Source: Prolixibacter denitrificans (lineage in GTDB: Bacteria > Bacteroidota > Bacteroidia > Bacteroidales > Prolixibacteraceae). From it: a stretch of 64,000 nucleotides of DNA. Below are positions 1 to 64,000 of the stretch, piece after piece (the first letter of the stretch is position 1; each line of letters begins with the position of its first letter). The stretch is from contig NZ_PYGC01000002.1 in assembly GCF_003014495.1 (NCBI RefSeq), positions 1-64,000 on the forward strand, in the 5' to 3' direction. A program made the position numbers and the translations under genes. The notes beneath the pieces were generated by a model. It saw only the letters and a list, made by a program, of their open reading frames with translations, made no database searches and was not told where the DNA came from.

Positions 1-6
1 GCGTTG

Positions 7-39
7 CAAAGATAGAAATCTTTTCGCGTTATCTCCAAA
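7..39 (-). promoter_or_regulatory. Leftward promoter P1 (Bacteroidota type)
   Basis: Read on the minus strand, TATCTTTG lies at 14-7 and TTTG at 39-36, separated by 21 bp. This matches the Bacteroidota consensus of TAnnTTTG at -7 with TTTG at -33. It would fire leftward out of the window, and the gene it serves is not visible. It is the innermost of three promoters with identical spacing. Confidence 0.6.
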
Positions 40-108
40 TCTTTTTTCGCCTTTTTCTCAAAGCTTCAGTACCCGGAAATCAACGCCCGTTTTTTTCAAA
101 CGTGGCGG

Positions 109-141
109 CAAAGATAAAACCTTTTATCCCGACTTTCCAAA
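109..141 (-). promoter_or_regulatory. Leftward promoter P2 (Bacteroidota type)
   Basis: On the minus strand TATCTTTG (116-109) is preceded by TTTG (141-138) with a 21-bp spacer, the same geometry as P1. A similar T-rich or pyrimidine-rich stretch flanks the element. It belongs to the same tandem leftward series. Confidence 0.6.
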
Positions 142-258
142 TACTTTTTCAAAAAATTTGCGGGGTGATTTTTTCAGGTTAAAACCGGACGACTCCGGCC
201 TCTTCTCTTCCCTTTTTAACCTCCCACTGAACGCTGCTCCCCTTTCGGAAAGCGGATG

Positions 259-291
259 CAAAGAAAGCGTATTTTTTCGTATTACTCCAAA
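259..291 (-). promoter_or_regulatory. Leftward promoter P3 (one mismatch)
   Basis: On the minus strand TTTCTTTG (266-259) is preceded by TTTG (291-288) with a 21-bp spacer. The -7 element has one mismatch (TT instead of TA). The matching spacing and flanking context make it the third member of the series. Confidence 0.5.
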
Positions 292-315
292 CCTTTTTCC
301 AGTCTTTTTTGACAT

Positions 316-952
316 AAAGATTCAAGTGCCTGATTAGATGGACCAATTTATTTCAAAAAATACTTAAATGATGTTGCACGGGGGAAGGTGGTGGGGAAAA
401 CGGCCTACAGAAACGAACGGATTCAAAACCCGGGACACCCCTCTTCAACCGGTGCGCAAATGAAGACTGTTTAGTACTCTATCCCTACTTTACCTGTACT
501 TAAAATATACTTTGGGTCTGCTTTTCCGTTGCGGGCATGCTTCAGGAAATTATGTGGCAACTCCGTCTTTTTCGCTCAACTTCGTTGGAGTTGTTTTCTA
601 TTCAGGTTGCCAATCCTCCGGCTTCGCCGGAGGTGATGAACATCTTTCCCTGGCGGGAAATTCTTTAACCGGCCAGCACATCTTTCGCCTGACGGCGAAG
701 TGAAGGACGAAGCATGTTTGAAAAGTTTACCCTTGACGCAGAACGACAGAAACCGCGAAGCGCAACCTGAAACTTGAAATGTTGAAACCTGAAACCGTCT
801 CCCGTGGCCGGGCGGAGGCCGACAGCCGGACGAAGCAGGGCCGGTTGGACGAACGGGAGTGCCGGGGCGATTGAAATGAGCCCCCGGAACGACTGGTGAG
901 AACCCGGGCCTGCAAGTACGCTACTGGCCGCAGACCGTGAAGCCGCCCAGAA
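316..952. other. Non-coding stretch, no gene seen
   Basis: No credible coding region is visible. The left half is AT-rich. The middle (536-716) holds a run of short palindromes annotated separately. Positions 765-800 contain a loosely repeated AACCTGAAAC-type motif. From about 800 to 950 the base composition becomes clearly GC-rich. Short open frames here have neither family resemblance nor plausible starts. Confidence 0.6.
536..716. repeat. Cluster of palindromes with outer inverted repeats
   Basis: An outer 8-bp inverted repeat, CATGCTTC (536-543) and GAAGCATG (709-716), encloses four hairpins in succession. These are CAACTCC/GGAGTTG (558-564 and 587-593), CCTCCGGC/GCCGGAGG (615-622 and 626-633), TTTCCC/GGGAAA (645-650 and 655-660) and TTCGCC/GGCGAA (684-689 and 694-699). 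The last two modules both begin with ACATCTTTC, so they look like diverged copies. This resembles a small palindromic repeat element; mobility is not shown. Confidence 0.4.
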
Positions 953-2077
953 TTAAATTTCTTTACGGTAACAGCGTTTGCGCTTGTGTTGAATGTGATC
1001 GAAGTTTTTCCAGTTTTGGATGGCTTTGTTGTTGGTTTCGAGCATGCCGGTGGTTTCGAGATTTTTGACACCGCTACCGATAAGCTCCTGCAACAGTTCG
1101 GAGAAGAGCAGTGAAACCATTCCCTTTCCCTGCCAGTCGGGATGCACACCGGTGAGCAACAGATCGCACTCGTCCGGTTTTTTCAATGCTTTCCGAATAT
1201 GGAAAATCCCGAAAGGAAACAACTTGCCATTGGCTTTTTGCAGGGCTTTGGAAAGCGACGGCAGCGCAATAATGAAACCGGCAATGTTCCCCTCGCCGTC
1301 CTCAATCATTTTCACAAATTTAGGTTTGAGCAACGGAATGTACTTGTTCAGGTAATAACGACTGGTCTCCTCGTTGAATTCGACGACACTAAAAAGATCC
1401 TTGAACGCAGAATTCAGGATCTGGAACACCCGCTGGCCATATTCGTGAAGTTCTTTTCGGGTTTTGAAGTTAACGACCTTGAGGCCGTAACGGCGCTTTA
1501 CCATGTCGTTAATGCGAACCGCCTTCTCAGGAAGCGAGAATCCAGCCAGCGACAACCGAAATTCAATCCAGTCCATCTCCTTGGCATAGCCCAGCCGCTC
1601 CATGTGCTTCTGGTAGTAGGGCAAATGGTACTCGGAAACAACCGACGGAAGGTAATCGAAACCTTCGACGAGCATCCCCTGGTGATCGAGATTGGAAAAG
1701 CCCAACGGACCATGGATACCGTTGGCGTCATGCTCTTTTGCCCATTGTTCGGCTTTCGCGAAAAGCGCATCAACCACCTCTACGTTGTCGATGAACTCGG
1801 CCCGGGAAAAACGAGCCATCAGCTCGCCGGTTTTCTCGTTATGCCTGTGATGAATGATTCCAGCCAACCGACCTACGCATTTTCCATCCTTGCGTGCAAT
1901 CCACAAAAGTGTGTCACAGCCACGCATTGCAGGATTTTTCTCTGGCAACAGGGCATTCCGCTCCTCACTTTTGACGGGAGGAACCCAGTACGGATTATTA
2001 CGGTAAAGTTCAAAAGGAAGTTCAACAAATTCTTTTAACTCATCAGTTGACCTGACTTCGACCACTTCAATTGCCAT
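953..2077 (-). CDS. GNAT-family N-acetyltransferase, large YghO-like type
   Basis: A 374-residue cytoplasmic protein. The C-terminal half has a GNAT core with an acetyl-CoA binding motif of the QGKG kind (in HPDWQGKGMVSLL), followed by the typical NNKAIQNW helix. The N-terminal half (DELKEFVELPFELYRNNPYWVPP) is characteristic of a Bacteroidota subfamily of long, YghO-like GNAT proteins. The frame opens ten codons earlier at 2107, but the ATG at 2077 (MAIEVVEV) is the better start because the upstream codons overlap the likely promoter. It is a single gene, convergent with nothing nearby. The acceptor substrate is unknown; the family call is secure, the reaction is not. Confidence 0.8.
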   Translation of the reverse strand: MAIEVVEVRSTDELKEFVELPFELYRNNPYWVPPVKSEERNALLPEKNPAMRGCDTLLWIARKDGKCVGRLAGIIHHRHNEKTGELMARFSRAEFIDNVEVVDALFAKAEQWAKEHDANGIHGPLGFSNLDHQGMLVEGFDYLPSVVSEYHLPYYQKHMERLGYAKEMDWIEFRLSLAGFSLPEKAVRINDMVKRRYGLKVVNFKTRKELHEYGQRVFQILNSAFKDLFSVVEFNEETSRYYLNKYIPLLKPKFVKMIEDGEGNIAGFIIALPSLSKALQKANGKLFPFGIFHIRKALKKPDECDLLLTGVHPDWQGKGMVSLLFSELLQELIGSGVKNLETTGMLETNNKAIQNWKNFDHIQHKRKRCYRKEI

Positions 2078-2104
2078 TATGCGTATGTTTCGGTTTGGTG
2101 GCTT

Positions 2105-2135
2105 CAAAGATGCTCATTTTTCATCTTGGAATCAA
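2105..2135 (-). promoter_or_regulatory. Putative promoter for the GNAT gene
   Basis: On the minus strand CATCTTTG (2112-2105, one mismatch to TAnnTTTG) is preceded by TTG (2135-2133) with a 20-bp spacer. It sits 28 bp before the ATG at 2077. Confidence 0.4.
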
Positions 2136-2335
2136 TTCGATGCCTTGTCCCGATAATTTAAGACGGTCAACCAACAATCCAGACAATCCTCACATCCAGC
2201 TACCTATCAAAACATTGTCGGCTGCTGATAAAAATTTATCTGTTTTATTTCTGAATAAGTTATTTACCATAAAGAGAGCTCATTGAACTTTGAGGTATCG
2301 ACTGCGTTTTTGAATTCACAGCAAAACAGAACGCA

Positions 2336-2821
2336 ATGAAAGATATTTACGGTTTCGAAGCCGAAACACTGGAAGGAGAAAAAGTAACACTGGACGCTTT
2401 TCGCGGAAAAGTGGTGTTGATAGTCAATACTGCCAGCAAGTGCGGATTCACACCTCAATACGAAGGACTCGAGAAATTATACGAGCAGTATAAAGATGAC
2501 GGATTGGTGATTTTGGGGTTTCCGTGCAACCAGTTCGCCAACCAGGAGCCCGGTGGGAAAGAGAGCATCGAACAAACGTGCCGGGTGAATTACGGTGTTA
2601 CTTTCCCAATGTTTTCGAAAATTGACGTGAACGGGAAGAGTGCCCATCCTTTATATCAATATCTGAAAAAAGAAAAACCCGGTTTCCCGGGAAAGCGAAT
2701 CAAATGGAACTTCACGAAATTTCTGGTTGACCGCAACGGAAAACCGGTGAAACGTTTTGCTCCTTATTTTAAGCCGGAAAAACTGGGGGATTATATCGAG
2801 CCGCTACTGAACCATCAGTAA
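2336..2821 (+). CDS. Glutathione peroxidase family (thiol peroxidase type)
   Basis: A 161-residue protein, normal for short bacterial GPx proteins. It reduces hydrogen peroxide and organic hydroperoxides. The peroxidatic cysteine is Cys36 in [12 protein letters not shown], so it is a Cys and not a selenocysteine enzyme. The remaining catalytic residues are visible as Asn65/Gln66 (PCNQF), Trp124 and Asn125 ([10 protein letters not shown]). Cys82 (QTCRVNYG) is at the position of the resolving cysteine in thioredoxin-dependent members, which suggests thioredoxin and not glutathione as the reductant. There is no signal peptide, so it is cytoplasmic. It converges with lipB, with only two bases between the stop codons. 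Confidence 0.92.
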
Positions 2822-2823
2822 GC

Positions 2824-3525
2824 TTACACCAACTCGGCACCAAACACCTCGGCGAATTTCTGTCGGGTCAGTGCTTTGATGGCTTCGAAATCCTGCTCTT
2901 TGCCCAGTTCTTTTTGCAATGAAGTCACTCCTTTGTCTACAAATCCGCACGGATTGATGTGCTGAAAGTAGTTCAGATTCGTGTTCACATTAAAAGCAAA
3001 ACCGTGCATGGTCACGTGGCGAGAGCTCTTCACTCCAATGGCACAAATTTTTCGTGCGGTTGGTTTTCCTACATCGAGCCAGACACCGGTAGCACTTTCG
3101 TCGCGCGAACCTTCGAGGCCAAACTCGGCAATGGTTTTGATGATGGTTTCTTCGAGGTTATAGATATACTGCCGCAAGCCCATGTCGAAATTCTCCAGGT
3201 CGATGATGGGATATCCCACAATCTGTCCGGGACCGTGATACGTGATATCACCTCCACGGTTGGTGCGGAAAAAGGTTGCATCCTCTGCCTGTAGCTGTAT
3301 ATAATTGAGCAGGAGATTGTGCTCATCGCCACTTTTCCCCAGCGTATACACATGTGGATGCTCAACAAAAATCAAGTAATTGGGTGTTTCCTTCCGGGAA
3401 GAGGGTTCTGCATTTTTATTATCCAGTTTCATCTGGATGGTTGCCCCCATTAATTCCTCCTGGCGGTCCCAGGTATGTTTGTATTCGGCTACACCGAAAT
3501 CGAGATACTGAACTTTTCGATTCAT
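2824..3525 (-). CDS. lipB: Octanoyltransferase LipB
   Basis: A 233-residue enzyme that transfers octanoyl from octanoyl-ACP to lipoyl domains, the first step of endogenous lipoate synthesis. The family signature RGGDITYHGPGQ is at 90-101. The active-site cysteine is Cys193 in the NPCG motif and the partner lysine is Lys159 in RKICAIGV. A GVTSL motif follows, as in other LipB proteins. It lies just downstream of lipA on the same strand, separated by about 97 bases that contain a palindrome. The pair completes lipoylation of pyruvate and 2-oxoacid dehydrogenases and the glycine cleavage system. Confidence 0.95.
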   Translation of the reverse strand: MNRKVQYLDFGVAEYKHTWDRQEELMGATIQMKLDNKNAEPSSRKETPNYLIFVEHPHVYTLGKSGDEHNLLLNYIQLQAEDATFFRTNRGGDITYHGPGQIVGYPIIDLENFDMGLRQYIYNLEETIIKTIAEFGLEGSRDESATGVWLDVGKPTARKICAIGVKSSRHVTMHGFAFNVNTNLNYFQHINPCGFVDKGVTSLQKELGKEQDFEAIKALTRQKFAEVFGAELV

Positions 3526-3562
3526 TTGAGTTGTACTCCTAAATCAGGCCAGTTAAAAACAG

Positions 3563-3590
3563 CCCTAAATCCCCTGAAGGGGACTTAGGG
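3563..3590. repeat. Palindrome between lipA and lipB
   Basis: CCCTAA-A-TCCCCT (3563-3575) pairs with AGGGGA-C-TTAGGG (3578-3590), with a single mismatch and a two-base loop. No clear T-run follows on either strand. It may attenuate lipA-lipB transcription or be a dispersed intergenic repeat. Confidence 0.5.
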
Positions 3591-3622
3591 ACTATATATT
3601 TTGTGTTTTGTATTCGGTAAAA

Positions 3623-4480
3623 TTAATTCACCCGGGGTCTGATATGACGTTCGGCATGGTAGGACGAACGTACCAACGGTCCACTTTCCACAATACGGAA
3701 TCCGCGGCGTAAACCTTCTTCTTTTAACGCACGGAATTTATCGGGGTGAACGTATTCCTCTACCGGAAGGTGAATCTTCGTCGGCTGCAGATACTGTCCC
3801 ATCGTCAGGATTTCGCAACCATTAGCCACCAGGTCATCCATTGTTTTGTATATCTCGTCGAGGGTTTCTCCCAATCCGAGCATCAAGCCCGATTTGGAAA
3901 CGGTTCCCGAATCAGAAATCGTCTTAAGCACTTTCAGGCTGATATCGTACTGTGCTTTGCTACGCACCTGCGGCGTCAAGCGCTCGATGGTTTCCAGGTT
4001 ATGCGAAATAATATCAGGCCTGGCATCGATGATCTGCTTCACCAACTCGGGCTTTCCATCAAAATCGGGAATCAACACCTCCATGGTCGTATCCGGATTC
4101 ACTTCTTTGATTTTATTGATGGTTTCCACCCAGTGTGCTGCACCTCCATCGGGCAGGTCATCACGATCGACCGAGGTAATTACGGCGTGTTTCAAATTCA
4201 TCAACTGCACTGAGCGGGCTACATTGGCCGGCTCATTCGGGTCAAGCGGTTTCGGCCGACCAGTTTTGGTCGCACAAAACTTACAGGAACGGGTACAGAT
4301 TTCTCCCAAAATCATGAAGGTTGCGGTTCCGGCTCCCCAGCATTCCCCCATATTCGGGCACTGTCCGCTGGTACAAATGGTATGTAGATGGTGATCACGA
4401 ACGACACCTTTTACGTGACGGTAATTCGTCCCAATCGGCACCTTAATTTTCAGCCAATCGGGCTTTCTTCTAGTCTCCAT
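3623..4480 (-). CDS. lipA: Lipoyl synthase LipA
   Basis: A 285-residue radical SAM enzyme that inserts two sulfur atoms into protein-bound octanoyl groups. Both iron-sulfur sites are visible. Cys36, Cys41 and Cys47 ligate the auxiliary, sacrificial cluster. Cys62, Cys66 and Cys69 form the radical SAM CxxxCxxC motif (CTRSCKFC). The C-terminal RSSYHAERH (271-279) carries the conserved serine that ligates the auxiliary cluster. Length is normal for the family. It is upstream of lipB on the same strand and divergent from the POT transporter. No missing residue was noticed. Confidence 0.96.
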   Translation of the reverse strand: METRRKPDWLKIKVPIGTNYRHVKGVVRDHHLHTICTSGQCPNMGECWGAGTATFMILGEICTRSCKFCATKTGRPKPLDPNEPANVARSVQLMNLKHAVITSVDRDDLPDGGAAHWVETINKIKEVNPDTTMEVLIPDFDGKPELVKQIIDARPDIISHNLETIERLTPQVRSKAQYDISLKVLKTISDSGTVSKSGLMLGLGETLDEIYKTMDDLVANGCEILTMGQYLQPTKIHLPVEEYVHPDKFRALKEEGLRRGFRIVESGPLVRSSYHAERHIRPRVN

Positions 4481-4535
4481 AGCGAATCTACTTTTTAAAA
4501 GTTGCGCAAGATAAGCATTTTACAACAAAGCCTGT

Positions 4536-4569
4536 TTTGGTACTTATCTGGCATATTTTTATAATTTTG
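4536..4569 (+). promoter_or_regulatory. Promoter for the POT transporter
   Basis: TTTG at 4536-4539 and TAATTTTG at 4562-4569 are separated by 22 bp. This is a full match to the TAnnTTTG -7 element. It lies 32 bp before the ATG at 4602, in the intergenic region shared with lipA. Confidence 0.6.
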
Positions 4570-4601
4570 GCTCCATTGTTCTCTCAAAAAACACAAAACA
4601 A

Positions 4602-6056
4602 ATGAAGGCACTTCAGGTTTTTAAAAAATTTCCACGCACATTTTGGGTTGCGAATACGATGGAGTTATTTGAGCGTTGGGCGTGGTATGGTTTCTATATT
4701 CTTTTTGCATTATATCTTACCAACTCTACGGATGAAGGAGCATTAGGATTCACCCAGGTTCAAAAAGGTTGGATCATGGGAGTCGGTACCGCCATCTTAT
4801 ATTTCCTTCCCCTCATTACTGGAGCCATTTCCGATAAAATCGGTTACAAAAAGACCCTCTATATTGCTTACACAATTTATACCACGGCATTTCTAGCTAT
4901 GCCGTTCTTCCACTCTTTTGTTTCCGTATTTATTATTTTCCTGTACCTCGCACTCGGTGCGGCCCTGTTTAAACCCATTGTTTCGGCTACTGTGGCCAAA
5001 ACCACCGATAAAACCACTTCTTCCATCGGTTTCGGTATTTTTTACATGATGGTGAATATCGGGGCATTTGTCGGCCCGTTCGTCACCGGTCACTTTCGGG
5101 AAATTTCCTGGGAATATGTTTTTATTTCCTCTGCGTTGGTGATCGCCTTCAATTTTGTTTTGCTGACATTCTTCTACAAAGAACCCCGACACGATGACGA
5201 GCCGGAAAAAGTAAAAGAACCTCTTGGAAAAAACATCGTCGGAGCATTTAAAAATATTGGGGTGGCGCTTAGCGACGTCAAATTCGTCATCTTCCTGGTC
5301 ATTATTGCCGGCTTCTGGACCATGTACAACCAGTTGTTCTTCACGCTACCGGTATTCATCGATCAGTGGGTTGATACAACACGCGTTTATGATTTCCTGG
5401 CTAACGTGTGGCCCTGGCTGGCACAAAAACTGGGAACCGAACAGGGAACTATTCCGGCTGAATATCTGGTTAATGTGGATGCCGGTTCCATTATTCTGTT
5501 CCAGATTATTATCTCCTCTATCGTGATGCGCTTGCGTCCTTTGAATGCCATGATATCGGGAATCTTTGTGGCTTCGATAGGTATCGGTTTATCGATGATG
5601 ACCCACAGCGGCATGTTTGTGGTACTCGCTCTTTTCATTTTTTCCATTGGCGAAATGTCAAGCTCACCGAAAATCACCGAGTACATCGGGCGCATTGCTC
5701 CGCCTGACAAAACAGCCCTGTACATGGGTACCTCGTTTCTACCGGTTGCAGCCGGAAACTTTTTCGCCGGTATCATTTCCGGTAATGTTTACCAGCAAAT
5801 GTCTGATAAAGTGCAGTTGGCCAGAAACGAAATGGTCACTCGCGGCATCAACCTGCCGGCCATCAGCGATAAGTTTACTCAAAACGATTTTCTGGAGGCA
5901 GCTGCTCACAAGCTAAACATGAACATGCATGAGTTCACGATGTTCCTATGGGATAAATACCATCCGTCAAATATATGGATGGTTGTGTTCGGGATTGGTC
6001 TGGGAGCTACCATCCTGCTGTTCCTTTATGATCGAATCATACTGAAAAAGCAATAA
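4602..6056 (+). CDS. POT/PTR-family proton-coupled peptide transporter (MFS)
   Basis: A 484-residue inner-membrane protein with about 12 to 14 hydrophobic segments. The first helix carries ELFERWAWYG, a version of the POT signature ExxERFxYYG that couples protons to di- or tripeptide uptake. The acidic and basic residues are kept, but the first tyrosine of YYG is tryptophan. The usual POT feature of a later, less conserved insert is seen around residues 265-300 (a WVDTTRVYDF to LGTEQGTIPAEY stretch). It is transcribed alone, with its own promoter and a clear terminator after the stop. Peptides are the most likely substrate, but Bacteroidota members of this branch are poorly characterised. Confidence 0.82.
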   Translation: MKALQVFKKFPRTFWVANTMELFERWAWYGFYILFALYLTNSTDEGALGFTQVQKGWIMGVGTAILYFLPLITGAISDKIGYKKTLYIAYTIYTTAFLAMPFFHSFVSVFIIFLYLALGAALFKPIVSATVAKTTDKTTSSIGFGIFYMMVNIGAFVGPFVTGHFREISWEYVFISSALVIAFNFVLLTFFYKEPRHDDEPEKVKEPLGKNIVGAFKNIGVALSDVKFVIFLVIIAGFWTMYNQLFFTLPVFIDQWVDTTRVYDFLANVWPWLAQKLGTEQGTIPAEYLVNVDAGSIILFQIIISSIVMRLRPLNAMISGIFVASIGIGLSMMTHSGMFVVLALFIFSIGEMSSSPKITEYIGRIAPPDKTALYMGTSFLPVAAGNFFAGIISGNVYQQMSDKVQLARNEMVTRGINLPAISDKFTQNDFLEAAAHKLNMNMHEFTMFLWDKYHPSNIWMVVFGIGLGATILLFLYDRIILKKQ

Positions 6057-6078
6057 GCCTACGATATAAAATGAATTC

Positions 6079-6121
6079 ATCCGGAACATTGGAATTTACC
6101 CTTCCTGTTCCGGATTTTTTT
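6079..6121 (+). terminator. Rho-independent terminator of the POT gene
   Basis: ATCCGGAACA (6079-6088) and TGTTCCGGAT (6106-6115) form a perfect 10-bp stem followed by a T-run to 6121. Confidence 0.85.
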
Positions 6122-6229
6122 ATTTGTTCGCTACCGCGAAAAACTTTCAGAGCAGGAAAAATAAGTGTATTTTCAGCCGGATTTATTATTGTCAACTTTC
6201 GCGAGAAGCTTATAACAGAAATGCATTTC

Positions 6230-7393
6230 ATGAAACAATTATTCTCATTTCGTATTTCCCGTTTCCTCATTCCGGCCGGGATTATTTTTATCCTGATTTC
6301 ATTCGTTAACCCGAAGTCTGCTTCCGCGCAAAACGATTATCACTTTTTCCAGTATACTGAGCCTTATCTCCCCGATACGACCGGTAACATTTATTTCGCA
6401 CTCGACAATACCAATTTCTTTAAGAATAACGAATACAGAGGAACGATAGCCACCGGGGCGACTATTCTCGGCGCCTGGTTCCGTCCCAAAGCAGTGTACT
6501 ACCCAACCAAACAACTCCGTCTTGAGCTGGGAGTGCATGTATTAAAATATACCGGCCGCACCGATTACGAAAATATCAGCCCCTGGTTTACGGTTCGTTA
6601 TCATCCAACATCGGCCATCACCGTTATTATGGGTAACCTTGACCAGGATGAGAACCACATGCTGCCCGAACCAGTTTACGACCCGCAGCGGTTTTACACC
6701 GACAAACCACAGGGCGGCATCCAGATGAAGTACGAAACAGTAAAATGGTACACCGACATGTGGATCAACTGGCGGCAGATGATTCTTCCGGGTGACCCGT
6801 TTCAGGAAAAGTTCTCCTTTGGGGTCATGAATAAATGGACTTTACTGGAGAACAACACCAACCAGGTTGCTGTCCCGCTTAGCTTTTTCGGAACTCACGC
6901 TGGTGGGCAAATCAATTCCGGCCCGTCCATGGTCCGGACGTACATCAGCGTTTCGCCCGGGATAATGTACAACCACAATACCGGTGGCCATTTCCTGACA
7001 GACATCGGGACCAACGACAACTTATTTATAACCACCGGCCCGAAAGACGATACCATCTCTCCTTTTTCGAAAGGAAGTGCCGTGTTGCTTTCCGGTTACG
7101 TCAATACGCGTTTGGGTGATATTACAGCGGCTTATTGGCGGGCACATCATTTTTATGCGCCTTTCGGCGGAATATTGTACCAGAACGTTTCGAGCCGTTA
7201 TCCCGGAACCGCGGTTGAGAACCGCGAACTGGTCAACCTGAAATATCATTTCGACAAATTGATTACCCCGCAAACACACCTGGGGTTCATGTTCGACCTG
7301 TATTATGATACCATCGAAAAAAAATCGATGAATGCGGCCGGATTGTACCTGGTTGTTAATTTTGGCGTTATTCCCCGAAAAAAAGCACATTAA
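6230..7393 (+). CDS. Putative outer-membrane beta-barrel protein, unknown function
   Basis: A 387-residue protein with a signal peptide (MKQLFSFRISRFLIPAG, a hydrophobic run, cleavage near SASAQ). I chose the ATG at 6230, which gives the cleanest signal peptide; an in-frame ATG lies at 6221. The frame extends back to 6071, but that part overlaps the terminator of the previous gene. The mature part is rich in alternating aromatic and polar residues (RLELGVHVLKYTGR, TVRYHPTSAITVIMGNL, VNTRLGDITAAYWRAHHF, HLGFMFDLYYDT) and ends in a hydrophobic strand. This pattern is typical of outer-membrane barrels. I do not recognise the family. Confidence 0.6.
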   Translation: MKQLFSFRISRFLIPAGIIFILISFVNPKSASAQNDYHFFQYTEPYLPDTTGNIYFALDNTNFFKNNEYRGTIATGATILGAWFRPKAVYYPTKQLRLELGVHVLKYTGRTDYENISPWFTVRYHPTSAITVIMGNLDQDENHMLPEPVYDPQRFYTDKPQGGIQMKYETVKWYTDMWINWRQMILPGDPFQEKFSFGVMNKWTLLENNTNQVAVPLSFFGTHAGGQINSGPSMVRTYISVSPGIMYNHNTGGHFLTDIGTNDNLFITTGPKDDTISPFSKGSAVLLSGYVNTRLGDITAAYWRAHHFYAPFGGILYQNVSSRYPGTAVENRELVNLKYHFDKLITPQTHLGFMFDLYYDTIEKKSMNAAGLYLVVNFGVIPRKKAH

Positions 7394-7534
7394 GTCCCGA
7401 TTACAACGAAAAATACGTGCTTCAAACGGTTATTTTTGCGAAAATTTTAAATCCGAAATGTTTTCCTTCACTTCAACACCGTCTGTCAAGATCTTTTGTA
7501 TTGATTTTGTAGCAGTTATTTTTTCCTACCCCAG

Positions 7535-7565
7535 TTGTAAAATTGAAAAATAACAAATACTTTTG
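7535..7565 (+). promoter_or_regulatory. Promoter of the rplM operon
   Basis: TTG at 7535-7537 and TACTTTTG at 7558-7565 are separated by 20 bp, a full match to the Bacteroidota -7 consensus. Transcription from here would give an untranslated leader of about 150 bases before rplM. Confidence 0.65.
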
Positions 7566-7571
7566 CAGTCC

Positions 7572-7721
7572 CGATTATCATCCATACTTGCAAACATGCA
7601 TGGATGAAGACAGCAAAACTGCCTTAGCAACAGTGCCGGACAACCGGCGACCTGCTGTTCGGAATCCGGGAAAATGCATGTTCGTTAATATGTTGTTTCA
7701 TTCATTAAATTAAAGAAGCAA
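7572..7721 (+). promoter_or_regulatory. Structured 5' leader of rplM
   Basis: A hairpin with the perfect outer stem TCATCCAT (7578-7585) / ATGGATGA (7600-7607) has an inner GCA/TGC pairing. A second hairpin, GCCGG (7635-7639) / CCGGC (7644-7648), sits inside a possible larger pairing of AACAG (7629-7633) with CTGTT (7655-7659). This looks like a ribosomal-protein leader through which L13 could repress its own mRNA. The folding is seen; the autoregulation is inferred from other L13 leaders. Confidence 0.5.
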
Positions 7722-8177
7722 GTGGATACGTTGAGTTACAAAACCGTTTCGGCAAATAGTGCAACGGTAAATAAAGAATGGATTGTGGTTGATGCCGCCG
7801 ATCAGACCCTTGGTCGGTTTGCAAGCAAAGTTGCCAAAATCCTTAGGGGTAAGAACAAACCGAACTTCACCCCTCACGTAGATTGCGGTGACAATGTAAT
7901 TGTTATCAATGCAGAGAAAATCCGTCTAACCGGAAACAAGTGGAATGCCAAAGAGTATATCCGCCACACCGGATATCCGGGTGGTCAGCGTTCGCAGACC
8001 GCCAAGGAAATTCTGGCGAAACATCCGGAGAGACTGGTTGAAAAAGCTGTAAAAGGTATGCTCCCTAAAAACCGTTTGGGACGCAAGCTTTTTACAAACC
8101 TGTATGTATTTGTGGGCAGTGAGCACGACAAGCAAGCTCAGAGCCCGAAAGTAATTAACATTGATAACATTAAATAA
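7722..8177 (+). CDS. rplM: 50S ribosomal protein L13
   Basis: A 151-residue L13 with the family core WIVVDAADQTLGRFASKVAKILRG and the signature GMLPKNRLGR. The start is a GTG at 7722, which gives the usual Bacteroidota N-terminus (MDTLSYKTVSANSATV). L13 is an early assembly protein of the large subunit. It is the first gene of rplM-rpsI-rpsB-tsf, with five bases between it and rpsI, and follows a structured leader. Confidence 0.97.
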   Translation: MDTLSYKTVSANSATVNKEWIVVDAADQTLGRFASKVAKILRGKNKPNFTPHVDCGDNVIVINAEKIRLTGNKWNAKEYIRHTGYPGGQRSQTAKEILAKHPERLVEKAVKGMLPKNRLGRKLFTNLYVFVGSEHDKQAQSPKVINIDNIK

Positions 8178-8182
8178 GAAAC

Positions 8183-8569
8183 ATGGAAATCACAAACGCA
8201 ATCGGTAGGAGAAAAGCCGCTGTTGCCCGTGTTTATATCACCGAGGGTAAAGGTAATATCACTATCAACAAACGGGACATCACCGAATATTTCCCGGTTG
8301 ATACACTGCAATACATCGTTAAGCAACCGCTTAACCTGTTGGAAGTAGCTGGTCAGTTCGACGTTAAGGTGAGCCTTGACGGTGGCGGCGTAAAAGGACA
8401 AGCAGAAGCGCTTCGTCTTGCTATTTCACGTGCAATGATCAAAATCGACGAAGAGAATCGTCCGAAGCTGAAAGCTGCCGGATTCCTGACTCGTGACCCA
8501 CGCGAAGTGGAACGTAAGAAGCCAGGTCGTCCGAAAGCACGTAAACGCTTCCAGTTCTCTAAACGTTAA
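8183..8569 (+). CDS. rpsI: 30S ribosomal protein S9
   Basis: A 128-residue S9. It begins MEITNAIGRRKAAVARVYI and ends in the conserved basic tail KARKRFQFSKR, which reaches the P-site tRNA in the ribosome. The GGGVKGQAEALRLAISRA motif is intact. It is coupled to rplM with a five-base gap, the usual rplM-rpsI pair. About 110 bases containing a hairpin separate it from rpsB. Confidence 0.97.
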   Translation: MEITNAIGRRKAAVARVYITEGKGNITINKRDITEYFPVDTLQYIVKQPLNLLEVAGQFDVKVSLDGGGVKGQAEALRLAISRAMIKIDEENRPKLKAAGFLTRDPREVERKKPGRPKARKRFQFSKR

Positions 8570-8611
8570 TCTTATTTGCCGAATCATTAACAGATTTTGT
8601 TTAGCATCTAA

Positions 8612-8647
8612 ACTGTCCGGACTCGGTGAGCCCGACTACCGGATAGT
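8612..8647 (+). promoter_or_regulatory. Hairpin leader ahead of rpsB
   Basis: ACTGTCCGG (8612-8620) pairs with CCGGATAGT (8639-8647), nine pairs with one G-U. An inner TCGG/CCGA pairing (8623-8626 and 8632-8635) extends it. It lies 32 bases before the rpsB ATG. A regulatory role, such as S2 binding its own mRNA, is plausible by analogy and not shown. Confidence 0.45.
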
Positions 8648-8679
8648 TGCCTGAACAGAACGTAAACAAAAACAATTTT

Positions 8680-9585
8680 ATGCCTAGAACAGAATTCAAG
8701 CAATTGCTCGATGCCGGTGTTCACTTTGGACACCTGAAACGTAAGTGGAACCCAAACATGGCTCCGTACATCTTCATGGAGAAAAACGGAATCCACATTA
8801 TCGACCTTCAGAAAACTATTGTCAAAATCGACGAAGCAGCTGCTGCGTTGAAATCTATTGCCAAGTCAGGACGTAAAGTTCTTTTCGTTGCAACGAAAAA
8901 ACAGGCAAAATCAATCGTTTCTGAGCGCATCAAGGAAACCAATATGCCTTACATTACTGAGCGTTGGTCAGGTGGTACACTCACCAACTTCCCAACCATC
9001 CGTAAGGCCGTTAAGAAAATGACCTCCATCGACAAAATGATGAAGGACACAAGCTGGGACAACCTCTCAAAACGTGAAAAACTGCAGATTACCCGTCAGC
9101 GTGCCAAGCTGGACAAAGTGCTCGGTTCTATTGCCGACCTGACCCGTTTGCCTGCTGCCCTGTTTGTAGTTGACGTGATGAAAGAGAAAATCGCCGTTCG
9201 TGAAGCTCAGCGTTTGGGTATTCCTGTTTTCGCAATGGTTGATACCAACTCGAATCCGGAAGGAATCGACTTTGTGATCCCGGCAAACGACGACGCTTCT
9301 CAGTCTATCGATCTCATCATCGATGTTATGGCCGAAGCCATCAAAGAAGGTCTTTCAGAGCGCAAAGCAGAGCGTGAGAAAGAAGGTGGCGACGACAAGC
9401 CGGCCAAACAAAAGCGCGGAAGCCGTAAAGCTGCAGCTAAAGAAAAAGAAGCTGAACCTGTAAAAGAGGAAGCTAAAAAAGCTGAGCCGGCTAAAGAAGA
9501 AGCTCCGAAAGCTGAGCCTGTAAAGGAAGAAGCTAAAGAAGCTCCTGCTGCCGATGAGAAAAAAGATGAAGAAGCTGACAAATAA
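8680..9585 (+). CDS. rpsB: 30S ribosomal protein S2 with a long acidic/basic C-terminal tail
   Basis: A 301-residue S2. The ATG at 8680 (MPRTEFKQLLDAGVHFGH) is the true start; an upstream TTG frame at 8647 overlaps the leader hairpin. The S2 core (HFGHLKRKWNPNMAPYIF, PDLTRLPAALFVVD-like segment, VDTNSNPEGIDFVIPANDDA) runs to about residue 225. After that comes a low-complexity tail of about 75 residues rich in Lys, Glu, Ala and Pro. The tail contains three 10-residue repeats of the form AEPVKEEAKK. S2 joins the small subunit late and is near S1. The tail is probably disordered and makes the protein longer than the usual 230-260 residues. Confidence 0.96.
   Translation: MPRTEFKQLLDAGVHFGHLKRKWNPNMAPYIFMEKNGIHIIDLQKTIVKIDEAAAALKSIAKSGRKVLFVATKKQAKSIVSERIKETNMPYITERWSGGTLTNFPTIRKAVKKMTSIDKMMKDTSWDNLSKREKLQITRQRAKLDKVLGSIADLTRLPAALFVVDVMKEKIAVREAQRLGIPVFAMVDTNSNPEGIDFVIPANDDASQSIDLIIDVMAEAIKEGLSERKAEREKEGGDDKPAKQKRGSRKAAAKEKEAEPVKEEAKKAEPAKEEAPKAEPVKEEAKEAPAADEKKDEEADK
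9451..9540 (+). repeat. Three 30-bp tandem repeats inside rpsB
   Basis: Units 9451-9480, 9481-9510 and 9511-9540 each begin GCTGA and encode AEPVKEEAKK, AEPAKEEAPK and AEPVKEEAKE. They are in frame, so changes in copy number would lengthen or shorten the S2 tail without breaking it. Confidence 0.85.
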
Positions 9586-9618
9586 TCGCATTCAAAAAAT
9601 CAAATAAATCATTTCAAC

Positions 9619-10446
9619 ATGGCTATTTCTGCTGCTGATGTAATGAAGTTGCGTAAAGCAACCGGTGCCGGAATGATGGACTGTAAAAAAGCCCTCGCCG
9701 AAGCCGAAGGTGATTTCGACCGCGCTGTTGAAATCATCCGTGAAAAAGGAAAACTGGTAGCTAACAAGCGTGCCGACCGCGAAGCAACCGAAGGTGCTGT
9801 TCTCGCGAAGGTTTCCGACGATAAAAAATTCGCTGCTCTGGTTGTCCTGAATTGCGAAACCGACTTCGTTGCTAAAAATGAAGGCTTTGTTGCTTTCACC
9901 GAGAAAATCCTGGATTTGGCTATCGCCAACAAACCAGCTGATCTCGATGCACTGAAAGCTCTCGATATGGATGGCCGCTCAGTTGAAGCTCATGTTACCG
10001 AGCAAACCGGTATCATTGGTGAAAAACTGGAGCTCTCAGCTTATGAAACTGTTCAGGCTGAGGATACCATCGCTTACATTCACCCGGGTAACAAACTGGC
10101 AACTGTAGTTGGCTTCTCGAAAGAAGTAGCCGACGAGCAGGTTGCTAAAGACATCGCTATGCAGGTTGCTGCGATGGCTCCGGTGGCTGTTGACAAAGAC
10201 GATGTTCCTGCTGAAGTTGTTGAGCAGGAGCTCAAAATTGCCAAAGAGAAATTCCGTCAGGAAGGCAAGCCGGAAAACATGCTTGATAAAATTGCTCAGG
10301 GTGCTTTGAATAAATTCTTCAAAGAGAACACTCTGCTGAACCAGGTTTACGTAAAAGATGGTAAAATGACCATCCGCGAATTCCTCGCATCCAGCGACAA
10401 GGATTTGAACGTAACCGATTTCAAGCGTTTCACTCTGAACGCCTAA
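9619..10446 (+). CDS. tsf: Translation elongation factor Ts
   Basis: A 275-residue nucleotide exchange factor for EF-Tu. It starts MAISAADVMKLRKATGAGMMDCKKAL, the conserved UBA-like N-terminal domain, and carries the core motif NCETDFVAKN that contacts EF-Tu. It ends with the expected C-terminal helices. It follows rpsB after 33 bases in the widespread rpsB-tsf arrangement and is the last gene before a strong terminator. Confidence 0.97.
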   Translation: MAISAADVMKLRKATGAGMMDCKKALAEAEGDFDRAVEIIREKGKLVANKRADREATEGAVLAKVSDDKKFAALVVLNCETDFVAKNEGFVAFTEKILDLAIANKPADLDALKALDMDGRSVEAHVTEQTGIIGEKLELSAYETVQAEDTIAYIHPGNKLATVVGFSKEVADEQVAKDIAMQVAAMAPVAVDKDDVPAEVVEQELKIAKEKFRQEGKPENMLDKIAQGALNKFFKENTLLNQVYVKDGKMTIREFLASSDKDLNVTDFKRFTLNA

Positions 10447-10466
10447 TCACGGTAAAGAATACATGG

Positions 10467-10496
10467 AAAGCTGCTTCAACAGAGGCAGCTTTTTTT
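10467..10496 (+). terminator. Terminator after tsf
   Basis: AAAGCTGC (10467-10474) and GCAGCTTT (10485-10492) form an 8-bp stem running into a T-run ending at 10496. Confidence 0.9.
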
Positions 10497-10623
10497 ATGC
10501 CTTCGCCCCTCAGAACTTTCTGGTTTCAAAAGAATATGCGGGAAACCGCAGAAAAACCATTTTGAAAACTCGGCGATTTTTATTGTTCATCGTATCTTTA
10601 CCGAAATAAAATCCAACGCACTC

Positions 10624-11334
10624 ATGGGAAAATTTAAACGTGTATTGCTGAAGTTGTCCGGTGAATCGTTAATGGGCCAACAGCAATATGGTATCGACAG
10701 GGACCGCCTGACAGATTATGCCAATGAAATAAAAGAAGCCGTAGCACTGGGCTCCCAAATCGGGATAGTTATCGGCGGCGGTAATATCTTCCGCGGACTG
10801 AGTGGTGCGGCCAATGGTTTCGACCGGGTAAAAGGCGACCAGATGGGCATGCTGGCAACGGTCATCAACAGCCTGGCGCTTAGCTCGGCCTTACAGGCAA
10901 TAGGTGTTAAAACACGCGTTCTTACAGCTATTCGCATGGAACCGGTGGGTGAATTCTATGCCAAGGAGAAGGCTATCGAGTCGTTGGAGAAAGGTGAGGT
11001 GGTTATCTTGTCGGCGGGAACCGGAAATCCCTATTTCACGACCGATACCGGTTCCTCGCTGCGCGGCATCGAAATCGAGGCAGATGTCATGTTGAAAGGA
11101 ACACGGGTAGATGGAATTTATTCAGCTGACCCGGAAAAAGATCCGACAGCGACCAAATTCGATGAGATCACCTACGATGAAGTCTACAACCGGGGACTGA
11201 AAATTATGGATTTAACAGCCACCACCATGTGCAAAGAGAACAATCTTCCGATCATGGTCTTCGATATGGATACGCCCGGTAATTTGCTTAAATTATTGAA
11301 AGGTGAAAAAATAGGCACGTTGGTACATAACTGA
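10624..11334 (+). CDS. pyrH: UMP kinase
   Basis: A 236-residue member of the amino-acid kinase family that makes UDP from UMP in pyrimidine synthesis. It has [18 protein letters not shown] at the N-terminus, the GGGNIFRG phosphate-binding loop, and the [16 protein letters not shown] segment typical of PyrH. Allosteric control by GTP and UTP is known for the family. It is followed by frr after about 95 bases, the classic pyrH-frr neighbourhood downstream of rpsB-tsf. Confidence 0.96.
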
Positions 11335-11429
11335 AACAGCTGATTATCTGAAGTATATATTTAATACTTTGAAATCTTTCAATTTTTTCTAAATTTGTTT
11401 AAATCAACATCTTGGAAAATAATCGCTCT

Positions 11430-11996
11430 ATGAACGAAGAAATTCAAATGATATTGGATGACGCCCGTACCCGAATGGAACAGGCGCTTGAGCATCTCGA
11501 AAAAGAACTGGCTCATATTCGGGCCGGTAAAGCCAATCCGCGCATGCTTGACGGCGTTATGGTTGACTACTATGGTTCGCAGACTCCCCTGAACCAGGTT
11601 TCCAGTGTCAGCACGCCGGATGCCCGTACGATCGCTATTCAACCCTGGGAAAAGAAACTGATCCCGGAGATCGAAAAAGCTATTATCAACGCCAATCTTG
11701 GCTTCAACCCAGACAACAATGGCGACATCATCCGTATTAATGTTCCTCCGTTAACTGAAGAACGACGCAAAACACTAGTGAAAGACACGCACCGGGAAGG
11801 CGAGAATGCAAAGGTTAGTATCCGTAACGCCCGGAAAGATGCCAATGATTATCTCAAGAAATTGTTGAAATCAAAAGAGATTTCAGAAGATATGGAGAAG
11901 ATTGGTATTGACGAAGTACAAACCATTACCGACGACTATATCAAAAAAGTTGATGAAGGAATGGAGAATAAGGAAAAAGAGATCATGACGGTATAA
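11430..11996 (+). CDS. frr: Ribosome recycling factor
   Basis: A 188-residue protein that splits post-termination ribosomes with EF-G. The ATG at 11430 (MNEEIQMILDDARTRMEQAL) is preferred over an upstream TTG at 11412. The family motifs HIRAGKANPRMLDGV, YGSQTPLNQV and IRINVPPLTEERRKTLVK are all present. It is followed by a strong terminator that also serves the convergent BtpA-family gene. Confidence 0.97.
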   Translation: MNEEIQMILDDARTRMEQALEHLEKELAHIRAGKANPRMLDGVMVDYYGSQTPLNQVSSVSTPDARTIAIQPWEKKLIPEIEKAIINANLGFNPDNNGDIIRINVPPLTEERRKTLVKDTHREGENAKVSIRNARKDANDYLKKLLKSKEISEDMEKIGIDEVQTITDDYIKKVDEGMENKEKEIMTV

Positions 11997-12019
11997 CAAC
12001 CGACTGTTTATAAAAACAC

Positions 12020-12053
12020 AAAGGCTGCAATATTCATCATTGCAGCCTTTTTT
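12020..12053. terminator. Bidirectional terminator between frr and the BtpA-family gene
   Basis: AAAGGCTGCAA (12020-12030) pairs with TTGCAGCCTTT (12040-12050). A T-run follows on the plus strand, and a weaker T-rich stretch follows on the minus strand. Confidence 0.88.
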
Positions 12054-12072
12054 ATTTCGTGGTAGCGTACTA

Positions 12073-12873
12073 TTATCCTTCCCTTAGTTGCTTTACTTTC
12101 TCCATTAATGAATCCACACGGTCTCGATCTACCGGGTTCATCCAGTAACCTTCCTCTTTCAGCGACGAACCGATAATAAATCCATCAGCATAAGGCCAGT
12201 ACGACTCGATATTTTCTTCCGATATCCCGGAGCCGATCAGCACCGGCAGGCTGGAAGCCCGTTTAGCTATCTTTACGTCCTCAATAGCGGCTTTTTTTCC
12301 CGTGGCTGCACCTGTGATAATAATTCCGTCAGAAAGGAAAAATTCGGCCGCCTGAATCGTTTCTTCCAGGTTCACATCGGCTGTGATATTGTGCGAGGCA
12401 TGTTTTTTCCGGATATCCGTGAAAATCCCTACACTGTCAGCCTCTATTGATTTCCGGTACCGCATGACCAGGGCCGCGTCAGAATCCATGTAACCTTCGT
12501 CGGCCACATGACCGAAAACAAATCCTTCGGCCCTGACAAAATCAAGGCCGGCTGCTTTGGCAATGGCCACGGCATCGGTATTGGCTCCGGCCAACACCTG
12601 AATTCCGACAGGCAACTCGATCTCCCGCTGTACGGCAAGCGCCCCAGCCGTCATAGCTGCTGTAATTTCGGGGCCGACCTTCCGGTTTAAATAAGGCACA
12701 TCGTGCATGTTTTCAATCATCACAGCATCGAGCTCGTGACTGTTGTAAATCAGGGCTTCTCTCACAGCCGTGTCGATAATTTCGGCCATGCTCATTTTGT
12801 GGCGAGGTGTACCGGGCAACGCTCCCAAATGGACCATCCCGATAATGGCTTTTCGTTTAAATGATAACTTCAC
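12073..12873 (-). CDS. BtpA/SgcQ family TIM-barrel protein
   Basis: A 266-residue cytoplasmic protein. The N-terminus KAIIGMVHLGALPGTPRH, the segment DAVMIENMHDVPY and the C-terminal GSGISEENI/ADGFIIGSSLK place it in the BtpA/SgcQ family of TIM-barrel proteins. BtpA is known from photosystem I stability in cyanobacteria, which cannot apply here. SgcQ lies in a sugar-related operon of E. coli. The phosphate-binding-like GSG and GSS loops near the C-terminus suggest a phosphorylated ligand, but no activity can be named. It is transcribed alone, converging on frr. Confidence 0.8.
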   Translation of the reverse strand: MKLSFKRKAIIGMVHLGALPGTPRHKMSMAEIIDTAVREALIYNSHELDAVMIENMHDVPYLNRKVGPEITAAMTAGALAVQREIELPVGIQVLAGANTDAVAIAKAAGLDFVRAEGFVFGHVADEGYMDSDAALVMRYRKSIEADSVGIFTDIRKKHASHNITADVNLEETIQAAEFFLSDGIIITGAATGKKAAIEDVKIAKRASSLPVLIGSGISEENIESYWPYADGFIIGSSLKEEGYWMNPVDRDRVDSLMEKVKQLREG

Positions 12874-13401
12874 AATTCCGGATTTTATCTAAAACAAATC
12901 TATAATGAAAGATAAAAATATTTGTCCACTCCATCCGGCCTTCCATACGGATTTTTATACAAATCCATACCTCTTCAATACCAAATTATGACTACCTGAG
13001 GGGAGTTTTCAACCGTTTTTTGTTAAGAACTTTCCATTTTTAATCCCGATCCATCAACAAAATATTTGTAATTTGAATAGCGAAACCAATCGATAACCTC
13101 CCTCCTCTTTTTTAACTATTTACAGAGGTTTCTGTAAATTATTTTTACACCTTATTTGGTTGACGAATAGCATATGTTCATACATAATAATCCACCTTCT
13201 TCGCGTTCCTTTCCCCCGCTCTCTGCCTATTTCAATTCAGATTTTAAGTATTGACGAAATTCGCACTCCCCGAAATTGTATTCATGGAATAAGCACACCA
13301 TGAAACTTACCATTGCATATTACGTTAAACTTTGACATATTATCGTCCGATAAATCAGATGGTGATTCTATCATCCATTCATAAATCAAATTTATTCATA
13401 T
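12874..13401. other. Non-coding AT-rich gap
   Basis: This is the divergent intergenic region between the BtpA-family gene and the thioredoxin-like gene. It is strongly AT-rich and should contain both promoters. I found no full TAnnTTTG match, no hairpin and no coding region I would support. Confidence 0.5.
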
Positions 13402-13896
13402 ATGAAAAGAATTGTTTTCGCGCTCCTTTTTGTTCTCGGTCTTTCCGCTAGTCCGACTTTTGCCCAGGGCGTGCACATTTACGATCCGAACGCCAACGCC
13501 ACCGAACAAATTGCAGCAGCAGTGAAGAAAGCTCATGCTGAGGGAAAAAACGTTTTTCTGCAGATTGGAGGAAACTGGTGTCCCTGGTGTGTGAAATTTC
13601 ACGCATTTTGCGACAATACCCCGGAAATTCATCAATTGATGGAGAAAAATTATGTCCGGGTGATGGTGAATTACAGCAAGGCGAACAAAAACCTGGATGT
13701 TTTGGCGAAACTAGGCTATCCGCAACGTTTCGGTTTCCCGGTGCTGGTCATCCTGAATGACAAGGGGGAACGTATTCATACGCAAAACTCCGCTTACCTG
13801 GAACAAGACGGAGGTTACAGCATTAAAAAGGTGGCAGGTTTCCTGAAAAACTGGAGCCCAGACGCGTTGAATCCGGCACACTACGCTTCGAAATAA
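13402..13896 (+). CDS. Exported thioredoxin-fold protein with CPWC motif
   Basis: A 164-residue protein with a signal peptide (MKRIVFALLFVLGLSASPTFAQ) and therefore periplasmic. The thioredoxin-like active site is Cys60-Pro-Trp-Cys63 in GGNWCPWCVKFH. It is preceded by a helix-rich lead (EQIAAAVKKAHAEGKNVFLQI), as in the Thioredoxin_7/DUF255-like group. The expected cis-proline region is FGFPVLVILNDKG. It probably reduces or isomerises disulfides in the periplasm or supports cytochrome maturation; the partner is unknown. It is a single gene followed by a terminator. Confidence 0.85.
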   Translation: MKRIVFALLFVLGLSASPTFAQGVHIYDPNANATEQIAAAVKKAHAEGKNVFLQIGGNWCPWCVKFHAFCDNTPEIHQLMEKNYVRVMVNYSKANKNLDVLAKLGYPQRFGFPVLVILNDKGERIHTQNSAYLEQDGGYSIKKVAGFLKNWSPDALNPAHYASK

Positions 13897-13907
13897 AATC
13901 TTACCAA

Positions 13908-13934
13908 AAGCGGGACAGGCGTTCCGCTTTTTTA
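13908..13934. terminator. Terminator, probably bidirectional
   Basis: AAAGCGG (13908-13914) pairs with CCGCTTT (13926-13932) and is followed by T residues. It overlaps the last bases of the convergent DUF4421 gene. Confidence 0.75.
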
Positions 13935-14978
13935 TTTCCTTCCGGGAAAAATCCTGATTTCCTTATTTAAACTGAAACGGTAAGCCACATTGGCCCTGAT
14001 GTTCCCGGAACGATAATGAATTCTAGTGCCATCCGGTGGTGATCCCATCAGCATATCCATGTTCACACATGTTGCTCCAACATACACTCGCCCAAATTGA
14101 TAACCCGCTCCAAAACGTTCCGTCAGTTTATAAAAGGGTGAGTAGGTATGATAATCCCGGTTGTCCATGTCCGTCAACGTGCTTCTCCCCACACCGATTC
14201 CACCTATGGCGGACAGCATGATAAAAAACCGCTTATCGATGACAAAGGTATGTGCATAGCCGCCGGTTGCCGCTACTGCCAGCCACTCCCAGCGCTTAAA
14301 ATTAATGCCGTTGTAAAAATCAGGTACTGCTATTCCCGAGGGAACAAATGACGAATCAGCGTCGGAACCATCCCAGTATACACCGCCACCGGCAAAGAAA
14401 CTTCCTGCGCTCTTTTTCTGCCACTCATCCTGAAGAAAGGGCGCCCGGAAACTGAACCGGGAGTAATTGAAGTTGTAATTCATTTCCGCATTAACCGCAT
14501 AAGCACGAATATCGGGTCGTGTATAATAGAAACTTTCCGGTGGAGGAGACCTCAATATATCGTGGCTGTTGTTGAGATACTGCCCCCAGAAAACATGCGA
14601 AAACAGATCGAAGGTAACCCGCCTGAGGTAAAGATGCGTTTGAAAATCGAGGAAGGTGGTTTTGCCGTATTTGTCCACCGGCATTCTCATCGATGGCAGA
14701 CTAAAACCCGCGTTAATTCCCAATAGCTTGTAGTTTATACCAAAACCAACCAGGTAGTTGTTGCTGGGCAGATAATTAAGCTTCTTGTTTAAGGAGCCGT
14801 CAATGAGTTGTTGTCCCATGTATTTACGGGAGGTATACAACCTGACCACAAGGTCGTTCTTGTATGAGGCAATGTAGCTGCTATCCGGAGGAGAGTTCAA
14901 TTTCTTTAGAAACGAACTCTGTCCGCTGGCATAAACGGAGAGAAAAGAAAATAAAACCAGAAGAAGAATCAACCGCAT
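13932..14978 (-). CDS. DUF4421 outer-membrane protein
   Basis: A 348-residue protein with a signal peptide (MRLILLLVLFSFLSVYASGQ). The lead SSYIASYKNDLVVRLYTSRKYM and the repeated amphipathic strands match DUF4421, a Bacteroidota family predicted to form an outer-membrane beta-barrel. The C-terminus is strand-like (GNIRANVAYRFSLNKEIRIFPGRK). Strands such as NYLVGFGINYKLLGINAGFSL and RFGAGYQFGRVYVGATCVNM alternate as expected. No function is known. It stands downstream of the SPOR lipoprotein on the same strand, but a terminator lies between them. Confidence 0.8.
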   Translation of the reverse strand: MRLILLLVLFSFLSVYASGQSSFLKKLNSPPDSSYIASYKNDLVVRLYTSRKYMGQQLIDGSLNKKLNYLPSNNYLVGFGINYKLLGINAGFSLPSMRMPVDKYGKTTFLDFQTHLYLRRVTFDLFSHVFWGQYLNNSHDILRSPPPESFYYTRPDIRAYAVNAEMNYNFNYSRFSFRAPFLQDEWQKKSAGSFFAGGGVYWDGSDADSSFVPSGIAVPDFYNGINFKRWEWLAVAATGGYAHTFVIDKRFFIMLSAIGGIGVGRSTLTDMDNRDYHTYSPFYKLTERFGAGYQFGRVYVGATCVNMDMLMGSPPDGTRIHYRSGNIRANVAYRFSLNKEIRIFPGRK

Positions 14979-15024
14979 AACCCCATTTTACAAATCGTTG
15001 CAAATTTTGCGGGGGGAAAGGTAT

Positions 15025-15052
15025 AAAAAAAGAGAGCGTCAAGGCTCTCTTT
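15025..15052 (-). terminator. Terminator of the SPOR lipoprotein gene
   Basis: On the minus strand an AAAGAGAGC/GCTCTCTTT stem (outer limits 15052 and 15029) is followed by a T-run, seen as the A-run from 15025 on the plus strand. Confidence 0.82.
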
Positions 15053-15060
15053 GTATGTTC

Positions 15061-15495
15061 TTAATTTTCCTTTTTAATCAGTAACCAGGCATCACGGAAT
15101 TGCTTGTACTTATCGCGAATATCCGTCACCTTTTGCCGGGCGGTATTCTCGTCATCGTAGCTGTCGACACAAACCCGGTACAGGCCGTTTTCGTTTACCA
15201 GAATTCCCGGATAAAAACCTTCGTGCATCAATTGATTTTTGAACTTCTGAGCATTCTGATACACACCAAAACTACCCAGGATAACGTAAAACCGTTTGCT
15301 ATCCAGCGATTTCTCTTCTCCGTCCGGCACACTCACCTTTTCTTCCTTCACCACAATTTTCGGTGCATTATCAATTTTCGTCGTTTCCGGTTCTTTCATC
15401 TGCTCGGGAGTGGTGGTTTCCGGCATTAAGTGTTGGGTTTTACAACCGAAAACGAAAGCCAGGCTGAGTATAAAGAAGATTTTGAGAATTTTCAT
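15061..15495 (-). CDS. SPOR-domain lipoprotein
   Basis: A 144-residue lipoprotein. A signal sequence ends in the lipobox LAFVFGC (Cys18). A Glu/Lys/Pro-rich linker follows (about 20-65). The C-terminal SPOR domain starts near KRFYVILGSFGVYQNAQKFKN and continues through NGLYRVCVDSYDDENTA. SPOR domains bind denuded peptidoglycan glycan strands, often at the division site. The protein is therefore probably membrane-anchored and reaches the cell wall. It is a single gene with its own -7 element and terminator. Confidence 0.9.
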   Translation of the reverse strand: MKILKIFFILSLAFVFGCKTQHLMPETTTPEQMKEPETTKIDNAPKIVVKEEKVSVPDGEEKSLDSKRFYVILGSFGVYQNAQKFKNQLMHEGFYPGILVNENGLYRVCVDSYDDENTARQKVTDIRDKYKQFRDAWLLIKKEN

Positions 15496-15500
15496 AAGTA

Positions 15501-15508
15501 CAAAATTA
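15501..15508 (-). promoter_or_regulatory. -7 element of the SPOR lipoprotein gene
   Basis: TAATTTTG on the minus strand is an exact TAnnTTTG match, only six bases before the ATG. It therefore implies a very short leader or a chance match. No good -33 element was seen. Confidence 0.35.
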
Positions 15509-15631
15509 AGAATAGGAATATGTAAAACGAATATAAGAATATTTTACCAGTTGCTTATCATTTCATTACGGAGGTGCTGAAAAATATGCCGGTACGATGG
15601 TCAGTCTTCCCTGGAAAAGCAAAGTTTAGCA

Positions 15632-15660
15632 CAAAAAAAAGTGGCACCGTGGTGCCACCC
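15632..15660. terminator. Strong hairpin terminator after the aldo/keto reductase gene
   Basis: GTGGCACC (15641-15648) and GGTGCCAC (15651-15658) form a perfect stem with a two-base loop. On the minus strand it is followed by a T-run (the A-run 15633-15640). A T-run also follows on the plus strand. Confidence 0.85.
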
Positions 15661-15663
15661 TTT

Positions 15664-16623
15664 TTATGCCATTGGATACTGAAAAATAGGAGTCCCCGCT
15701 TTTCCTTTCTCTTTCATCATTTTTATCTCCTCAGCCGACAAAGGTTTAATCCGGGAAGAAAGCTCCAGCGCCATTTTAAACAAGTCTTCATTCCCCGGAG
15801 GAAGTGCGGCAGTGACCGGATGAGAAAGTGTAAAACGAAGCCCCATCAGCGCCTCTTCCGGATCGGTTAATGGTTGATACCAGCACTTGGGAACTTTATT
15901 GGTCGTTCCTTCCGGATACGGACTCTTGGCCATGGCTTTCAAAGCCAGAATGCCCATTTGTTTGCTGTGTGCCCTTTCCAGAACCTGTGGACCAAAATTT
16001 CCGGCATACCACGTCGTATAGTTGACGGGGAACAGAATGGTATCAAAATCATACTGATCCATCAGAGCGTTGGCCGCTTCGACGGAGTGCGCAGAAAAAC
16101 CGAGAAAGCGAACCTTCCCTTCATTTCGGGCAGCGAGGAAGGTTTCCATGGCACCACCCGGAGCAAAAATTTGTTTCACATCGTCGAGGGTGGTCACAGC
16201 ATGCAACTGGTACAAATCCAAATGATCGGTTTTCAGCCTTTTCAGCGATTGCTCCAACTCTTTCCGCGCTCCATCTTTCGAACGCTCGGTTGTTTTACAT
16301 GCCAGGAAAACATCTTTCCGGTAAGGCTGCAATGCCGGTCCCAATTTGATTTCAGCATCGCCGTAACTGGGAGCAACATCAAAGTAATTGATTCCATAAT
16401 CGATGGCTTCGCTCACCCTGGAAGACGCTTGCTGCGGTGTTGCATCCATCACCACAATTCCGCCAAAGCCGAGCATCGATAATTTTTCACCGGTTTTCCC
16501 CAATGAGCGTCTCTCAATTTTCCCGGGAGGAGTCTCCCTAATCATACCAGCCAGATCGGCTGGAAAAAGACTGAGAAGAGGAACGGCACCTGCCGTTGTT
16601 TTGATAAAATTTCGTCTTTTCAT
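15664..16623 (-). CDS. Aldo/keto reductase with Tat signal
   Basis: A 319-residue NADPH-type oxidoreductase. It begins MKRRNFIKTTAG, a twin-arginine signal (Arg3-Arg4), so it is probably exported folded. The ATG at 16623 is preferred over one four codons upstream because it places the twin arginines at the very N-terminus. The aldo/keto reductase tetrad is visible as Asp82 and Tyr87 (YFDVAPSYGDAE), Lys110 (LACKT) and His141 (DLYQLHAV). Tat-exported members of this family are common in Bacteroidota. The natural substrate is unknown. It is a single gene with a strong terminator. Confidence 0.9.
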   Translation of the reverse strand: MKRRNFIKTTAGAVPLLSLFPADLAGMIRETPPGKIERRSLGKTGEKLSMLGFGGIVVMDATPQQASSRVSEAIDYGINYFDVAPSYGDAEIKLGPALQPYRKDVFLACKTTERSKDGARKELEQSLKRLKTDHLDLYQLHAVTTLDDVKQIFAPGGAMETFLAARNEGKVRFLGFSAHSVEAANALMDQYDFDTILFPVNYTTWYAGNFGPQVLERAHSKQMGILALKAMAKSPYPEGTTNKVPKCWYQPLTDPEEALMGLRFTLSHPVTAALPPGNEDLFKMALELSSRIKPLSAEEIKMMKEKGKAGTPIFQYPMA

Positions 16624-16848
16624 AACCACGGTCATTTTTTAATGGATTTTCAAAAAAAGCGACTGGTCGTACCCGGAATAATGAGCACACCAGTATTCTG
16701 ATTGCGCAAAAAATTCCTGCTTCGTTGGTGGAAATATCGGAGGCTCTGGTCTTCCTAAGTCAGATTTGGAAAAGCACAAATAAAGTTATGAATTTTTAAA
16801 CAGGAATGGAATCGAACATCAGCCTGTACCTCTAAATAGCTATAATGC

Positions 16849-18924
16849 TCAAATTGAATGCTTCGCATAGCTATGTACCGACATAACAAAATCACTTCCT
16901 TCGCCGGGCTTACTCCAAATCTCAAGCTCTCCTTTGTTCTGATGGGCTATCTCGCGACACAACTGCAATCCCAAACCGGTTCCCTTTTCGTTATTGGTTC
17001 CGGCAGAGGTGAACTCAATTCCCTGGCGAAGTTTCTGCAGGTCTTCCTCGTTAATCCCTATACCGTCATCCTTCACATGAATTTCAAGTCGGTTATCTGC
17101 CACCGAGCGAACAAACACCTTGATGCTGCCACCTTCAGGGGTGAATTTTATGGCATTGGAAACCAGGTTGCGAACGGCCAACTGTATCGAGTTCGAATCA
17201 ATAACGGCTTCATATTCCTGATTCAAATCAAGTGTGAGTGCGATTGATTTTGACTGAGCTGTTTGCTCCAGTTGCTCAATACTGTTCTTCAATATCTTGT
17301 TCAGGCTATGCCTTTTCAATTCGTATTGCACCTGGTTGTTCCGGCTTCGGCCCCACACCAACAGGTTATCGACCAAACCAACGAGCGAACGGGCTGAAAC
17401 CTTCATTTCCTTTCTTAATTCGCGGCGACTGGCGTCATCCAATTCATCGCCATCCATCAACTCCATCACCTGAACGAATACAGCCAACGGCGAACGCAAA
17501 TCGTGCGCAATGATAGAGAACAGTCGATTCCGGCTTACCACATCCTCCTTCAAACGTTTGTTTTGTTCTGATATCGACCGGTTCTTGTTCTCAATCTCTT
17601 CTCTTTTCTGGTTAATCTCTTCCGTACGTTCGTTCACCAGCGACTCGAGGTTGGCATTTACCAGTTCCAACTCACTCGTCAATTTTCTTTCGTTCCGGAT
17701 GGTCATGACAAACCGCTTTAACATGATGGCTGTCTCGATGTAAATAAACACCACAAAACCGTACTTCATCAGGTACTCACCGTAATGAATCTCGAAGGCA
17801 TTGGCGACCAGTATGTCATGTAAAATGATGACCAGGATTAGGCTAATCCCAATCAAATGGTAACGGGCGAACAAAACTTTCCGACCGGCCATCTTCAACG
17901 AGAAATAGAAGATCAATATGCCTGAGAGGAAAACAAGCGCATAAAAAATGAACAACGAATACGCGAATATCCTGACCGGCAGAAACAGTATCCCCAGACC
18001 ACAGAAAACGGTTATGTAAGTTACCAGCCGATTCCATGCATAAAATGCCTGATTTCGGTAGAAATAATAGTAGTACCAGTTGAAGAACATCAACGCCAGG
18101 AACGTAGACAGATATTCAATCCTGATGAGCCAGGTCCACGATAGTGTAAACAGGTCGTTGATCAGGAAATTGTCGTTGACCAGGCTACGCACGACGACAA
18201 ACCAGAGCGAAAGACTGAAATACAAAAGGGATTTCTCTTCACGGTAGTAAAAAGCAAAAATGGAATAGAAGATTCCAAACGTAACAAGGAATATCAGCGC
18301 CGAGAAAACAAAGTAGTTGTCGTGCCGCATCTGTCGGCTGACCGATGCCGGCGTTCCCAAATATACAGGCTTCCAAAAGCCACCTCTTCGATGATGAAAA
18401 TTGGATACCTGAATGACAATATCAACAGGTTGCTCACCTGCTACAAACTGGATATGTCCGGGACGGTAACACGGAACCGACGAATCAGTAGAAGTCCCTA
18501 CTTTTCCATTCTTGTAACGGAGTTTACCATCGATAAAAAGTTTGAAGGCAGAATCGAAAACGGGAACCGCCAGGCTTAATGTGTCACCATGGGCTCCCGG
18601 GATGGTCAAACGGGCATGATACGTAGCATACCCGCTTCCAGGAAGAGACTCTCCATCAATGGAATATTCGGTCCAGTAGGCAGGAATTCTGACCGTTTGA
18701 GGCTTTTCGCGAAAAGAGCGTCCCGAAGAAAGACTATCGGGACTGACCAGCTGTTTCCAGTAGAATTCCCAGGTGCCGTCCAGTTTGACGGGCTCCCCCT
18801 GCTGCAGCTTCTCTAAAGGGATGTTCACGACACCCTTCGAAACGAGCTCGGCTTTTGAATGACCGGGCAAACAGCTCCAAATTATCAGCAAAAAGAAAAT
18901 ATATAGTGGTCCCTTTTGTCTCAT
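16849..18924 (-). CDS. 7TMR-DISM sensor histidine kinase
   Basis: A 691-residue membrane kinase. After a signal sequence (to about 25) comes a jelly-roll-like extracellular sensor (about 30-190; LDGTWEFYWKQLV, PAYWTEY, SGYATYHARLTIP). Seven hydrophobic helices follow (about 205-410), then a coiled coil rich in Glu and Asn (about 415-465). The dimerisation box has the phosphorylated His474 in FSIIAHDLRSPL. The ATPase domain has the N box (RNLVSNAIKFT), DDGIG and GTGLGL. There is no receiver, so it needs a separate response regulator, and none lies next to it. The family often senses carbohydrates or small ligands, but the ligand here is unknown. Confidence 0.9.
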   Translation of the reverse strand: MRQKGPLYIFFLLIIWSCLPGHSKAELVSKGVVNIPLEKLQQGEPVKLDGTWEFYWKQLVSPDSLSSGRSFREKPQTVRIPAYWTEYSIDGESLPGSGYATYHARLTIPGAHGDTLSLAVPVFDSAFKLFIDGKLRYKNGKVGTSTDSSVPCYRPGHIQFVAGEQPVDIVIQVSNFHHRRGGFWKPVYLGTPASVSRQMRHDNYFVFSALIFLVTFGIFYSIFAFYYREEKSLLYFSLSLWFVVVRSLVNDNFLINDLFTLSWTWLIRIEYLSTFLALMFFNWYYYYFYRNQAFYAWNRLVTYITVFCGLGILFLPVRIFAYSLFIFYALVFLSGILIFYFSLKMAGRKVLFARYHLIGISLILVIILHDILVANAFEIHYGEYLMKYGFVVFIYIETAIMLKRFVMTIRNERKLTSELELVNANLESLVNERTEEINQKREEIENKNRSISEQNKRLKEDVVSRNRLFSIIAHDLRSPLAVFVQVMELMDGDELDDASRRELRKEMKVSARSLVGLVDNLLVWGRSRNNQVQYELKRHSLNKILKNSIEQLEQTAQSKSIALTLDLNQEYEAVIDSNSIQLAVRNLVSNAIKFTPEGGSIKVFVRSVADNRLEIHVKDDGIGINEEDLQKLRQGIEFTSAGTNNEKGTGLGLQLCREIAHQNKGELEIWSKPGEGSDFVMSVHSYAKHSI

Positions 18925-19091
18925 CCTTTCTTTTTAAAGCACATACCATCAACCCACACATAACCAAGCGACTAGAACAGAGAACACTTCTTCCTCCGGC
19001 GTCAAACAAGTCGGGTTATTCCCTAAAAGCAATAACGTCTCCGCTCCGTAAATATTCTTACAGACCGATACTTTTCTCAGAAAAAATGTGA

Positions 19092-20318
19092 TTAGTATGA
19101 CTCGTTGGTGAGGTACTTGCCGGAAATAAAGCGAACCGGGAACCAGGCCGCAAAAAATCCGATGACCAGAACGGAAATAAAGATGGCCGTCACATCCATG
19201 GGAATGATTTTAACCGGATAAGCATCGATAATGAAGGAGGTGCCGCCAGTAAGTTTTAGCAATCCGTATGTTTGCTGAAGCCAACTGACAACCAGTCCAA
19301 GTGAGGTACCCACAACGGCACCAATGATGGAAATTGACCAACCTTCGAAGAGGAAAATTTTTCGGATAAGACTGTGATTGGCTCCCATACTTTTCAGGAT
19401 GTTAATGTCTTCCTTCTTATCGAGAATCAACATGGTGAGTGAGCCAACAATATTGAACGATGCAATGAGCAAAATGAAGACCAGGATGAGGTAAACGGCC
19501 CACTTTTCGCTTTTCATAATCTTGTACAAGTAATCGTGCTGCTGATAGCGGTTTTTCACCACAAACCGGTTGCCCACGAGTTCCTGTATTTTTTGTTGTG
19601 TTTCTTTGACGGACGCATCTTTCTTCAGTTTTAACTCAACAGCGCTGACGCCGGTAGGCATTTCGAACAACCGGCGGGCAAATGCCATGGGAACAATCAC
19701 GTACTTCGAATCGATTTCCTGCTGGATACTGAATATCCCGGTAGGAAAAATAATATCGTGGTTGAAATTCCCGACCAGTCCCATACCCATGGTTCGGCCC
19801 CTTTGCGGAACATACACCTGAATGGGATTGATAAAATTGAGCCCGACCGAAAGGTAATAAGCCACTCCCTGCCCAATGACAGCGTAGTAGTTGTCCGCGT
19901 CTTCCAGCTTGAATTTGCCATCTACCAACATCGTATCGATACCGGTCATCTGCTGAAACGATGGACTCACGCCCATGATGGTGGCAATGTATTGTTGATT
20001 GCTGTACCGGAGCAGTGCATTCTCCTCGATAATCTGTGCGTAATCCGCCACCTCGGGCAAATTGCGTATCTTTTGAAATACCGCCGTGCTGTCCTGGAAA
20101 CTTTTTCCTTCGGCAACGGTGATTTTCAGGTCAGGGTCAAACGATGAAAAGAGCGATTTGATCAAGCCGTCGAAGCCATTGAATACCGACAAAACCACCA
20201 CCAGTGCCATCGTCCCCACCGACATCCCCACGATGGAAATTCCGGAGATGATGTTAATGATGTTGGTCTTCTTCCGCGAAAGCAGGTAACGCTTGGCTAT
20301 GTATAACGGCAGGTTCAT
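19092..20318 (-). CDS. FtsX/LolC-E family ABC transporter permease
   Basis: A 408-residue inner-membrane protein with the LolC/LolE plan: one N-terminal helix (NIINIISGISIVGMSVGTMALVVVLSV), a large periplasmic domain (about 60-270), then three C-terminal helices with the FtsX fold. It probably moves lipoproteins from the inner membrane toward the outer membrane together with an ATPase encoded elsewhere. It is the third gene of a leftward operon, 12 bases behind the methyltransferase and downstream of rbfA. The same single permease type could also export another lipid-like substrate. Confidence 0.85.
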   Translation of the reverse strand: MNLPLYIAKRYLLSRKKTNIINIISGISIVGMSVGTMALVVVLSVFNGFDGLIKSLFSSFDPDLKITVAEGKSFQDSTAVFQKIRNLPEVADYAQIIEENALLRYSNQQYIATIMGVSPSFQQMTGIDTMLVDGKFKLEDADNYYAVIGQGVAYYLSVGLNFINPIQVYVPQRGRTMGMGLVGNFNHDIIFPTGIFSIQQEIDSKYVIVPMAFARRLFEMPTGVSAVELKLKKDASVKETQQKIQELVGNRFVVKNRYQQHDYLYKIMKSEKWAVYLILVFILLIASFNIVGSLTMLILDKKEDINILKSMGANHSLIRKIFLFEGWSISIIGAVVGTSLGLVVSWLQQTYGLLKLTGGTSFIIDAYPVKIIPMDVTAIFISVLVIGFFAAWFPVRFISGKYLTNESY

Positions 20319-20330
20319 CGCGTATCTTCT

Positions 20331-21161
20331 TTAGGCTGGTTTTTCGGCTTTCACCATCAGTCCGGTTCCGGTTTCATGCTTTCCGTGCACATCGAAATAG
20401 TTCAGCAAAGCAGAAACAGGATAAGCCACCAGGTAATAGAAAGGCAGCACCACAAAAAAGATTTTGGAAGCGCCCAGCATCTGAATTGGATATTTCATCG
20501 AAAGACGCCAGGAGATTTTTCCCGGGGCACCGTATGTATATCGCACATCGATGTTGGTAAATCCGGCTCTTTCCAGCTTTTCGCGAATATCCGTCACACC
20601 ATAGCCGTCGCGCACGTGTTCATCGATAAATCCGTGGGCATCTTCCTCGTGGTCGTGATCGTGGCTATCTGAACCGCCCTGATCGGACGGAGTGGAAATG
20701 AACAGTACGCCGCCTGGCTTCAGTGATGCATTAAAATTCCGGAAAACCTGCTCGTCTTCCAGGATATGTTCCATTACGTCCACCGAAAGAATCAGGTCGT
20801 AAGTTTCCGGCTCATCAAATTTGGTCAAATCCGCTTCCGCGAAATGCACCCGTTCGCCTTTCCCAATACGGCTAAAAAACTGGTTGCAATCAGCTATCTG
20901 TTCTTCTTTTACGTCGACACCTTTGATTTGTGCCTTCGGAAAAAGCTGGCTCATCCGGTAAGTGTACTGACCAAAGCCGGAACCGGCGTCCAGGATTTTC
21001 AATTCCTTGCCGGTATGTGACTTGCCCCACTTTTTCAGCTCCCGACTGACGTGCCAGGCACGCAACAAAAGCATATCGAGCAGTGAATAGAAAACTTTGC
21101 GTAGAAAAGGCGTCCGGTTGAAAGCTTTTCCCAGAACGCGTTTAATCGGATCGTATTGCAT
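20331..21161 (-). CDS. Class I SAM-dependent methyltransferase with a His/Asp-rich loop
   Basis: A 276-residue protein. Motif I is ILDAGSGFGQYTY (SAM binding). The acidic residue of motif II is in IKGVDVKEEQ, and DLILSVDVMEHI and LKPGGVLFISTP follow. An unusual acidic and histidine-rich loop (SDSHDHDHEEDAHG, near residues 185-198) sits just after motif VI. A hydrophobic stretch near the C-terminus (MLGASKIFFVVLPFYYLVAYPVSALL) suggests membrane association. It lies between rbfA and a LolC-E type permease in one operon. The substrate is unknown; a membrane lipid or isoprenoid quinone-like compound is possible but only inferred. Confidence 0.85.
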   Translation of the reverse strand: MQYDPIKRVLGKAFNRTPFLRKVFYSLLDMLLLRAWHVSRELKKWGKSHTGKELKILDAGSGFGQYTYRMSQLFPKAQIKGVDVKEEQIADCNQFFSRIGKGERVHFAEADLTKFDEPETYDLILSVDVMEHILEDEQVFRNFNASLKPGGVLFISTPSDQGGSDSHDHDHEEDAHGFIDEHVRDGYGVTDIREKLERAGFTNIDVRYTYGAPGKISWRLSMKYPIQMLGASKIFFVVLPFYYLVAYPVSALLNYFDVHGKHETGTGLMVKAEKPA

Positions 21162-21196
21162 GTGCCTGAAATCGTTTAAAATCGAGCGTTTGTAAT

Positions 21197-21538
21197 TTAT
21201 TTCAACAGGTTGTCAATGTTTTCGATGTAGTCGAGACTGTCATCCAGGAAGAACTCCAAATCGGGAATTACCCGCAACTGATGACGCACAATCCGTCCCA
21301 ATTCACCGCGCAAATGCCCTTTCCTGTTGTTGATGTGATCCAGAATTTCCTGCGCATTGTCCGACGGGAAAATGCTGAGATAACAGCGAGCCAGTGACAT
21401 ATCGCGGGTCACCCTCACAGTCGTTACGGTAATCATCTTTCCCTGAAAAAGCATCTGGGTTTCGCGTCGAAACAATTCGCTCAGTTCCTTCTGTATCAAC
21501 CGGCCAATTTTATTCTGCCGGGTACTATATTCTTTCAT
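21197..21538 (-). CDS. rbfA: Ribosome-binding factor A
   Basis: A 113-residue KH-like protein that binds the 30S subunit during late maturation of 16S rRNA. It starts MKEYSTRQNKIGRLIQKELSELF and has the conserved VTVTRVRVTRDMSLARCYLS-like strand and the RHQLRVIPDLEFFLDDSLDY segment typical of RbfA. It is the first gene of a leftward operon with the methyltransferase and the permease. Confidence 0.94.
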   Translation of the reverse strand: MKEYSTRQNKIGRLIQKELSELFRRETQMLFQGKMITVTTVRVTRDMSLARCYLSIFPSDNAQEILDHINNRKGHLRGELGRIVRHQLRVIPDLEFFLDDSLDYIENIDNLLK

Positions 21539-21853
21539 TCTCTGTCTTTTTTCTTTTGCTATAAATAACGGTCCCTTCGAAACTCTCCACGAATGGTATA
21601 AAACAGGAACCTATATGTCATGATATTTAAGCGCAAAGGTAAATAATTATGACGGAAGATAATTCATTGCCCAATTACTGCTGCTCATTTATCAAAAAAT
21701 GACTCTCGTTTTTCGTTTGAGCCTTGACTTTTCACTGAATCGCCGTATATTTATATGTGCAGACATAATATGCAAACTGCTTATGAACTGCGGATAAACA
21801 ACTAATTATTGATTGTGTTCCGGATGTAACCATCCAATCGACATCATTACCGT
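21539..21853. other. Divergent intergenic region, rbfA and GntR regulator
   Basis: It holds the rbfA -7 element described separately. The right half is AT-rich (TATATTTATATG around 21748) and probably contains the GntR promoter. No other structure or coding region was seen. Confidence 0.5.
21634..21641 (-). promoter_or_regulatory. -7 element of the rbfA operon
   Basis: TACCTTTG on the minus strand is an exact TAnnTTTG match, 96 bases before the rbfA ATG. No -33 element at the right distance is obvious. Confidence 0.45.
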
Positions 21854-22606
21854 ATGAAACTCAAAATCGACCACAACAGTTCAAAGCCCCTGCATGCCCA
21901 GGTAGAAATTCTACTGCGCAAACTGATCGAAAAACCCGAATATCAGGAAGGTGCCTATTTGCCCAAAGAGGTTGATTTAGCTAAAAAGTTAGGCATATCG
22001 CGAAACACCGTCAGACAAGCGATCAACAAGCTGGTATTTGAAGGATTGCTTATCAGGAAAAAGGGACAAGGAACGACTGTCGCCCCAAAAACAAATCACA
22101 CGCCACCGGTTGACGGAAAAGCCGTTGCCCGACAGGTTCCGGTAGATGAAGAACCGCTGCTTACTCTTCAGACGAATGCGGTGCGGGAAGATGCCAACGA
22201 AACAGTCGCCCGGTTTATGCAAATTCCGGAAGGAACACCCGTTTTGAAAATCACCCGGTTGGAAGGAAATGACGACGAACCGGTAGTGTACCTGGAAAGT
22301 TACTTTCATCCCCGCCTCGGATTACACGAAGACATGGATTTTTCGGGGTCCATGAACCACATTCTAACCAACGATTTATCGGTAGTTCTCTCACTTTCAA
22401 AGGAAAAGGTAGAAGCCCGGCCGGCATCGACTATCACTGCCAAGCGACTGGGCATCACTACCATCGATCCGGTACTGGTTCGTGAACGCTACGTTTATGA
22501 TACCGACAACCAGCCGGTAGAATACACCACCAGCTTTTACAACGCTTACAAATACGCCTACAACATTGAGATTCAGCACAACCAGGTTGTCTACCCAGAC
22601 GTTTAA
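21854..22606 (+). CDS. GntR/HutC-family transcriptional regulator
   Basis: A 250-residue one-component regulator. The N-terminal winged helix (about 10-75) has EVDLAKKLGISRNTVRQAINKLVFEGLLIRKKGQGT, with the recognition helix at SRNTVRQAINKL. The UTRA effector domain follows (about 95-245; PVLKITRLEGNDDEPVVYLESYFHPRLG, VLVRERYVYDTDNQPVEYTTSFYNAYKY). HutC-type members usually bind sugar or amine phosphates or histidine-like ligands and repress nearby genes. The next genes give no clear clue, so the regulon is unknown. Confidence 0.9.
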   Translation: MKLKIDHNSSKPLHAQVEILLRKLIEKPEYQEGAYLPKEVDLAKKLGISRNTVRQAINKLVFEGLLIRKKGQGTTVAPKTNHTPPVDGKAVARQVPVDEEPLLTLQTNAVREDANETVARFMQIPEGTPVLKITRLEGNDDEPVVYLESYFHPRLGLHEDMDFSGSMNHILTNDLSVVLSLSKEKVEARPASTITAKRLGITTIDPVLVRERYVYDTDNQPVEYTTSFYNAYKYAYNIEIQHNQVVYPDV

Positions 22607-22707
22607 GCTTTCTCGTCAAAACCAAGACGGAATTTTCTCTTCTTTGTTGTTATATCTTCGGTTACCGACATCACTAACCTATTCATGTTTAAACATAGAA
22701 ATTACGA

Positions 22708-23148
22708 ATGGAAGCGCTGGCAACATACGGTTTAATTGGTCTCTTTGTCGCTGCCTTTGTGGCGGGAACCCTCATTCCGTTTAATTCGGAAATCGTGTTG
22801 AGTGCCGTTCTGATCGCCGGTGCCGATTTGATGACCGCACTCGTTGTGGCAACCATCGGTAATTCATTGGGGGGACTGGTGACCTATTACATGGGACACA
22901 TCGGGAAACCGGAATGGCTGGAAAAATACGGCAAGGTGAAACATGAAAAGCTGGTGCAAATACAACCGCAACTCAACCGGTACGGGCCCACAGCTGCAAC
23001 GCTTTCGTTTGTTCCCGGACTCGGTAATGTTATCATCCTCGGGCTTGGTTTCTTTCGCATTGCTCCATTCTGGAGCTTCCTGTTCATGACATTCGGCAAG
23101 CTGGCCCGTTATGCTGTTTGGGGATACATGACCGATTTAGTGATTTAA
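22708..23148 (+). CDS. YqaA/DedA-like small membrane protein
   Basis: A 146-residue protein with about four hydrophobic segments. GLFVAAFVAGTLIPFNSEIVLSAVLIAG, GNSLGGLVTYYMGHIGKPEW and the RYGPTAATLSFVPGLGNVIILGLGFFRI segment match the short YqaA branch of the DedA (SNARE-associated) family. DedA proteins act in the inner membrane and are linked to lipid flipping and membrane homeostasis. It is a probable single gene between the GntR regulator and a reductase. The family call is good; the exact function is open. Confidence 0.83.
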   Translation: MEALATYGLIGLFVAAFVAGTLIPFNSEIVLSAVLIAGADLMTALVVATIGNSLGGLVTYYMGHIGKPEWLEKYGKVKHEKLVQIQPQLNRYGPTAATLSFVPGLGNVIILGLGFFRIAPFWSFLFMTFGKLARYAVWGYMTDLVI

Positions 23149-23260
23149 TACCCCGAAAAAGTCGACATTACTGAACCGACTGTTGCCTAAATAGTTGTAT
23201 CTTTTTACACTGAAATGAATTTGTAAGAATCTCGATTATTAACCCTACGCTAATGGGTCC

Positions 23261-23773
23261 ATGCGAAAGCTCATTCTGAATATTGCTATTAGCCTCGATG
23301 GCTGTATTGAAGGACCGAACGGTGAGTTTGACTGGTGTTTCACCGACCAGGACTACGGGATGACCCAATTCATGAAGCAGATTGACACGTTGTTGATGGG
23401 ACGGAAAAGTTACGAAGTGCTCACTTCCTCTTCCACTGACCCATTTCCCGGCAAAGAGTTGGTCGTTTTCTCCCGAAGGCTCCGTAATCTCGAACCTCCT
23501 GCACGACTTCATCAGGGAAACCTGAAACATACGGTGACGCAGTTGAAAGTCCAGCCCGGAAAAGACATCTGGTTGTTTGGCGGTGCCGACATCGCCGGAC
23601 AGTGCCTCGATCTGGGTTTGGTCGACGAGATGCAGCTGGCGGTTCATCCCCTGTTTATTGGCAATGGAAAATCCTTGTTCCGTTTGCTGAACAGGCGCCG
23701 AAACTGGAAATTGAGTGAAACCAAACGCTTCGATACCGGTCTGATTCAACTCTTCTACCGGAAAGATCAGTAG
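23261..23773 (+). CDS. Dihydrofolate reductase family protein (RibD C-terminal type)
   Basis: A 170-residue protein with the RibD/DHFR-like fold: MRKLILNIAISLDGCIEGPNGEFDW at the N-terminus, TLLMGRKSYEVL, KELVVFSR, and DIWLFGGADIAGQCLDLGLVDEMQLAVHPLFIGNG. The GG-containing nucleotide-binding loop is intact. These stand-alone proteins are likely NADPH-dependent reductases. Few have known substrates, and this is not classical FolA. Its stop is about 20 bases before a pair of inverted repeats. No operon partner is evident. Confidence 0.85.
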   Translation: MRKLILNIAISLDGCIEGPNGEFDWCFTDQDYGMTQFMKQIDTLLMGRKSYEVLTSSSTDPFPGKELVVFSRRLRNLEPPARLHQGNLKHTVTQLKVQPGKDIWLFGGADIAGQCLDLGLVDEMQLAVHPLFIGNGKSLFRLLNRRRNWKLSETKRFDTGLIQLFYRKDQ

Positions 23774-23793
23774 TCAACAACCCTCATTCCGGC

Positions 23794-23831
23794 TATCGTT
23801 GTCACGATATATCAATAACCTGTCGTTATTG
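23794..23831. repeat. Two adjacent palindromes upstream of the YeeE/YedE gene
   Basis: TATCGT-TGTC-ACGATA (23794-23809) is followed by CAATAAC-CTGTC-GTTATTG (23813-23831), both perfect. There is no T-run, so terminator action is less likely than an operator role. They lie about 140 bases before the transporter start. Confidence 0.45.
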
Positions 23832-23969
23832 AGTATAATGGAATTGTATTTGCACACACGATTGATTACCACTTACTTTACCATCGAAAACCAACACTCA
23901 AACTCATGTTGGTACTTAACGTCTTTCCTATCGGAAAAAACATAACCGAAACGATTAAATAAGACAACT

Positions 23970-24983
23970 ATGAGCCTTCAGATTTTAGTATTCGGCTTCC
24001 TTTTCGGAGCCATTCTTCAGCGGGCGCAGCTGAACAAATACAACACCATCAGCGGAATGGCAACGCTGGAAGACTACACCGTAGTCAAAGCCATCCTCGT
24101 CGCCATCGGACTGGGCATTATGCTCATCAACTTCGAAATCGGAACCGGGCAAGCAATCTACCATGTAAAACCGTTCATTGTTGGCGGCATTATGCTGGGC
24201 GGATTGATTTTCGGAGCCGGCATGGCCATTCTGGGTTACTGCCCCGGAACCATGGCTGTCTCACTTGGCGAAGGCTCCATCGACGCTTTGGTCGGTATCG
24301 TAGGCGGCTTGCTGGGAGGGCTCATCTTCACTGCAGTCCTGCCTGCCATCGAACCCATTCTGGGTCCCAACTTAGGCAAGATTTCCCTCTTTACCATCAT
24401 GGGTGAGCAAACCACTTACTGGTTTTACTTTCTGACGATTTTATTTGGCGCCGCAATGATTCTGCTCGCCTTCTATTTCGATAAAAAACACAAAGCTCCG
24501 AATTATCGCTGGCTGTTTGCCGGTTTGGCTTTGGCTGTTCTCAACGCGATGGTATTTCTGAAAGTGACTTCCAACCGGCCCATTGGTGCCTCGACGAGTT
24601 ATCCGTATGTAGCTGACCAGCTCACCGGGATGACCAACAACGGTTATTTTGGTAAGATTGCTACTCCGGGACACTGGGAACTGGTTTTTCTTTTCGGAGC
24701 ACTGCTGGCCGGACTGGTCTTCTCTCTGCTGTCGAAAGAATTCAAAATTACAGCCATTCACCGTCGCTGGGAGCATTACAAAGGCAAATCGGTTAGCAAA
24801 CGATTGGTGACCGCTTTCATTGGTGGCTTCATTCTCATTTTCGGCGCACGCATGGCCGGCGGATGTACCAGCGGGCACATTCTCTCCGGAGGCATGCAAT
24901 TAGCCGTGAGCAGCCTGGTATTTGGCATCTTCGTTTTTGCCGGCTTGTTGATTACCGGAAAATTATTCTACAAGAGAAAGTAA
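23970..24983 (+). CDS. YeeE/YedE-family sulfur transporter
   Basis: A 337-residue inner-membrane protein with about 9 to 10 helices. Two internally related halves carry the family cysteine motifs GYCPGT (residues about 91-96) and GGCTSGH (about 302-308). In the characterised thiosulfate transporter TsuA, such cysteines relay the substrate through the membrane. Uptake of thiosulfate or a related reduced sulfur compound is therefore the best guess. It is fused into one chain, whereas many bacteria have two half-size genes. It has its own promoter region with palindromes and a strong terminator. Confidence 0.88.
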   Translation: MSLQILVFGFLFGAILQRAQLNKYNTISGMATLEDYTVVKAILVAIGLGIMLINFEIGTGQAIYHVKPFIVGGIMLGGLIFGAGMAILGYCPGTMAVSLGEGSIDALVGIVGGLLGGLIFTAVLPAIEPILGPNLGKISLFTIMGEQTTYWFYFLTILFGAAMILLAFYFDKKHKAPNYRWLFAGLALAVLNAMVFLKVTSNRPIGASTSYPYVADQLTGMTNNGYFGKIATPGHWELVFLFGALLAGLVFSLLSKEFKITAIHRRWEHYKGKSVSKRLVTAFIGGFILIFGARMAGGCTSGHILSGGMQLAVSSLVFGIFVFAGLLITGKLFYKRK

Positions 24984-25012
24984 CTTCCAATTAGATACCC
25001 CTTTCGGGGGAA

Positions 25013-25054
25013 AAACTCCTTTCTATGTTCAGACATAATGAAAGGAGTTTTTTT
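25013..25054 (+). terminator. Terminator of the YeeE/YedE gene
   Basis: AAACTCCTTTC (25013-25023) and GAAAGGAGTTT (25040-25050) form an 11-bp stem with an inner TATG/CATA pairing. A T-run ends at 25054. Confidence 0.92.
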
Positions 25055-25532
25055 ATGATGAGACGAAAGACCCCAGACGCTAGACAGAAGACATTTCAGG
25101 TTCCTGTCGTTCCTATGGTTACTGTTGTTGTGCTCCAATCGACAACACCGCTATTGCGGTCGAAACGGCCCAAGTGTTTCAATCTTAACCCACTCGCGAC
25201 CACTGAAGGCACCTGCACTATAATCCCGGGGTGGCAAAACCTACGGTTTCTTAACCCCGGGCTATGAAGATTACACCCCTCTGGGGTATTTGGGGCATCC
25301 CGTTCAATTGCTCTCTCCCTATCGCTCCTCCATTATCCTTTCGTGATTTTTCTGTTGCAAAACGGCGACAGCTCCAGCTGGCACAATAGCTATCCATCTC
25401 ACTGTTTTGGGGTTACCTAAGCAATGTTTTTGTAATCCTTCGAAAACCCTTTTGTAACTCGTTGGTTATCCCTTTCCAATCGTATAACTTAGACTGGTTC
25501 AAAACAGACTTGACAACTGACAATTAGATACT
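25055..25532. other. Non-coding gap with a cruciform element
   Basis: No convincing coding region. The centre (25225-25287) holds a strong palindromic element listed separately. The right part before 25533 should carry the promoter of the large lipoprotein gene, but no full consensus was found. Confidence 0.5.
25225..25287. repeat. Cruciform-type palindromic element
   Basis: CCCGGGGT (25225-25232) pairs with ACCCCGGG (25254-25261), enclosing AAACC (25237-25241) / GGTTT (25245-25249). A further hairpin ACCCC-TCT-GGGGT lies at 25275-25287. It resembles short dispersed repeats of Bacteroidota intergenic regions; copy number in the genome cannot be judged here. Confidence 0.5.
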
Positions 25533-28319
25533 ATGAAAAAGCTTTTCACTGCTTTTGCGGTACTCGCTTTCGGGCTGATTCTTTGGTCCTGCCAGCCGCA
25601 AAAGAAAGAGGCCGTTGTGCTAACGGCACCAGCCGGCGATCGGTTCACGAAGATTGTGCCGGGCGGCGAAACCGTACTTCCCAACGGACGGCTCATTACG
25701 CCTTTCGGGAATACCTTTACGGTGGCGCCACACCCGTTTGGTTTGACACTCAGCCACGACGGAACGGTGGCCGTAACTGCTAACTCGGGCATATCGCCAC
25801 TCTCCATTTCCATTTTGAAAAACATCACGTCGAAAAATCCGGACATCCGACAGGTACCTCCCGGTCCATCGACCGACCGCGGTGTGCTGGCTTCGGTTTT
25901 TATGGGACTGGCTATTTCACCGGACAATAAAGTAGTGTACGTAGCCGGCGGACAAACCAACCAGATTTATTTGTTCGACATCAACACCGGGGAAAAACTG
26001 GATTCCATTGATTGCAACGTGATGGCCGATGGCGAAAAAACTCCTTTCGGTTACATCGGTGATATGGTCCTGAGCAAGGATGGAAAAACCCTTTATGCGG
26101 TCGACCAGATGAACTTTAGGCTCATCATCGCAGACACGCAAACGAAAAAAGTGCTGTATTCGGTTCCTACCGGAAGATATCCTTTCGGAGTCACCCTTTC
26201 GCCTGACGAAAGCAAGGCGTACGTGGCCAACGTGGGTATGTTCGAGTACAAGAAGATTGACCACATCGAGTCGGAACACAAGATTGACAAAGCGTTGAAG
26301 TTTCCGGCGTTTGCTTACGGCTCGAAGGAGATGAAGGACGGAACGGTTATCGACAGCATGAAAGTGCCGGGCCTCGGCGACCCGAACGTTCCCGAGTCTT
26401 TCTCGGTGTGGGCCGTATCGCTGAAAGACACGCCACATGTAACGGCCAAAATTAAAACCGGAACGCTGGTGGGCGCCAAAGTGGAAGGCATCCCGGCCGT
26501 GGGTGGCTCGAGCCCGAACTCGGTGGTAGCAACTGACCAATACGTTTTCGTGAGCAACGGAAACAACGATAACATCTCCGTCATCGATGCAAAGAGAGAT
26601 ACCATCATCAAGGAGATAGCCCTGAAGCCGGCTGACCCCTTGAAGCATTTCCGGGGCGTTATTCCGTTCGGTCTGGCCGTTTCGCCGAACCAGAAAAGGC
26701 TGTACGTAGCTGAATCGGGCATCAATGCCGTAGGTGTGATTGATATTCCCTCGTTAAAAGTGCTCGGCCACATCCCGGTAGGCTGGTTCCCCTCGAAACT
26801 GAAAGTAACGCCTGACGGGAAAAAGCTGATTGTGGCCAATGCGAAAGGTTACGGTGCCGGCCCCAATGGCGGCAGAGACTTCAAGGAAGGCCCCGAAGGA
26901 ACCTACATCGGCAATCTGATGAAAGGAACCGTTACTGTGATGGACATTCCCGATGACTGGGAATTGACCTCACTCACCGACAAGGTTATCCATAACAATT
27001 TTAAAATCCAGGCGGTGACGGATGCGATGAAAGGACGGGAGAACAACCCGATTCCGCTTTACGGCGGACAAAAGGAGTCACCCATCAGGCACATTGTTTT
27101 CATCTCGAAAGAGAACCGGACGTACGACGAAATTTTCGGTCAGTTGAAGAACGCCAACGGCGACCCGACCATTGCCCGTTACGGAAGCGATGTAAGGTTC
27201 ACCAACCATGAGGGAACCATGAAGGTGGAGCACGCCACCGTGATGCCCAACCACCTGAGACTGGCCCGGCAATTCGGCTTTGGCGATAACTTTTATGTGG
27301 ATTCGGATGTGTCAGCTGACGGACACCGCTGGCTGGTGAATACCTATCCCAACGAGTGGGTGGAAACCTGTACGCCGGCCAGCTACGGCGGCAACCGCCG
27401 TTACAATCCGGAATCTACGGCACCCGGTGCTTTGGCCATGAACGGCGCGGCAGGAGCCATCTACCCCGAAGATTACAACGAAGCCGGTTCGCTTTGGGAT
27501 CACCTGGAGCGCAACAAAATCGACTTTTACAATTTCGGGTTCAGCGTGATGTTCGAGCCTGCATTCTACGACAAATCGTACAAGTACACCGGCATTAAGC
27601 AGTTTGCCAACTTCCCGGTGCCGCAGCCCATCTTCACCCGCTCGTCGAAGGCATACCCGACGTTCAACATGAACATCCCGGACCAGTTCCGCATCAGCCA
27701 GTTCATCAAGGAATTCAATCAGAAATGGATTAACAGCACCGATACGATGCCGAGCGTGCTGACGGTTATCATTCCCAACGATCACGGAGCCGGTGAGCGG
27801 CCAACCGAAGGGTATCCTTTCCGCGAAAGTTACATGGCCGACAACGACCTGGCGGTAGGGCGCATTGTGGAATTTCTGTCGCACACGCCATATTGGAAGA
27901 GCATGGCGATTGTAATTACCGAGGATGACGCGCAGAACGGTGTCGATCATGTGGACGCACACCGCAGCGTGCTGATGGTGATTTCGCCTTACGCGAAACA
28001 TCATTACGTAGGCCATGTGCACTACAGCTTTGGAAGTATTTTCAAAACGTTCTGGAATGTGCTGGGACTGCCTTACCTGAACCAGTACGATGCCGGCGCT
28101 ACCGACCTGGCCGATATGTTCACCGACAAGCCGGACTTCACACCGTACGAAGCCGTTCCGGTAGACCAACGCATCTTCGACCCGAAGAAAGCACTCGACC
28201 CGCTGGACGAAAACTTCGACTGGGCTGCCCTCAACAAAGGTCCCCAACTCGACGACCCGGATGACATGGTGAAAGACCAGAAGGAACAGCCGGAGTACCG
28301 GACGGAAGATCAGAAATGA
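25533..28319 (+). CDS. YncE-type beta-propeller / alkaline phosphatase-like lipoprotein
   Basis: A 928-residue lipoprotein with lipobox LILWSC (Cys20), so it is anchored in the cell envelope. Residues about 60-490 form a YVTN/YncE-like propeller with repeats such as FGLTLSHDGTVAVTANSG, MGLAISPDNKVVYVAGGQ, FGVTLSPDESKAYVANVG and FGLAVSPNQKRLYVAESG. Residues about 510-900 form a phosphoesterase of the alkaline phosphatase/phospholipase C superfamily: HIVFISKENRTYDEIFG, DNFYVDSDVSADGHRW, IIPNDHGAGERP, VITEDDAQNGVDHVDAHR. The Asp/His residues fit a metal-dependent phosphoesterase. The substrate is unknown. It is a single gene with its own terminator. Confidence 0.88.
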   Translation: MKKLFTAFAVLAFGLILWSCQPQKKEAVVLTAPAGDRFTKIVPGGETVLPNGRLITPFGNTFTVAPHPFGLTLSHDGTVAVTANSGISPLSISILKNITSKNPDIRQVPPGPSTDRGVLASVFMGLAISPDNKVVYVAGGQTNQIYLFDINTGEKLDSIDCNVMADGEKTPFGYIGDMVLSKDGKTLYAVDQMNFRLIIADTQTKKVLYSVPTGRYPFGVTLSPDESKAYVANVGMFEYKKIDHIESEHKIDKALKFPAFAYGSKEMKDGTVIDSMKVPGLGDPNVPESFSVWAVSLKDTPHVTAKIKTGTLVGAKVEGIPAVGGSSPNSVVATDQYVFVSNGNNDNISVIDAKRDTIIKEIALKPADPLKHFRGVIPFGLAVSPNQKRLYVAESGINAVGVIDIPSLKVLGHIPVGWFPSKLKVTPDGKKLIVANAKGYGAGPNGGRDFKEGPEGTYIGNLMKGTVTVMDIPDDWELTSLTDKVIHNNFKIQAVTDAMKGRENNPIPLYGGQKESPIRHIVFISKENRTYDEIFGQLKNANGDPTIARYGSDVRFTNHEGTMKVEHATVMPNHLRLARQFGFGDNFYVDSDVSADGHRWLVNTYPNEWVETCTPASYGGNRRYNPESTAPGALAMNGAAGAIYPEDYNEAGSLWDHLERNKIDFYNFGFSVMFEPAFYDKSYKYTGIKQFANFPVPQPIFTRSSKAYPTFNMNIPDQFRISQFIKEFNQKWINSTDTMPSVLTVIIPNDHGAGERPTEGYPFRESYMADNDLAVGRIVEFLSHTPYWKSMAIVITEDDAQNGVDHVDAHRSVLMVISPYAKHHYVGHVHYSFGSIFKTFWNVLGLPYLNQYDAGATDLADMFTDKPDFTPYEAVPVDQRIFDPKKALDPLDENFDWAALNKGPQLDDPDDMVKDQKEQPEYRTEDQK

Positions 28320-28340
28320 AAAGAAAATTGATAATGAAGT

Positions 28341-28354
28341 CCCGAAATTTCGGG
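28341..28354. repeat. Perfect 14-bp palindrome
   Basis: CCCGAAATTTCGGG lies directly before the terminator hairpin. It has no T-run and may assist termination. Confidence 0.5.
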
Positions 28355-28362
28355 AGAAAATT

Positions 28363-28393
28363 AAAGTCCCTGAGGTTTCGGGGACTTTTTTAT
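28363..28393 (+). terminator. Terminator of the YncE/phosphoesterase gene
   Basis: AAAGTCCC (28363-28370) and GGGACTTT (28381-28388) form an 8-bp stem followed by a T-run. Confidence 0.88.
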
Positions 28394-28522
28394 TTTATTG
28401 CGTGTAATGACTTAACTTATTTGTCGCATATTTTGCGGTGATTAGTTACTATATTCGCCGCAAAAGCATTTAATAAGTAATGTCCAAAGAAAATGAGGAA
28501 GCAAAATAAAAGTGGCTAATGT

Positions 28523-29236
28523 TCATTTCTCTACCCCCAACTCCTCATCAATCAACCCAATTAGCGCTTTGATATCCTCCAAAGCCTGGTTGTAGGCGCC
28601 TTCTTTGCCTTTGGTCAGGAAGAGGCTCTCGATGAGAATGTTTTGCAGCTCGACAGAATAGAGTTTTTCGGGTTTTATGATTTTCAGCGTGGCATAGTTG
28701 ATAACACCTTTCACTTCGGGCGACAGCTCGTTGATGATGATTTCCCAATGGATTTTCTCCAACATGTTCATGTAATTGTAGGTCACCTCCAGCTTTTGCA
28801 GCTGGCTGGTAATCCCCCGGTTCTTCAGTAGCTTCAATTCTCCACTGTTCACCAGTGTCTCATAGATGTTGCCGCTGCGTTGGAAATCGGAATACCGCGA
28901 CAGGTTCATGACGATGATAGCCAGTGTGTCTATTTGACTGCGGTCGTTGGCGAGCATCAGCCGGTTCGCATACTCGTACTGCCCCGAGTAGAAGTTGTTG
29001 AACGCCTGTACTCGAAGTAGCTCGTTCCGGTCATCAACTACCTGCCGCCGGATATTCTGATAGATTTTCTTCTCATTCGCCTTCTCAATGCGGCGGGTAT
29101 TCCAGTTGTTAATTTGCAGGGCAATCAGGATTCCGATGACCAGCAAGACAATCTCGCCCACTGCATACAGCAGGTATTTGCTGAATCGCTCACCGGAAAG
29201 AAATTCGAATCGCATTTTACGAAACACTCGGATCAT
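28523..29236 (-). CDS. DUF6090 family membrane protein
   Basis: A 237-residue protein. One hydrophobic helix near the N-terminus (YLLYAVGEIVLLVIGILIALQINNWN, about 20-46) is followed by a long, charged, helical domain. The GEIVLLVIGILIALQINNWN signature is diagnostic of DUF6090, a Bacteroidota family without known function. It is the last gene of a six-gene leftward operon, 35 bases behind the serine hydrolase. The start is preceded by the same 11-mer, CAACTAACCAA, that precedes the serine hydrolase. Confidence 0.82.
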   Translation of the reverse strand: MIRVFRKMRFEFLSGERFSKYLLYAVGEIVLLVIGILIALQINNWNTRRIEKANEKKIYQNIRRQVVDDRNELLRVQAFNNFYSGQYEYANRLMLANDRSQIDTLAIIVMNLSRYSDFQRSGNIYETLVNSGELKLLKNRGITSQLQKLEVTYNYMNMLEKIHWEIIINELSPEVKGVINYATLKIIKPEKLYSVELQNILIESLFLTKGKEGAYNQALEDIKALIGLIDEELGVEK

Positions 29237-29271
29237 GGTTATTCATTGGTTAGTTGGTTCAAACGCTTTGC

Positions 29272-30435
29272 TCATCCCATCGCAGCCAGGATGTAGTTTT
29301 TCAGAATCCGGTACTGCTTCACCTTCGAGGTGTAATTTCCCCCGGTGAACACCACCACGGCATTGAATTCAGGAATAACAACAATTTTCTGTCCGCCCCA
29401 GCCCAGGGCCGAAAACATCAGGCCGGTAGCCGAGTATTGCTTGGTCCACCACGTGTAGCCGTAACCGACTCTACCCAAATCCTCTCCGGGTACTTTGATG
29501 CTGTGGTTTCCGCCGTAAGGCTCCGCACAATGGCTCACCCAGTCGTCGGAGAGTAACTTATGCCCGTTTCCGTTCAGATGATCGAGCATCGCTACGCCAA
29601 TTTTCACCATATCGCGCGGAATCATCTTCACACCTCCGGCTGCGTGCACTTCGCCCGTCTGATATTTCAACCACCAGTCAAAGGTTTCGATGTTCAACGG
29701 CTTGAACAGGTACTCAGCCGAGAACTGATCCAGCGTCATCCCGCCGGTTGCATTCTTCAGGATGGCATTCAGAATTTCCATGTTTCCGCCGGAATAGTTG
29801 AAGTGCGCCCCGGGCGGTGCAAACAGCGGCGCTCCCAGGCTATATTCCACCGGAGTCATCCCGGAAAAGTAGATGGCAATCTGATCGTTTTTGATGCTAG
29901 TCAGCGGAGCGCCCCATTCGTCCCACGCCAGGCCCGAAGTCATGGTCAGCAGGTGCTCGATGGTGATGTACTCCCGGCCGGCCCTTTTCAGATGTTGGTA
30001 TTCCGGCAGATAATCGAATATCGACTGCTGCACGCTATCGATAAATCCTTTTTCGATAGCAATCCCGATGCACAGGGATGTGATGCTTTTGGTTACCGAG
30101 TGCACGCAATGTGCCATATCGCGGTCCCAGTTCACCCATTCTCCGTAATGTTTCGGTGCATCCCACTGGTATTGGTGTCCCGGGAAATATTCCTCCACCA
30201 CCAACTTACCGTCGCGGTAAATCAGCATCGAGTGTACTTCGCCATGGCGACCATCCCGAATCCGCTCAACAGCCCGCTTGATTAAGCGTTTATCCATGTT
30301 CACCTCATCCAGCGACCCGGTGACAAATCCATCGTTGATTTGCCCGGGAGGCTGGTAGGTGTACCGACTGGAAACCTGGCTCTGGCAACCAACAAACAGT
30401 GCCAGCATGGATAAGATGAGAATCGCTTTTTTCAT
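29272..30435 (-). CDS. Serine hydrolase lipoprotein (class C beta-lactamase fold)
   Basis: A 387-residue protein. The ATG at 30435 gives a lipoprotein signal (MKKAILILSMLALFVGC, Cys17); the frame reaches back to 30471 but would then overlap the small gene upstream. The nucleophile is Ser113 in SVTK (S113-x-x-K116). The tyrosine motif is in FNYSGGN, and a C-terminal GWGGQ segment replaces the usual HTG. Such proteins are DD-peptidase-like or esterase-like, and a few cleave beta-lactams. Envelope location follows from the lipobox. It is the fifth gene of the operon, 19 bases behind the 59-residue membrane protein. Confidence 0.88.
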   Translation of the reverse strand: MKKAILILSMLALFVGCQSQVSSRYTYQPPGQINDGFVTGSLDEVNMDKRLIKRAVERIRDGRHGEVHSMLIYRDGKLVVEEYFPGHQYQWDAPKHYGEWVNWDRDMAHCVHSVTKSITSLCIGIAIEKGFIDSVQQSIFDYLPEYQHLKRAGREYITIEHLLTMTSGLAWDEWGAPLTSIKNDQIAIYFSGMTPVEYSLGAPLFAPPGAHFNYSGGNMEILNAILKNATGGMTLDQFSAEYLFKPLNIETFDWWLKYQTGEVHAAGGVKMIPRDMVKIGVAMLDHLNGNGHKLLSDDWVSHCAEPYGGNHSIKVPGEDLGRVGYGYTWWTKQYSATGLMFSALGWGGQKIVVIPEFNAVVVFTGGNYTSKVKQYRILKNYILAAMG

Positions 30436-30454
30436 GGCTTGGTTAGTTGTCTGT

Positions 30455-30634
30455 TCACTTCCGTCCTCCAATGATGGCGGTAAGAATCAAGCCCAGGCCC
30501 AAACCTCCTAAAAGGCAACCAACAAAGGCCAATGCAGATGTTTGCAGGAAAAAGAATCCTACGCCTAAGCCCAGCAGTAAACCACCACCAGTTGCCCAGG
30601 TACTTTTGTCTTCAATTTTTACTTTTTCGTCCAT
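30455..30634 (-). CDS. 59-residue glycine-rich small membrane protein
   Basis: A short protein beginning MDEKVKIEDKSTWATGGG, with two hydrophobic, glycine-rich segments (GLLLGLGVGFFFLQTSALAFV and CLLGGLGLGLILTAIIGG) and ending GRK. It should form a small helical hairpin in the inner membrane with charged ends in the cytoplasm. A near-perfect Shine-Dalgarno, GGAGG, lies eight bases before the ATG, which is rare in this genome and supports the call. The 24-base gap to DUF4386 and the 20-base gap to the serine hydrolase place it in the operon. I do not recognise the family. Confidence 0.75.
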   Translation of the reverse strand: MDEKVKIEDKSTWATGGGLLLGLGVGFFFLQTSALAFVGCLLGGLGLGLILTAIIGGRK

Positions 30635-30658
30635 TTTTAGATCCTCCGTTTTGTTTTG

Positions 30659-31417
30659 TTATATCTGAATATTAGATGTGGAAGTATATATCTCTTGATG
30701 ATTGATATTCAACCCCCTGAACAAAAGCCAGAAGCCAACAACTAATTCAAAAAGACCGCTCGGAAACCAGAAGATTATTTGATTTATCGCCATGGCAGCA
30801 TATTGGGGAGCCAGAAGATACATCAGGGAGTGAATGAAAATGAGGGCAAATGAAAAGATTCCAAAAGCTGCCAATATCCGGGGGATATATCCTGACTTGA
30901 AAAACAAATAAGAAAATATCATCATGTCCAGCCCCAGAAATACCATAGGAACTGAAAATATGGCCATATGCGATTTGATAATTAGAGTTAACGGAACCTG
31001 CAACTGTTCAGGCGTAAACACTTTCAAATATGCTTCTCCATCTAAAAGATGCAAAGCAATGAAAACGACCAGTACAATAACTGCCGAGATAATGGCCTCG
31101 ACCAGCTTCAAAAGAAGCGCAAGCAAAGCAAGATTCCGGCCTTCCGGTTTGAGTATCCGATAGAGAGTCCACCCCAGTATGATCAAACCTACCGGCATGA
31201 GCAGTTCAATTGTCATACCCAGACGGAATAGTAGCTCACTTTCCAAAATATTATTAGCTGTCGCCGAGGCATTTGTTCCAATACTAAATCTGGAAAGTAT
31301 CAGAGTCCAATTAAGCGTAGGAACGATAAAGGCCAACAGGAACATAAAGCCTGCTATTTTTGCAGCCTTTTGTTGTGATGAATCGACGATTTGACTTGTT
31401 GTTTTATCTAAATTCAA
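30659..31417 (-). CDS. DUF4386 family membrane protein
   Basis: A 252-residue protein with about six hydrophobic helices. The lead KAAKIAGFMFLLAFIVPTLNW and LFRLGMTIELLMPVGLIILGWTLYRIL fit DUF4386, a family of unknown function. The start is a TTG at 31417, supported by a GGAGG Shine-Dalgarno eight bases upstream, with the same spacing as in the small gene after it. It is the third gene of the operon, between the oxidoreductase and the 59-residue protein. Confidence 0.78.
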   Translation of the reverse strand: MNLDKTTSQIVDSSQQKAAKIAGFMFLLAFIVPTLNWTLILSRFSIGTNASATANNILESELLFRLGMTIELLMPVGLIILGWTLYRILKPEGRNLALLALLLKLVEAIISAVIVLVVFIALHLLDGEAYLKVFTPEQLQVPLTLIIKSHMAIFSVPMVFLGLDMMIFSYLFFKSGYIPRILAAFGIFSFALIFIHSLMYLLAPQYAAMAINQIIFWFPSGLFELVVGFWLLFRGLNINHQEIYTSTSNIQI

Positions 31418-31472
31418 TTTGAATTCCTCCGTTTTCGGTTTATTAAGATTAATTGAGTACTTATTTTTTTGG

Positions 31473-32450
31473 TCATGATACCACGTTGATGATTACGTTT
31501 CCTTTTTTGTGGCCTTTATCGACATACCGGTGCGCCTCTACCATTTCGTCGAACGGATATACCCGGTCGATCACGGGACGAACAGCTCCGCTCTCCAGCA
31601 ACTCATTGAGAAACTTCAGATCACCTTCTTTAGCTATAGCTGTTTGGGTGATGATTTTTTTGCGACTGGTCAGCGAGGTCCAGATTCCCCGGATGGTCTG
31701 CATGAACCGCTGATCGGCCAGGATGTAAACACCGTCTTTTTTCAGTGAACGAATGCATTTCGTAAAAGGACTTCTTCCGACCGTATCGAAAACAATGTCG
31801 TAGGTTTCGCCAATCTTCGAAAAATCTTCTTGTGTGTAATCGACCACTTTGTCGGCACCAATGGATTTCACCATTTCGAGATTGGCCGTGCTGCACACGC
31901 CCGTTACCACTGACCCGAAGTATTTGGCCAATTGTACCGCATAGGTACCCACCGCACCTGATGCTCCGTAAATGAGAATCTTCTGACCTTTCTGCAGATT
32001 CGCTTTCCGCAGAAAATAGAGGGCGCCAATGCCCATAAACGGAATGGAAGCCACTTCCTGGTAAGTTTTCCCGGCAGGTATTTGGGTGATGATGCCATCT
32101 TCCGGTATTGTAAGGTATTCGGCATAGCAACCCAACTGCAACCATGACGGCGCCCCATACACCCGGTCGCCAGGCTGAAAGCGGGTCACTCCTTTGCCAA
32201 CCGATTCTATTTCACCGGCAAACTCAACGCCCAGAATGGAACTTTTGGGTTTCCTCCAACCCAACATATAACGGGATGGTATCCAAAACAGAAGATGTAC
32301 AACAAATCCCCGAATCCGGACATCGCCGGCGGTAACCGTTGTAGCATGTACTTTTACCAGTACTTCGTGATCGCGGGGGGAGGGCTTGGCGACCTCCTGA
32401 AACTGTAACACTTCAGGAGGTCCATACTTTGTGCAGACAATAGCCTTCAT
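31473..32450 (-). CDS. Zinc-independent MDR-family oxidoreductase (quinone reductase-like)
   Basis: A 325-residue medium-chain dehydrogenase/reductase. The N-terminus MKAIVCTKYGPPEVLQFQEVAKP and HATTVTAGDVRIRG, together with the absence of zinc-ligand cysteines, place it among NADPH:quinone-type reductases. The Rossmann motif is YGASGAVGTYAVQLAKYF, with the phosphate-side residues in CSTANLEMVKSIGADKVVDY. It probably reduces quinones or activated alkenes and is cytoplasmic. It is the second gene of the operon, 26 bases behind the acyltransferase. Confidence 0.88.
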   Translation of the reverse strand: MKAIVCTKYGPPEVLQFQEVAKPSPRDHEVLVKVHATTVTAGDVRIRGFVVHLLFWIPSRYMLGWRKPKSSILGVEFAGEIESVGKGVTRFQPGDRVYGAPSWLQLGCYAEYLTIPEDGIITQIPAGKTYQEVASIPFMGIGALYFLRKANLQKGQKILIYGASGAVGTYAVQLAKYFGSVVTGVCSTANLEMVKSIGADKVVDYTQEDFSKIGETYDIVFDTVGRSPFTKCIRSLKKDGVYILADQRFMQTIRGIWTSLTSRKKIITQTAIAKEGDLKFLNELLESGAVRPVIDRVYPFDEMVEAHRYVDKGHKKGNVIINVVS

Positions 32451-32476
32451 TAAGTTAGCCTGTTAGATAATTAAAG

Positions 32477-34195
32477 TTATGACTGTTGCAGCAGTTTTGC
32501 AATTTCAGGACGCGTGGTTTTGAGCCGTTCGTAGTCCAGTTTCAGCCCAAGCGGACCAAATACCTTCCCGAAATAATCGTAAATACCTTTCACCGCTTCG
32601 AAGGGAACCTGTACGGATTCGAGGGCTGTAGAGCCGGCGTTGTTTTTAATGGATGCATCAGCGCCATGCTCCAGCAGTGCCTTCACTATTTCCGTCCGGC
32701 AGAAGAAAGCAGCCGTGTGTAAAGGCGTGGAACCATCGTTGTTCCGGAAGTTGACATCGGCTCCCGCTTCAATCAAGGCCAGTGCCATTTCGTTCCTTCC
32801 AAAAGTAGCAGCCGTCATCAACGGACTGGAACCACCCGAGGATTCTTTCATATTCAGATCGGAACCGGATGCAATGTGCTGCTGTACCGCTTCCATATCA
32901 CCGAGGACGATGGCTTCGTGCAAGCTGACTTTTGGATTCGCTTTCGCTTCGACCGGTTTTGCCGGTTGCTCCGGCTCAGCAGTAGCTGATTTCTGACTTC
33001 CTATTACTATGAAGGCAAACAATGCGCCCACCATAACAGCACCTGTCGCCAGTTTTAAGGGAACATTCGGTTGGAAAACCCGGCGATAGACAATCACCAG
33101 CAGGTTACTCACCGCGTACGTCAAAATGGTCAATACGGCATATTTCACCAAAGCCGGAACCGGTGCATACATGAGTCCAACGGCGATCAAGCCCATCACG
33201 ATAACGTGAATAATGTACACCGAGTAAGAGCTTTTATTCAGTTCGTCCATCAACCAGTTGGTTTTATTCAGGCTAAAGCGGAACGCATAAATCAATACGT
33301 ACAGGAAACTCAACATCGAAATCACAGCCGACATATGGTAAAAAAGCCTGTCGACAAACGGGTCAACAAAGTAGAAGTTCCTTCCGGGATTGATGATATT
33401 GAAGAACAGGTTCAGCGCTACTGCCGTGAAAACCAGCAATGAGAAGGTTAATACCACATTTACTTGTATATACAGCTTTTTATTTTTTGTGCCCGATTCA
33501 AACACCTTCTGCTTGTTACAAAGGGTTCCCAACAGGAAGGACATAAAATAGATCAACAACCTTTCCCGCTGAAAATCGAAAAGCGCTGTATGCGTCCAGC
33601 CCATCAAGCCGGATTCGGAAATAACCATACCGTAAAGTACCCCGAAGACGAAGGTCAAAACCACACCCGTTTTCAGTGAAATTTTGAACGATAAGAGGTT
33701 GAGTTTGTACAGTGCCAGGTAAATCATCTGAAACAAAAACAGGATGGGTAAGAACCACAGCCAGTTCTGAGTCGGATTATTGGCAAAGAAGTACAGGTCG
33801 GTTCCGGCACGTTGGAACACGTGAAAATAGGTGTACCAGGCTTCCTGCGGCAGGCCTCTTGAGAAAAGAAAGATCGCTTTGTAAGCGGGAATCAAGGTTA
33901 ACACAGCAATCAGCCAGGGAAGCATAATCCGCTTCAGTTTCGACTTCACGAAACCCCACGTATTTTTGCTTTTTAAAGAATAAGGAATAAAGTATCCGGA
34001 GATGAAGAAGATACTGAACATGACAAAGAGGTCCAGATACATTCTGATTAAGCCAATGGAATTATTTTTCACCGGGTCGACAACAATCCAGTTGCCTTCG
34101 AGGGCTTGTTCATAAACCAATCCAGCGTGCAACAGCACCACCAGGAAGATGAGGAAGGTCCTCAGATTGTCCAAAAAATAGATTCGTGTTTTCAT
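32477..34195 (-). CDS. Membrane acyltransferase fused to ankyrin repeats
   Basis: A 572-residue two-part protein. Residues 1-about 375 are an acyltransferase-3-type membrane domain with about ten helices. It starts MKTRIYFLDNLRTFLIFLVVLLHAGL, where the family's catalytic-type histidine lies. Later it has FFISGYFIPYSLKSK. After a last helix (about 385-405) and a Pro/Glu/Ala linker, residues about 422-545 hold roughly four ankyrin repeats (SLHEAIVLGDMEAVQQHI, SPLMTAATFGRNEMALALI, TPLHTAAFFCRTEIVKALL). The transferase part usually acylates carbohydrates or lipids. The ankyrin part suggests a protein partner. It is the first gene of a six-gene operon and divergent from the AraC/TPR regulator. Confidence 0.88.
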   Translation of the reverse strand: MKTRIYFLDNLRTFLIFLVVLLHAGLVYEQALEGNWIVVDPVKNNSIGLIRMYLDLFVMFSIFFISGYFIPYSLKSKNTWGFVKSKLKRIMLPWLIAVLTLIPAYKAIFLFSRGLPQEAWYTYFHVFQRAGTDLYFFANNPTQNWLWFLPILFLFQMIYLALYKLNLLSFKISLKTGVVLTFVFGVLYGMVISESGLMGWTHTALFDFQRERLLIYFMSFLLGTLCNKQKVFESGTKNKKLYIQVNVVLTFSLLVFTAVALNLFFNIINPGRNFYFVDPFVDRLFYHMSAVISMLSFLYVLIYAFRFSLNKTNWLMDELNKSSYSVYIIHVIVMGLIAVGLMYAPVPALVKYAVLTILTYAVSNLLVIVYRRVFQPNVPLKLATGAVMVGALFAFIVIGSQKSATAEPEQPAKPVEAKANPKVSLHEAIVLGDMEAVQQHIASGSDLNMKESSGGSSPLMTAATFGRNEMALALIEAGADVNFRNNDGSTPLHTAAFFCRTEIVKALLEHGADASIKNNAGSTALESVQVPFEAVKGIYDYFGKVFGPLGLKLDYERLKTTRPEIAKLLQQS

Positions 34196-34251
34196 GACCG
34201 CATCGTTTAAATTTCGACTTTTGATTGACAGTGTAAAGTTCCGTCACACGC

Positions 34252-34340
34252 TGACGCAAAGCCTATCAACCATGCCGTCAATCGTATCAAGTTTGACGAG
34301 CACGCGAAAATTATGACGCAGGTATATCAATTATGACGCA
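34252..34340. promoter_or_regulatory. TGACGCA repeats between operon and regulator
   Basis: TGACGCA occurs at 34252-34258, 34314-34320 and 34334-34340. The last two lie in identical AATTATGACGCA 12-mers exactly 20 bp (two helical turns) apart. An additional inverted pair AAGTTTGAC (34289-34297) / GTCAAACTT (34371-34379) brackets them. They look like binding sites for the AraC-type regulator that starts at 34423. Confidence 0.5.
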
Positions 34341-34422
34341 AACGACGACGAAACGGCCTGAAATGGGGGTGTCAAACTTTATGCGTAACTTTTGCAAAAA
34401 TTACCTGATGCCTGACTGAATC

Positions 34423-36483
34423 ATGCCTGAATCCGGAACCATCGAGAACGATTTTTTAAGCAAAGCGACCGCCGCCATTGAAGAAAATTTGTCGAACGAG
34501 CAGTTCGGCGTATCGGAGCTGGCCCACGAAATGGGCATGAGCCGCTCCAATCTTCTCCGCAAGGTGAAAAAGCTAACCAACCTTTCGGCCAGTCAGTTTA
34601 TTCGGCAGATACGCCTCGAAGCTTCCATGGAGCTGCTGAAAGAAACATCACTGACCACATCGGAAATATCGTACCGGGTTGGATTTGGCAGCACTTCCTA
34701 CTTCATCAAATGCTTCCGCGACCACTACGGCTATCCGCCCGGCGAAGCAAAAAACAAGGCTTCCGCCGAAGAAGAACCGGTTCCGGAAGAACTTCCGAAA
34801 AAAAAGAGAAGTCTGGTTTGGCTGTGGGCTATTATCCTGGTTGTTATTACCGCCAACATCATCTATCTCATCGTTGGCCCGATGGCCGAAAAGCCCAAAA
34901 CACAGGAGAAATCCATTGCCGTGCTGCCTTTCATCAACGATAGCAACGACTCCACCAATGTCTACATCATCAACGGTGTGATGGAATCCATCCTCAACAA
35001 TCTTCAAAACATCCAGCATTTGCGGGTGATTAGTCGCACTTCCGTGGAAAAATACCGGCAGCATCCTGAGCTCATCTCCGAAATTGCCAAAGAGCTCAAC
35101 GTAACTTATGTGGTGGAAGGCAGCGGACAGAAAATCGGGGATCATATCCGGCTGAATGTGCAGCTGATTGAAGCAGATGGCGACAAACACCTATGGGCGG
35201 AACAGTACAACCGCCAAACGAAGGATATCTTCTCGTTGCAAAACGAAATCGCTAAAAACATCGCTGAGAAGATTGAGGTCATCATCACACCGGAAGAGCA
35301 AAAGCGCATAGACAAAGTGCCAACCCGGAATTTGGTTGCTTATGACTATTTTCTGAAAGCACAGGAATATTTCCACAAAGGCACCGGCGAAGGACTCAAA
35401 AAAGCCCTCCCCTTGTTCCAAAAAGCGGTGGAACACGACCCGACATTTGCCCGCGCCTACGCCGATATTGCCATTGCGTACTATTATCTGGACATTAGTC
35501 AAACCGAAAAACAATACGGTGCCGAAATCAATGAGAATGCCGACAAAGCACTGCTGTACGATTCGCAGTTGCCACAGAGTTTAATGGCCAAAGCGCTGTT
35601 CTATATGCACAGTAGGGAGTACAAACTGGCGGAACCCTACCTGCTGAAAGCGCTGGAATATCACCCCAATTCCGCCATGGTCATCAATCTTCTGTCTGAT
35701 TTTTATTCGACTTACTCACCCAATGCGGAGAAGTACCTGGAATATGCGCTGAAAGGTGCGCAACTGGATATTGCCGCCAATGACTCGGTGACCGCCAGTT
35801 TCATCTTCCTGCACATCAGCAATGCCTTTATTCAAAGCGGTTTTGTTGATGAAGCCGCAAAGTACATCAATCAATCGCTGGCCTATCATCCCGATAATCT
35901 CTACTCTCAATATGTGAAAGCGTACATTCAGTATGCCCGTAATCCAGACCTGCAAAAATTACGGACTCGTTTGATTGCTGTGCTGAAAAAGGATACCAGC
36001 CGGTTGGATGTTTTGCAGGAGGTGGGAAAAATCTGTTACTACCAGCGCGATTACGAAAGCGCGTATCGCTATTACCAACCGTTCATCGCCGCCAAAGAAA
36101 AGTATCACCTGGCGATTTTTCCGGGCGAAGATGCCAAAATTGGATTGGTATTAGCCCAGGTCGGACAAACCGAAAAATCAGCTGAATATTTGCAGAAATA
36201 CAAAGCTTTCGCTGAAGGCGACCAATCCATTTACAAGCACTTGAGCCTGGCGATGTATTATGCCTACGAAAACCAAACGACCAAAGCAATTGAGCAGTTG
36301 AAGCTTTTTTCAGAGCAACAGGACTACTACTACTGGGTGATTCTTTTCCTCAAAATCGATCCACTGCTCGATAATATGAAGGACCATCCTGAAGTCCGGA
36401 AACTTCTTCATACCATCGACATCAACTTCCAAAAGCATCACCGGGAAATGAAGGCTTCGCTGGAAGAGAAAGGGGTAATTTGA
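34423..36483 (+). CDS. Membrane-anchored AraC-type regulator with TolB-like and TPR domains
   Basis: A 686-residue one-component sensor. Residues 13-112 form an AraC-type double helix-turn-helix (VSELAHEMGMSRSNLLRKVKKLTNL and TSEISYRVGFGSTSYFIKCFRDHYGYPPGEAK). A basic linker leads to a single transmembrane helix (130-152). Residues 162-288 form a TolB-like/FlgO-like domain (SIAVLPFINDSNDSTN, LNVTYVVEGSGQKIGDHIRLNVQLI). TPR-like repeats fill 300 to about 680. The DNA-binding end is thus cytoplasmic and the TPR part periplasmic. It is divergent from the six-gene operon and most likely controls it through the repeats between them. Confidence 0.9.
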   Translation: MPESGTIENDFLSKATAAIEENLSNEQFGVSELAHEMGMSRSNLLRKVKKLTNLSASQFIRQIRLEASMELLKETSLTTSEISYRVGFGSTSYFIKCFRDHYGYPPGEAKNKASAEEEPVPEELPKKKRSLVWLWAIILVVITANIIYLIVGPMAEKPKTQEKSIAVLPFINDSNDSTNVYIINGVMESILNNLQNIQHLRVISRTSVEKYRQHPELISEIAKELNVTYVVEGSGQKIGDHIRLNVQLIEADGDKHLWAEQYNRQTKDIFSLQNEIAKNIAEKIEVIITPEEQKRIDKVPTRNLVAYDYFLKAQEYFHKGTGEGLKKALPLFQKAVEHDPTFARAYADIAIAYYYLDISQTEKQYGAEINENADKALLYDSQLPQSLMAKALFYMHSREYKLAEPYLLKALEYHPNSAMVINLLSDFYSTYSPNAEKYLEYALKGAQLDIAANDSVTASFIFLHISNAFIQSGFVDEAAKYINQSLAYHPDNLYSQYVKAYIQYARNPDLQKLRTRLIAVLKKDTSRLDVLQEVGKICYYQRDYESAYRYYQPFIAAKEKYHLAIFPGEDAKIGLVLAQVGQTEKSAEYLQKYKAFAEGDQSIYKHLSLAMYYAYENQTTKAIEQLKLFSEQQDYYYWVILFLKIDPLLDNMKDHPEVRKLLHTIDINFQKHHREMKASLEEKGVI

Positions 36484-36517
36484 AGTTACGGATGAAAAAT
36501 CAACAATAAGCTAACTA

Positions 36518-37111
36518 TCAAAGTATCTGCTTGAAACCGTCCAACAGCATCTGTACAGCCATCATCACCAGAATCATTCCCATGAAGCGCTCGAGAGCGA
36601 TCAGTCCGCGCTGTTTCAATACCTTAATGAGGGCTGGTGCCACCAACAGGATAATGAAGGACATGATCCAGGCAATCACCAGGGAAAGTACCAAACTGAC
36701 ACGGTTCGCGGGGCTCCCCTGCGTCATCAGGATTAACATGGACAGGACGGACGGTCCAGCGATCATCGGGATGGCAATGGGAACAAGAAAAGGTTCACCG
36801 CCCGGCGTTTGTCCCATCACTCCTTCCGGTTTCGGGAAGATCATCCGCAGACCAATAATCAGCAGGATAATTCCTCCGGCGATGGTCACCGCCTCTTTTT
36901 GCAGGTGCATAAAATTCAGCATTGGCCTTCCGGTAAAAATGAAAAATACCAAGATCCCCAGGGCAATCAGCAGCTCCCGGATGATGATGGTCCGCTGACG
37001 TTTCAGTTCAATTCCTTTCAGCACTGCCAGGAGTATTGGTATGTTACCAATCGGGTCCATGAGCAAAAACAATAAAACGGCTGCCGACCAGATAGAATTT
37101 CCTGATTCCAT
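36518..37111 (-). CDS. MarC/UPF0056 family membrane protein
   Basis: A 197-residue protein with about six helices. The LFLLMDPIGNIPILLAVLKG lead, GGIILLIIGLRMIF and VPIAIPMIAGPSVLSMLILMTQ are diagnostic of MarC/YhgN. Despite the early name, a role in multiple antibiotic resistance was not upheld for E. coli MarC, so the function is unknown. It converges with the TPR regulator (35 bases apart), and the GH92 gene lies upstream on the same strand behind a terminator. Confidence 0.88.
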   Translation of the reverse strand: MESGNSIWSAAVLLFLLMDPIGNIPILLAVLKGIELKRQRTIIIRELLIALGILVFFIFTGRPMLNFMHLQKEAVTIAGGIILLIIGLRMIFPKPEGVMGQTPGGEPFLVPIAIPMIAGPSVLSMLILMTQGSPANRVSLVLSLVIAWIMSFIILLVAPALIKVLKQRGLIALERFMGMILVMMAVQMLLDGFKQIL

Positions 37112-37208
37112 GATGATTTAAATTGATTAGATTACACTTTTGTCCAAATCAGAATAGAGAACAAGATTCCGGCAGAATAGTTTCCTGCTGAATTTGCCTT
37201 TGCAATAA

Positions 37209-37245
37209 TAAGAAAACCCGTCAGGTTCTGGAAGCCTGACGGGTT
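37209..37245 (-). terminator. Terminator of the GH92 gene
   Basis: AACCCGTCAGG (37215-37225) and CCTGACGGGTT (37235-37245) form a perfect 11-bp stem. On the minus strand it is followed by TTTTCTT. Confidence 0.85.
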
Positions 37246-37277
37246 GAGCACGGGGAACGAACTCCCTGATAATATCT

Positions 37278-39488
37278 TTACTGAAAAAGTTGCTTGTTGG
37301 GTTCCGGTCCCATATCGAAGACCAGTGTGTCGCCGTTCATAATTTCGTCCTGCGTAATGTACGAACGATGCAACTCCTGTCCGTTCAGTTTCACCGACTG
37401 CACATACAAGTTGTCCTCCGATGCGTTCGGTGCCTTTACCGTGAACACCTTGCCGGGAGCGACGGTAATCTGGGCTTCCTGCACAATCGGAGAACCTAAC
37501 TGATATTGCTGATCAGAAGGACTGACCGGGTAGAAGCCAAGAGCACTGAACACGTACCAGGCCGACATTTGGCCACAGTCTTCATTTCCACAAAGACCGT
37601 CGGGTGCGTTGTAGTACATTTCGGTTTGAATCTGACGGTTCAATTCCTGCGTCCGCCATGGCTCACCTGCATAGTTGAACAGATAAGTGATATGGTGACC
37701 AGGCTCGTTACCCTGTGCATAACCGCCAATCAGGCCCGAAATGTCAGGTGAAGCTTCGGCACCTTTTACGCCTTGTTTCAAAGCAAACAAAGTGTCGAGC
37801 TTGTCAGCGAAAGCTTTTTTGCCACCCAGCAAATCAATCAGACCGGGCACATCCTGCGGAACTTCCCACAGATACTGCCAGGCATTTCCTTCGGTATAAT
37901 CACTCTGACGATGCTTGGAATAGGCCGGATCAAAATCGCCTGTCCAGCTTCCATCGAGCTTTTTCCCACGGAAGAAACCAGTCTTCGGGTCGAAAATATT
38001 CTTGAAATTCCGTGACCGTTTCAGGAAGTAATTGTAATCATCGGTTTTGCCCAGTTTCTTCGCTACAAGAGCAACACTGTAATCGTCAATGGCATATTCG
38101 AGTAGTTTGGAAACTGATTCATTCACTTTATCAGCTGGTATGTAACCCAGTTTTTTATAGTAATCCAGTCCGTCACGATCCGACATCATGGTATTTTTCA
38201 TCGCCTCGTAGGCCTCTTCGCGATTGAAATCGCCAATATTTTTCAGGATGGCTTCCCCAACAACCGGTACGCAACTGTTGCCTACCATACAGAACGTTTC
38301 GTTGCCTTCCAGTTCCCAAACGGGTAACAGGCCGGTCTGCCTGTAATGGTCGAGCATGGTTTTTACCATATCGTTCACACGGTCGCGGTGCATAAACGTA
38401 AACAGCGGATGCAAGGCACGGTACGTGTCCCACAACGAGAAAACGGTGTAACGCTTGTAACCGTCCGCTCTCATCGTGCTGCCATCGACGCCTTTGAAAT
38501 CGCCGTTCCGGTCGGAGAAAAGTGCCGGCGCTACCATGGTGTGATACAGTGCGGTGTAGAAAGTAGTTTTCTGGTCGGGATCGCTTGACTTGATGCGAAC
38601 TTTATCGAGCTCTTTTTCCCATGCATCGCTGGCTGCCTGGTGTACTGCATCGAAATCCCAGTTATCCGGCGCCGATGCGAGATTGGCCATGGCATTGTCC
38701 ACCGAAACGGAGGAAACCGCCACTTTCACCATCACCTGGTTTTCACCGAACGTGAATACGCCCACTTTCTCGGTATCCGTCGGCGCATCAAAAATTTTCG
38801 ATTTCTGAATTGGCGCACTGAACCGGGCTACGAAGAAAACGTGCTGGTCGGCCGCCCATCCATGCGAAAAACGTTTTCCGGTGATGGTATGATCATCCAC
38901 TACCGTGATGGCAGTTTCGTAGGGTTTATCCCAGTTGATGGCAAATCCCAGGTTCAGCATAATGTTGTGCTCGCCCTCGTCAGGGAACGTGTACCGCTGC
39001 CATCCGGAGCGCTCGGTTACCGTCATTTCGGCCCGCACATCGCGATCCTGTAATGTTACGGCATAATATCCCGGCGAAGCCATCTCTTCGTCGTGCGAGA
39101 AAGTAGCCGCATACTTTTTGGTAAAGTCGGCGTTCTTTTCACCCGGCTTGTATGTTACAGGCTCATTCACCGGAAGGAAAGAGAGATCGGCCAAATCGCC
39201 GATGCCGGTTCCACTCAGATGCAAATTCGAAAATCCGGAAATGATGCTGTCGGAATAGTGGTAACCGGAACACCAGTCCCAGCCCGAAACACCGTTGTCT
39301 GGGCTCAACTGTATCTGTCCGAAAGGATAAGCCGCTCCCGGATAGGTGTGTCCGTGGCCGGCGGTTCCGATAAACGGGTTGACAAAATCGGTCAACCGTT
39401 CCGGCTGCTGCACTGTCTTCTTTGTTGGTTGGCAAGCCACTGCCAACAACATAATCCCGGTAAGTAAAGGAAGAATGTTACGAATCAT
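37278..39488 (-). CDS. GH92 family alpha-mannosidase lipoprotein
   Basis: A 736-residue enzyme with lipobox MLLAVAC (Cys19), so it is envelope-anchored. The GH92 start VNPFIGTAGHGHTYPGAAYPFGQIQLSPDN and the C-terminal signature GNEDCGQMSAWYVFSALGFYPV (about 634-655) are unmistakable. GH92 enzymes are Ca-dependent inverting exo-alpha-mannosidases that trim alpha-1,2, alpha-1,3 or other mannose linkages from glycans such as N-glycans or yeast mannan. The two-domain length is normal. No SusC/SusD pair is next to it. It targets alpha-mannosides, unlike the GH26 cluster further right, which targets beta-mannan. Confidence 0.94.
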   Translation of the reverse strand: MIRNILPLLTGIMLLAVACQPTKKTVQQPERLTDFVNPFIGTAGHGHTYPGAAYPFGQIQLSPDNGVSGWDWCSGYHYSDSIISGFSNLHLSGTGIGDLADLSFLPVNEPVTYKPGEKNADFTKKYAATFSHDEEMASPGYYAVTLQDRDVRAEMTVTERSGWQRYTFPDEGEHNIMLNLGFAINWDKPYETAITVVDDHTITGKRFSHGWAADQHVFFVARFSAPIQKSKIFDAPTDTEKVGVFTFGENQVMVKVAVSSVSVDNAMANLASAPDNWDFDAVHQAASDAWEKELDKVRIKSSDPDQKTTFYTALYHTMVAPALFSDRNGDFKGVDGSTMRADGYKRYTVFSLWDTYRALHPLFTFMHRDRVNDMVKTMLDHYRQTGLLPVWELEGNETFCMVGNSCVPVVGEAILKNIGDFNREEAYEAMKNTMMSDRDGLDYYKKLGYIPADKVNESVSKLLEYAIDDYSVALVAKKLGKTDDYNYFLKRSRNFKNIFDPKTGFFRGKKLDGSWTGDFDPAYSKHRQSDYTEGNAWQYLWEVPQDVPGLIDLLGGKKAFADKLDTLFALKQGVKGAEASPDISGLIGGYAQGNEPGHHITYLFNYAGEPWRTQELNRQIQTEMYYNAPDGLCGNEDCGQMSAWYVFSALGFYPVSPSDQQYQLGSPIVQEAQITVAPGKVFTVKAPNASEDNLYVQSVKLNGQELHRSYITQDEIMNGDTLVFDMGPEPNKQLFQ

Positions 39489-39689
39489 TGGTCACAAAAG
39501 TTTGTTTTACAAATAGGATAAAAATTCACTGATAAAAATACCGAAAGTTCCAGAATAGACTAAAAATTATAAAAGTAAATCCGTCTGAAAACATTTCCCG
39601 TTTACGGATTTCTTACTCACAATGATTCAAACCGGAAACAATTGCCTAAGCCGGAGCCGATTCATCCTTCCCCTTTCGGGAACATTTGC

Positions 39690-39697
39690 TATTTTTG
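39690..39697 (+). promoter_or_regulatory. -7 element of trpS
   Basis: TATTTTTG is an exact TAnnTTTG match, 41 bases before the trpS ATG. Only a weak TTTC lies at the -33 position. Confidence 0.5.
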
Positions 39698-39738
39698 CAT
39701 CTGTTTTATTCATAAGCAAATCATAACAACACAACGAT

Positions 39739-40746
39739 ATGACCACCAAAGTGCCTACAGTTGTTAGCGGAATCCGCTCAACCGGGAATCTTCACCTGGG
39801 AAACTATTTCGGGGCGGTAAAGAATTTCGTGCAGATGCAGCATGACATGAACTGCTATTTTTTCATTGCCGATATTCACTCGCTGACCACGCACCCACAC
39901 CCCGATCACCTGTACCAAAATGTACGGCAGGTACTTTCGGAATACCTGGCCTGCGGACTCGATCCGGAAAAAGCCACACTGTTTATACAAAGCGATGTTC
40001 CGGAAATTACCGAAATGTACACTTTCATGAACATGAATGCGTACCTGGGCGAGTTGGAAAGAACGACTTCATTTAAAGATAAGGCGCGGAAGCAACCCGA
40101 TAACGTGAATGCCGGCCTGTTGACTTACCCGGTGCTGATGGCGACCGACATTATCATCCACAAAGCACATTTTGTCCCGGTAGGAAAAGATCAGGAGCAA
40201 AACCTGGAAATGGCGCGTACATTTGCCCGCCGTTTCAACCGGATGTACAAGGTGGAAGAGTTCCCGATTCCCAAACCTTTCACATTCGACGGAAAGGATA
40301 TGATCAAAATACCCGGACTGGACGGTTCAGGAAAAATGGGTAAATCGGAAGGTAATGCCATTGGTTTAGCGGAAGATCCGAAAAGCATTCGCAAGAAAGT
40401 GATGCGCGCTGTAACTGACGCTGGTCCGACCGAGATGAACCAGAAAAAGCCGGAACCCATTCAGAACCTGTTTACCCTGATGGACGTGGTTTCGACGCCT
40501 GACACCGTGAAACATTTCGACGATGCTTACAACAACTGCTCCATCCGTTATGGCGATATGAAGAAGCAGCTGGCCGAGGATATTATCAACTTTACAACGC
40601 CCATACGTGAACGAATTGAGGACATCGTGAAGGATGATGCCTATCTGGGAAAAGTAGCCCAAATGGGCGCTGAAAAGGCCCGTGCATCGGCTTCTCAAAC
40701 ACTGAAGGAAGTGCGTGAAATCATCGGTTTCCGGAAATTCTACTAA
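39739..40746 (+). CDS. trpS: Tryptophanyl-tRNA synthetase
   Basis: A 335-residue class I synthetase that charges tRNA-Trp. The HIGH-like motif is TGNLHLGNY (15-23), and the KMSKS loop appears as GKMGKSEGN (about 197-205). NVNAGLLTYPVLMATDI and VPVGKDQEQNLEMAR are typical of TrpRS. Length is standard. It has its own -7 element and a good terminator. Confidence 0.97.
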   Translation: MTTKVPTVVSGIRSTGNLHLGNYFGAVKNFVQMQHDMNCYFFIADIHSLTTHPHPDHLYQNVRQVLSEYLACGLDPEKATLFIQSDVPEITEMYTFMNMNAYLGELERTTSFKDKARKQPDNVNAGLLTYPVLMATDIIIHKAHFVPVGKDQEQNLEMARTFARRFNRMYKVEEFPIPKPFTFDGKDMIKIPGLDGSGKMGKSEGNAIGLAEDPKSIRKKVMRAVTDAGPTEMNQKKPEPIQNLFTLMDVVSTPDTVKHFDDAYNNCSIRYGDMKKQLAEDIINFTTPIRERIEDIVKDDAYLGKVAQMGAEKARASASQTLKEVREIIGFRKFY

Positions 40747-40778
40747 CGGATTAATCCACTTTATCATTATAAATTTTA

Positions 40779-40805
40779 AAGACCCTGGCTGATGCCGGGG
40801 TTTTT
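40779..40805 (+). terminator. Terminator of trpS
   Basis: CCCTGGC (40783-40789) pairs with GCCGGGG (40794-40800), including one G-U. A T-run ends at 40805. Confidence 0.8.
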
Positions 40806-40949
40806 CATTTGCGGCTATTGCACGCTAAAAAAACAAATGTGCCCGAAATTAGAGCATCTCCCAATTGAATGCCTTAATCAGAGACCATTTGTATTCCTAA
40901 ATTGCCTACGACTTTGGTTAAGGATGACATCCTGATACACTGCGAATGC

Positions 40950-41200
40950 GGGAAACCGTGAAATCGATCGGTGGCAGACTTTCCCGGTATGGGAAACCAT
41001 GAAACCGATCTGTGGCAAACTTTCCCGGTATGGGAAACCATGAAACCGATCTGTGGCAAACTTTCCCGGACATGGGAAACCGTGAAATCAATCCGTGGCA
41101 AACTTTCCCGGTATGGGAAACCGTGAAATCGATCCGTGGCAAACTTTCCCGGTATGGGAAACCGTGAAATCGATCCGTGGCAAACTTTCCCGGATGCGGG
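40950..41200. repeat. 41-bp tandem repeat array, six units
   Basis: Units start at 40950, 40991, 41032, 41074, 41115 and 41156; four are 41 bp, and the third and sixth are 42 bp. Each begins GGGAAACC and contains GTGGCAAACTTTCCCGG near its end. Each junction forms an inverted repeat, TTTCCC-GGTAT-GGGAAA. Two subtypes exist: units 2 and 3 have CATGAAACCGATCTG, and units 1 and 4-6 have forms of CGTGAAATCGATCCG. The array is bracketed by ATGCGGGA at both ends, and the right edge forms the hairpin GCGGG/CCCGC (41196-41215). There are no spacers, so it is not a CRISPR. Confidence 0.92.
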
Positions 41201-41255
41201 AGTTCGACACCCCGCCCAAAAGACTAAAATTACCAACCCCGGATGAACGAAAACT

Positions 41256-41407
41256 CTAACCAGCCGTTTTCTCTAATTTCAAGAGCACCCCCCACGACTG
41301 GTACAACAGGAAAGTACCGATAAAACAAACGCCGCCGGTAAGCCGGCGACGAGCATTGATATGATGAATCCTGCCAATAAGACGAGCATGCGGAAAACAT
41401 GTTTCAT
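41256..41407 (-). pseudogene. Possible small membrane protein gene with a frame disruption
   Basis: From the ATG at 41407 the minus strand reads MKHVFRMLVLLAGFIISML and continues to a stop at 41279. In another frame the second half reads VCFIGTFLLYQSWGVLLKL and then EKTAG, ending at 41256. Both parts look like halves of one short hydrophobic protein of about 50 residues. A one- or two-base indel in a gene, or chance, would explain this. It is a weak call. Confidence 0.25.
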
Positions 41408-41446
41408 GGTAATTTCCGTCAACCCGGCTTACAGGATACCGGATGG

Positions 41447-41911
41447 TTATTCGAAATGGTAGAGAAAAATCAGCGTGGCAGTGAGTGCCGGCTTTTTGCT
41501 GTCTTTAATTTCCAGCGTTACGTCGAGCTGTGCTTTGGTGATGCCCCGGAGGTTCATGATGGAATTCACTTTGGCGTGCAGCCGTACTTCGCTGTCGACA
41601 CGGACTGCTTCCATAAATTTCAGCTTATCGATTCCATAGTTCACGAGCATTTTCACGTTGTGGAACTCGGCAATCTGCTCCCACAAGTAAGGCAAAACCG
41701 AGAGGGTCAGGTATCCGTGCGCGATGGTGCTTTTGAACGGGCTTTCGGTTTTTGCCCTTTCCGGATCGGTGTGAATCCACTGGTGATCGAGGGTGGCATC
41801 GGCGAACAGATTGATTTGATCCTGGGTAATTTTCAGGTAGTCTGACGTTCCCAAATCCTTACCATCATACGCCGCAAACTCTTCGTAGCTGCCAATAACT
41901 AATTTACTCAT
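41447..41911 (-). CDS. MaoC family (R)-specific enoyl-CoA hydratase-like protein
   Basis: A 154-residue hot-dog-fold protein. The hydratase motif shows as Asp42 and His47 in FADATLDHQWIHTDPERA, followed by the STIAHGYLTLSVLPYL segment. These fit the catalytic Asp/His pair of MaoC/PhaJ hydratases, which hydrate trans-2-enoyl-CoA. Length matches single-domain members. It is cytoplasmic and probably a single gene. The acyl chain specificity cannot be read from the sequence. Confidence 0.9.
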   Translation of the reverse strand: MSKLVIGSYEEFAAYDGKDLGTSDYLKITQDQINLFADATLDHQWIHTDPERAKTESPFKSTIAHGYLTLSVLPYLWEQIAEFHNVKMLVNYGIDKLKFMEAVRVDSEVRLHAKVNSIMNLRGITKAQLDVTLEIKDSKKPALTATLIFLYHFE

Positions 41912-42005
41912 TGTTCAATTTGGTTTTAATTTTTGATTCAGATGGCAAGATAAAGCATTTTCAGCAATCCTCCGACGGGAAATAAAGAGGGCTGAAGATA
42001 AAAAG

Positions 42006-43106
42006 CTATGATTCTTCGTTTCCAGTATCCGGTTTTTCCGGTTCCTCTTCTTCGGTAACTTTGCCTGTATCGCTAAGAAAAACAGCGAAAGGCCGTAGTG
42101 TCGGAACTTCTTCCAAAATAATTTTTACCACGCCAACAATCGGGATGAACAACACCATACCGGATACTCCCCAGACCATTCCGCCGACAATGACGGAAAT
42201 GAGTACGATAAAGGCATTGATTTTGGTGGAAGAGCCTACCAACCACGGACGCACCATATTCTCCTGCAGGATATTGGCTACCCAAAGCAGACCAAGCGTA
42301 AGGAGCGGAACAAGTAACGAATCGGAAGTGAGCAAGGCATAACCCACCACCACGATCATGGCAATCAGGTTTCCCACGTAAGGAATCAGGTTCAACAGGG
42401 CAATCATTACTGCGAAGAATAGGGCATAGTTGACGCCCAAACTGATAAGAACAATGAAATCCATCACCGCTGTTGTTGCCGTTAACCAGAGAACGCCCAC
42501 CAGGTATTTCTCAATCATCTTCTGTATTTTGAAGAAGACATGACTCACCGATTCGCGGTTTTCCCGATCTCGGTAACGCTCGCGCACAAATTTGGCAGGT
42601 AATTCACGGTAGTACAACAGGAAATAGACGAATACCGGCATCAGGAACACGTACATCAATGTTTGCCCAATGGTGGTTACATGTTTCAAGAAGAAAGACG
42701 CCATTTTCTCGGCCTGTCCGACCAGTATTTTTTGCAAATCACTTCCCTGCGGAATGATATTTAAGTGCGACTCAACAAAATCCTTCACATCGTTGATGTA
42801 CACCGACAACTTACCGGTGATGGAGGGCAACTCACTGCTAATAGCCACTACCTGCGAACCGAGAAAATAGAAAAGTGCTCCGATAATGATGAGAAACAAT
42901 ATCAGCGAAGTAAGAATGGCCAATGGCCTTTTCCAGCCATGCTTTTCCAGGAAAATGACCAGCGGAACCAGAAGAAATGAAAACAGAACCGCCCACGCCA
43001 GCGGCACCAAAATACTGCGGCCGACAATCAGGAATACGATTATCAAGGCAATAGTGGCGCTCCAGTAGAAATACGCGGGGATATTCGGCTTAATCTTTTT
43101 GTCCAT
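42006..43106 (-). CDS. AI-2E transporter family membrane protein
   Basis: A 366-residue protein with about seven to eight helices and a central soluble part (about 80-150). The C-terminal half has IPYVGNLIAMIVVVGYALL and the NPWLVGSSTKINAFIVLISVIVGGMVWGVSGMVLFIPIVG-like core of the AI-2E (PF01594) family. The family includes the proposed AI-2 exporter TqsA and a sodium/proton antiporter of halophiles. Export of a small molecule or ion is plausible; AI-2 itself is not supported here. It ends with an acidic tail (TEEEEPEKPDTGNEES). Confidence 0.88.
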   Translation of the reverse strand: MDKKIKPNIPAYFYWSATIALIIVFLIVGRSILVPLAWAVLFSFLLVPLVIFLEKHGWKRPLAILTSLILFLIIIGALFYFLGSQVVAISSELPSITGKLSVYINDVKDFVESHLNIIPQGSDLQKILVGQAEKMASFFLKHVTTIGQTLMYVFLMPVFVYFLLYYRELPAKFVRERYRDRENRESVSHVFFKIQKMIEKYLVGVLWLTATTAVMDFIVLISLGVNYALFFAVMIALLNLIPYVGNLIAMIVVVGYALLTSDSLLVPLLTLGLLWVANILQENMVRPWLVGSSTKINAFIVLISVIVGGMVWGVSGMVLFIPIVGVVKIILEEVPTLRPFAVFLSDTGKVTEEEEPEKPDTGNEES

Positions 43107-43533
43107 GGTTGCTATTTGTTCAGGTTAAGTTGCTGCTCATAATAACCGCCGAGCGCCGGATTTCGTTCATTTTGCCGGCAGAAACGAAGGCGTGCCCAGA
43201 TTTTCGGGCCTTTCTTATTTCTGCCGTAAGGCTTTTACTGTAAGAAGGGTAGCGACAAAGGCAGCAACCAACCGGCCCGATTGCTTTTGGTGACTTGCCT
43301 TCGATTGATTAATTTTAAGGAAATTTCACAGAAGGGTGAGCCAGTTCGGTATGACTCTCCCTTTTTTTATGTTCATCGCTGAGACAGATGAATAAAAGGT
43401 ACCTGTCGCCGGAAATCCGGGGTAAATCACGATCCCCATTCCGTCTACCCCTTTCGGGAAATACATCCGGGTATTGTCAAAAAAATATTCATACCGAAAC
43501 CTTTTTTTTGCCTAATCAAAATATCGAATTCAT
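43107..43533. other. Intergenic region with an orphan terminator
   Basis: This gap separates AI-2E (leftward) and the symporter (rightward). I see no coding region. It contains a rightward terminator hairpin with no visible gene before it, listed separately, and a GCCC/GGGC hairpin near 43195-43211. A small transcript is possible. Confidence 0.5.
43332..43367 (+). terminator. Orphan rightward terminator
   Basis: AAGGG-T-GAG (43332-43340) pairs with CTC-T-CCCTT (43355-43363), with one internal mismatch, and a T-run follows to 43367. The only gene upstream on this strand is trpS, 2.6 kb away and with its own terminator. Confidence 0.65.
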
Positions 43534-44973
43534 ATGACATTGATTGACGCAGTCGTTCTGATTATTTATTTCATTGTTGTTTTAGCTATTGGTATTTATC
43601 ACCACCGGAAGAATGAAAGTGAAGAAGATTATTACGTGGGCGGACGCCAAATGGGAAGCTTTCACATCGGTCTTTCGGTTGTTGCGACCGACGTAGGTGG
43701 AGGATTTTCCATCGGGCTTGGCGGACTGGGATTTGTGATGGGCCTTTCGGGAAGTTGGATGCTATTTACCGGCCTGATAGGTGCCTGGCTGAGTGCAGTC
43801 ATACTTATTCCGAAGATTTTCCAATCAGCCCGTGACCAAAATCTGCTTACTTTCCCTCAACTTTTAGGCACCCATTACGACAAGCGCGTTGCTTTTGTCG
43901 CCGGAATTATCTCAGCCATTGGCTACATTGGCTTTACCAGCTCACAGCTGCTGGCCGGTGCCAAACTTGCTACAGCAACATTCCCTGAAATTGATACCAA
44001 AATTGCCCTGATTGTGATGGGTGTGGTTGCTGTTGCTTACACCGGATTGGGTGGCTTGAAAGCGGTGATTTATACCGACAGTTTCCAGTGGGCCATCCTG
44101 ATGTTTGGACTGGTATTTATTGGTATTCCGCTGGGATTTATTGGCATAGGCGGAATGGATGGCATTTCAGCAGCTCTGCCTGACCATTTCTTCTCGCTAC
44201 AAAATATTTCCATCGCGAAAATTATCAATTGGAGTATTACTATTATTCCCATCTGGTTTATCGGGATGACGCTTTACCAGCGAATTTATGCCTGTAAGGA
44301 TGAGAAGACCGCCAAACGTGCCTGGTATATTGCCGGCTTGTTCGAATATCCATTGATGTCGTTCATGGGGGTTCTTCTGGGAATGTTCGCCCGCGTAGCC
44401 ACTACTCAGGGAATGTTTGCCGATGCTGGTTTCGCCGATGTCAATAGCATTGACCCTGAACTGGGGCTTCCATTGCTGTTGAAATATGTACTCCCAGCCG
44501 GTGTCATGGGACTCATGCTGTCCGCTTACTTTTCGGCTGTTATGTCTACCGCCGACAGTTGTTTGATGGCTGCCTCCGGAAACATTCTCACTGATATCTT
44601 CAGATTCAAAGGAAAATCGGGCCGTGGTAAGATGGTCATCCCTCAGATAGTGACCATTGTCGTAGGTGTGTTTGCCATTCTGCTGGCTTCCAGCATGCAA
44701 AATGTACTGCAACTGATGCTCTACTCCTACGCTTTCATGGTTTCGGGCTTGCTGATTCCTGTACTCGGAATTCTGTATTTCAAACGAAAAGATCCCGGAG
44801 CAGCTTTCTGGTCAATGGTTACCGGAGGAACATTGACAATTACGCTCACACTCATTAAAAAAGATTTACCATACGGTCTCGATCCCATCTTCTTTGGTAT
44901 CATTGCAGCTCTGTTGGTTTTCATTCTCATAAATCGAATCAAAACGCCCAGGCCTGCTTTCGCAAGAGATTAG
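43534..44973 (+). CDS. Sodium:solute symporter (SSS family)
   Basis: A 479-residue inner-membrane protein with about 12 to 13 helices. EEDYYVGGRQMGSFHIGLSVVATDVGGGF and MLSAYFSAVMSTADSCLMAASGN are SSS family motifs; the latter contains the sodium-site Ser/Thr region. The substrate could be a sugar, amino acid or organic acid; the sequence alone does not tell. It faces the GH26 gene across a bidirectional terminator and is not part of the mannan operon. Confidence 0.88.
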   Translation: MTLIDAVVLIIYFIVVLAIGIYHHRKNESEEDYYVGGRQMGSFHIGLSVVATDVGGGFSIGLGGLGFVMGLSGSWMLFTGLIGAWLSAVILIPKIFQSARDQNLLTFPQLLGTHYDKRVAFVAGIISAIGYIGFTSSQLLAGAKLATATFPEIDTKIALIVMGVVAVAYTGLGGLKAVIYTDSFQWAILMFGLVFIGIPLGFIGIGGMDGISAALPDHFFSLQNISIAKIINWSITIIPIWFIGMTLYQRIYACKDEKTAKRAWYIAGLFEYPLMSFMGVLLGMFARVATTQGMFADAGFADVNSIDPELGLPLLLKYVLPAGVMGLMLSAYFSAVMSTADSCLMAASGNILTDIFRFKGKSGRGKMVIPQIVTIVVGVFAILLASSMQNVLQLMLYSYAFMVSGLLIPVLGILYFKRKDPGAAFWSMVTGGTLTITLTLIKKDLPYGLDPIFFGIIAALLVFILINRIKTPRPAFARD

Positions 44974-44984
44974 CTATAGAAACG

Positions 44985-45017
44985 AAAAGGGTGACCCACA
45001 AACAGGTCACCCTTTTT
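44985..45017. terminator. Bidirectional terminator
   Basis: AAAGGGTGACC (44986-44996) and GGTCACCCTTT (45005-45015) form an 11-bp stem with T-runs on both strands. It serves the symporter and the convergent mannan operon. Confidence 0.9.
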
Positions 45018-45050
45018 CAAAATTACAAACCTATGTAAAAGAATATGAAC

Positions 45051-46196
45051 TTATTCTTGATCCTTCTGATATAACTCCACCCCACTTATATCCTGTTGAA
45101 AAAGCGTGCGAGGCAAACGACAAAATTCCGCAAAATCATCAGCACTCTGTTGTCCCTCAAACGGCGCAAAATATTGCTCTTTCATATTCCAGGCATTCCG
45201 CCAGACCAATACATATGATATCGGTTTTTTTTCGATGGTTGGCCATAACGTCTTCGTCCACCAGGTTGAATCAGGTATTCCGCCAAATCCGGTTTCTGTT
45301 AGGGCGATTAACTTGTGATGAGCTTCACCGGCTTTCACCAGCACATTCAGGCAAGAGCTCAATGTTTTCATGTATTGTTCGCGGCCATTGTCGCCGTTCC
45401 GTTCGTAAGTGTCAAAGCCCATCACATCAATTACGTCATCTCCCGGATAGCGTTCGAGATATTGTGCAACCGTAGAAAATTCGCTTCCGGCAGAATATGC
45501 GTACAGTAAGTTGTGAACACCCATCTTTTCCAAAAAGCTTTGTGTGTATTTCCACAGGGCGACATATTGGTCGGTGGTGCAAAGTTTCTGTCCCCACCAG
45601 AACCAGCTGCCGGTATGTTCGTGGAACGGCCGGAAAATAACCGGGATGGGTTGTCCGTCGTCGTCTTTCAGGCTCAGGAAGAAATTTCCCAGTCGTGTCA
45701 GCCAGGTATTGAACAACTCGTGTTTTTCTCCTCCCGGAAGAATGCTTTTTACCACCTGATTCGATGAAACATCCCAGGCACTGCCTCCAGTCAGCGGGTT
45801 GTCCGCATGCCAGCTGATAGTATTCACTCCTCCCCGCCTATATGCTACTTTGATGAGTTGCCGGATTTTGTCAAAATGTACCGAGTCGAGGCTCATCTCG
45901 TTTCCCAGTTCAATATGACCCAATTCCCAGCCATATACAGCCGGATAATCGCCACAAACCTCTTTTACATCCGAGCGACCATCTTCGTATTTCCAATCGT
46001 GGCCGTACAGCAAATCATCCTGATGACCAAACATGATACCTTTGGAAGTGAGTTTTTTCAGATTGACCAGTAAATTTTGTGTTTCAGGTGTCGTCTGTGG
46101 ATCGGCCGTGATTCCATTTCCCTCCGTGCCTTTTTCCTGGCACGAAGTGACCAGAAAGACTGAAAAAAGGAACAATAGCGTTAGTTTTTGTTTCAT
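45051..46196 (-). CDS. GH26 endo-beta-mannanase (mannobiose-forming type), lipoprotein
   Basis: A 381-residue enzyme with lipobox FLVTSC (Cys19). The acid/base Glu193 is in RPFHEHTGSWFWWG and the nucleophile Glu301 in ALTETGFGG, both GH26 hallmarks. GHQDDLLYG near the N-terminus is also typical. It cuts beta-1,4-mannan, and relatives of this type in Bacteroides release mannobiose. Envelope location is inferred from the lipobox. It is the last gene of the mannan operon, 23 bases behind the epimerase, which suits conversion of its product. Confidence 0.93.
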   Translation of the reverse strand: MKQKLTLLFLFSVFLVTSCQEKGTEGNGITADPQTTPETQNLLVNLKKLTSKGIMFGHQDDLLYGHDWKYEDGRSDVKEVCGDYPAVYGWELGHIELGNEMSLDSVHFDKIRQLIKVAYRRGGVNTISWHADNPLTGGSAWDVSSNQVVKSILPGGEKHELFNTWLTRLGNFFLSLKDDDGQPIPVIFRPFHEHTGSWFWWGQKLCTTDQYVALWKYTQSFLEKMGVHNLLYAYSAGSEFSTVAQYLERYPGDDVIDVMGFDTYERNGDNGREQYMKTLSSCLNVLVKAGEAHHKLIALTETGFGGIPDSTWWTKTLWPTIEKKPISYVLVWRNAWNMKEQYFAPFEGQQSADDFAEFCRLPRTLFQQDISGVELYQKDQE

Positions 46197-46219
46197 GGTT
46201 TGTATTTAAATAGGTTGAT

Positions 46220-47410
46220 TCACCTCAGTATGCGCTCGATTTCCAAACAGGCCCGGGAATTGTGATAAGGGCATTTCCAGAAACCCGCTTTTTCATCGGT
46301 CAGGTCGGGATTGCCATACCGATCGACCTTCCAGAACCATTCGCCTTTCCGGTGATCAATGATGAACTCCTTAATGAATGTCCATATTCTCAGCGCCTTT
46401 CCGAGATATCGATCATCGCCGCTCATCCGGTAGGCATAAACCAATCCAACCATCGCTTCAGCCTGTGGCCACCAATGGCGATCGGTATCGAGATGGCCGG
46501 TTTCCGCGTCCAGCTCATTCATCACGCCACCGGCACTGTCCACTCCTTCCTTCAGAAATGTGTCCACCATGCCCAGTAACATCGGCTTCAGTTCCTCCAA
46601 CAACGCTTCCTCGCCCAGCACTTCGGCTGCTTCATATATCAACCAGGAGGTTTCAATATCGTGACCGTAGGAGATGACCGAACTTCTTACCTCCCACTTT
46701 TCGTCGAAGAACAGCTTCAAATGATAATCATCGCCAACAAAATGCTCTTTCATCAACATGATGAGTTGCCGCAATGCAGCTTCCACTTCTTCCGTTCGGT
46801 GAATACGGCACAAGTTGGTGTACGCTTCCAGTAAATGGATGTGGGTATTCATGCCCTTTTTCTCGTTGGCATCTTTTTCGCTCAGGCGCAAATCGTCCAG
46901 CTCACTCCAGTCTTCGGCGAAAGCCTCAATGTATCCCCCGTTTTCGTGGTCAGCCGCCTTTTCTTCCAGCAAATCGAAAAGCTCCAGAATCCAGTCAAGT
47001 ACTGTCGGATCCGATGTGAGCCTATAATATTCGGACAATGCATACACGGCAAATGCCTGGGCGTAAATCTGCTTCCGCGGATTCAGCGGCTTCCCCAAAT
47101 AATCGAGTTCCCAATACACTCCGCCATATCGCTTGTCGCGGAAATGACTTTCCAGGTATTGATACGCCCGGTCGGCCATCGCCTTTTTATTTTCTGAAAA
47201 GGTTTGTGAACAGGCCGCCGAGAAAGTCCACAAAATCCTGGCATTCAGAATAACACCTTTGGGCGCTTCCTCTACTGGCCGGTTTTGTCCATCTACCTGA
47301 CCGTAGAAACCACCGTGCTTTTCGTCAGGCATGTAAGTTTGCCAGTAGCTCAGGATATCTTTCAGCTCCCGGCTCAATTCTCCCAAATATGTTTCGACAG
47401 AAATAGGCAT
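46220..47410 (-). CDS. Mannobiose/cellobiose 2-epimerase (AGE family)
   Basis: A 396-residue (alpha/alpha)6-barrel enzyme, cytoplasmic. Catalytic histidines of the family are visible as His250 (SYGHDIETSWL) and His383 (WKCPYHNSR). MNTHIHLLEAYTNL and HWWPQAEAMVG are diagnostic of the 2-epimerase branch. Next to GH26 and GH130 its likely reaction is beta-1,4-mannobiose to mannosyl-glucose. Its ATG overlaps the phosphorylase stop by one base (TGATG), which implies translational coupling. Confidence 0.92.
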   Translation of the reverse strand: MPISVETYLGELSRELKDILSYWQTYMPDEKHGGFYGQVDGQNRPVEEAPKGVILNARILWTFSAACSQTFSENKKAMADRAYQYLESHFRDKRYGGVYWELDYLGKPLNPRKQIYAQAFAVYALSEYYRLTSDPTVLDWILELFDLLEEKAADHENGGYIEAFAEDWSELDDLRLSEKDANEKKGMNTHIHLLEAYTNLCRIHRTEEVEAALRQLIMLMKEHFVGDDYHLKLFFDEKWEVRSSVISYGHDIETSWLIYEAAEVLGEEALLEELKPMLLGMVDTFLKEGVDSAGGVMNELDAETGHLDTDRHWWPQAEAMVGLVYAYRMSGDDRYLGKALRIWTFIKEFIIDHRKGEWFWKVDRYGNPDLTDEKAGFWKCPYHNSRACLEIERILR

Positions 47411-48585
47411 CAGTACAAGCCTTTATTGGAATCGATGAGTGCGTTGATGTTTTCGACCGAGTGATGGGATACCAGTCGATCTTCCGGTGTATTCATCACA
47501 TAATCAACCAATTTATCAATAGTAGTTGTAGCTACATGCATTCGTGTATCGGATGATGCGTAGTAGATAAACACCGTCCCGTCGTCATCAGCAATCCAGC
47601 CGTTGGCAAACAGCACATTCGAAACATCACCGATGCGTTCATCTTCTTCGGGCGCCATAAAATAACCTCCCGGAAGATGGATTACTTTCGTCAAATCGTG
47701 CAAATCGGTCATGAAGAGGTACAGGACATAGCGCAAGCCGGCGGCGGTATTTCGTACTCCGTGAGCCAACTGCAACCAGCCTTTTTCGGTTTTGATCGGT
47801 GCCGGACCAAGTCCGTTTTTCAACTCGTAAACCGTGTGATAGGCTTTCTGGTGAATGATGGTTTCGTTTTGAACCACCGGATTTTTCATGTCATCGATGT
47901 AACCGAAACCAATTCCTCCGCCGCTTCCCACATCGATGAAACCGTCCTGCGGTCGGGTGTAGACCGCGTATTTCCCATTGACAAATTCGGGATGCAACAC
48001 GACGTTCCTTTGTTGACCTGTATTGGAAATCAGGTCGGGCAGGCGTTCCCAGTTGATGAGGTCTTTGCTGCGCACGATTCCGGCATTGGCAACCGCAGCG
48101 CTGGTATCCCCTTCGGGTGCGCTGGGATCTTTCCGCTCCGTGCAGTAGATGCCGTAAATCCAGCCATCTTCGTGAGCCACCAGGCGCATATCATAAACAT
48201 TAATATCGGGATCTTCCAGCTGTGGAATGGAAATGGGCCGTTCCCAAAAACGGAAATTGTCCACGCCATTCGGGCTTTCCGCTACCGCGAAATAAGATTT
48301 TCGGTCCCAGCCTTCCACCCGGGCAACCAACAAGTATTTGCCGTTGAACTTCAGGGCACCGGCATTAAAGGTGGCATTCACCCCTATACGCTCCAATAGA
48401 TACGGATTGCGTTCGGGCGATAAATCGAAACGCCAATGCAACGGAGCATGTGCTCCCGTCAAAACCGGGTAACGGTACCGTTCGAAAATGCCGTTGACAG
48501 AGAATTCGGCTATATTCTTCCGGGTCAGCAGTTCCTCGTGCTTCTCCTTCAGTTGGGTTAATCTGTTTTCGAAATACTGAGTCAT
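47410..48585 (-). CDS. 4-O-beta-D-mannosyl-D-glucose phosphorylase (GH130)
   Basis: A 391-residue cytoplasmic enzyme with the GH130 five-bladed propeller. It phosphorolyses mannosyl-glucose to mannose 1-phosphate and glucose. The [13 protein letters not shown] segment holds the catalytic aspartate region (Asp near 132). [13 protein letters not shown] and [18 protein letters not shown] are typical of the MGP subfamily. The length matches the characterised Bacteroides fragilis enzyme (about 390). It is followed by the epimerase with a one-base overlap. Confidence 0.93.
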
Positions 48586-48628
48586 CTTTCGTTTGATGTA
48601 ATTTGCTATTAGGTTATTTCACAATCAA

Positions 48629-50470
48629 CTATTTCATCTGCGCTTCCTCTTCTACCAGCTTGTCCCACCAGGTTTTCTTCATGATAATGGCAATCACCGC
48701 CACGATGGCCAGTGAAATTCCCAGTGCCAGATTTTTCTTCAATACCAAATAGATAGGAGCCAGCACCAGTCCGGTTTGCGCAATGATACCAAGCACCACA
48801 TTGAACATGTCGCGATAGAAATTTTTATTCTTGCGGAAGCCCGGATCGTCTGCCATGACCAGCTCATGAACCGGTTTCCAGAATCCCCACGGACGGACAC
48901 TTTTGTAAAAGCTTTTCAACGTCTCTTCGTCGGTGGGCGGCGCCATATAAGTTCCGATAATACTTCCGGCTACTGATATGATGAGAATGAGCGGGAAGTA
49001 ATAGAGATCGAGGGTTTCGGTGAAGATGTACGGGAAGACCAGCGCGGGAACCATGCCGGCCACCATGCCCCAAAAGAAACCGTGTCCATTGAAACGCCAC
49101 CAGTACCATTTCAGCACGTTGGAAGCCACGTAACTTCCGTACAACGCCGATACAATCCATTGCAAAATCGAGTTAACATCGGTGGCGAAAATTCCGAAGA
49201 AGATACTGACAATCACCACCAGCACTCCTGTTGTATATGTCGTTACATTAATTTGTCTTCGGGATGCTTTTGGATTCAGGTATTTCAGGTAAATATCGTT
49301 GACAATGTATGCTTGTGCTGCATTCAAAGTTCCCGCAAAAGTCGACATGAAAGCTGCCAACAATCCGGCCAGCAACAGTCCGGTAAATCCTACCGGAACA
49401 AATTGATTGATAGCCGACGGAAGAATTTGTTCAAAGTCGATGTGACCGGCCACAACCAAATTTAATTTGTTATAGTAAAGAAGAGCCAGCACAGCAAACC
49501 CGGCAATCATCAGGTAACGAACCGGCATCAAAACCACACTGACAAAACCACTCATCATGGCTGCTTCCTTTGGCGACTTAGTAGAAAGTATCTTCTGTAA
49601 ATCGTAGTTCGGGGCAGGTCCGGCCAAACTGACCAGCACACCTTTGAACAACATCATGGAAAAGAAGATGCTGAAAAGTGAGTAGCCGTCCGAAGCAATT
49701 TTTTCATTCACCTCCGCGATGATATGCGACCAGTCCATGTGAAGCTTCCATCCAAAGAATGGGTTCATCCAGCCATCCGGCACATTCAGGGTACTGTTTC
49801 CCAACGCACTCATCGCTATGATGGCAATTACGATAGCCGAAACCGTCATGATAAGATATTGCAGCACATCGGCCCAGACGATTCCCGACATTCCGCCTAA
49901 AACCGAATAGAATACAGCAAAGAAGGTGAAGATGATTCCATAAATGTGCGGTACGTATTCAGCCGGAATATGAAAGGGAATGTAGGGTTGCACGACACTC
50001 CACGGGATGAATATCTGTACAAATTTCCCAAGCCCGATAAAACCATAGGCCAGGTAGCCCAAACAGGTAATCAATGCAAATACAACGACCACCGCATGCG
50101 ACATAGCTGCATCGCGGCCTTTCCCAAACCGGGTACCAATCCATTCGGCTCCGGTAGTCACATTCGAACGTCTTACCCAAACGGAAAGGAATACCATCAG
50201 GAAAATCTGGTTGAAAACCGGCCACAGCCAGGGAATCCAAACACTTTTCAGACCATAAACAAAGGTGATGGTCACCAGCCACATCGTTCCGGAGATATCG
50301 AACATCCCGGAAGCATTCGAGAGGCCCAGCATGTACCAGGGGAGGCGGTTTCCGCCAAGCAGATAAGCTGACTTGTCTTTTTGCGCACGCTTCCGCAGTA
50401 CCAGCCCGATAACCACGGTCAGCATCAGATATCCGAAAATGACGGATATATCAATAATTCCAAGCTTCAT
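48629..50470 (-). CDS. Sodium:solute symporter of the mannan operon
   Basis: A 613-residue SSS-type membrane protein with about 14 helices, longer than the usual 480-550. KSAYLLGGNRLPWYMLGLSNASGMFDISGTMW and LAAFMSTFAGTLNAAQAYIVNDIYLKYL are the family motifs. It is the first gene of the operon, 43 bases before the phosphorylase, so it most likely imports mannobiose or a short manno-oligosaccharide across the inner membrane. The substrate is inferred from context only. Confidence 0.88.
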   Translation of the reverse strand: MKLGIIDISVIFGYLMLTVVIGLVLRKRAQKDKSAYLLGGNRLPWYMLGLSNASGMFDISGTMWLVTITFVYGLKSVWIPWLWPVFNQIFLMVFLSVWVRRSNVTTGAEWIGTRFGKGRDAAMSHAVVVVFALITCLGYLAYGFIGLGKFVQIFIPWSVVQPYIPFHIPAEYVPHIYGIIFTFFAVFYSVLGGMSGIVWADVLQYLIMTVSAIVIAIIAMSALGNSTLNVPDGWMNPFFGWKLHMDWSHIIAEVNEKIASDGYSLFSIFFSMMLFKGVLVSLAGPAPNYDLQKILSTKSPKEAAMMSGFVSVVLMPVRYLMIAGFAVLALLYYNKLNLVVAGHIDFEQILPSAINQFVPVGFTGLLLAGLLAAFMSTFAGTLNAAQAYIVNDIYLKYLNPKASRRQINVTTYTTGVLVVIVSIFFGIFATDVNSILQWIVSALYGSYVASNVLKWYWWRFNGHGFFWGMVAGMVPALVFPYIFTETLDLYYFPLILIISVAGSIIGTYMAPPTDEETLKSFYKSVRPWGFWKPVHELVMADDPGFRKNKNFYRDMFNVVLGIIAQTGLVLAPIYLVLKKNLALGISLAIVAVIAIIMKKTWWDKLVEEEAQMK

Positions 50471-50540
50471 TTACAGGGTTTGAATCGTTAGTTTCTAAAA
50501 ATAGCTGGTTTGACCGGCTTGACCATTTCCTTTCCTAAAG

Positions 50541-50685
50541 CAAATACTATTTCGACTTCATCAAGCCAACAAATAGCATATACCAAAAGCCAAAACCAAA
50601 TAATCCGCTATCAACATTCTTGTTTTTATAAGAATATCGAGTCTCAAAAGTATTTGCTATACTTGCATTCTTCAAATACTATTTC
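50541..50685. promoter_or_regulatory. CAAATACT repeats in the mannan regulatory region
   Basis: CAAATACTATTTC occurs at 50541-50553 and again at 50673-50685. The reverse form AGTATTTG is at 50649-50656, and a near copy, CAAATAGC, is at 50570-50577. AAGTAT-TTGCT-ATACTT (50648-50664) is itself an inverted repeat. These are probable sites for the AraC regulator that starts at 50722. Confidence 0.5.
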
Positions 50686-50721
50686 ATCAAAATCCTATAC
50701 TTTTCTTAAACATACATTGCT

Positions 50722-51603
50722 ATGAATATGGAAACGGCCAATCCTCAACGCGAGATCACCCCACTAACTGAAGGAGATTGCCTGCTGGTTTTCGATCGAA
50801 AGAAGCTCAACTTCGACTTTCCGTTACATTTCCACCCGGAATACGAAATCAACTTCATTTACAATGCGGAAGATGCAGTGCGGGTTGTCGGCGAACACCG
50901 CGCACCTATCGGGAAATGGGAATTGGTATTGACCGGACCCAATCTGATGCACGTATGGGAACAGGGCGAATGTCACTCACCTGATATACACGAAATCACT
51001 ATCCAGTTTCACCGCGATCTGTTTCATCAAACTTTGCTCGACCGCAACATCATGAAACCGGTGAAAGACATGCTGGATCGATCGGTGCGCGGTATCGCCT
51101 TTTCCGAAGAAAAGATTCAAACGCTGCAGCCTCGCATCATGAACCTGGCACACAAAAGCGGCATCGACGCACTGATGGAGTTGGTTTCGTTGTTATTCGA
51201 CCTGGCCAATTCGCGCGGACAGCAAATACTATCTTCCGTCATGGCCAAAAACGACGATTTTTATAACAGTGGAAAAATCAAGAAAGTACACGACTTCGTT
51301 CAGCAACATTACGCCGAAAGAATCAAAGTAGAAGATGTGGCGCAGCTACTGAACATGACGGAAGTGTCATTCAGCCGGTTCATCAAGCAACGAACCGGAA
51401 AAACGTTTGTAGAATACCTGAATCACTACCGAATAAGCCTTGCCTCAAGGTGGTTAATCGAATCGAATATGAGTGTTTCGGAGATTGCCTACAAGTCTGG
51501 CTTCAATAACCTGGCTAACTTCAATCGATTCTTTAAGAAAATGGAAGGATGCACGCCTTCTGTCTTTCGTGAAAACTTCTCTGGAATAAAACGAGTGAAT
51601 TAA
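50722..51603 (+). CDS. AraC-family regulator of the mannan cluster
   Basis: A 293-residue regulator. The N-terminal cupin (about 20-130) has FPLHFHPEYEINFIYNAEDAVRVVG and the GPNLMHVW end of the sensor fold. The C-terminal double helix-turn-helix (about 190-290) has VEDVAQLLNMTEVSFSRFIKQRTGKTFVEYLNHYRISLASRWL and VSEIAYKSGFNNLANFNRFFKKMEGCTPS. It is divergent from the symporter-GH130-epimerase-GH26 operon, with CAAATACT repeats between. It most likely activates that operon with a mannan-derived sugar as the inducer. Confidence 0.92.
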   Translation: MNMETANPQREITPLTEGDCLLVFDRKKLNFDFPLHFHPEYEINFIYNAEDAVRVVGEHRAPIGKWELVLTGPNLMHVWEQGECHSPDIHEITIQFHRDLFHQTLLDRNIMKPVKDMLDRSVRGIAFSEEKIQTLQPRIMNLAHKSGIDALMELVSLLFDLANSRGQQILSSVMAKNDDFYNSGKIKKVHDFVQQHYAERIKVEDVAQLLNMTEVSFSRFIKQRTGKTFVEYLNHYRISLASRWLIESNMSVSEIAYKSGFNNLANFNRFFKKMEGCTPSVFRENFSGIKRVN

Positions 51604-51632
51604 TATACTGATGATTATGTGTTGTATATTAA
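51600..51632. terminator. AT-rich hairpin between convergent genes
   Basis: TTAATATAC (51600-51608) and GTATATTAA (51624-51632) form a perfect 9-bp stem between the AraC gene and mnhG. The stem is AT-only apart from one pair, so it would be weak. Confidence 0.35.
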
Positions 51633-51641
51633 AGTATAAGA

Positions 51642-52001
51642 TTAAATTTTATTTTTATCATTCTTTTCATCATAATTAATTCGATTTTCCAGTTCGTCGG
51701 TGGTTGTTTTCTCCCATTTTGGCACCTTTAACAGGTGCGCAATCCGACCAATCATGTGTGAAGCAATCGGAGCCGTCAGGAAAATGAAAAGAATGACCAG
51801 CACCGCTTCGGTAATCACATAGGCAACGGGAAAATAAATGGAAACCGCCACCAACATCAACAAAGCACCAAACGACGACGCTTTGGTCGCGGAGTGCATA
51901 CGGATATACAAATCGGGAAAACGCAAAACTCCGATGGCCGCCAACAACATGAAGAAGGCACCTAAAACCAGCAATACGGCCGAAATCCATTCACTTATCA
52001 T
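51642..52001 (-). CDS. mnhG: Na+/H+ antiporter subunit G (Mrp/Mnh)
   Basis: A 119-residue subunit with three hydrophobic helices (WISAVLLVLGAFFMLLAAIGVLRFPDLYIRMHSATKASSFG is the family signature). It belongs to the seven-subunit Mrp complex in the inner membrane that expels Na+ in exchange for H+. It is the last gene of the operon and overlaps mnhF by 11 bases. It ends with a charged tail. Confidence 0.92.
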   Translation of the reverse strand: MISEWISAVLLVLGAFFMLLAAIGVLRFPDLYIRMHSATKASSFGALLMLVAVSIYFPVAYVITEAVLVILFIFLTAPIASHMIGRIAHLLKVPKWEKTTTDELENRINYDEKNDKNKI

Positions 52002-52284
52002 GGTATCGTTTCTTTAGATAGATGGCAAAAGCCACGGTTCCCATAAATGTGATGAGCGCAATCATCACGGCTACATTCAGATACACTTTTTCTCCGCTTA
52101 AAAAGGTAATGGCCAGCGTAATGCCAATCACAAGAGAAGCAATTAAGTCCAGCACCACAACCCTGTCTGGCAAACTGGGGCCTTTCACCAATCGCCAAAA
52201 AGCCAAAAAGAAAGCCAAAAGCAACATGCCCATGGCAATGTTGGCCGCACTGGTAATAATGGTCGAAAGCAACATCATGACCAC
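51991..52284 (-). CDS. mnhF: Na+/H+ antiporter subunit F (Mrp/Mnh)
   Basis: A 97-residue three-helix subunit with RLVKGPSLPDRVVVLDLIASLVIG, the MnhF signature. It overlaps mnhE by 10 bases and mnhG by 11, so the three are translationally coupled. Length is normal. Confidence 0.92.
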   Translation of the reverse strand: MVMMLLSTIITSAANIAMGMLLLAFFLAFWRLVKGPSLPDRVVVLDLIASLVIGITLAITFLSGEKVYLNVAVMIALITFMGTVAFAIYLKKRYHDK

Positions 52285-52613
52285 ACCTCCTTTACTCTTC
52301 TTTCCAGGCCCGATTTGACTTCTTCCCGGTAGGCATCGGCATCTTCGAGATATAAAACATGCACATACAACCTTTTCTTATCCTCCGATACATCAAGACT
52401 TAAGCTGCCGGGAGTCATAGTAATTAGATTCACCAATGTCATGATCTCGTAATCACTCTTGATATCGAGAGGAATTTCCACTATGCCCGGCTTCATGTGG
52501 TGTGTCGGCGTTAAAATATCATACGCCAGAACCAGGTTGGCCTTGATCAATTCCCAGAGATAGAACCCTGCGAACGCGATGATCTGAACTATTTTCACCA
52601 AGATATACCTCAT
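52275..52613 (-). CDS. mnhE: Na+/H+ antiporter subunit E (Mrp/Mnh)
   Basis: A 112-residue subunit. LWELIKANLVLAYDILTP and the NLITMTPGSLSLDVSEDKKRLYVHVL segment are typical of MnhE. It is shorter than the common 150-170-residue form because only one of the usual N-terminal helices remains. That short form is common among group 2 Mrp operons. Confidence 0.9.
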   Translation of the reverse strand: MRYILVKIVQIIAFAGFYLWELIKANLVLAYDILTPTHHMKPGIVEIPLDIKSDYEIMTLVNLITMTPGSLSLDVSEDKKRLYVHVLYLEDADAYREEVKSGLERRVKEVWS

Positions 52614-52625
52614 AGCTTTCCGGTA

Positions 52626-54122
52626 TTATTTTCCTAAAACAGCATTGATGTAAGCCGATGGCTCGAGCAATTGCTGTGCTGCCGTCATGCAAAAATCGAA
52701 GAAGAAGCCAACGGCCACTCCCATTCCAATAGAAAACAGCGCCAGCACAACCGATGGAAAAACCAAGGCAAAGCCCACCTTCTTTTCCGCATAATTCACG
52801 ACTTCGTCAGCTTCTTCCGGCTGCTTTTTCCAGAATCCTTCATTCCAGATTTTTATCATTGAAAACAAAGTGATAAGTCCCACAAACAACGAGATGCCTG
52901 TCACGAAGAAGTGGTGCGAATCGAAACCGGCCTTCACCAGAATAAATTTTCCAAAGAAGCCGGAGAGCGGCGGAACTCCGGCCAGTGCAAATGCCGGAAT
53001 GATAAACAGCAATGCCAGGTACGGCTTTGTTTTGTAGAGACCTCCAATGCTTTTTAGCTCAAACGTTCCTTTCAACTTGCTCACCATTCCTCCCACCATA
53101 AACGTATTGGTTTTGGCAACGATGTTGTGCCCCATATAATAAATCGCTCCTGCAATCCCGAGTGGTGTGAAAAAGCCAAGTCCCATAATCATGTAACCGA
53201 TCTGGGAAATGATATGGAAGGACAGAATTCGCCGGATATCGTACTGCGATGCCGCAGTGAATACGCCAATCAACATGGTCAGTCCGCCGGTTATCAAAAA
53301 CAACTCTTTCCAAATTCCGCCAAGCGGAATAAAAAACAGGGTGAAGAACCGGATCATGGCATACACGCCCACTTTGGTCAACAGCCCGGCAAAAAGGGCC
53401 GTCACCGCTACCGGCGGCGTATGATACGATGCAGGCAACCAGAAAAAGAAGGGAAAAACCGCGGCTTTGATTCCGAAGGCGATGAAGAACAACATAGCCG
53501 AGCTGGCCACGAGGTTAGACGAAGGGTCGTTTTGCAATTTCATCGCCAAATCCGCCATGTTCAGCGTTCCCATTTTTCCGTACAGCAATCCGGCTGCCGC
53601 CAGAAAAAGCATCGAGGACACCATGTTGATGGTCACGTATTTGACTGCTCCTTCCAGCTGTTTGCGTTCTCCGCCCAGCGTAATCAAAACGAACGACGCA
53701 ATGAGCATCACTTCGAACCAGACGTAGAGATTAAATACGTCGCCGGTGATGAAAGCCCCGTTCACGCCTAGCAGGAGAATATTGAACAGTAGATAGAAAT
53801 GGAACTTCAATCGTCGCTCATCCATCAATCCCAATGCATACACTGACACGGTAAAGCCAATGAGCCCGGCAAAGAACAGCATGATAGCGCTAAACATATC
53901 GGCCACCAGCGTGATACCAAACGGAGCCGGCCAACTACCCACATGCAAAACCAAAATGCCATCGCGGTACACTTTGACCAGGATGACAACCGCAACAACC
54001 AGCTGCGCCAGCGTGAAAAACACTCCCGAAGCCTTTCGGAAGTTCAGGCTGTTTTTGGCGAACAAACTAACAATGGCCGCCAAAACAGGAAGAACCAAAG
54101 GTAACATGAGCAGGTTTTCCAT
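52626..54122 (-). CDS. mnhD: Na+/H+ antiporter subunit D (Mrp/Mnh)
   Basis: A 498-residue subunit with about 14 helices, homologous to the proton-pumping NuoL/M/N subunits of complex I. VWFEVMLIASFVLITLGG holds the conserved membrane glutamate, and KAAVFPFFFWLPASYHTPPVAVTALFAGLLTKVGVYA holds the lysines of the proton path. It lies between mnhC (3-base gap) and mnhE (12-base gap). Confidence 0.94.
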   Translation of the reverse strand: MENLLMLPLVLPVLAAIVSLFAKNSLNFRKASGVFFTLAQLVVAVVILVKVYRDGILVLHVGSWPAPFGITLVADMFSAIMLFFAGLIGFTVSVYALGLMDERRLKFHFYLLFNILLLGVNGAFITGDVFNLYVWFEVMLIASFVLITLGGERKQLEGAVKYVTINMVSSMLFLAAAGLLYGKMGTLNMADLAMKLQNDPSSNLVASSAMLFFIAFGIKAAVFPFFFWLPASYHTPPVAVTALFAGLLTKVGVYAMIRFFTLFFIPLGGIWKELFLITGGLTMLIGVFTAASQYDIRRILSFHIISQIGYMIMGLGFFTPLGIAGAIYYMGHNIVAKTNTFMVGGMVSKLKGTFELKSIGGLYKTKPYLALLFIIPAFALAGVPPLSGFFGKFILVKAGFDSHHFFVTGISLFVGLITLFSMIKIWNEGFWKKQPEEADEVVNYAEKKVGFALVFPSVVLALFSIGMGVAVGFFFDFCMTAAQQLLEPSAYINAVLGK

Positions 54123-54125
54123 CCG

Positions 54126-54467
54126 CTAATCTTCTTTTAGTTGGTCAAAATCAACCGTACCTGACGATTGGTAAAAACGATAAATCAACACCAGCGCAAA
54201 TGCTGTAATTCCGAAGCCAATCACCAGAGAGGTCAACACCAATGCCTGAGGCAATGGATCGGCGACTGTGGACTGAGCCACTTTCTGCCCTTCCTGCACA
54301 AACGGGGGACTCACTTTCGACAAACTTCCCGCCAGGAAAACCAGCAAATTGGTGGCATGACTAAAGAAAATCAGCCCGAGAATTAACTTCACAATGCTTC
54401 GCCGCAACAAGAGGTAAACGCCCGCCGCATACAAAACACCGATTACGATGGCCAGTATGATTTCCAT
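54126..54467 (-). CDS. mnhC: Na+/H+ antiporter subunit C (Mrp/Mnh)
   Basis: A 113-residue three-helix subunit homologous to NuoK. GVYLLLRRSIVKLILGLIFFSHATNLLVFLAGSL and DPLPQALVLTSLVIGFGITAFALVLIYR are the family motifs. Spacing is 2 bases to mnhB and 3 bases to mnhD. Confidence 0.94.
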   Translation of the reverse strand: MEIILAIVIGVLYAAGVYLLLRRSIVKLILGLIFFSHATNLLVFLAGSLSKVSPPFVQEGQKVAQSTVADPLPQALVLTSLVIGFGITAFALVLIYRFYQSSGTVDFDQLKED

Positions 54468-54469
54468 TA

Positions 54470-54895
54470 TTATTCTATTTCAATGATATCAAACATGATG
54501 GTTAACAATACGCCGGTAACAGCCAGGTAGACGCCCAGGTCAAACAACACGGGTGTTCCCAGATGAAGCTCTTGCCCGAATGGCAGATGCACGGTCGTCC
54601 ACATACCGGTCATAAAAGGCTCGCCGGAAAAAACACTCAGCAAAGCTGAAACGAGAATAACCGCCAATCCGGATGCCAGCAAAGCTGAAGTGGAAAGCGG
54701 CAGTTTCTTTCTTGCTTCCGCAGAAGTGAAGGCCAAAGCGTAAAGAATGTAGGCCGAAGCCGCCATCAATCCGCCAATGAACCCACCACCCGGTTGCTGA
54801 TGACCGCGATACAGCACCACCAGCGAAAGGATGAGCAACAGCGGACGTAATTTCGTGGCTGCCATGCGGAAGATATTTGAATACGGATTGCTCAT
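54470..54895 (-). CDS. mnhB: Na+/H+ antiporter subunit B (Mrp/Mnh)
   Basis: A 141-residue subunit with four helices. YRGHQQPGGGFIGGLMAASAYILYALAF is the MnhB signature, and DLGVYLAVTGVLLTIMFDIIE closes it. Its ATG overlaps the mnhA stop by four bases (ATGA), which couples their translation. Confidence 0.94.
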   Translation of the reverse strand: MSNPYSNIFRMAATKLRPLLLILSLVVLYRGHQQPGGGFIGGLMAASAYILYALAFTSAEARKKLPLSTSALLASGLAVILVSALLSVFSGEPFMTGMWTTVHLPFGQELHLGTPVLFDLGVYLAVTGVLLTIMFDIIEIE

Positions 54896-57210
54896 TCTTC
54901 CTCCTCCTTCTTTTTCGGTTTCAACTTCAACAACGAAATCACGCCAATGGCAGCAATCACGAGTACAACGGTTTCGCCCATTGTATCCAACCCACGGAAA
55001 TCGACCAGAATCACATTCACGATGTTCCGGCCATGGCCCTTCGTGAAGGCCTCCTTTAGGAAGTAATCACTAATGGGCGGACTGAGTTTGATGAACTCTG
55101 CTTTCAATACCAGAGCGGTCATAAAGCCACCAAAAACAATGGCAATCACGCCGTCACGAATCCGGCTGGCCGGCCTGGAATATTTGGGCATGTAACCCGG
55201 CAGATGGTAAATCACCATCACAAACAGCACCAGGATAAGGGTTTCCACCAGAATAAGTGTAATGGCCACGTCCACGGCTCCGTATAGAATAAAGATGAAA
55301 GCCATGGCATAGCCGATAACGCCGAGAAGTACAATAGCCACCAGCCGCGATCGCGTAAATACCGCTCCGATTGCGGAAGTAATAATCAGCAAACTGATTC
55401 CGAGAAGGTAAAACGGAATTTCTTCCCAGTTGGCCTGAAAGCCCCAACCACGCGTATGATAAAGCTGGTACCATACCAGCAACGACGAGACTATGAAAAT
55501 CAACATCAGGTAGAAGCGGTGGTAGCCGTGCTGAACCACTTCGGTGTGCCGTTTCGTAAATGAAAGAAAGTTTTCCACCAATCTGCGGAACAGATCGGTG
55601 AACTCGATTTTGAAATAGCGTTGGTTAAACTTCCGTAAGGCTTTGGTCGCCCGTTTCCGGAAGAAAAACAGCGTCAGTCCCAACGTAATGGTGATTACAC
55701 TTAGCAGGAAGACCAGGTTCAGGCCATGCCACAATTTCATATGAAGGTCAACCGGACTAGCATTCACCGCATCAATTGCCGGCATCACCAACGGCTGTGT
55801 GATGATAGCCGGATAAATCCCCATAAACAAACTGGTCACCGAAAGAACCGCCGGACCAATCAGCAGTGGAATAGCGGGTTCCTTTGGAATTTTCGGCGGG
55901 TCTTTTCGCTTACCGAAGAATACACCATGACCGAAAAGGAAGGCTACCGCCACCATAAATATATTCGCGGTAACCGCCAGGATGGCCAGGTACACCGCAA
56001 TCTGAGGGGCCTGCACCTTGGCGTCGTAAATCACTTCTTTTCCAATAAATCCGAGGAAAGGAGGAAGTCCCGCCATTGAGAATAGTGTCAGAAAGGTGGC
56101 GACAGCCGCTATCGGCATCACCGGCCACATGCCTCCCAGGTGACGAATGTCACGCGTACCGACGGTTTTATCGATAGCGCCGGCTATCATGAACAATGCC
56201 CCCTTATACAAAGAGTGGACAATCAGAAAAATCACCATTGCTGTAATGGCGAGCTCTGTTCCCATTCCGACCAACAACACCAACATTCCAAGCGCACTGA
56301 TAGTGGTGTAAGCCAATATCTTTTTCAAATCGGTTTGCGTAAACGCGAAATAGGCTCCGACCAACATGGTCATTGCTCCGGCGAGGCCAAGCGAAAATTG
56401 CCACAAGTCCGTGCCGCCAAGAATCGGCTGAAGCCTGGCCAACAGATAAATTCCGGCTTTCACCATGGTGGCCGAGTGCAGGTAAGCGCTCACAGGCGTC
56501 GGAGCTTCCATAGCACCCGGAAGCCAAAAGTGAAACGGGAACTGCGCCGATTTGGTAAAAGCTCCTACCATTATCAAAAGCACCAGCGGCACATACATTT
56601 TACTGCTCTTCACCACCGCACCGTTTTGCAACAAGTCCGTCAACTCGTAACTTCCGCCAACATTGCCCAGCAAAACAAATCCTGCCAACATGGCCAAACC
56701 ACCAAAGCCGGTAATCAACAATGCCTGCAAAGCCGCTGCCCGGGCTTCCGGTCGCTCATGGTTAAAACCAATGAGCAGAAACGAAGAAAAACTGGTAATT
56801 TCCCAGAAAACAAACAGCGTTATCAGGTTATTCGCAAGGACCAGCCCCAGCATCGCTCCCATGAAAAGAAGAATGTAGAAATAGAATCTTCCCCGCATGG
56901 GATAATGTTGCATATAGTACCCCGAATAGATCAATACCAATGTTCCCATTCCGGTTATCAGTAAACCGAAAAGCAAACTGAGCCCATCGAGATAAAAGGA
57001 TAAACGGACGTGCAGCAATGGAAACCAATCGATTGACCGGACAATGAAATGGCGATCGATGATAGCTGGAAGCAATCTGATTAATAACACAAACAGGGCA
57101 GCCGGTAGCAAGGCATACAGGTAGCCTGAGACCTTACCCAGCCTTTTGTCGATAAAAGGGGCAAGAAATGCCAGGAAAAAAACCAAACCGACAATCCAGA
57201 TCAACGACAT
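54892..57210 (-). CDS. mnhA: Na+/H+ antiporter subunit A (Mrp/Mnh)
   Basis: A 772-residue subunit, first gene of the operon. The N-terminal about 500 residues are NuoL-like (FVFWEITSFSSFLLIGFNHERPEARAAA, KSAQFPFHFWLPGAMEAPTPVSAYLHSATMVKAGIYLLAR). The C-terminal 170 residues contain the DUF4040/NuoJ-like part (DVAITLILVETLILVLFVMVIYHLP). It starts the order A-B-C-D-E-F-G, which makes the operon complete. It exports Na+ and so helps in alkali or salt. Confidence 0.94.
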   Translation of the reverse strand: MSLIWIVGLVFFLAFLAPFIDKRLGKVSGYLYALLPAALFVLLIRLLPAIIDRHFIVRSIDWFPLLHVRLSFYLDGLSLLFGLLITGMGTLVLIYSGYYMQHYPMRGRFYFYILLFMGAMLGLVLANNLITLFVFWEITSFSSFLLIGFNHERPEARAAALQALLITGFGGLAMLAGFVLLGNVGGSYELTDLLQNGAVVKSSKMYVPLVLLIMVGAFTKSAQFPFHFWLPGAMEAPTPVSAYLHSATMVKAGIYLLARLQPILGGTDLWQFSLGLAGAMTMLVGAYFAFTQTDLKKILAYTTISALGMLVLLVGMGTELAITAMVIFLIVHSLYKGALFMIAGAIDKTVGTRDIRHLGGMWPVMPIAAVATFLTLFSMAGLPPFLGFIGKEVIYDAKVQAPQIAVYLAILAVTANIFMVAVAFLFGHGVFFGKRKDPPKIPKEPAIPLLIGPAVLSVTSLFMGIYPAIITQPLVMPAIDAVNASPVDLHMKLWHGLNLVFLLSVITITLGLTLFFFRKRATKALRKFNQRYFKIEFTDLFRRLVENFLSFTKRHTEVVQHGYHRFYLMLIFIVSSLLVWYQLYHTRGWGFQANWEEIPFYLLGISLLIITSAIGAVFTRSRLVAIVLLGVIGYAMAFIFILYGAVDVAITLILVETLILVLFVMVIYHLPGYMPKYSRPASRIRDGVIAIVFGGFMTALVLKAEFIKLSPPISDYFLKEAFTKGHGRNIVNVILVDFRGLDTMGETVVLVIAAIGVISLLKLKPKKKEEEE

Positions 57211-57575
57211 GAGTAACAGGTTTAATCAGATAATATTAGCGTTCGATATCGCTGTATTGTTGTTTCTAAGAATACAACTAAAATTTAGTTTTGTTTATCT
57301 TTTTAACAGCAAAATCATTTATAATAGAAAAGTTTTCCTTACTTCGCCTCAGCATTGTTACCGTTGGCTGATAAACATTTAGCCACATCTGACTGTTAAA
57401 CTTTAGTCTTTGTCAGATCATCTAAATTTCAATGCGTCAAGACGATAAACTTTTAAACAAACAATATTACCCGAATACTCCAGGTTTGCAGTCTATTGGG
57501 GAAACGCGAATCAACGGATTGGGTAACCGGAATTAAATGTTGGGTTAAAGACGTCTTAACCAGTTTAGTGAATGT
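57211..57575. other. Divergent intergenic region, Mrp operon and hybrid kinase
   Basis: An AT-rich gap that should carry promoters for both directions. A plus-strand TAGTTTTG (57286-57293) matches TAnnTTTG, with TTG at 57260-57262, but it would leave a leader of about 280 bases before the kinase. No coding region or hairpin of note was seen. Confidence 0.45.
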
Positions 57576-59393
57576 ATGCAGCAACCAACCAATGAAAAGC
57601 GCAAGGTGAGGGGAAAAACTGAGGTGCGCATCACCATTATCTACCTAATCGTTGGTATTCTTTGGATTACGCTCTCCGACGAAGCGATACTCATGTTCGG
57701 GCAAACTGCCGAAGATCTCACCCGTCTGCAAAATTACAAAGGTTGGTTTTTTGTTATCTCCACTGCCCTACTCATCTTTTTTCTTATCCGGCAGGAAATC
57801 CGAAAGCGGAATGCTGTTGAAGATTTGTTACGTTTACGAAATGACGAACTCTCCGAGAGCCTCGAAACGATCCGCCAATTTCAAAATGAAAAACGTTCGA
57901 GTCAAAAGCGTTTTCTCGGGTTGTATAAAAATATTCGCGAGGGTTTCGCCTGGCTCGACGCAGCCGGGAATATAAAAGGGACCAACCCAGCTTTTCTTAA
58001 TATGCTCCAGTTTAGCTCTGAACAGCTAATTGGTAAACACTACCGTGAACTCTGCCCGATGGGGTGTCACCAGCTTCTATCGGCCATCGACGAAAGAGGC
58101 TACACCGATATCATCGACATCGAGCTGCTGAATGCTGCAGGGCAAAAAGTCCCCGTGTCGCTAATGGCCTACAAAATGCCGGCTCCAACGGGTGATAGCG
58201 AGGAAATCTGGGTGATCGTTAAAGATATTATCGATGAGAAAAAGGTCGAGAAAGACATTCTAACTGCAAAGCAGTATGCCGAGCAAAGCGAGCGCCTGAA
58301 GTCAGTATTCCTCGCCAACATCTCCCACGAGATACGAACGCCCATGAACAGCATCATCGGCTTTGCCGAGCTACTGGGAAACGACGAACTTCCGGATGAA
58401 CGACGGAAATGGTACAGCCGTATTATTGCCGAAAATGCGGAAATGCTGCTGGTGATTGTCAACAACGTTTTAGATATATCCCGATTGGAAACCGGACAAC
58501 TAAAAATTATCCGTCAGGAAACCGATTTAAACAAGGTGATATCCGACATTTACGACCTGTTCGCGCTTCAGGCCGATGACAAAGGGATAGAACTGACCAT
58601 CAAGAATCTTCTTCCGAAAGACAAAGCACATATTTATACAGACGAAGCCAAACTGAAGCAGATCCTCATCAACATCACCGGGAATGCAATAAAATTTACG
58701 CAGGAGGGTGAAATCAGCATCAGCTCCTCCGTTGAAAATGGCGAAGTTTGTTTCTCTATCGCTGACACAGGAATAGGCATTGCTCCTGAAGACCAAAAAG
58801 CCATTTTCGAGCGATTCCGCCAGGTAGACGATTCGACGACCCGGAAATACGGAGGAACCGGACTGGGATTGACCATTTCCCTTGGCTTAACTGAACTTCT
58901 GGGTGGCTCACTGAAACTCGAATCGGAACACGGAAAAGGTTCCGTGTTCCACATTTGTATTCCGGCTCAAACCAATCATCCCGATAAGGCAACGTTTGCA
59001 CCGAAAAAGAATAACGTCTCTTCTGTTAAAACCGAAAACCCAGCCATTCTGATTGTAGAAGACGAGCACGCCTCCACCCTTCTGATTAAAGAGGCGTTGA
59101 AAGAAGTGAGTGCGGAGGTCATCTTTGTTAAAGACGGCGAATCAGCCATTAAAATCTGCGCCGAGGACTCCTCCATCCGGCTCGTTCTTATGGATCTAAA
59201 CCTACCGGGAATAGATGGAGCAGAAACGGCCCGTCTGATAAAAGAGAAATGCCCGGGAATTCTAGTCATTGGTCAAAGTGCGCAGCAACTCAATCATCAA
59301 AATTCATCAAAACAACAGTCCATTTTCGATGATTTCCTTCTCAAACCCTATCTCCCGAAAGAACTCGTAGCGTTGGTAAAAAAACATATTTAG
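57576..59393 (+). CDS. Hybrid sensor histidine kinase with PAS and receiver domains
   Basis: A 605-residue inner-membrane kinase. Two helices (about 18-37 and 57-71) bracket a short outside loop. A PAS domain follows (about 112-222; GFAWLDAAGNIKGTNPAFLNML). The phosphorylated His251 is in FLANISHEIRTPMNSIIGFAELL, and the ATPase domain has NITGNAIKFT, DTGIGI and GTGLGL. A C-terminal receiver (488-605) has the phospho-acceptor Asp540 (LVLMDLNLPGIDG) and the lysine of LLKPY, while the usual Thr/Ser is in GQSAQ. The next gene is a PagL-like deacylase 133 bases away, so the two may be linked. Confidence 0.9.
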   Translation: MQQPTNEKRKVRGKTEVRITIIYLIVGILWITLSDEAILMFGQTAEDLTRLQNYKGWFFVISTALLIFFLIRQEIRKRNAVEDLLRLRNDELSESLETIRQFQNEKRSSQKRFLGLYKNIREGFAWLDAAGNIKGTNPAFLNMLQFSSEQLIGKHYRELCPMGCHQLLSAIDERGYTDIIDIELLNAAGQKVPVSLMAYKMPAPTGDSEEIWVIVKDIIDEKKVEKDILTAKQYAEQSERLKSVFLANISHEIRTPMNSIIGFAELLGNDELPDERRKWYSRIIAENAEMLLVIVNNVLDISRLETGQLKIIRQETDLNKVISDIYDLFALQADDKGIELTIKNLLPKDKAHIYTDEAKLKQILINITGNAIKFTQEGEISISSSVENGEVCFSIADTGIGIAPEDQKAIFERFRQVDDSTTRKYGGTGLGLTISLGLTELLGGSLKLESEHGKGSVFHICIPAQTNHPDKATFAPKKNNVSSVKTENPAILIVEDEHASTLLIKEALKEVSAEVIFVKDGESAIKICAEDSSIRLVLMDLNLPGIDGAETARLIKEKCPGILVIGQSAQQLNHQNSSKQQSIFDDFLLKPYLPKELVALVKKHI

Positions 59394-59526
59394 TTTTTTC
59401 TAAAAACTGTCTTTTCCGCTACACCAATCAGCTTAATTTCCCAAGTTTATTTCCTATTTTTAGTCTTCTTATCCTGCTTGACATTACCGACAAGAAATTT
59501 AGAATGTTTATCCCAAATCATTCACA

Positions 59527-60726
59527 ATGAAGAAATTCATCGTGCTCCTTTTCTTGTTGATATCCGTTCAACTCTATGGAAAAGGGCTACTTGGCGATAC
59601 ACTACGGGCGAAGGTTCAAAAGCACCTGTTCATTGGGTTGAAATATGCCCCGGGATTTGTCATGCAGACATCCAACTTCTTTAGGGGCTATAATGAGAAC
59701 TCTGCCCCAATTGACCACAATTATTCGGGAACCATCATCCTGGGCTGGCAATCCTATGGCGACCGCGAATGGGAACAATATTACGGTTATCCGGCATACG
59801 GGATTGGATTTTATACAGCAACTTACCCAGGCGAAAGTGGTGAACTGGGTAAGCCCGTTGCTCTCTATGGATTTTTCAGGGGGCCGTTTAAACGATTCAA
59901 TAAAGTGGCATTAAACTACACGGTTGGGTTGGGCCTTACTTACAACTGGAAACCGTACGACCCTGTTACCAATCCATTCAACACCGTGATTGGTTCAAAG
60001 GAAACAGTGTACATTGAGTTTGGTACCAACGTATCCGTTCCCCTTTCCAAACATTTTGAATTGGTTGCTGGCGGTCAGTTCAACCACTTCTCCAACGGTT
60101 CGCTGAAAAAGCCCAACAAAGGCATCAACCTGGTCGCTCCGTTTGTGCAGCTGAACTACCAGTTCAACGAACGACCGGAGTTCAAGTGGCAGCCTCCTGC
60201 CCCTATTTCGAAAATCTGGGAGACCAACTTGGCCGTAGGGTATGGTGTCAAGCAATTGCAACTCGATATATCGAAGATGCCCGGAGTTTCTCCGTGGAAT
60301 GACAAATTATTCAATGCCTGCAACCTGAGCCTGAATTTCCAAAGACCGGTTAGCCATATTGTAAAAGCGGGCTTTGGTACCGACGTAGTGTACGACGAAA
60401 CTTTTAATACCACCCTGGCTTTCGACGAGCAGAATAATCCGTACAAAGTACATGGGAATTTCTGGGATGGAATCAGCCTGGGATTTTTCGGCTCAGCCGA
60501 ATTCTATTTGAACCGATTTGCCGTCTGGACTCAACTGGGATATTACGTTATCCGGAAAAACGACAACGAGGACGGGCACAAACTCTACCAGGTAGTTGGC
60601 CTGAAGTTTTTCTTCCATAAAAATACATTTGCGGCTATAGGCCTGCGGGCTACTCAGTTTTCCAACGCCGATTACATAGCGTGGACGATTGGTCACCGAA
60701 TAAAATGGACCCGAAAAAGTCGGTAG
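59527..60726 (+). CDS. PagL-like lipid A 3-O-deacylase/acyloxyacyl hydrolase
   Basis: A 399-residue outer-membrane protein with a signal peptide (MKKFIVLLFLLISVQLYGKG). The PagL motif with catalytic His187 and Ser189 is FNHFSNGSLKKPNKGIN (186-201). PagL removes the 3-O-linked acyl chain of lipid A. The barrel is larger than the 170-residue PagL of Salmonella: a further half of about 190 residues with strand-like repeats (FGTDVVYDETFNTTLAF, AVWTQLGYYVIRKND, AIGLRATQF) follows. The fused extra barrel part is common in Bacteroidota. Neighbour to a hybrid kinase on the same strand. Confidence 0.82.
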   Translation: MKKFIVLLFLLISVQLYGKGLLGDTLRAKVQKHLFIGLKYAPGFVMQTSNFFRGYNENSAPIDHNYSGTIILGWQSYGDREWEQYYGYPAYGIGFYTATYPGESGELGKPVALYGFFRGPFKRFNKVALNYTVGLGLTYNWKPYDPVTNPFNTVIGSKETVYIEFGTNVSVPLSKHFELVAGGQFNHFSNGSLKKPNKGINLVAPFVQLNYQFNERPEFKWQPPAPISKIWETNLAVGYGVKQLQLDISKMPGVSPWNDKLFNACNLSLNFQRPVSHIVKAGFGTDVVYDETFNTTLAFDEQNNPYKVHGNFWDGISLGFFGSAEFYLNRFAVWTQLGYYVIRKNDNEDGHKLYQVVGLKFFFHKNTFAAIGLRATQFSNADYIAWTIGHRIKWTRKSR

Positions 60727-60803
60727 TTCATCCAAAGTTCGTTAAACTCTTCGAAGATTTTTCCGTTACCTTTAACATCACAAAATTGTAGCAAATCTTC
60801 ACC

Positions 60804-61601
60804 ATGCAGCACGAAGGAAACCTGATTAAGATGAGAACGGAAGCGGAAAGTCCCGTCCGTTATTTTTTACCCCTTGGCGAAGAGGTTATTGCCATGAACG
60901 ACTTGATTGGAAATCAACTGACCATCAGTTTTTCGGGGCAAATCAATTGTATCCATTGCGGTAAGAAGACCAAGCGTTCCTTCGGACAGGGTTTTTGCTA
61001 CCAATGTTTCCAAACCGCTCCCGAGGCCGATCCCAGCGTGATGCGGCCGGAATTGTCGCGTTCCCACCTGGGAATTGCACGCGATTTGGAATGGGCACAA
61101 AAACATGATTTGATTGACCATTACGTCTACCTGGCCGTAACGGACGCACTCAAAGTAGGTGTGACCCGCTATCACCAGGTGCCTACCCGTTGGATTGACC
61201 AGGGCGCCAGTTACGCCATCAAACTGGCCAAAACGCCCAACCGGCACATCGCCGGCGTGATTGAATCGTATCTAAAAAACTACCTGAACGACAAAACCAA
61301 CTGGCGCGCCATGCTACGCAACGAAGTGGATGAATCGATCGATTTGGCTGACGAGAAGGAACGCGTTGCAACGCTACTGCCGGAAGAGCTCCGAAAGTAC
61401 CTCAGCGACGAACATGAAATCATGTCGCTCACCTATCCTGTAGAAAAATTTCCTGATAAGATTAAAAGCATTTCGCTCGATAAAACACACCAGGTGGAAG
61501 GTGAGCTCAGTGGCATCAAAGGACAATACCTCATCTTCGATGATGATCGGGTTTTCAATGTCCGTGCTCACAACGGCTACTTCGTGGAGCTTAAAGCCTG
61601 A
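60804..61601 (+). CDS. DUF2797 protein with zinc-ribbon-like cysteines
   Basis: A 265-residue cytoplasmic protein. Four cysteines (Cys49, Cys52, Cys65, Cys68 in NCIHCGKK and FCYQCFQ) form a probable zinc site, and HYVYLAVTDALKVGVTRYHQVPTRWIDQGASYAIKLAKTPNRHIAGVIE is the DUF2797 core, related to GIY-YIG nuclease folds. Function is unknown. The start ATG (MQHEGNLIKMRTEAESPVRY) fits the family lead. It converges with the DUF3667 gene, with no bases between the stop codons. Confidence 0.85.
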   Translation: MQHEGNLIKMRTEAESPVRYFLPLGEEVIAMNDLIGNQLTISFSGQINCIHCGKKTKRSFGQGFCYQCFQTAPEADPSVMRPELSRSHLGIARDLEWAQKHDLIDHYVYLAVTDALKVGVTRYHQVPTRWIDQGASYAIKLAKTPNRHIAGVIESYLKNYLNDKTNWRAMLRNEVDESIDLADEKERVATLLPEELRKYLSDEHEIMSLTYPVEKFPDKIKSISLDKTHQVEGELSGIKGQYLIFDDDRVFNVRAHNGYFVELKA

Positions 61602-62561
61602 TTACAGAAACCTGAAGGAAATATAGACCGCTGCCGAAAGCATGACCATTAATGAGATGAAATAGAAGAAGGAAACCCATATAAACCGTTTGACGGTTAC
61701 CCACCAACTCCGTTGATAGAATTTCCGAATGGCCAGGAAGAAATAAACTCCGGCTCCTGCGAAAAGCAATAGCGTAATGTATCCGTCAAGCTTAGGGCCG
61801 GCCACCCAAATTCCGAGTAATGCAACAATCCCCGCCAGGTACAGAAAGGCATGAAAATGCACCGTGAAAATCAAATGATTGATGTAATACGGATGCGTCT
61901 TCCTGAAAAACAAACTCATCAAAAGAGCAAACACCGGTATCAACAAAAACACCAGCCAGGAAGTCGTCTGCAACAACTTAGAGATAAATACCTCCGGATA
62001 TTTCAACAACATCGAAACCTTCTGAAAGACTCTCTCCTCTGACGAGCTCCTAACGATATCTTTCGCGGCTTCCATCTGTTTCGAAACTTCCTTCAGTATG
62101 TCGCCATGCGTCTTCATCTTCTCCGCGGCTTTATTCTGCAACGAATCGACCGGTAGTCCCCGGCTACTGAGCTGTTTTTCGACTTTGTCTGCGTCTTTGA
62201 GATGTGTTCGGAGAACTCCCCGGTAATGAAAGCTCAGCAATAAAAAGAATACAAAACTGAAGAAAAACAACAACCGGAATGGCGGAACATAACGCACCCT
62301 TTTTCCGGCCAGAAATTCTTTCGTCAATCTTCCGGGTTGGAGAAAAAGTGGCTTGATGGTATGCCATAAACGGGTATCGAATGCGGCTACATTCCCCAGA
62401 AAATCGATAGCTACCATCCCAAAAGGTTTCTGAAAATCACGAACTGATTGTCCGCATTCCGGGCAATAATGCCCCTGAAAAGTTGTTCCGCAATTCTTAC
62501 AGGTCTCCTGATTTTCAGGCTCAACTGGCATGTTATTCAACATTAAATCCGATTTTGTCAT
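61602..62561 (-). CDS. DUF3667 membrane protein with zinc ribbon
   Basis: A 319-residue protein. The N-terminal zinc ribbon has Cys21, Cys24, Cys33 and Cys36 (CKNCGTTFQGHYCPECGQ), followed by DFLGNVAAFDTRLWHTIKPLFLQPGRLTKEFLAGKRVRYVPPFRLLFFFSFVFF, the diagnostic DUF3667 segment. About five helices follow (roughly 100-120 and 205-315), with a coiled, charged part between. Function is unknown. An in-frame ATG at residue 11 (MPVEPENQET) is a plausible alternative start. Confidence 0.85.
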   Translation of the reverse strand: MTKSDLMLNNMPVEPENQETCKNCGTTFQGHYCPECGQSVRDFQKPFGMVAIDFLGNVAAFDTRLWHTIKPLFLQPGRLTKEFLAGKRVRYVPPFRLLFFFSFVFFLLLSFHYRGVLRTHLKDADKVEKQLSSRGLPVDSLQNKAAEKMKTHGDILKEVSKQMEAAKDIVRSSSEERVFQKVSMLLKYPEVFISKLLQTTSWLVFLLIPVFALLMSLFFRKTHPYYINHLIFTVHFHAFLYLAGIVALLGIWVAGPKLDGYITLLLFAGAGVYFFLAIRKFYQRSWWVTVKRFIWVSFFYFISLMVMLSAAVYISFRFL

Positions 62562-62862
62562 GAGCGATAAACCGTTTGGTTGGTGTTATTGGTAAATATA
62601 ATATTATGAATTATTCTTATAAAATTATCACCAATAATTCCCTCCGAATATGAATCTCGAATTCAAAAAGCCGTTACGATGATTAATTGAATTCAGGCGA
62701 CTATCCATTTAAAATTAGCTATCTTCGCATCTGGTCTGAAATTAAGACCTGTGACTCGGGAATTGGGAAGAAAATCATTTTATTTTCCTGTAATTTTACC
62801 TTAGTTTATACATCATTCCCAAGCCGGGAATTGATATATTGAATAATATAATTACGCATCAT
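62562..62862. other. Divergent gap, DUF3667 and ilvE
   Basis: A plus-strand TATCTTCG (62720-62727, one mismatch to TAnnTTTG) may belong to ilvE; TTG at 62687-62689 is too far upstream to be a good -33. No coding region or clear hairpin was seen. Confidence 0.4.
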
Positions 62863-63876
62863 ATGGAAACTATCGACTGGAAAAATTTAGGATTCGGCTA
62901 CCGGAAAGCCGATTACAATATCCGGTGCTGGTATCGCAATGGAAAATGGGGCGAACTGGAGGTATCCGATTCGGAACAGGTAACCATGCACATGGCAGCC
63001 ACCGCACTGCATTACGGCCAGGAAGCATTTGAAGGACTGAAAGCTTTTCGTGGAAAAGACAACAAAGTACGCGTTTTCCGCATGGATGAAAATGCCAAGC
63101 GTCTGCGCAATTCCGCCAACGGAATCATGATGGCTCCGGTTCCGGAAGACCTTTTCATGGACGCTATCCGGAAAGCGGTTAAGATGAACGAAGAATACGT
63201 GCCTCCGTTCGAATCAGGAGCATCACTTTATATTCGTCCGTTACTGATTGGTACGGGACCGCAAATTGGCGTAAAACCTGCGGAAGAATACCTTTTCATG
63301 GTATTTGTGATGCCGGTAGGCCCTTACTTTAAAGAAGGCTTTAAACCGACTGATTTGGTTATCTATCGTGAATATGACCGGGCTGCACCTCACGGAACCG
63401 GTATTTATAAAGTGGGTGGAAACTACGCTGCCAGTCTGCAGGCCGGAACCCGCGCGCATAAAGAAGGATACTCCGCCGTACTTTATCTCGATGCCAAAGA
63501 GAAAAAATACCTCGACGAGTGCGGACCAGCCAACTTCTTCGGTATTAAAAACAATACCTATGTTACGCCGAAATCCACTTCTATTCTGCCATCCATAACG
63601 AACATGAGTCTTCGTCAGCTGGCTGCTGATATGGGAATGACCGTAGAAGAACGGAAAATTCCGGTAGAAGAACTGGCCGAGTTCGAGGAAGTGGGAGCTT
63701 GCGGTACGGCAGCTGTTATTTCGCCCATCAAACGGGTTTACGACGCCGATATCGATAAGGAATATACGTACGGAAAAGAACCGGGCACAGTCAGTCAAAA
63801 ACTGTACGATAAACTTCGCGCCATTCAGTACGGAACCGAACCGGATCCTTACGGATGGACTGAAGTAATTGAATAA
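62863..63876 (+). CDS. ilvE: Branched-chain amino acid aminotransferase
   Basis: A 337-residue class IV PLP enzyme that makes valine, leucine and isoleucine from their 2-oxo acids with glutamate as donor. The PLP lysine is Lys183 in GIYKVGGNYAASLQ. The substrate and cofactor loops LHYGQEAFEGLKAFRG and DECGPANFFGIKNN are intact, and EVGACGTAAVISPIKRV is the C-terminal signature. The ATG at 62863 is preferred; an upstream TTG frame from 62839 adds eight unlikely residues. It is followed by a terminator. Confidence 0.96.
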   Translation: METIDWKNLGFGYRKADYNIRCWYRNGKWGELEVSDSEQVTMHMAATALHYGQEAFEGLKAFRGKDNKVRVFRMDENAKRLRNSANGIMMAPVPEDLFMDAIRKAVKMNEEYVPPFESGASLYIRPLLIGTGPQIGVKPAEEYLFMVFVMPVGPYFKEGFKPTDLVIYREYDRAAPHGTGIYKVGGNYAASLQAGTRAHKEGYSAVLYLDAKEKKYLDECGPANFFGIKNNTYVTPKSTSILPSITNMSLRQLAADMGMTVEERKIPVEELAEFEEVGACGTAAVISPIKRVYDADIDKEYTYGKEPGTVSQKLYDKLRAIQYGTEPDPYGWTEVIE

Positions 63877-63905
63877 AAAATAAGAGTCAGCTCCAACTGG
63901 CTTTC

Positions 63906-63938
63906 AACCGTTTTCCCTACCGGGAAGACGGTTTTTTT
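63906..63938 (+). terminator. Terminator of ilvE
   Basis: AACCG-T-TTTCCC pairs with GGGAA-GA-CGGTT around a TACC loop (63906-63932), and a T-run ends at 63938. Confidence 0.82.
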
Positions 63939-64000
63939 ATGCCTGAAAGCTTGTTCTCTACTTTCGCATCGGGGAAAGGTCAATCTGCCGTCTGAAGATG

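Follow-up and report, generated by a model that had tools for sequence, protein, structure and literature searches.

The window (the whole 64,000-nucleotide stretch of Prolixibacter denitrificans DNA that was analysed) contains a locus in which, we believe, a one-component switch in the membrane, with a promoter of its own, drives a periplasm-directed acyl-transfer module; we put the probability of this reading at about 0.6. Most probably the locus senses the envelope and switches AT3 acyl transfer, a beta-lactamase-fold hydrolase being the periplasmic partner; the biochemistry is predicted from sequence. A membrane-anchored AraC/TolB-TPR regulator very probably controls the operon. The divergent pair of regulator and acyltransferase(-ankyrin) is a conserved core in Bacteroidota, while the MDR, DUF4386, p59 and DUF6090 genes are exchangeable accessory cargo from a recurring set. 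The features are:

34423–36483, plus strand: membrane one-component regulator, 686 aa, with HTH_18 at residues 33–110, a transmembrane (TM) segment at 134–152 and a CadC-like TolB/TPR domain at about 160–686
34327–34340, minus strand: predicted operator copy 1, TGCGTCATAATTGA
34307–34320, minus strand: predicted operator copy 2, TGCGTCATAATTTT, 20 bp from copy 1
34245–34300, minus strand: degenerate operator copies 3–5, at +40, +61 and +82 from copy 1
34232–34240, minus strand: promoter-like AACTTTACA box of putative function, 100 bp from copy 1, the ATG following after 45 bp
32477–34195, minus strand: AT3 acyltransferase-ankyrin protein, with AT3 at about 1–375, an extra TM at 380–398 and ankyrin repeats at about 420–572
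31473–32450, minus strand: MDR family oxidoreductase without TM (ADH_zinc_N_2 and ADH_N in Pfam; NCBIfam); cargo
30659–31417, minus strand: DUF4386 membrane protein, TTG start, GC 0.40 (Pfam 140 bits vs 27.6); cargo
30455–30634, minus strand: p59, a 59-aa membrane hairpin peptide with two hydrophobic segments; cargo
29272–30435, minus strand: serine hydrolase lipoprotein of class C beta-lactamase fold (Beta-lactamase, PF00144, 112.3 bits vs 27)
28523–29236, minus strand: DUF6090 protein (Pfam 34.6 bits vs 23.5), TM at 22–40, then a soluble, probably periplasmic part
28363–28388, no strand assigned (plus-strand scan): terminator-like inverted repeat separating the operon from the gene that converges on it

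An ORF check of the window found the seven ORFs within 28523–36483 at these coordinates, and the gene list of the initial annotation held throughout: all seven ORFs and all five intergenic gaps match (26, 55, 24, 19 and 35 bases, exact if the serine hydrolase starts at the ATG at 30435), with Pfam families above gathering score for six of the seven. The 59-residue membrane peptide of that annotation keeps its two hydrophobic segments and gains homologues (42–89% identity, in 9 of 56 other loci), with no family above cut-off. The architecture proposed there for the regulator, i.e., a DNA-binding domain joined through one membrane helix to a probable periplasmic TolB/TPR domain, is borne out by Pfam, the TM scan and a structural match to the CadC domain.

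Evidence for a dedicated switch is found in the gap between the two divergent genes, where TGCRTCATAATTTA is repeated in tandem up to five times, in 20–21 bp steps, with the promoter-like box at the end. The motif TGCRTCATAAnTT lies at most 400 bp upstream in 49 of the 50 loci with a divergent regulator, compared with 0.3/50 in Markov shuffles, and in the fiftieth (L111) the site pair is found farther upstream than 400 bp; the exact 20 bp pair occurs in 30/50 loci and in none of the shuffles. Averaged over 49 loci, the PWM score peaks at +40, +61 and +82 (z 4.0, 3.5 and 3.7; next best 2.5), and the promoter-like box stands at +100 in 37 of them. In the window's own genome the pair of copies 1 and 2 is a single occurrence at up to 3 mismatches (reversed-pattern control 0), while the background of operator-like matches is 15 outside the gap in 818 kb. 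Of 80 loci examined, 39 in which AT3 has no regulator next to it, many with distant AT3 proteins, show no site. Two loci count against our explanation: L175, where the site is present and the regulator is reduced to a 33-residue match, and L182, where the site is present with no regulator in the 602 bases before AT3.

The regulator itself has an HTH_18 domain of 72.7 bits, above gathering score, and a single hydrophobic segment C-terminal of it; a TM-like segment is seen at the same place in 79/79 regulator gene calls (not deduplicated, with TolB/TPR parts at least 48% identical). The regulator has an AF2 model with a pLDDT of 85.6, and the four best VIA matches are all to the periplasmic domain of CadC (Z 21.8–22.5); the first of them covers 286 residues at Z 22.5 and 3.9 Å, and Foldseek matches 3ly8 with an E of 1.9e-7. 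The NCBIfam CadC model aligns with residues 110–413 at 53 bits, far under its cut-off of 400. As a cytosolic AraC-type HTH is joined to the TolB/TPR domain through one helix, the latter must be periplasmic, and topology accordingly puts the sensor part in the periplasm. In L139, L160 and L049, regulators of the opposite domain order (TolB/TPR N-terminal, HTH C-terminal) adjoin serine hydrolase, MDR and DUF4386 genes and show no TM by hydropathy, so a TolB/TPR domain is by itself no proof of a periplasmic place; the predicted placement in the window rests on the HTH–TM order together with the secreted relatives of the ankyrin part described below. Single operator-like matches near these TolB/TPR-first genes (L049 9477, L139 10132) were too few for use. 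A class III cyclase motif is present in 13 of 63 distinct relatives of the regulator, with the adenine-binding position, for which a regular expression gave no match, read by eye; the periplasmic domain may therefore act beyond DNA binding alone, which counts against our explanation.

Two known classes of membrane regulator come close. The regulator shares with CadC a single TM and a periplasmic domain of CadC fold, but its DNA-binding domain is an AraC HTH_18/HTH_AraC in place of the OmpR-type winged helix, which led us to reject strict CadC/ToxR membership; in addition, its TPR part is longer, some relatives have the class III cyclase, and its neighbors are acyltransferase genes. Like the hybrid sensors of Bacteroides (HTCS), it joins a membrane sensor and an AraC-type HTH in one chain, and its predicted operators have the same 20–21 bp period as the direct-repeat sites predicted for HTCS (16+5, 12+9 and 14+6; PMC3878776). 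Unlike in HTCS, however, the HTH is N-terminal, up to five operator copies are found instead of two, and there is no susC/susD-like gene among the seven; HTCS membership was rejected, as histidine kinase and receiver domains are absent among the regulator's 20 Pfam matches.

The acyltransferase scores 90.5 bits for Acyl_transf_3 (PF01757; gathering score 31), plus ankyrin repeats. The R-X10-H of AT3 TM1 is found as R12-X10-H23 and does not vary in either of two alignments (15 and 18 proteins), which suggests that catalysis is needed; for the RXXR that AT3 proteins have at the cytoplasmic side of TM3, the nearest candidate is K86-x-x-R89, also invariant. The best NCBIfam match of the AT3 part, MdoC/OpgC (NF003014), reaches 57.3 bits against a cut-off of 338, and we rejected an identity as a glucan succinyltransferase of this type, as well as one as 3-succinylated cholic acid synthase (NF045925, 73.8 bits vs 800). 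The AF2 model of this protein (mean pLDDT 67.3, pTM 0.51) carries no weight, as its membrane part is poorly modelled. In its R-X10-H and in the extra helix that the TM scan places before the C-terminal domain, the protein resembles the AT3-SGNH enzymes OafB and OatA, in line with the R-X10-H and the 11th helix for a periplasmic fused domain outlined in PMC9833829; it differs in that ankyrin repeats replace the SGNH domain, the candidate transfer partner being the separate beta-lactamase-fold hydrolase.

The ankyrin domain is probably extracytoplasmic, i.e., periplasmic, as its separate-gene relatives bear signal peptides or lipoboxes: 16 of 22 stand-alone ankyrin proteins have a lipobox by regular expression and L145 by eye, the N-termini of L150 and L155 were called too long, and L139, L153 and L160 begin like signal peptides but lack the cysteine. 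A related regulator faces such a stand-alone protein in 17 loci; AT3 is the next gene in 13 of them, and in 16 one of the three genes that follow encodes a serine hydrolase; AT3 followed by ankyrin as adjacent genes is also seen in L204, L219 and L223. Four loci (L205, L208, L209 and L211) retain regulator and site with an AT3 that ends without the ankyrin part, and the ankyrin domain is thus not required for the switch, which counts against our explanation (L212, cut at a contig end, was not counted).

For the gene neighborhood, 75 acyltransferase rows were reduced to 57 loci by removing identical sequences; many of these are near relatives, so the counts are not independent. The regulator is on the opposite strand in 50 of the 57, facing the operon in the window as initially annotated, and regulator, acyltransferase and site are nearly always together. 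Distances correlate at 0.85 between regulator and AT3 (n = 46), 0.84 between AT3 and ankyrin (n = 48) and 0.93 between AT3 and serine hydrolase (n = 17), each with 0/999 permutations, and at 0.28 between AT3 and MDR (n = 10, 61/999). A fixed six-gene operon, the form in which the locus had been annotated, did not survive: the exact order is found in 0 of the 56 other loci (several cut by contig ends), and the congeners G001 and G002 keep the core and, of the cargo, an intact p59 and about the last 40 DUF6090 codons (tblastn). The gene-order check in relatives thus fails for the full order and passes for the core and the gene set. In a third congener, G003, there was no acyltransferase match (E ≤ 0.001) and no ankyrin-part match (E ≤ 1e-12).

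Accessory families are much commoner downstream of the acyltransferase than on the far side of the regulator, the region upstream on the same contigs serving as the control (all counts include the window). The serine hydrolase is the commonest follower (20/57 loci, 0 in the control), and an acyl-transfer and hydrolysis module does recur, as proposed earlier; MDR homologues (at least 40%) follow in 10 loci (control 1), p59 in 10 (0) and DUF6090 in 6, two truncated copies included (0). DUF4386 is the exception (3 vs 2, no enrichment), and this counts against our explanation, as does the presence of the serine hydrolase in just 20 of the 57 loci, several of these being cut by contig ends. The hydrolase keeps its catalytic serine in 18/18 and the lysine of SxxK in 17/18 distinct homologues, and has Lsa45, 6-aminohexanoate-dimer hydrolase, Est-Y29, a carboxylesterase and a transesterase as PDB relatives; it shares the SxxK serine with class C beta-lactamase-fold hydrolases and transesterases, but is a lipoprotein encoded behind an AT3 gene.

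In the mechanism that we propose, the periplasmic domain of the regulator would sense an envelope condition, upon which the HTH would fill the operator array and activate the acyltransferase operon. AT3 would carry an acyl group over the inner membrane, the ankyrin domain would offer a docking surface for periplasmic partners, and the hydrolase would transfer or remove the acyl group, the role of SGNH domains in other AT3 systems. The regulator TPR domain may perhaps also dock the ankyrin domain, so that the promoter would be informed of the state of the enzyme, much as CadC is by LysP. Only tentatively do we extend this to an AT3 machine whose periplasmic ankyrin scaffold recruits the hydrolase as its partner in acyl transfer or deacylation. 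The same ankyrin surface would inform a CadC-type sensor (equipped with a nucleotide cyclase in some species), which in turn would set transcription from the five-copy operator. If true, the locus would represent a new class of AT3 machine, an acylation system that monitors itself, and would give one answer to the question of whether SGNH-less AT3 proteins need a partner.

A simpler possibility, which we consider rather doubtful, is that the regulator controls just the acyltransferase-ankyrin gene and that the five genes behind it are unrelated passengers in an insertion-prone spot. G001, G002 and G012 indeed hold other genes there (HTH_3, TIR, HigB), the window alone among 57 loci has the exact order, the window's p59 block and core differ in history, and MDR distances track AT3 weakly; against this stand the downstream enrichment of serine hydrolase, MDR, p59 and DUF6090 (20/0, 10/1, 10/0 and 6/0), the recurrence of the same families behind related regulators in other arrangements, and the single strand with gaps of 19–55 bp.

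We regard it as unlikely that the pair is mainly a trigger-enzyme or co-sensor device, in which AT3-ankyrin reports the membrane or acyl-donor state to the regulator, as LysP does to CadC, and catalysis is secondary. The CadC-like sensor, its regular pairing with AT3, the prediction of ankyrin and TPR domains on one side of the membrane and the CadC–LysP interplay described in PMC3096576 would fit such a device, but the invariant R-X10-H in both alignments and the four loci with a switch lacking ankyrin would not. Phage defence, with the operon acylating a surface glycan and so altering phage adsorption, seems to us very improbable: AT3 acylation is said to affect bacteriophage sensitivity (PMC9833829), and TIR protein or toxin–antitoxin-like genes occupy the same spot in relatives, yet no window protein matches a PADLOC model (E ≤ 0.001) except through the ankyrin repeats of the acyltransferase-ankyrin protein, and a known defence system was rejected on that ground.

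In agreement with the initial annotation, no description of this gene set was found among the literature matches listed, and a search on DUF4386 found nothing. An AT3 review asks whether SGNH-less AT3 proteins act by themselves or together with a partner, be it SGNH or another, and names MdoC and OpgC as stand-alone AT3 proteins (PMC9558356); the present locus makes the partner question testable and provides the AT3 acyltransferases of Bacteroidota with candidates for a regulator, an operator and a target operon. It also combines a CadC periplasmic fold with AraC or, in relatives, with AraC plus a class III cyclase, an arrangement in which a single receptor could serve both transcription and nucleotide signalling.

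Finally, a sigma-70 scan found no site in the gap. The terminator scan gave 10 sites overall vs 12.7 in shuffles, i.e., no excess, and sequence similar to the repeat at 28363–28388 is kept in G001 and G002.

The seven open reading frames and the intergenic gaps of the initial annotation matched exactly on re-check. By Pfam, the regulator carries HTH_18 and TPR repeats, and faces a gene combining Acyl_transf_3 with ankyrin repeats (AT3-ankyrin); together these form the core. The five genes behind it, here called cargo, encode a medium-chain dehydrogenase (MDR), DUF4386, a 59-residue protein without a family (p59), a Beta-lactamase-family serine hydrolase and DUF6090.

34423–36483, (+), regulator
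32477–34195, (−), AT3-ankyrin
31473–32450, (−), MDR
30659–31417, (−), DUF4386
30455–30634, (−), p59
29272–30435, (−), serine hydrolase
28523–29236, (−), DUF6090
28363–28388, terminator-like inverted repeat (terminator scan) between the operon and the converging gene

The terminator scan gave 10 sites overall versus 12.7 in shuffles, i.e., not above shuffles, and the sigma-70 scan of the window gave 7 versus 13.2, with none in the gap between regulator and AT3-ankyrin. Hydropathy predicts one transmembrane helix in the regulator (134–152), an extra one ahead of the ankyrin part in AT3-ankyrin (380–398), two in p59 and one in DUF6090; by eye, the serine hydrolase N-terminus is lipoprotein-like. 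The leaders of DUF4386 and p59 (31418–31447 and 30635–30664) are alike, with AAAACGGAGGA ahead of the start codon, and those of the other operon genes differ.

The core is widespread. The regulator faces AT3-ankyrin in G001 and G002, which like G003 are assigned to the genus of the window, and in G012 (regulator identity 96%, 90% and 63%), while G003 gave no match to the acyltransferase (E ≤ 0.001) or the ankyrin part (E ≤ 1e-12). Searching 140 genomes of the family with the ankyrin part matched 42, in 9 of the 23 genera (E ≤ 1e-12). An alignment-based scan of contigs from public genomes yielded 83 relatives, of which 80 were retained; the divergent pair occurs on contigs labelled Draconibacterium, Maribellus, Mangrovibacterium, Sunxiuqinia, Lewinellaceae and Cytophagales, among others; these taxon names are contig labels, some from MAG contigs. 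Once identical sequences were removed, 75 acyltransferase rows became 57 loci, and in 50 of them the regulator lies on the opposite strand from the acyltransferase. At four loci (L205, L208, L209 and L211) the regulator is present and the AT3 gene stops without an ankyrin part.

The gap between the two core genes contains a repeated word, TGCRTCATAAWTTA. Allowing one mismatch in 13 bases, it occurs no more than 400 bp from the start of the acyltransferase in 49 of the 50 loci with a divergent regulator, and as a pair spaced by exactly 20 bp in 30, compared with means of 0.3/50 and 0/50 in 200 first-order Markov simulations; the single exception, L111, has its pair farther upstream. A weight matrix made from the copies picks out further, degenerate ones, offset by +40, +61 and +82 relative to the first (z 4.0, 3.5 and 3.7; next best offset 2.5), where z sets one offset against the others in a profile averaged across related loci and is not an independent probability. 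In 37 of 49 loci a ACTTTACA-like box follows at +100; in the window it stands 45 bp ahead of the start codon. The 4.73 Mb genome of the window has a single paired site (≤3 mismatches) and no match to the reversed pattern. Of the 17 loci whose ankyrin gene stands alone opposite a related regulator, 14 have at least one copy (slightly wider pattern). A layout of this kind marks a local, dedicated activator with an extended array of sites, to which we infer that the regulator binds.

Two of the 80 loci count against a perfect link between regulator and site. L182 has the site and 602 upstream bases without a regulator match, and in L175 the regulator is reduced to a 33-residue match beside the site, which could reflect natural regulator loss or a rearrangement.

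L175, 2314–2412 and about 2680–2720: intact tandem site upstream of AT3-ankyrin, 33-residue regulator match nearby

Both weaken the association of regulator, acyltransferase and site only slightly. L183 and L209 lack a regulator gene call nearby, yet the regulator exists, farther off or cut, and the site is missing in the other 39 of the 80 loci without regulator, many of them distant AT3 proteins.

In the acyltransferase, R12 and H23 are invariant (alignments of 15 and 18 proteins), and correspond to the R-X10-H that the relevant passages of PMC9833829 describe as absolutely conserved in AT3 proteins. The same passages have an 11th helix carry the fused C-terminal domain into the periplasm; compared with the AT3-SGNH proteins treated there, the window protein likewise has an extra helix, but ankyrin repeats where SGNH stands. 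A periplasmic place for the ankyrin part gains independent support from its stand-alone relatives, which look secreted (lipobox in 16 of 22, by regex). AT3 and ankyrin also occur as adjoining separate genes, in fusion order, in L204 (labelled Aenigmatarchaeota, probably a misbinned contig), L219 (labelled Acidobacteriota) and L223, with neither regulator match nor operator beside them.

Overall there is one gene set and three ARRANGEMENTS. In (A), the type of the window, AT3 and ankyrin are fused. In (B), a related regulator faces an ankyrin lipoprotein, followed by a separate AT3, the serine hydrolase and sometimes DUF4386 or DUF6090; AT3 comes next in 13 of 17 loci, and the serine hydrolase falls within the next three genes in 16, the seventeenth (L148) ending at a contig end. 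In (C), represented by L139 and L160, another regulator precedes serine hydrolase, ankyrin, serine hydrolase, MDR and DUF4386; L153 comes close to this order and is cut, and L049, which lies in the window's own genome, runs regulator, serine hydrolase, MDR and DUF4386, and lacks ankyrin. These genes are present in the (C) loci by choice, because the loci were picked through them: L153 and L160 by the ankyrin search, L049 by the regulator search and L139 for its clustered ankyrin, MDR and DUF4386 matches. The three (C)-type regulators scanned (L139, L160 and L049) have TolB/TPR first and the AraC HTH last, with no transmembrane helix. Further along, L160 encodes a TonB-receptor-like protein and another DUF4386 protein.

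The cargo is looser than the core. Across the 57 contigs, we compared the same strand downstream of AT3 (358 kb) with either strand beyond the regulator (200 kb): serine hydrolase (≥40%) was found 20 versus 0 times, MDR (≥40%) 10 versus 1, p59 10 versus 0, DUF6090 6 versus 0 and DUF4386 3 versus 2, the window counting as one in each downstream tally. After length scaling, all except DUF4386 are enriched downstream. Serine hydrolase, p59, MDR and DUF4386 are all present in L113 and L114, and L112 has serine hydrolase, DUF6090, p59 and MDR, interrupted by a methyltransferase gene. The six-gene order was initially read as fixed; no other locus among the 57 has all five cargo genes or the order of the window. 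Distance correlations, which include shared species history, are 0.83–0.95 among regulator, AT3, ankyrin and serine hydrolase, and 0.28 for MDR–AT3.

G001 and G002 lack window 32468–30652 (AT3-ankyrin to p59) and about 30470–28641 (p59 to the DUF6090 tail), and the junctions are identical or almost so in the two. In AT3-ankyrin, the window shares 1588 of 1719 bases with G001 and 1495 with G002, which share 1489 with each other; the window is likewise nearest G001 in the regulator and in the gene past the operon. The p59 segment instead gives 134, 142 and 161 of 170 bases, respectively, a contrast that the DUF6090 tail lacks (90, 92 and 87 of 105). The simplest reading of these sequences is recombination that, in one of these lineages, exchanged the block lying behind the core. 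The GC of DUF4386, 0.40 versus 0.467 for the window, fits a foreign origin. The spot behind the core is occupied as follows:

L031 (G001), 2418–3689: HTH_3 gene and two neighbours without assigned family
L032 (G002), 6009–7620: TIR-domain gene and a 244-residue ORF without assigned family
L033 (G012), 10428–11084: HigB-like toxin with an HTH_3 partner

The regulator AF2 model (19 sequences) has a mean pLDDT of 85.6. Among solved structures, the CadC periplasmic domain takes the first four places in VIA (Z 21.8–22.5; 277–293 residues at 3.6–4.2 Å, model residues 156–487), ahead of generic TPR proteins (Z 19.5 and below). This match shows kinship or resemblance of the sensor fold, and says nothing about what is sensed. 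A class III cyclase motif is found in 13 of 63 distinct regulators, within ~190 extra residues that separate the HTH from the transmembrane helix. The three scanned (L173, L187 and L206) have a Guanylate_cyc domain there, the ten further loci being assigned by motif alone; a Pfam scan found no cyclase domain in the window's regulator. By eye, the FTDIxGYT and GDG aspartates and the GDGVNxASRIE segment are retained, with Q, or K in L208, at the position where an adenine-selecting lysine would be expected. Regulators of this kind combine a DNA-binding domain, a cyclase domain and a CadC-like sensor in a single chain.

From architecture, divergence and site, the periplasmic domain of the regulator would read an envelope condition, and its HTH would activate the operon from the operator array. 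Acyl transport across the inner membrane is established for the AT3 family, and AT3 here presumably does the same. The ankyrin domain may dock partners, most likely the serine hydrolase, which could transfer or remove an acyl group, since its PDB relatives include esterases and one transesterase. MDR, DUF4386, p59 and DUF6090 would be accessory. The original proposal of an externally sensed signal switching on acyl transfer and hydrolysis broadly survives, but not its fixed six-gene unit. That AT3-ankyrin feeds back on the regulator, by analogy with the interplay of CadC and LysP (PMC3096576), is speculative and agrees with the topology only. Literature searches (open-licence PubMed Central) found no description of this gene set among the matches listed. 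Each component comes from a known family or has none assigned; the combination appears to be a new version of familiar systems, joining a CadC-like sensor on an AraC domain, an optional cyclase, a five-copy array and AT3-ankyrin.

Elsewhere in the window, at 40950–41193, a 41-bp unit stands in tandem (5.9 copies, 93% matches) behind the ORF at 39739–40746, which resembles tryptophanyl-tRNA synthetase.
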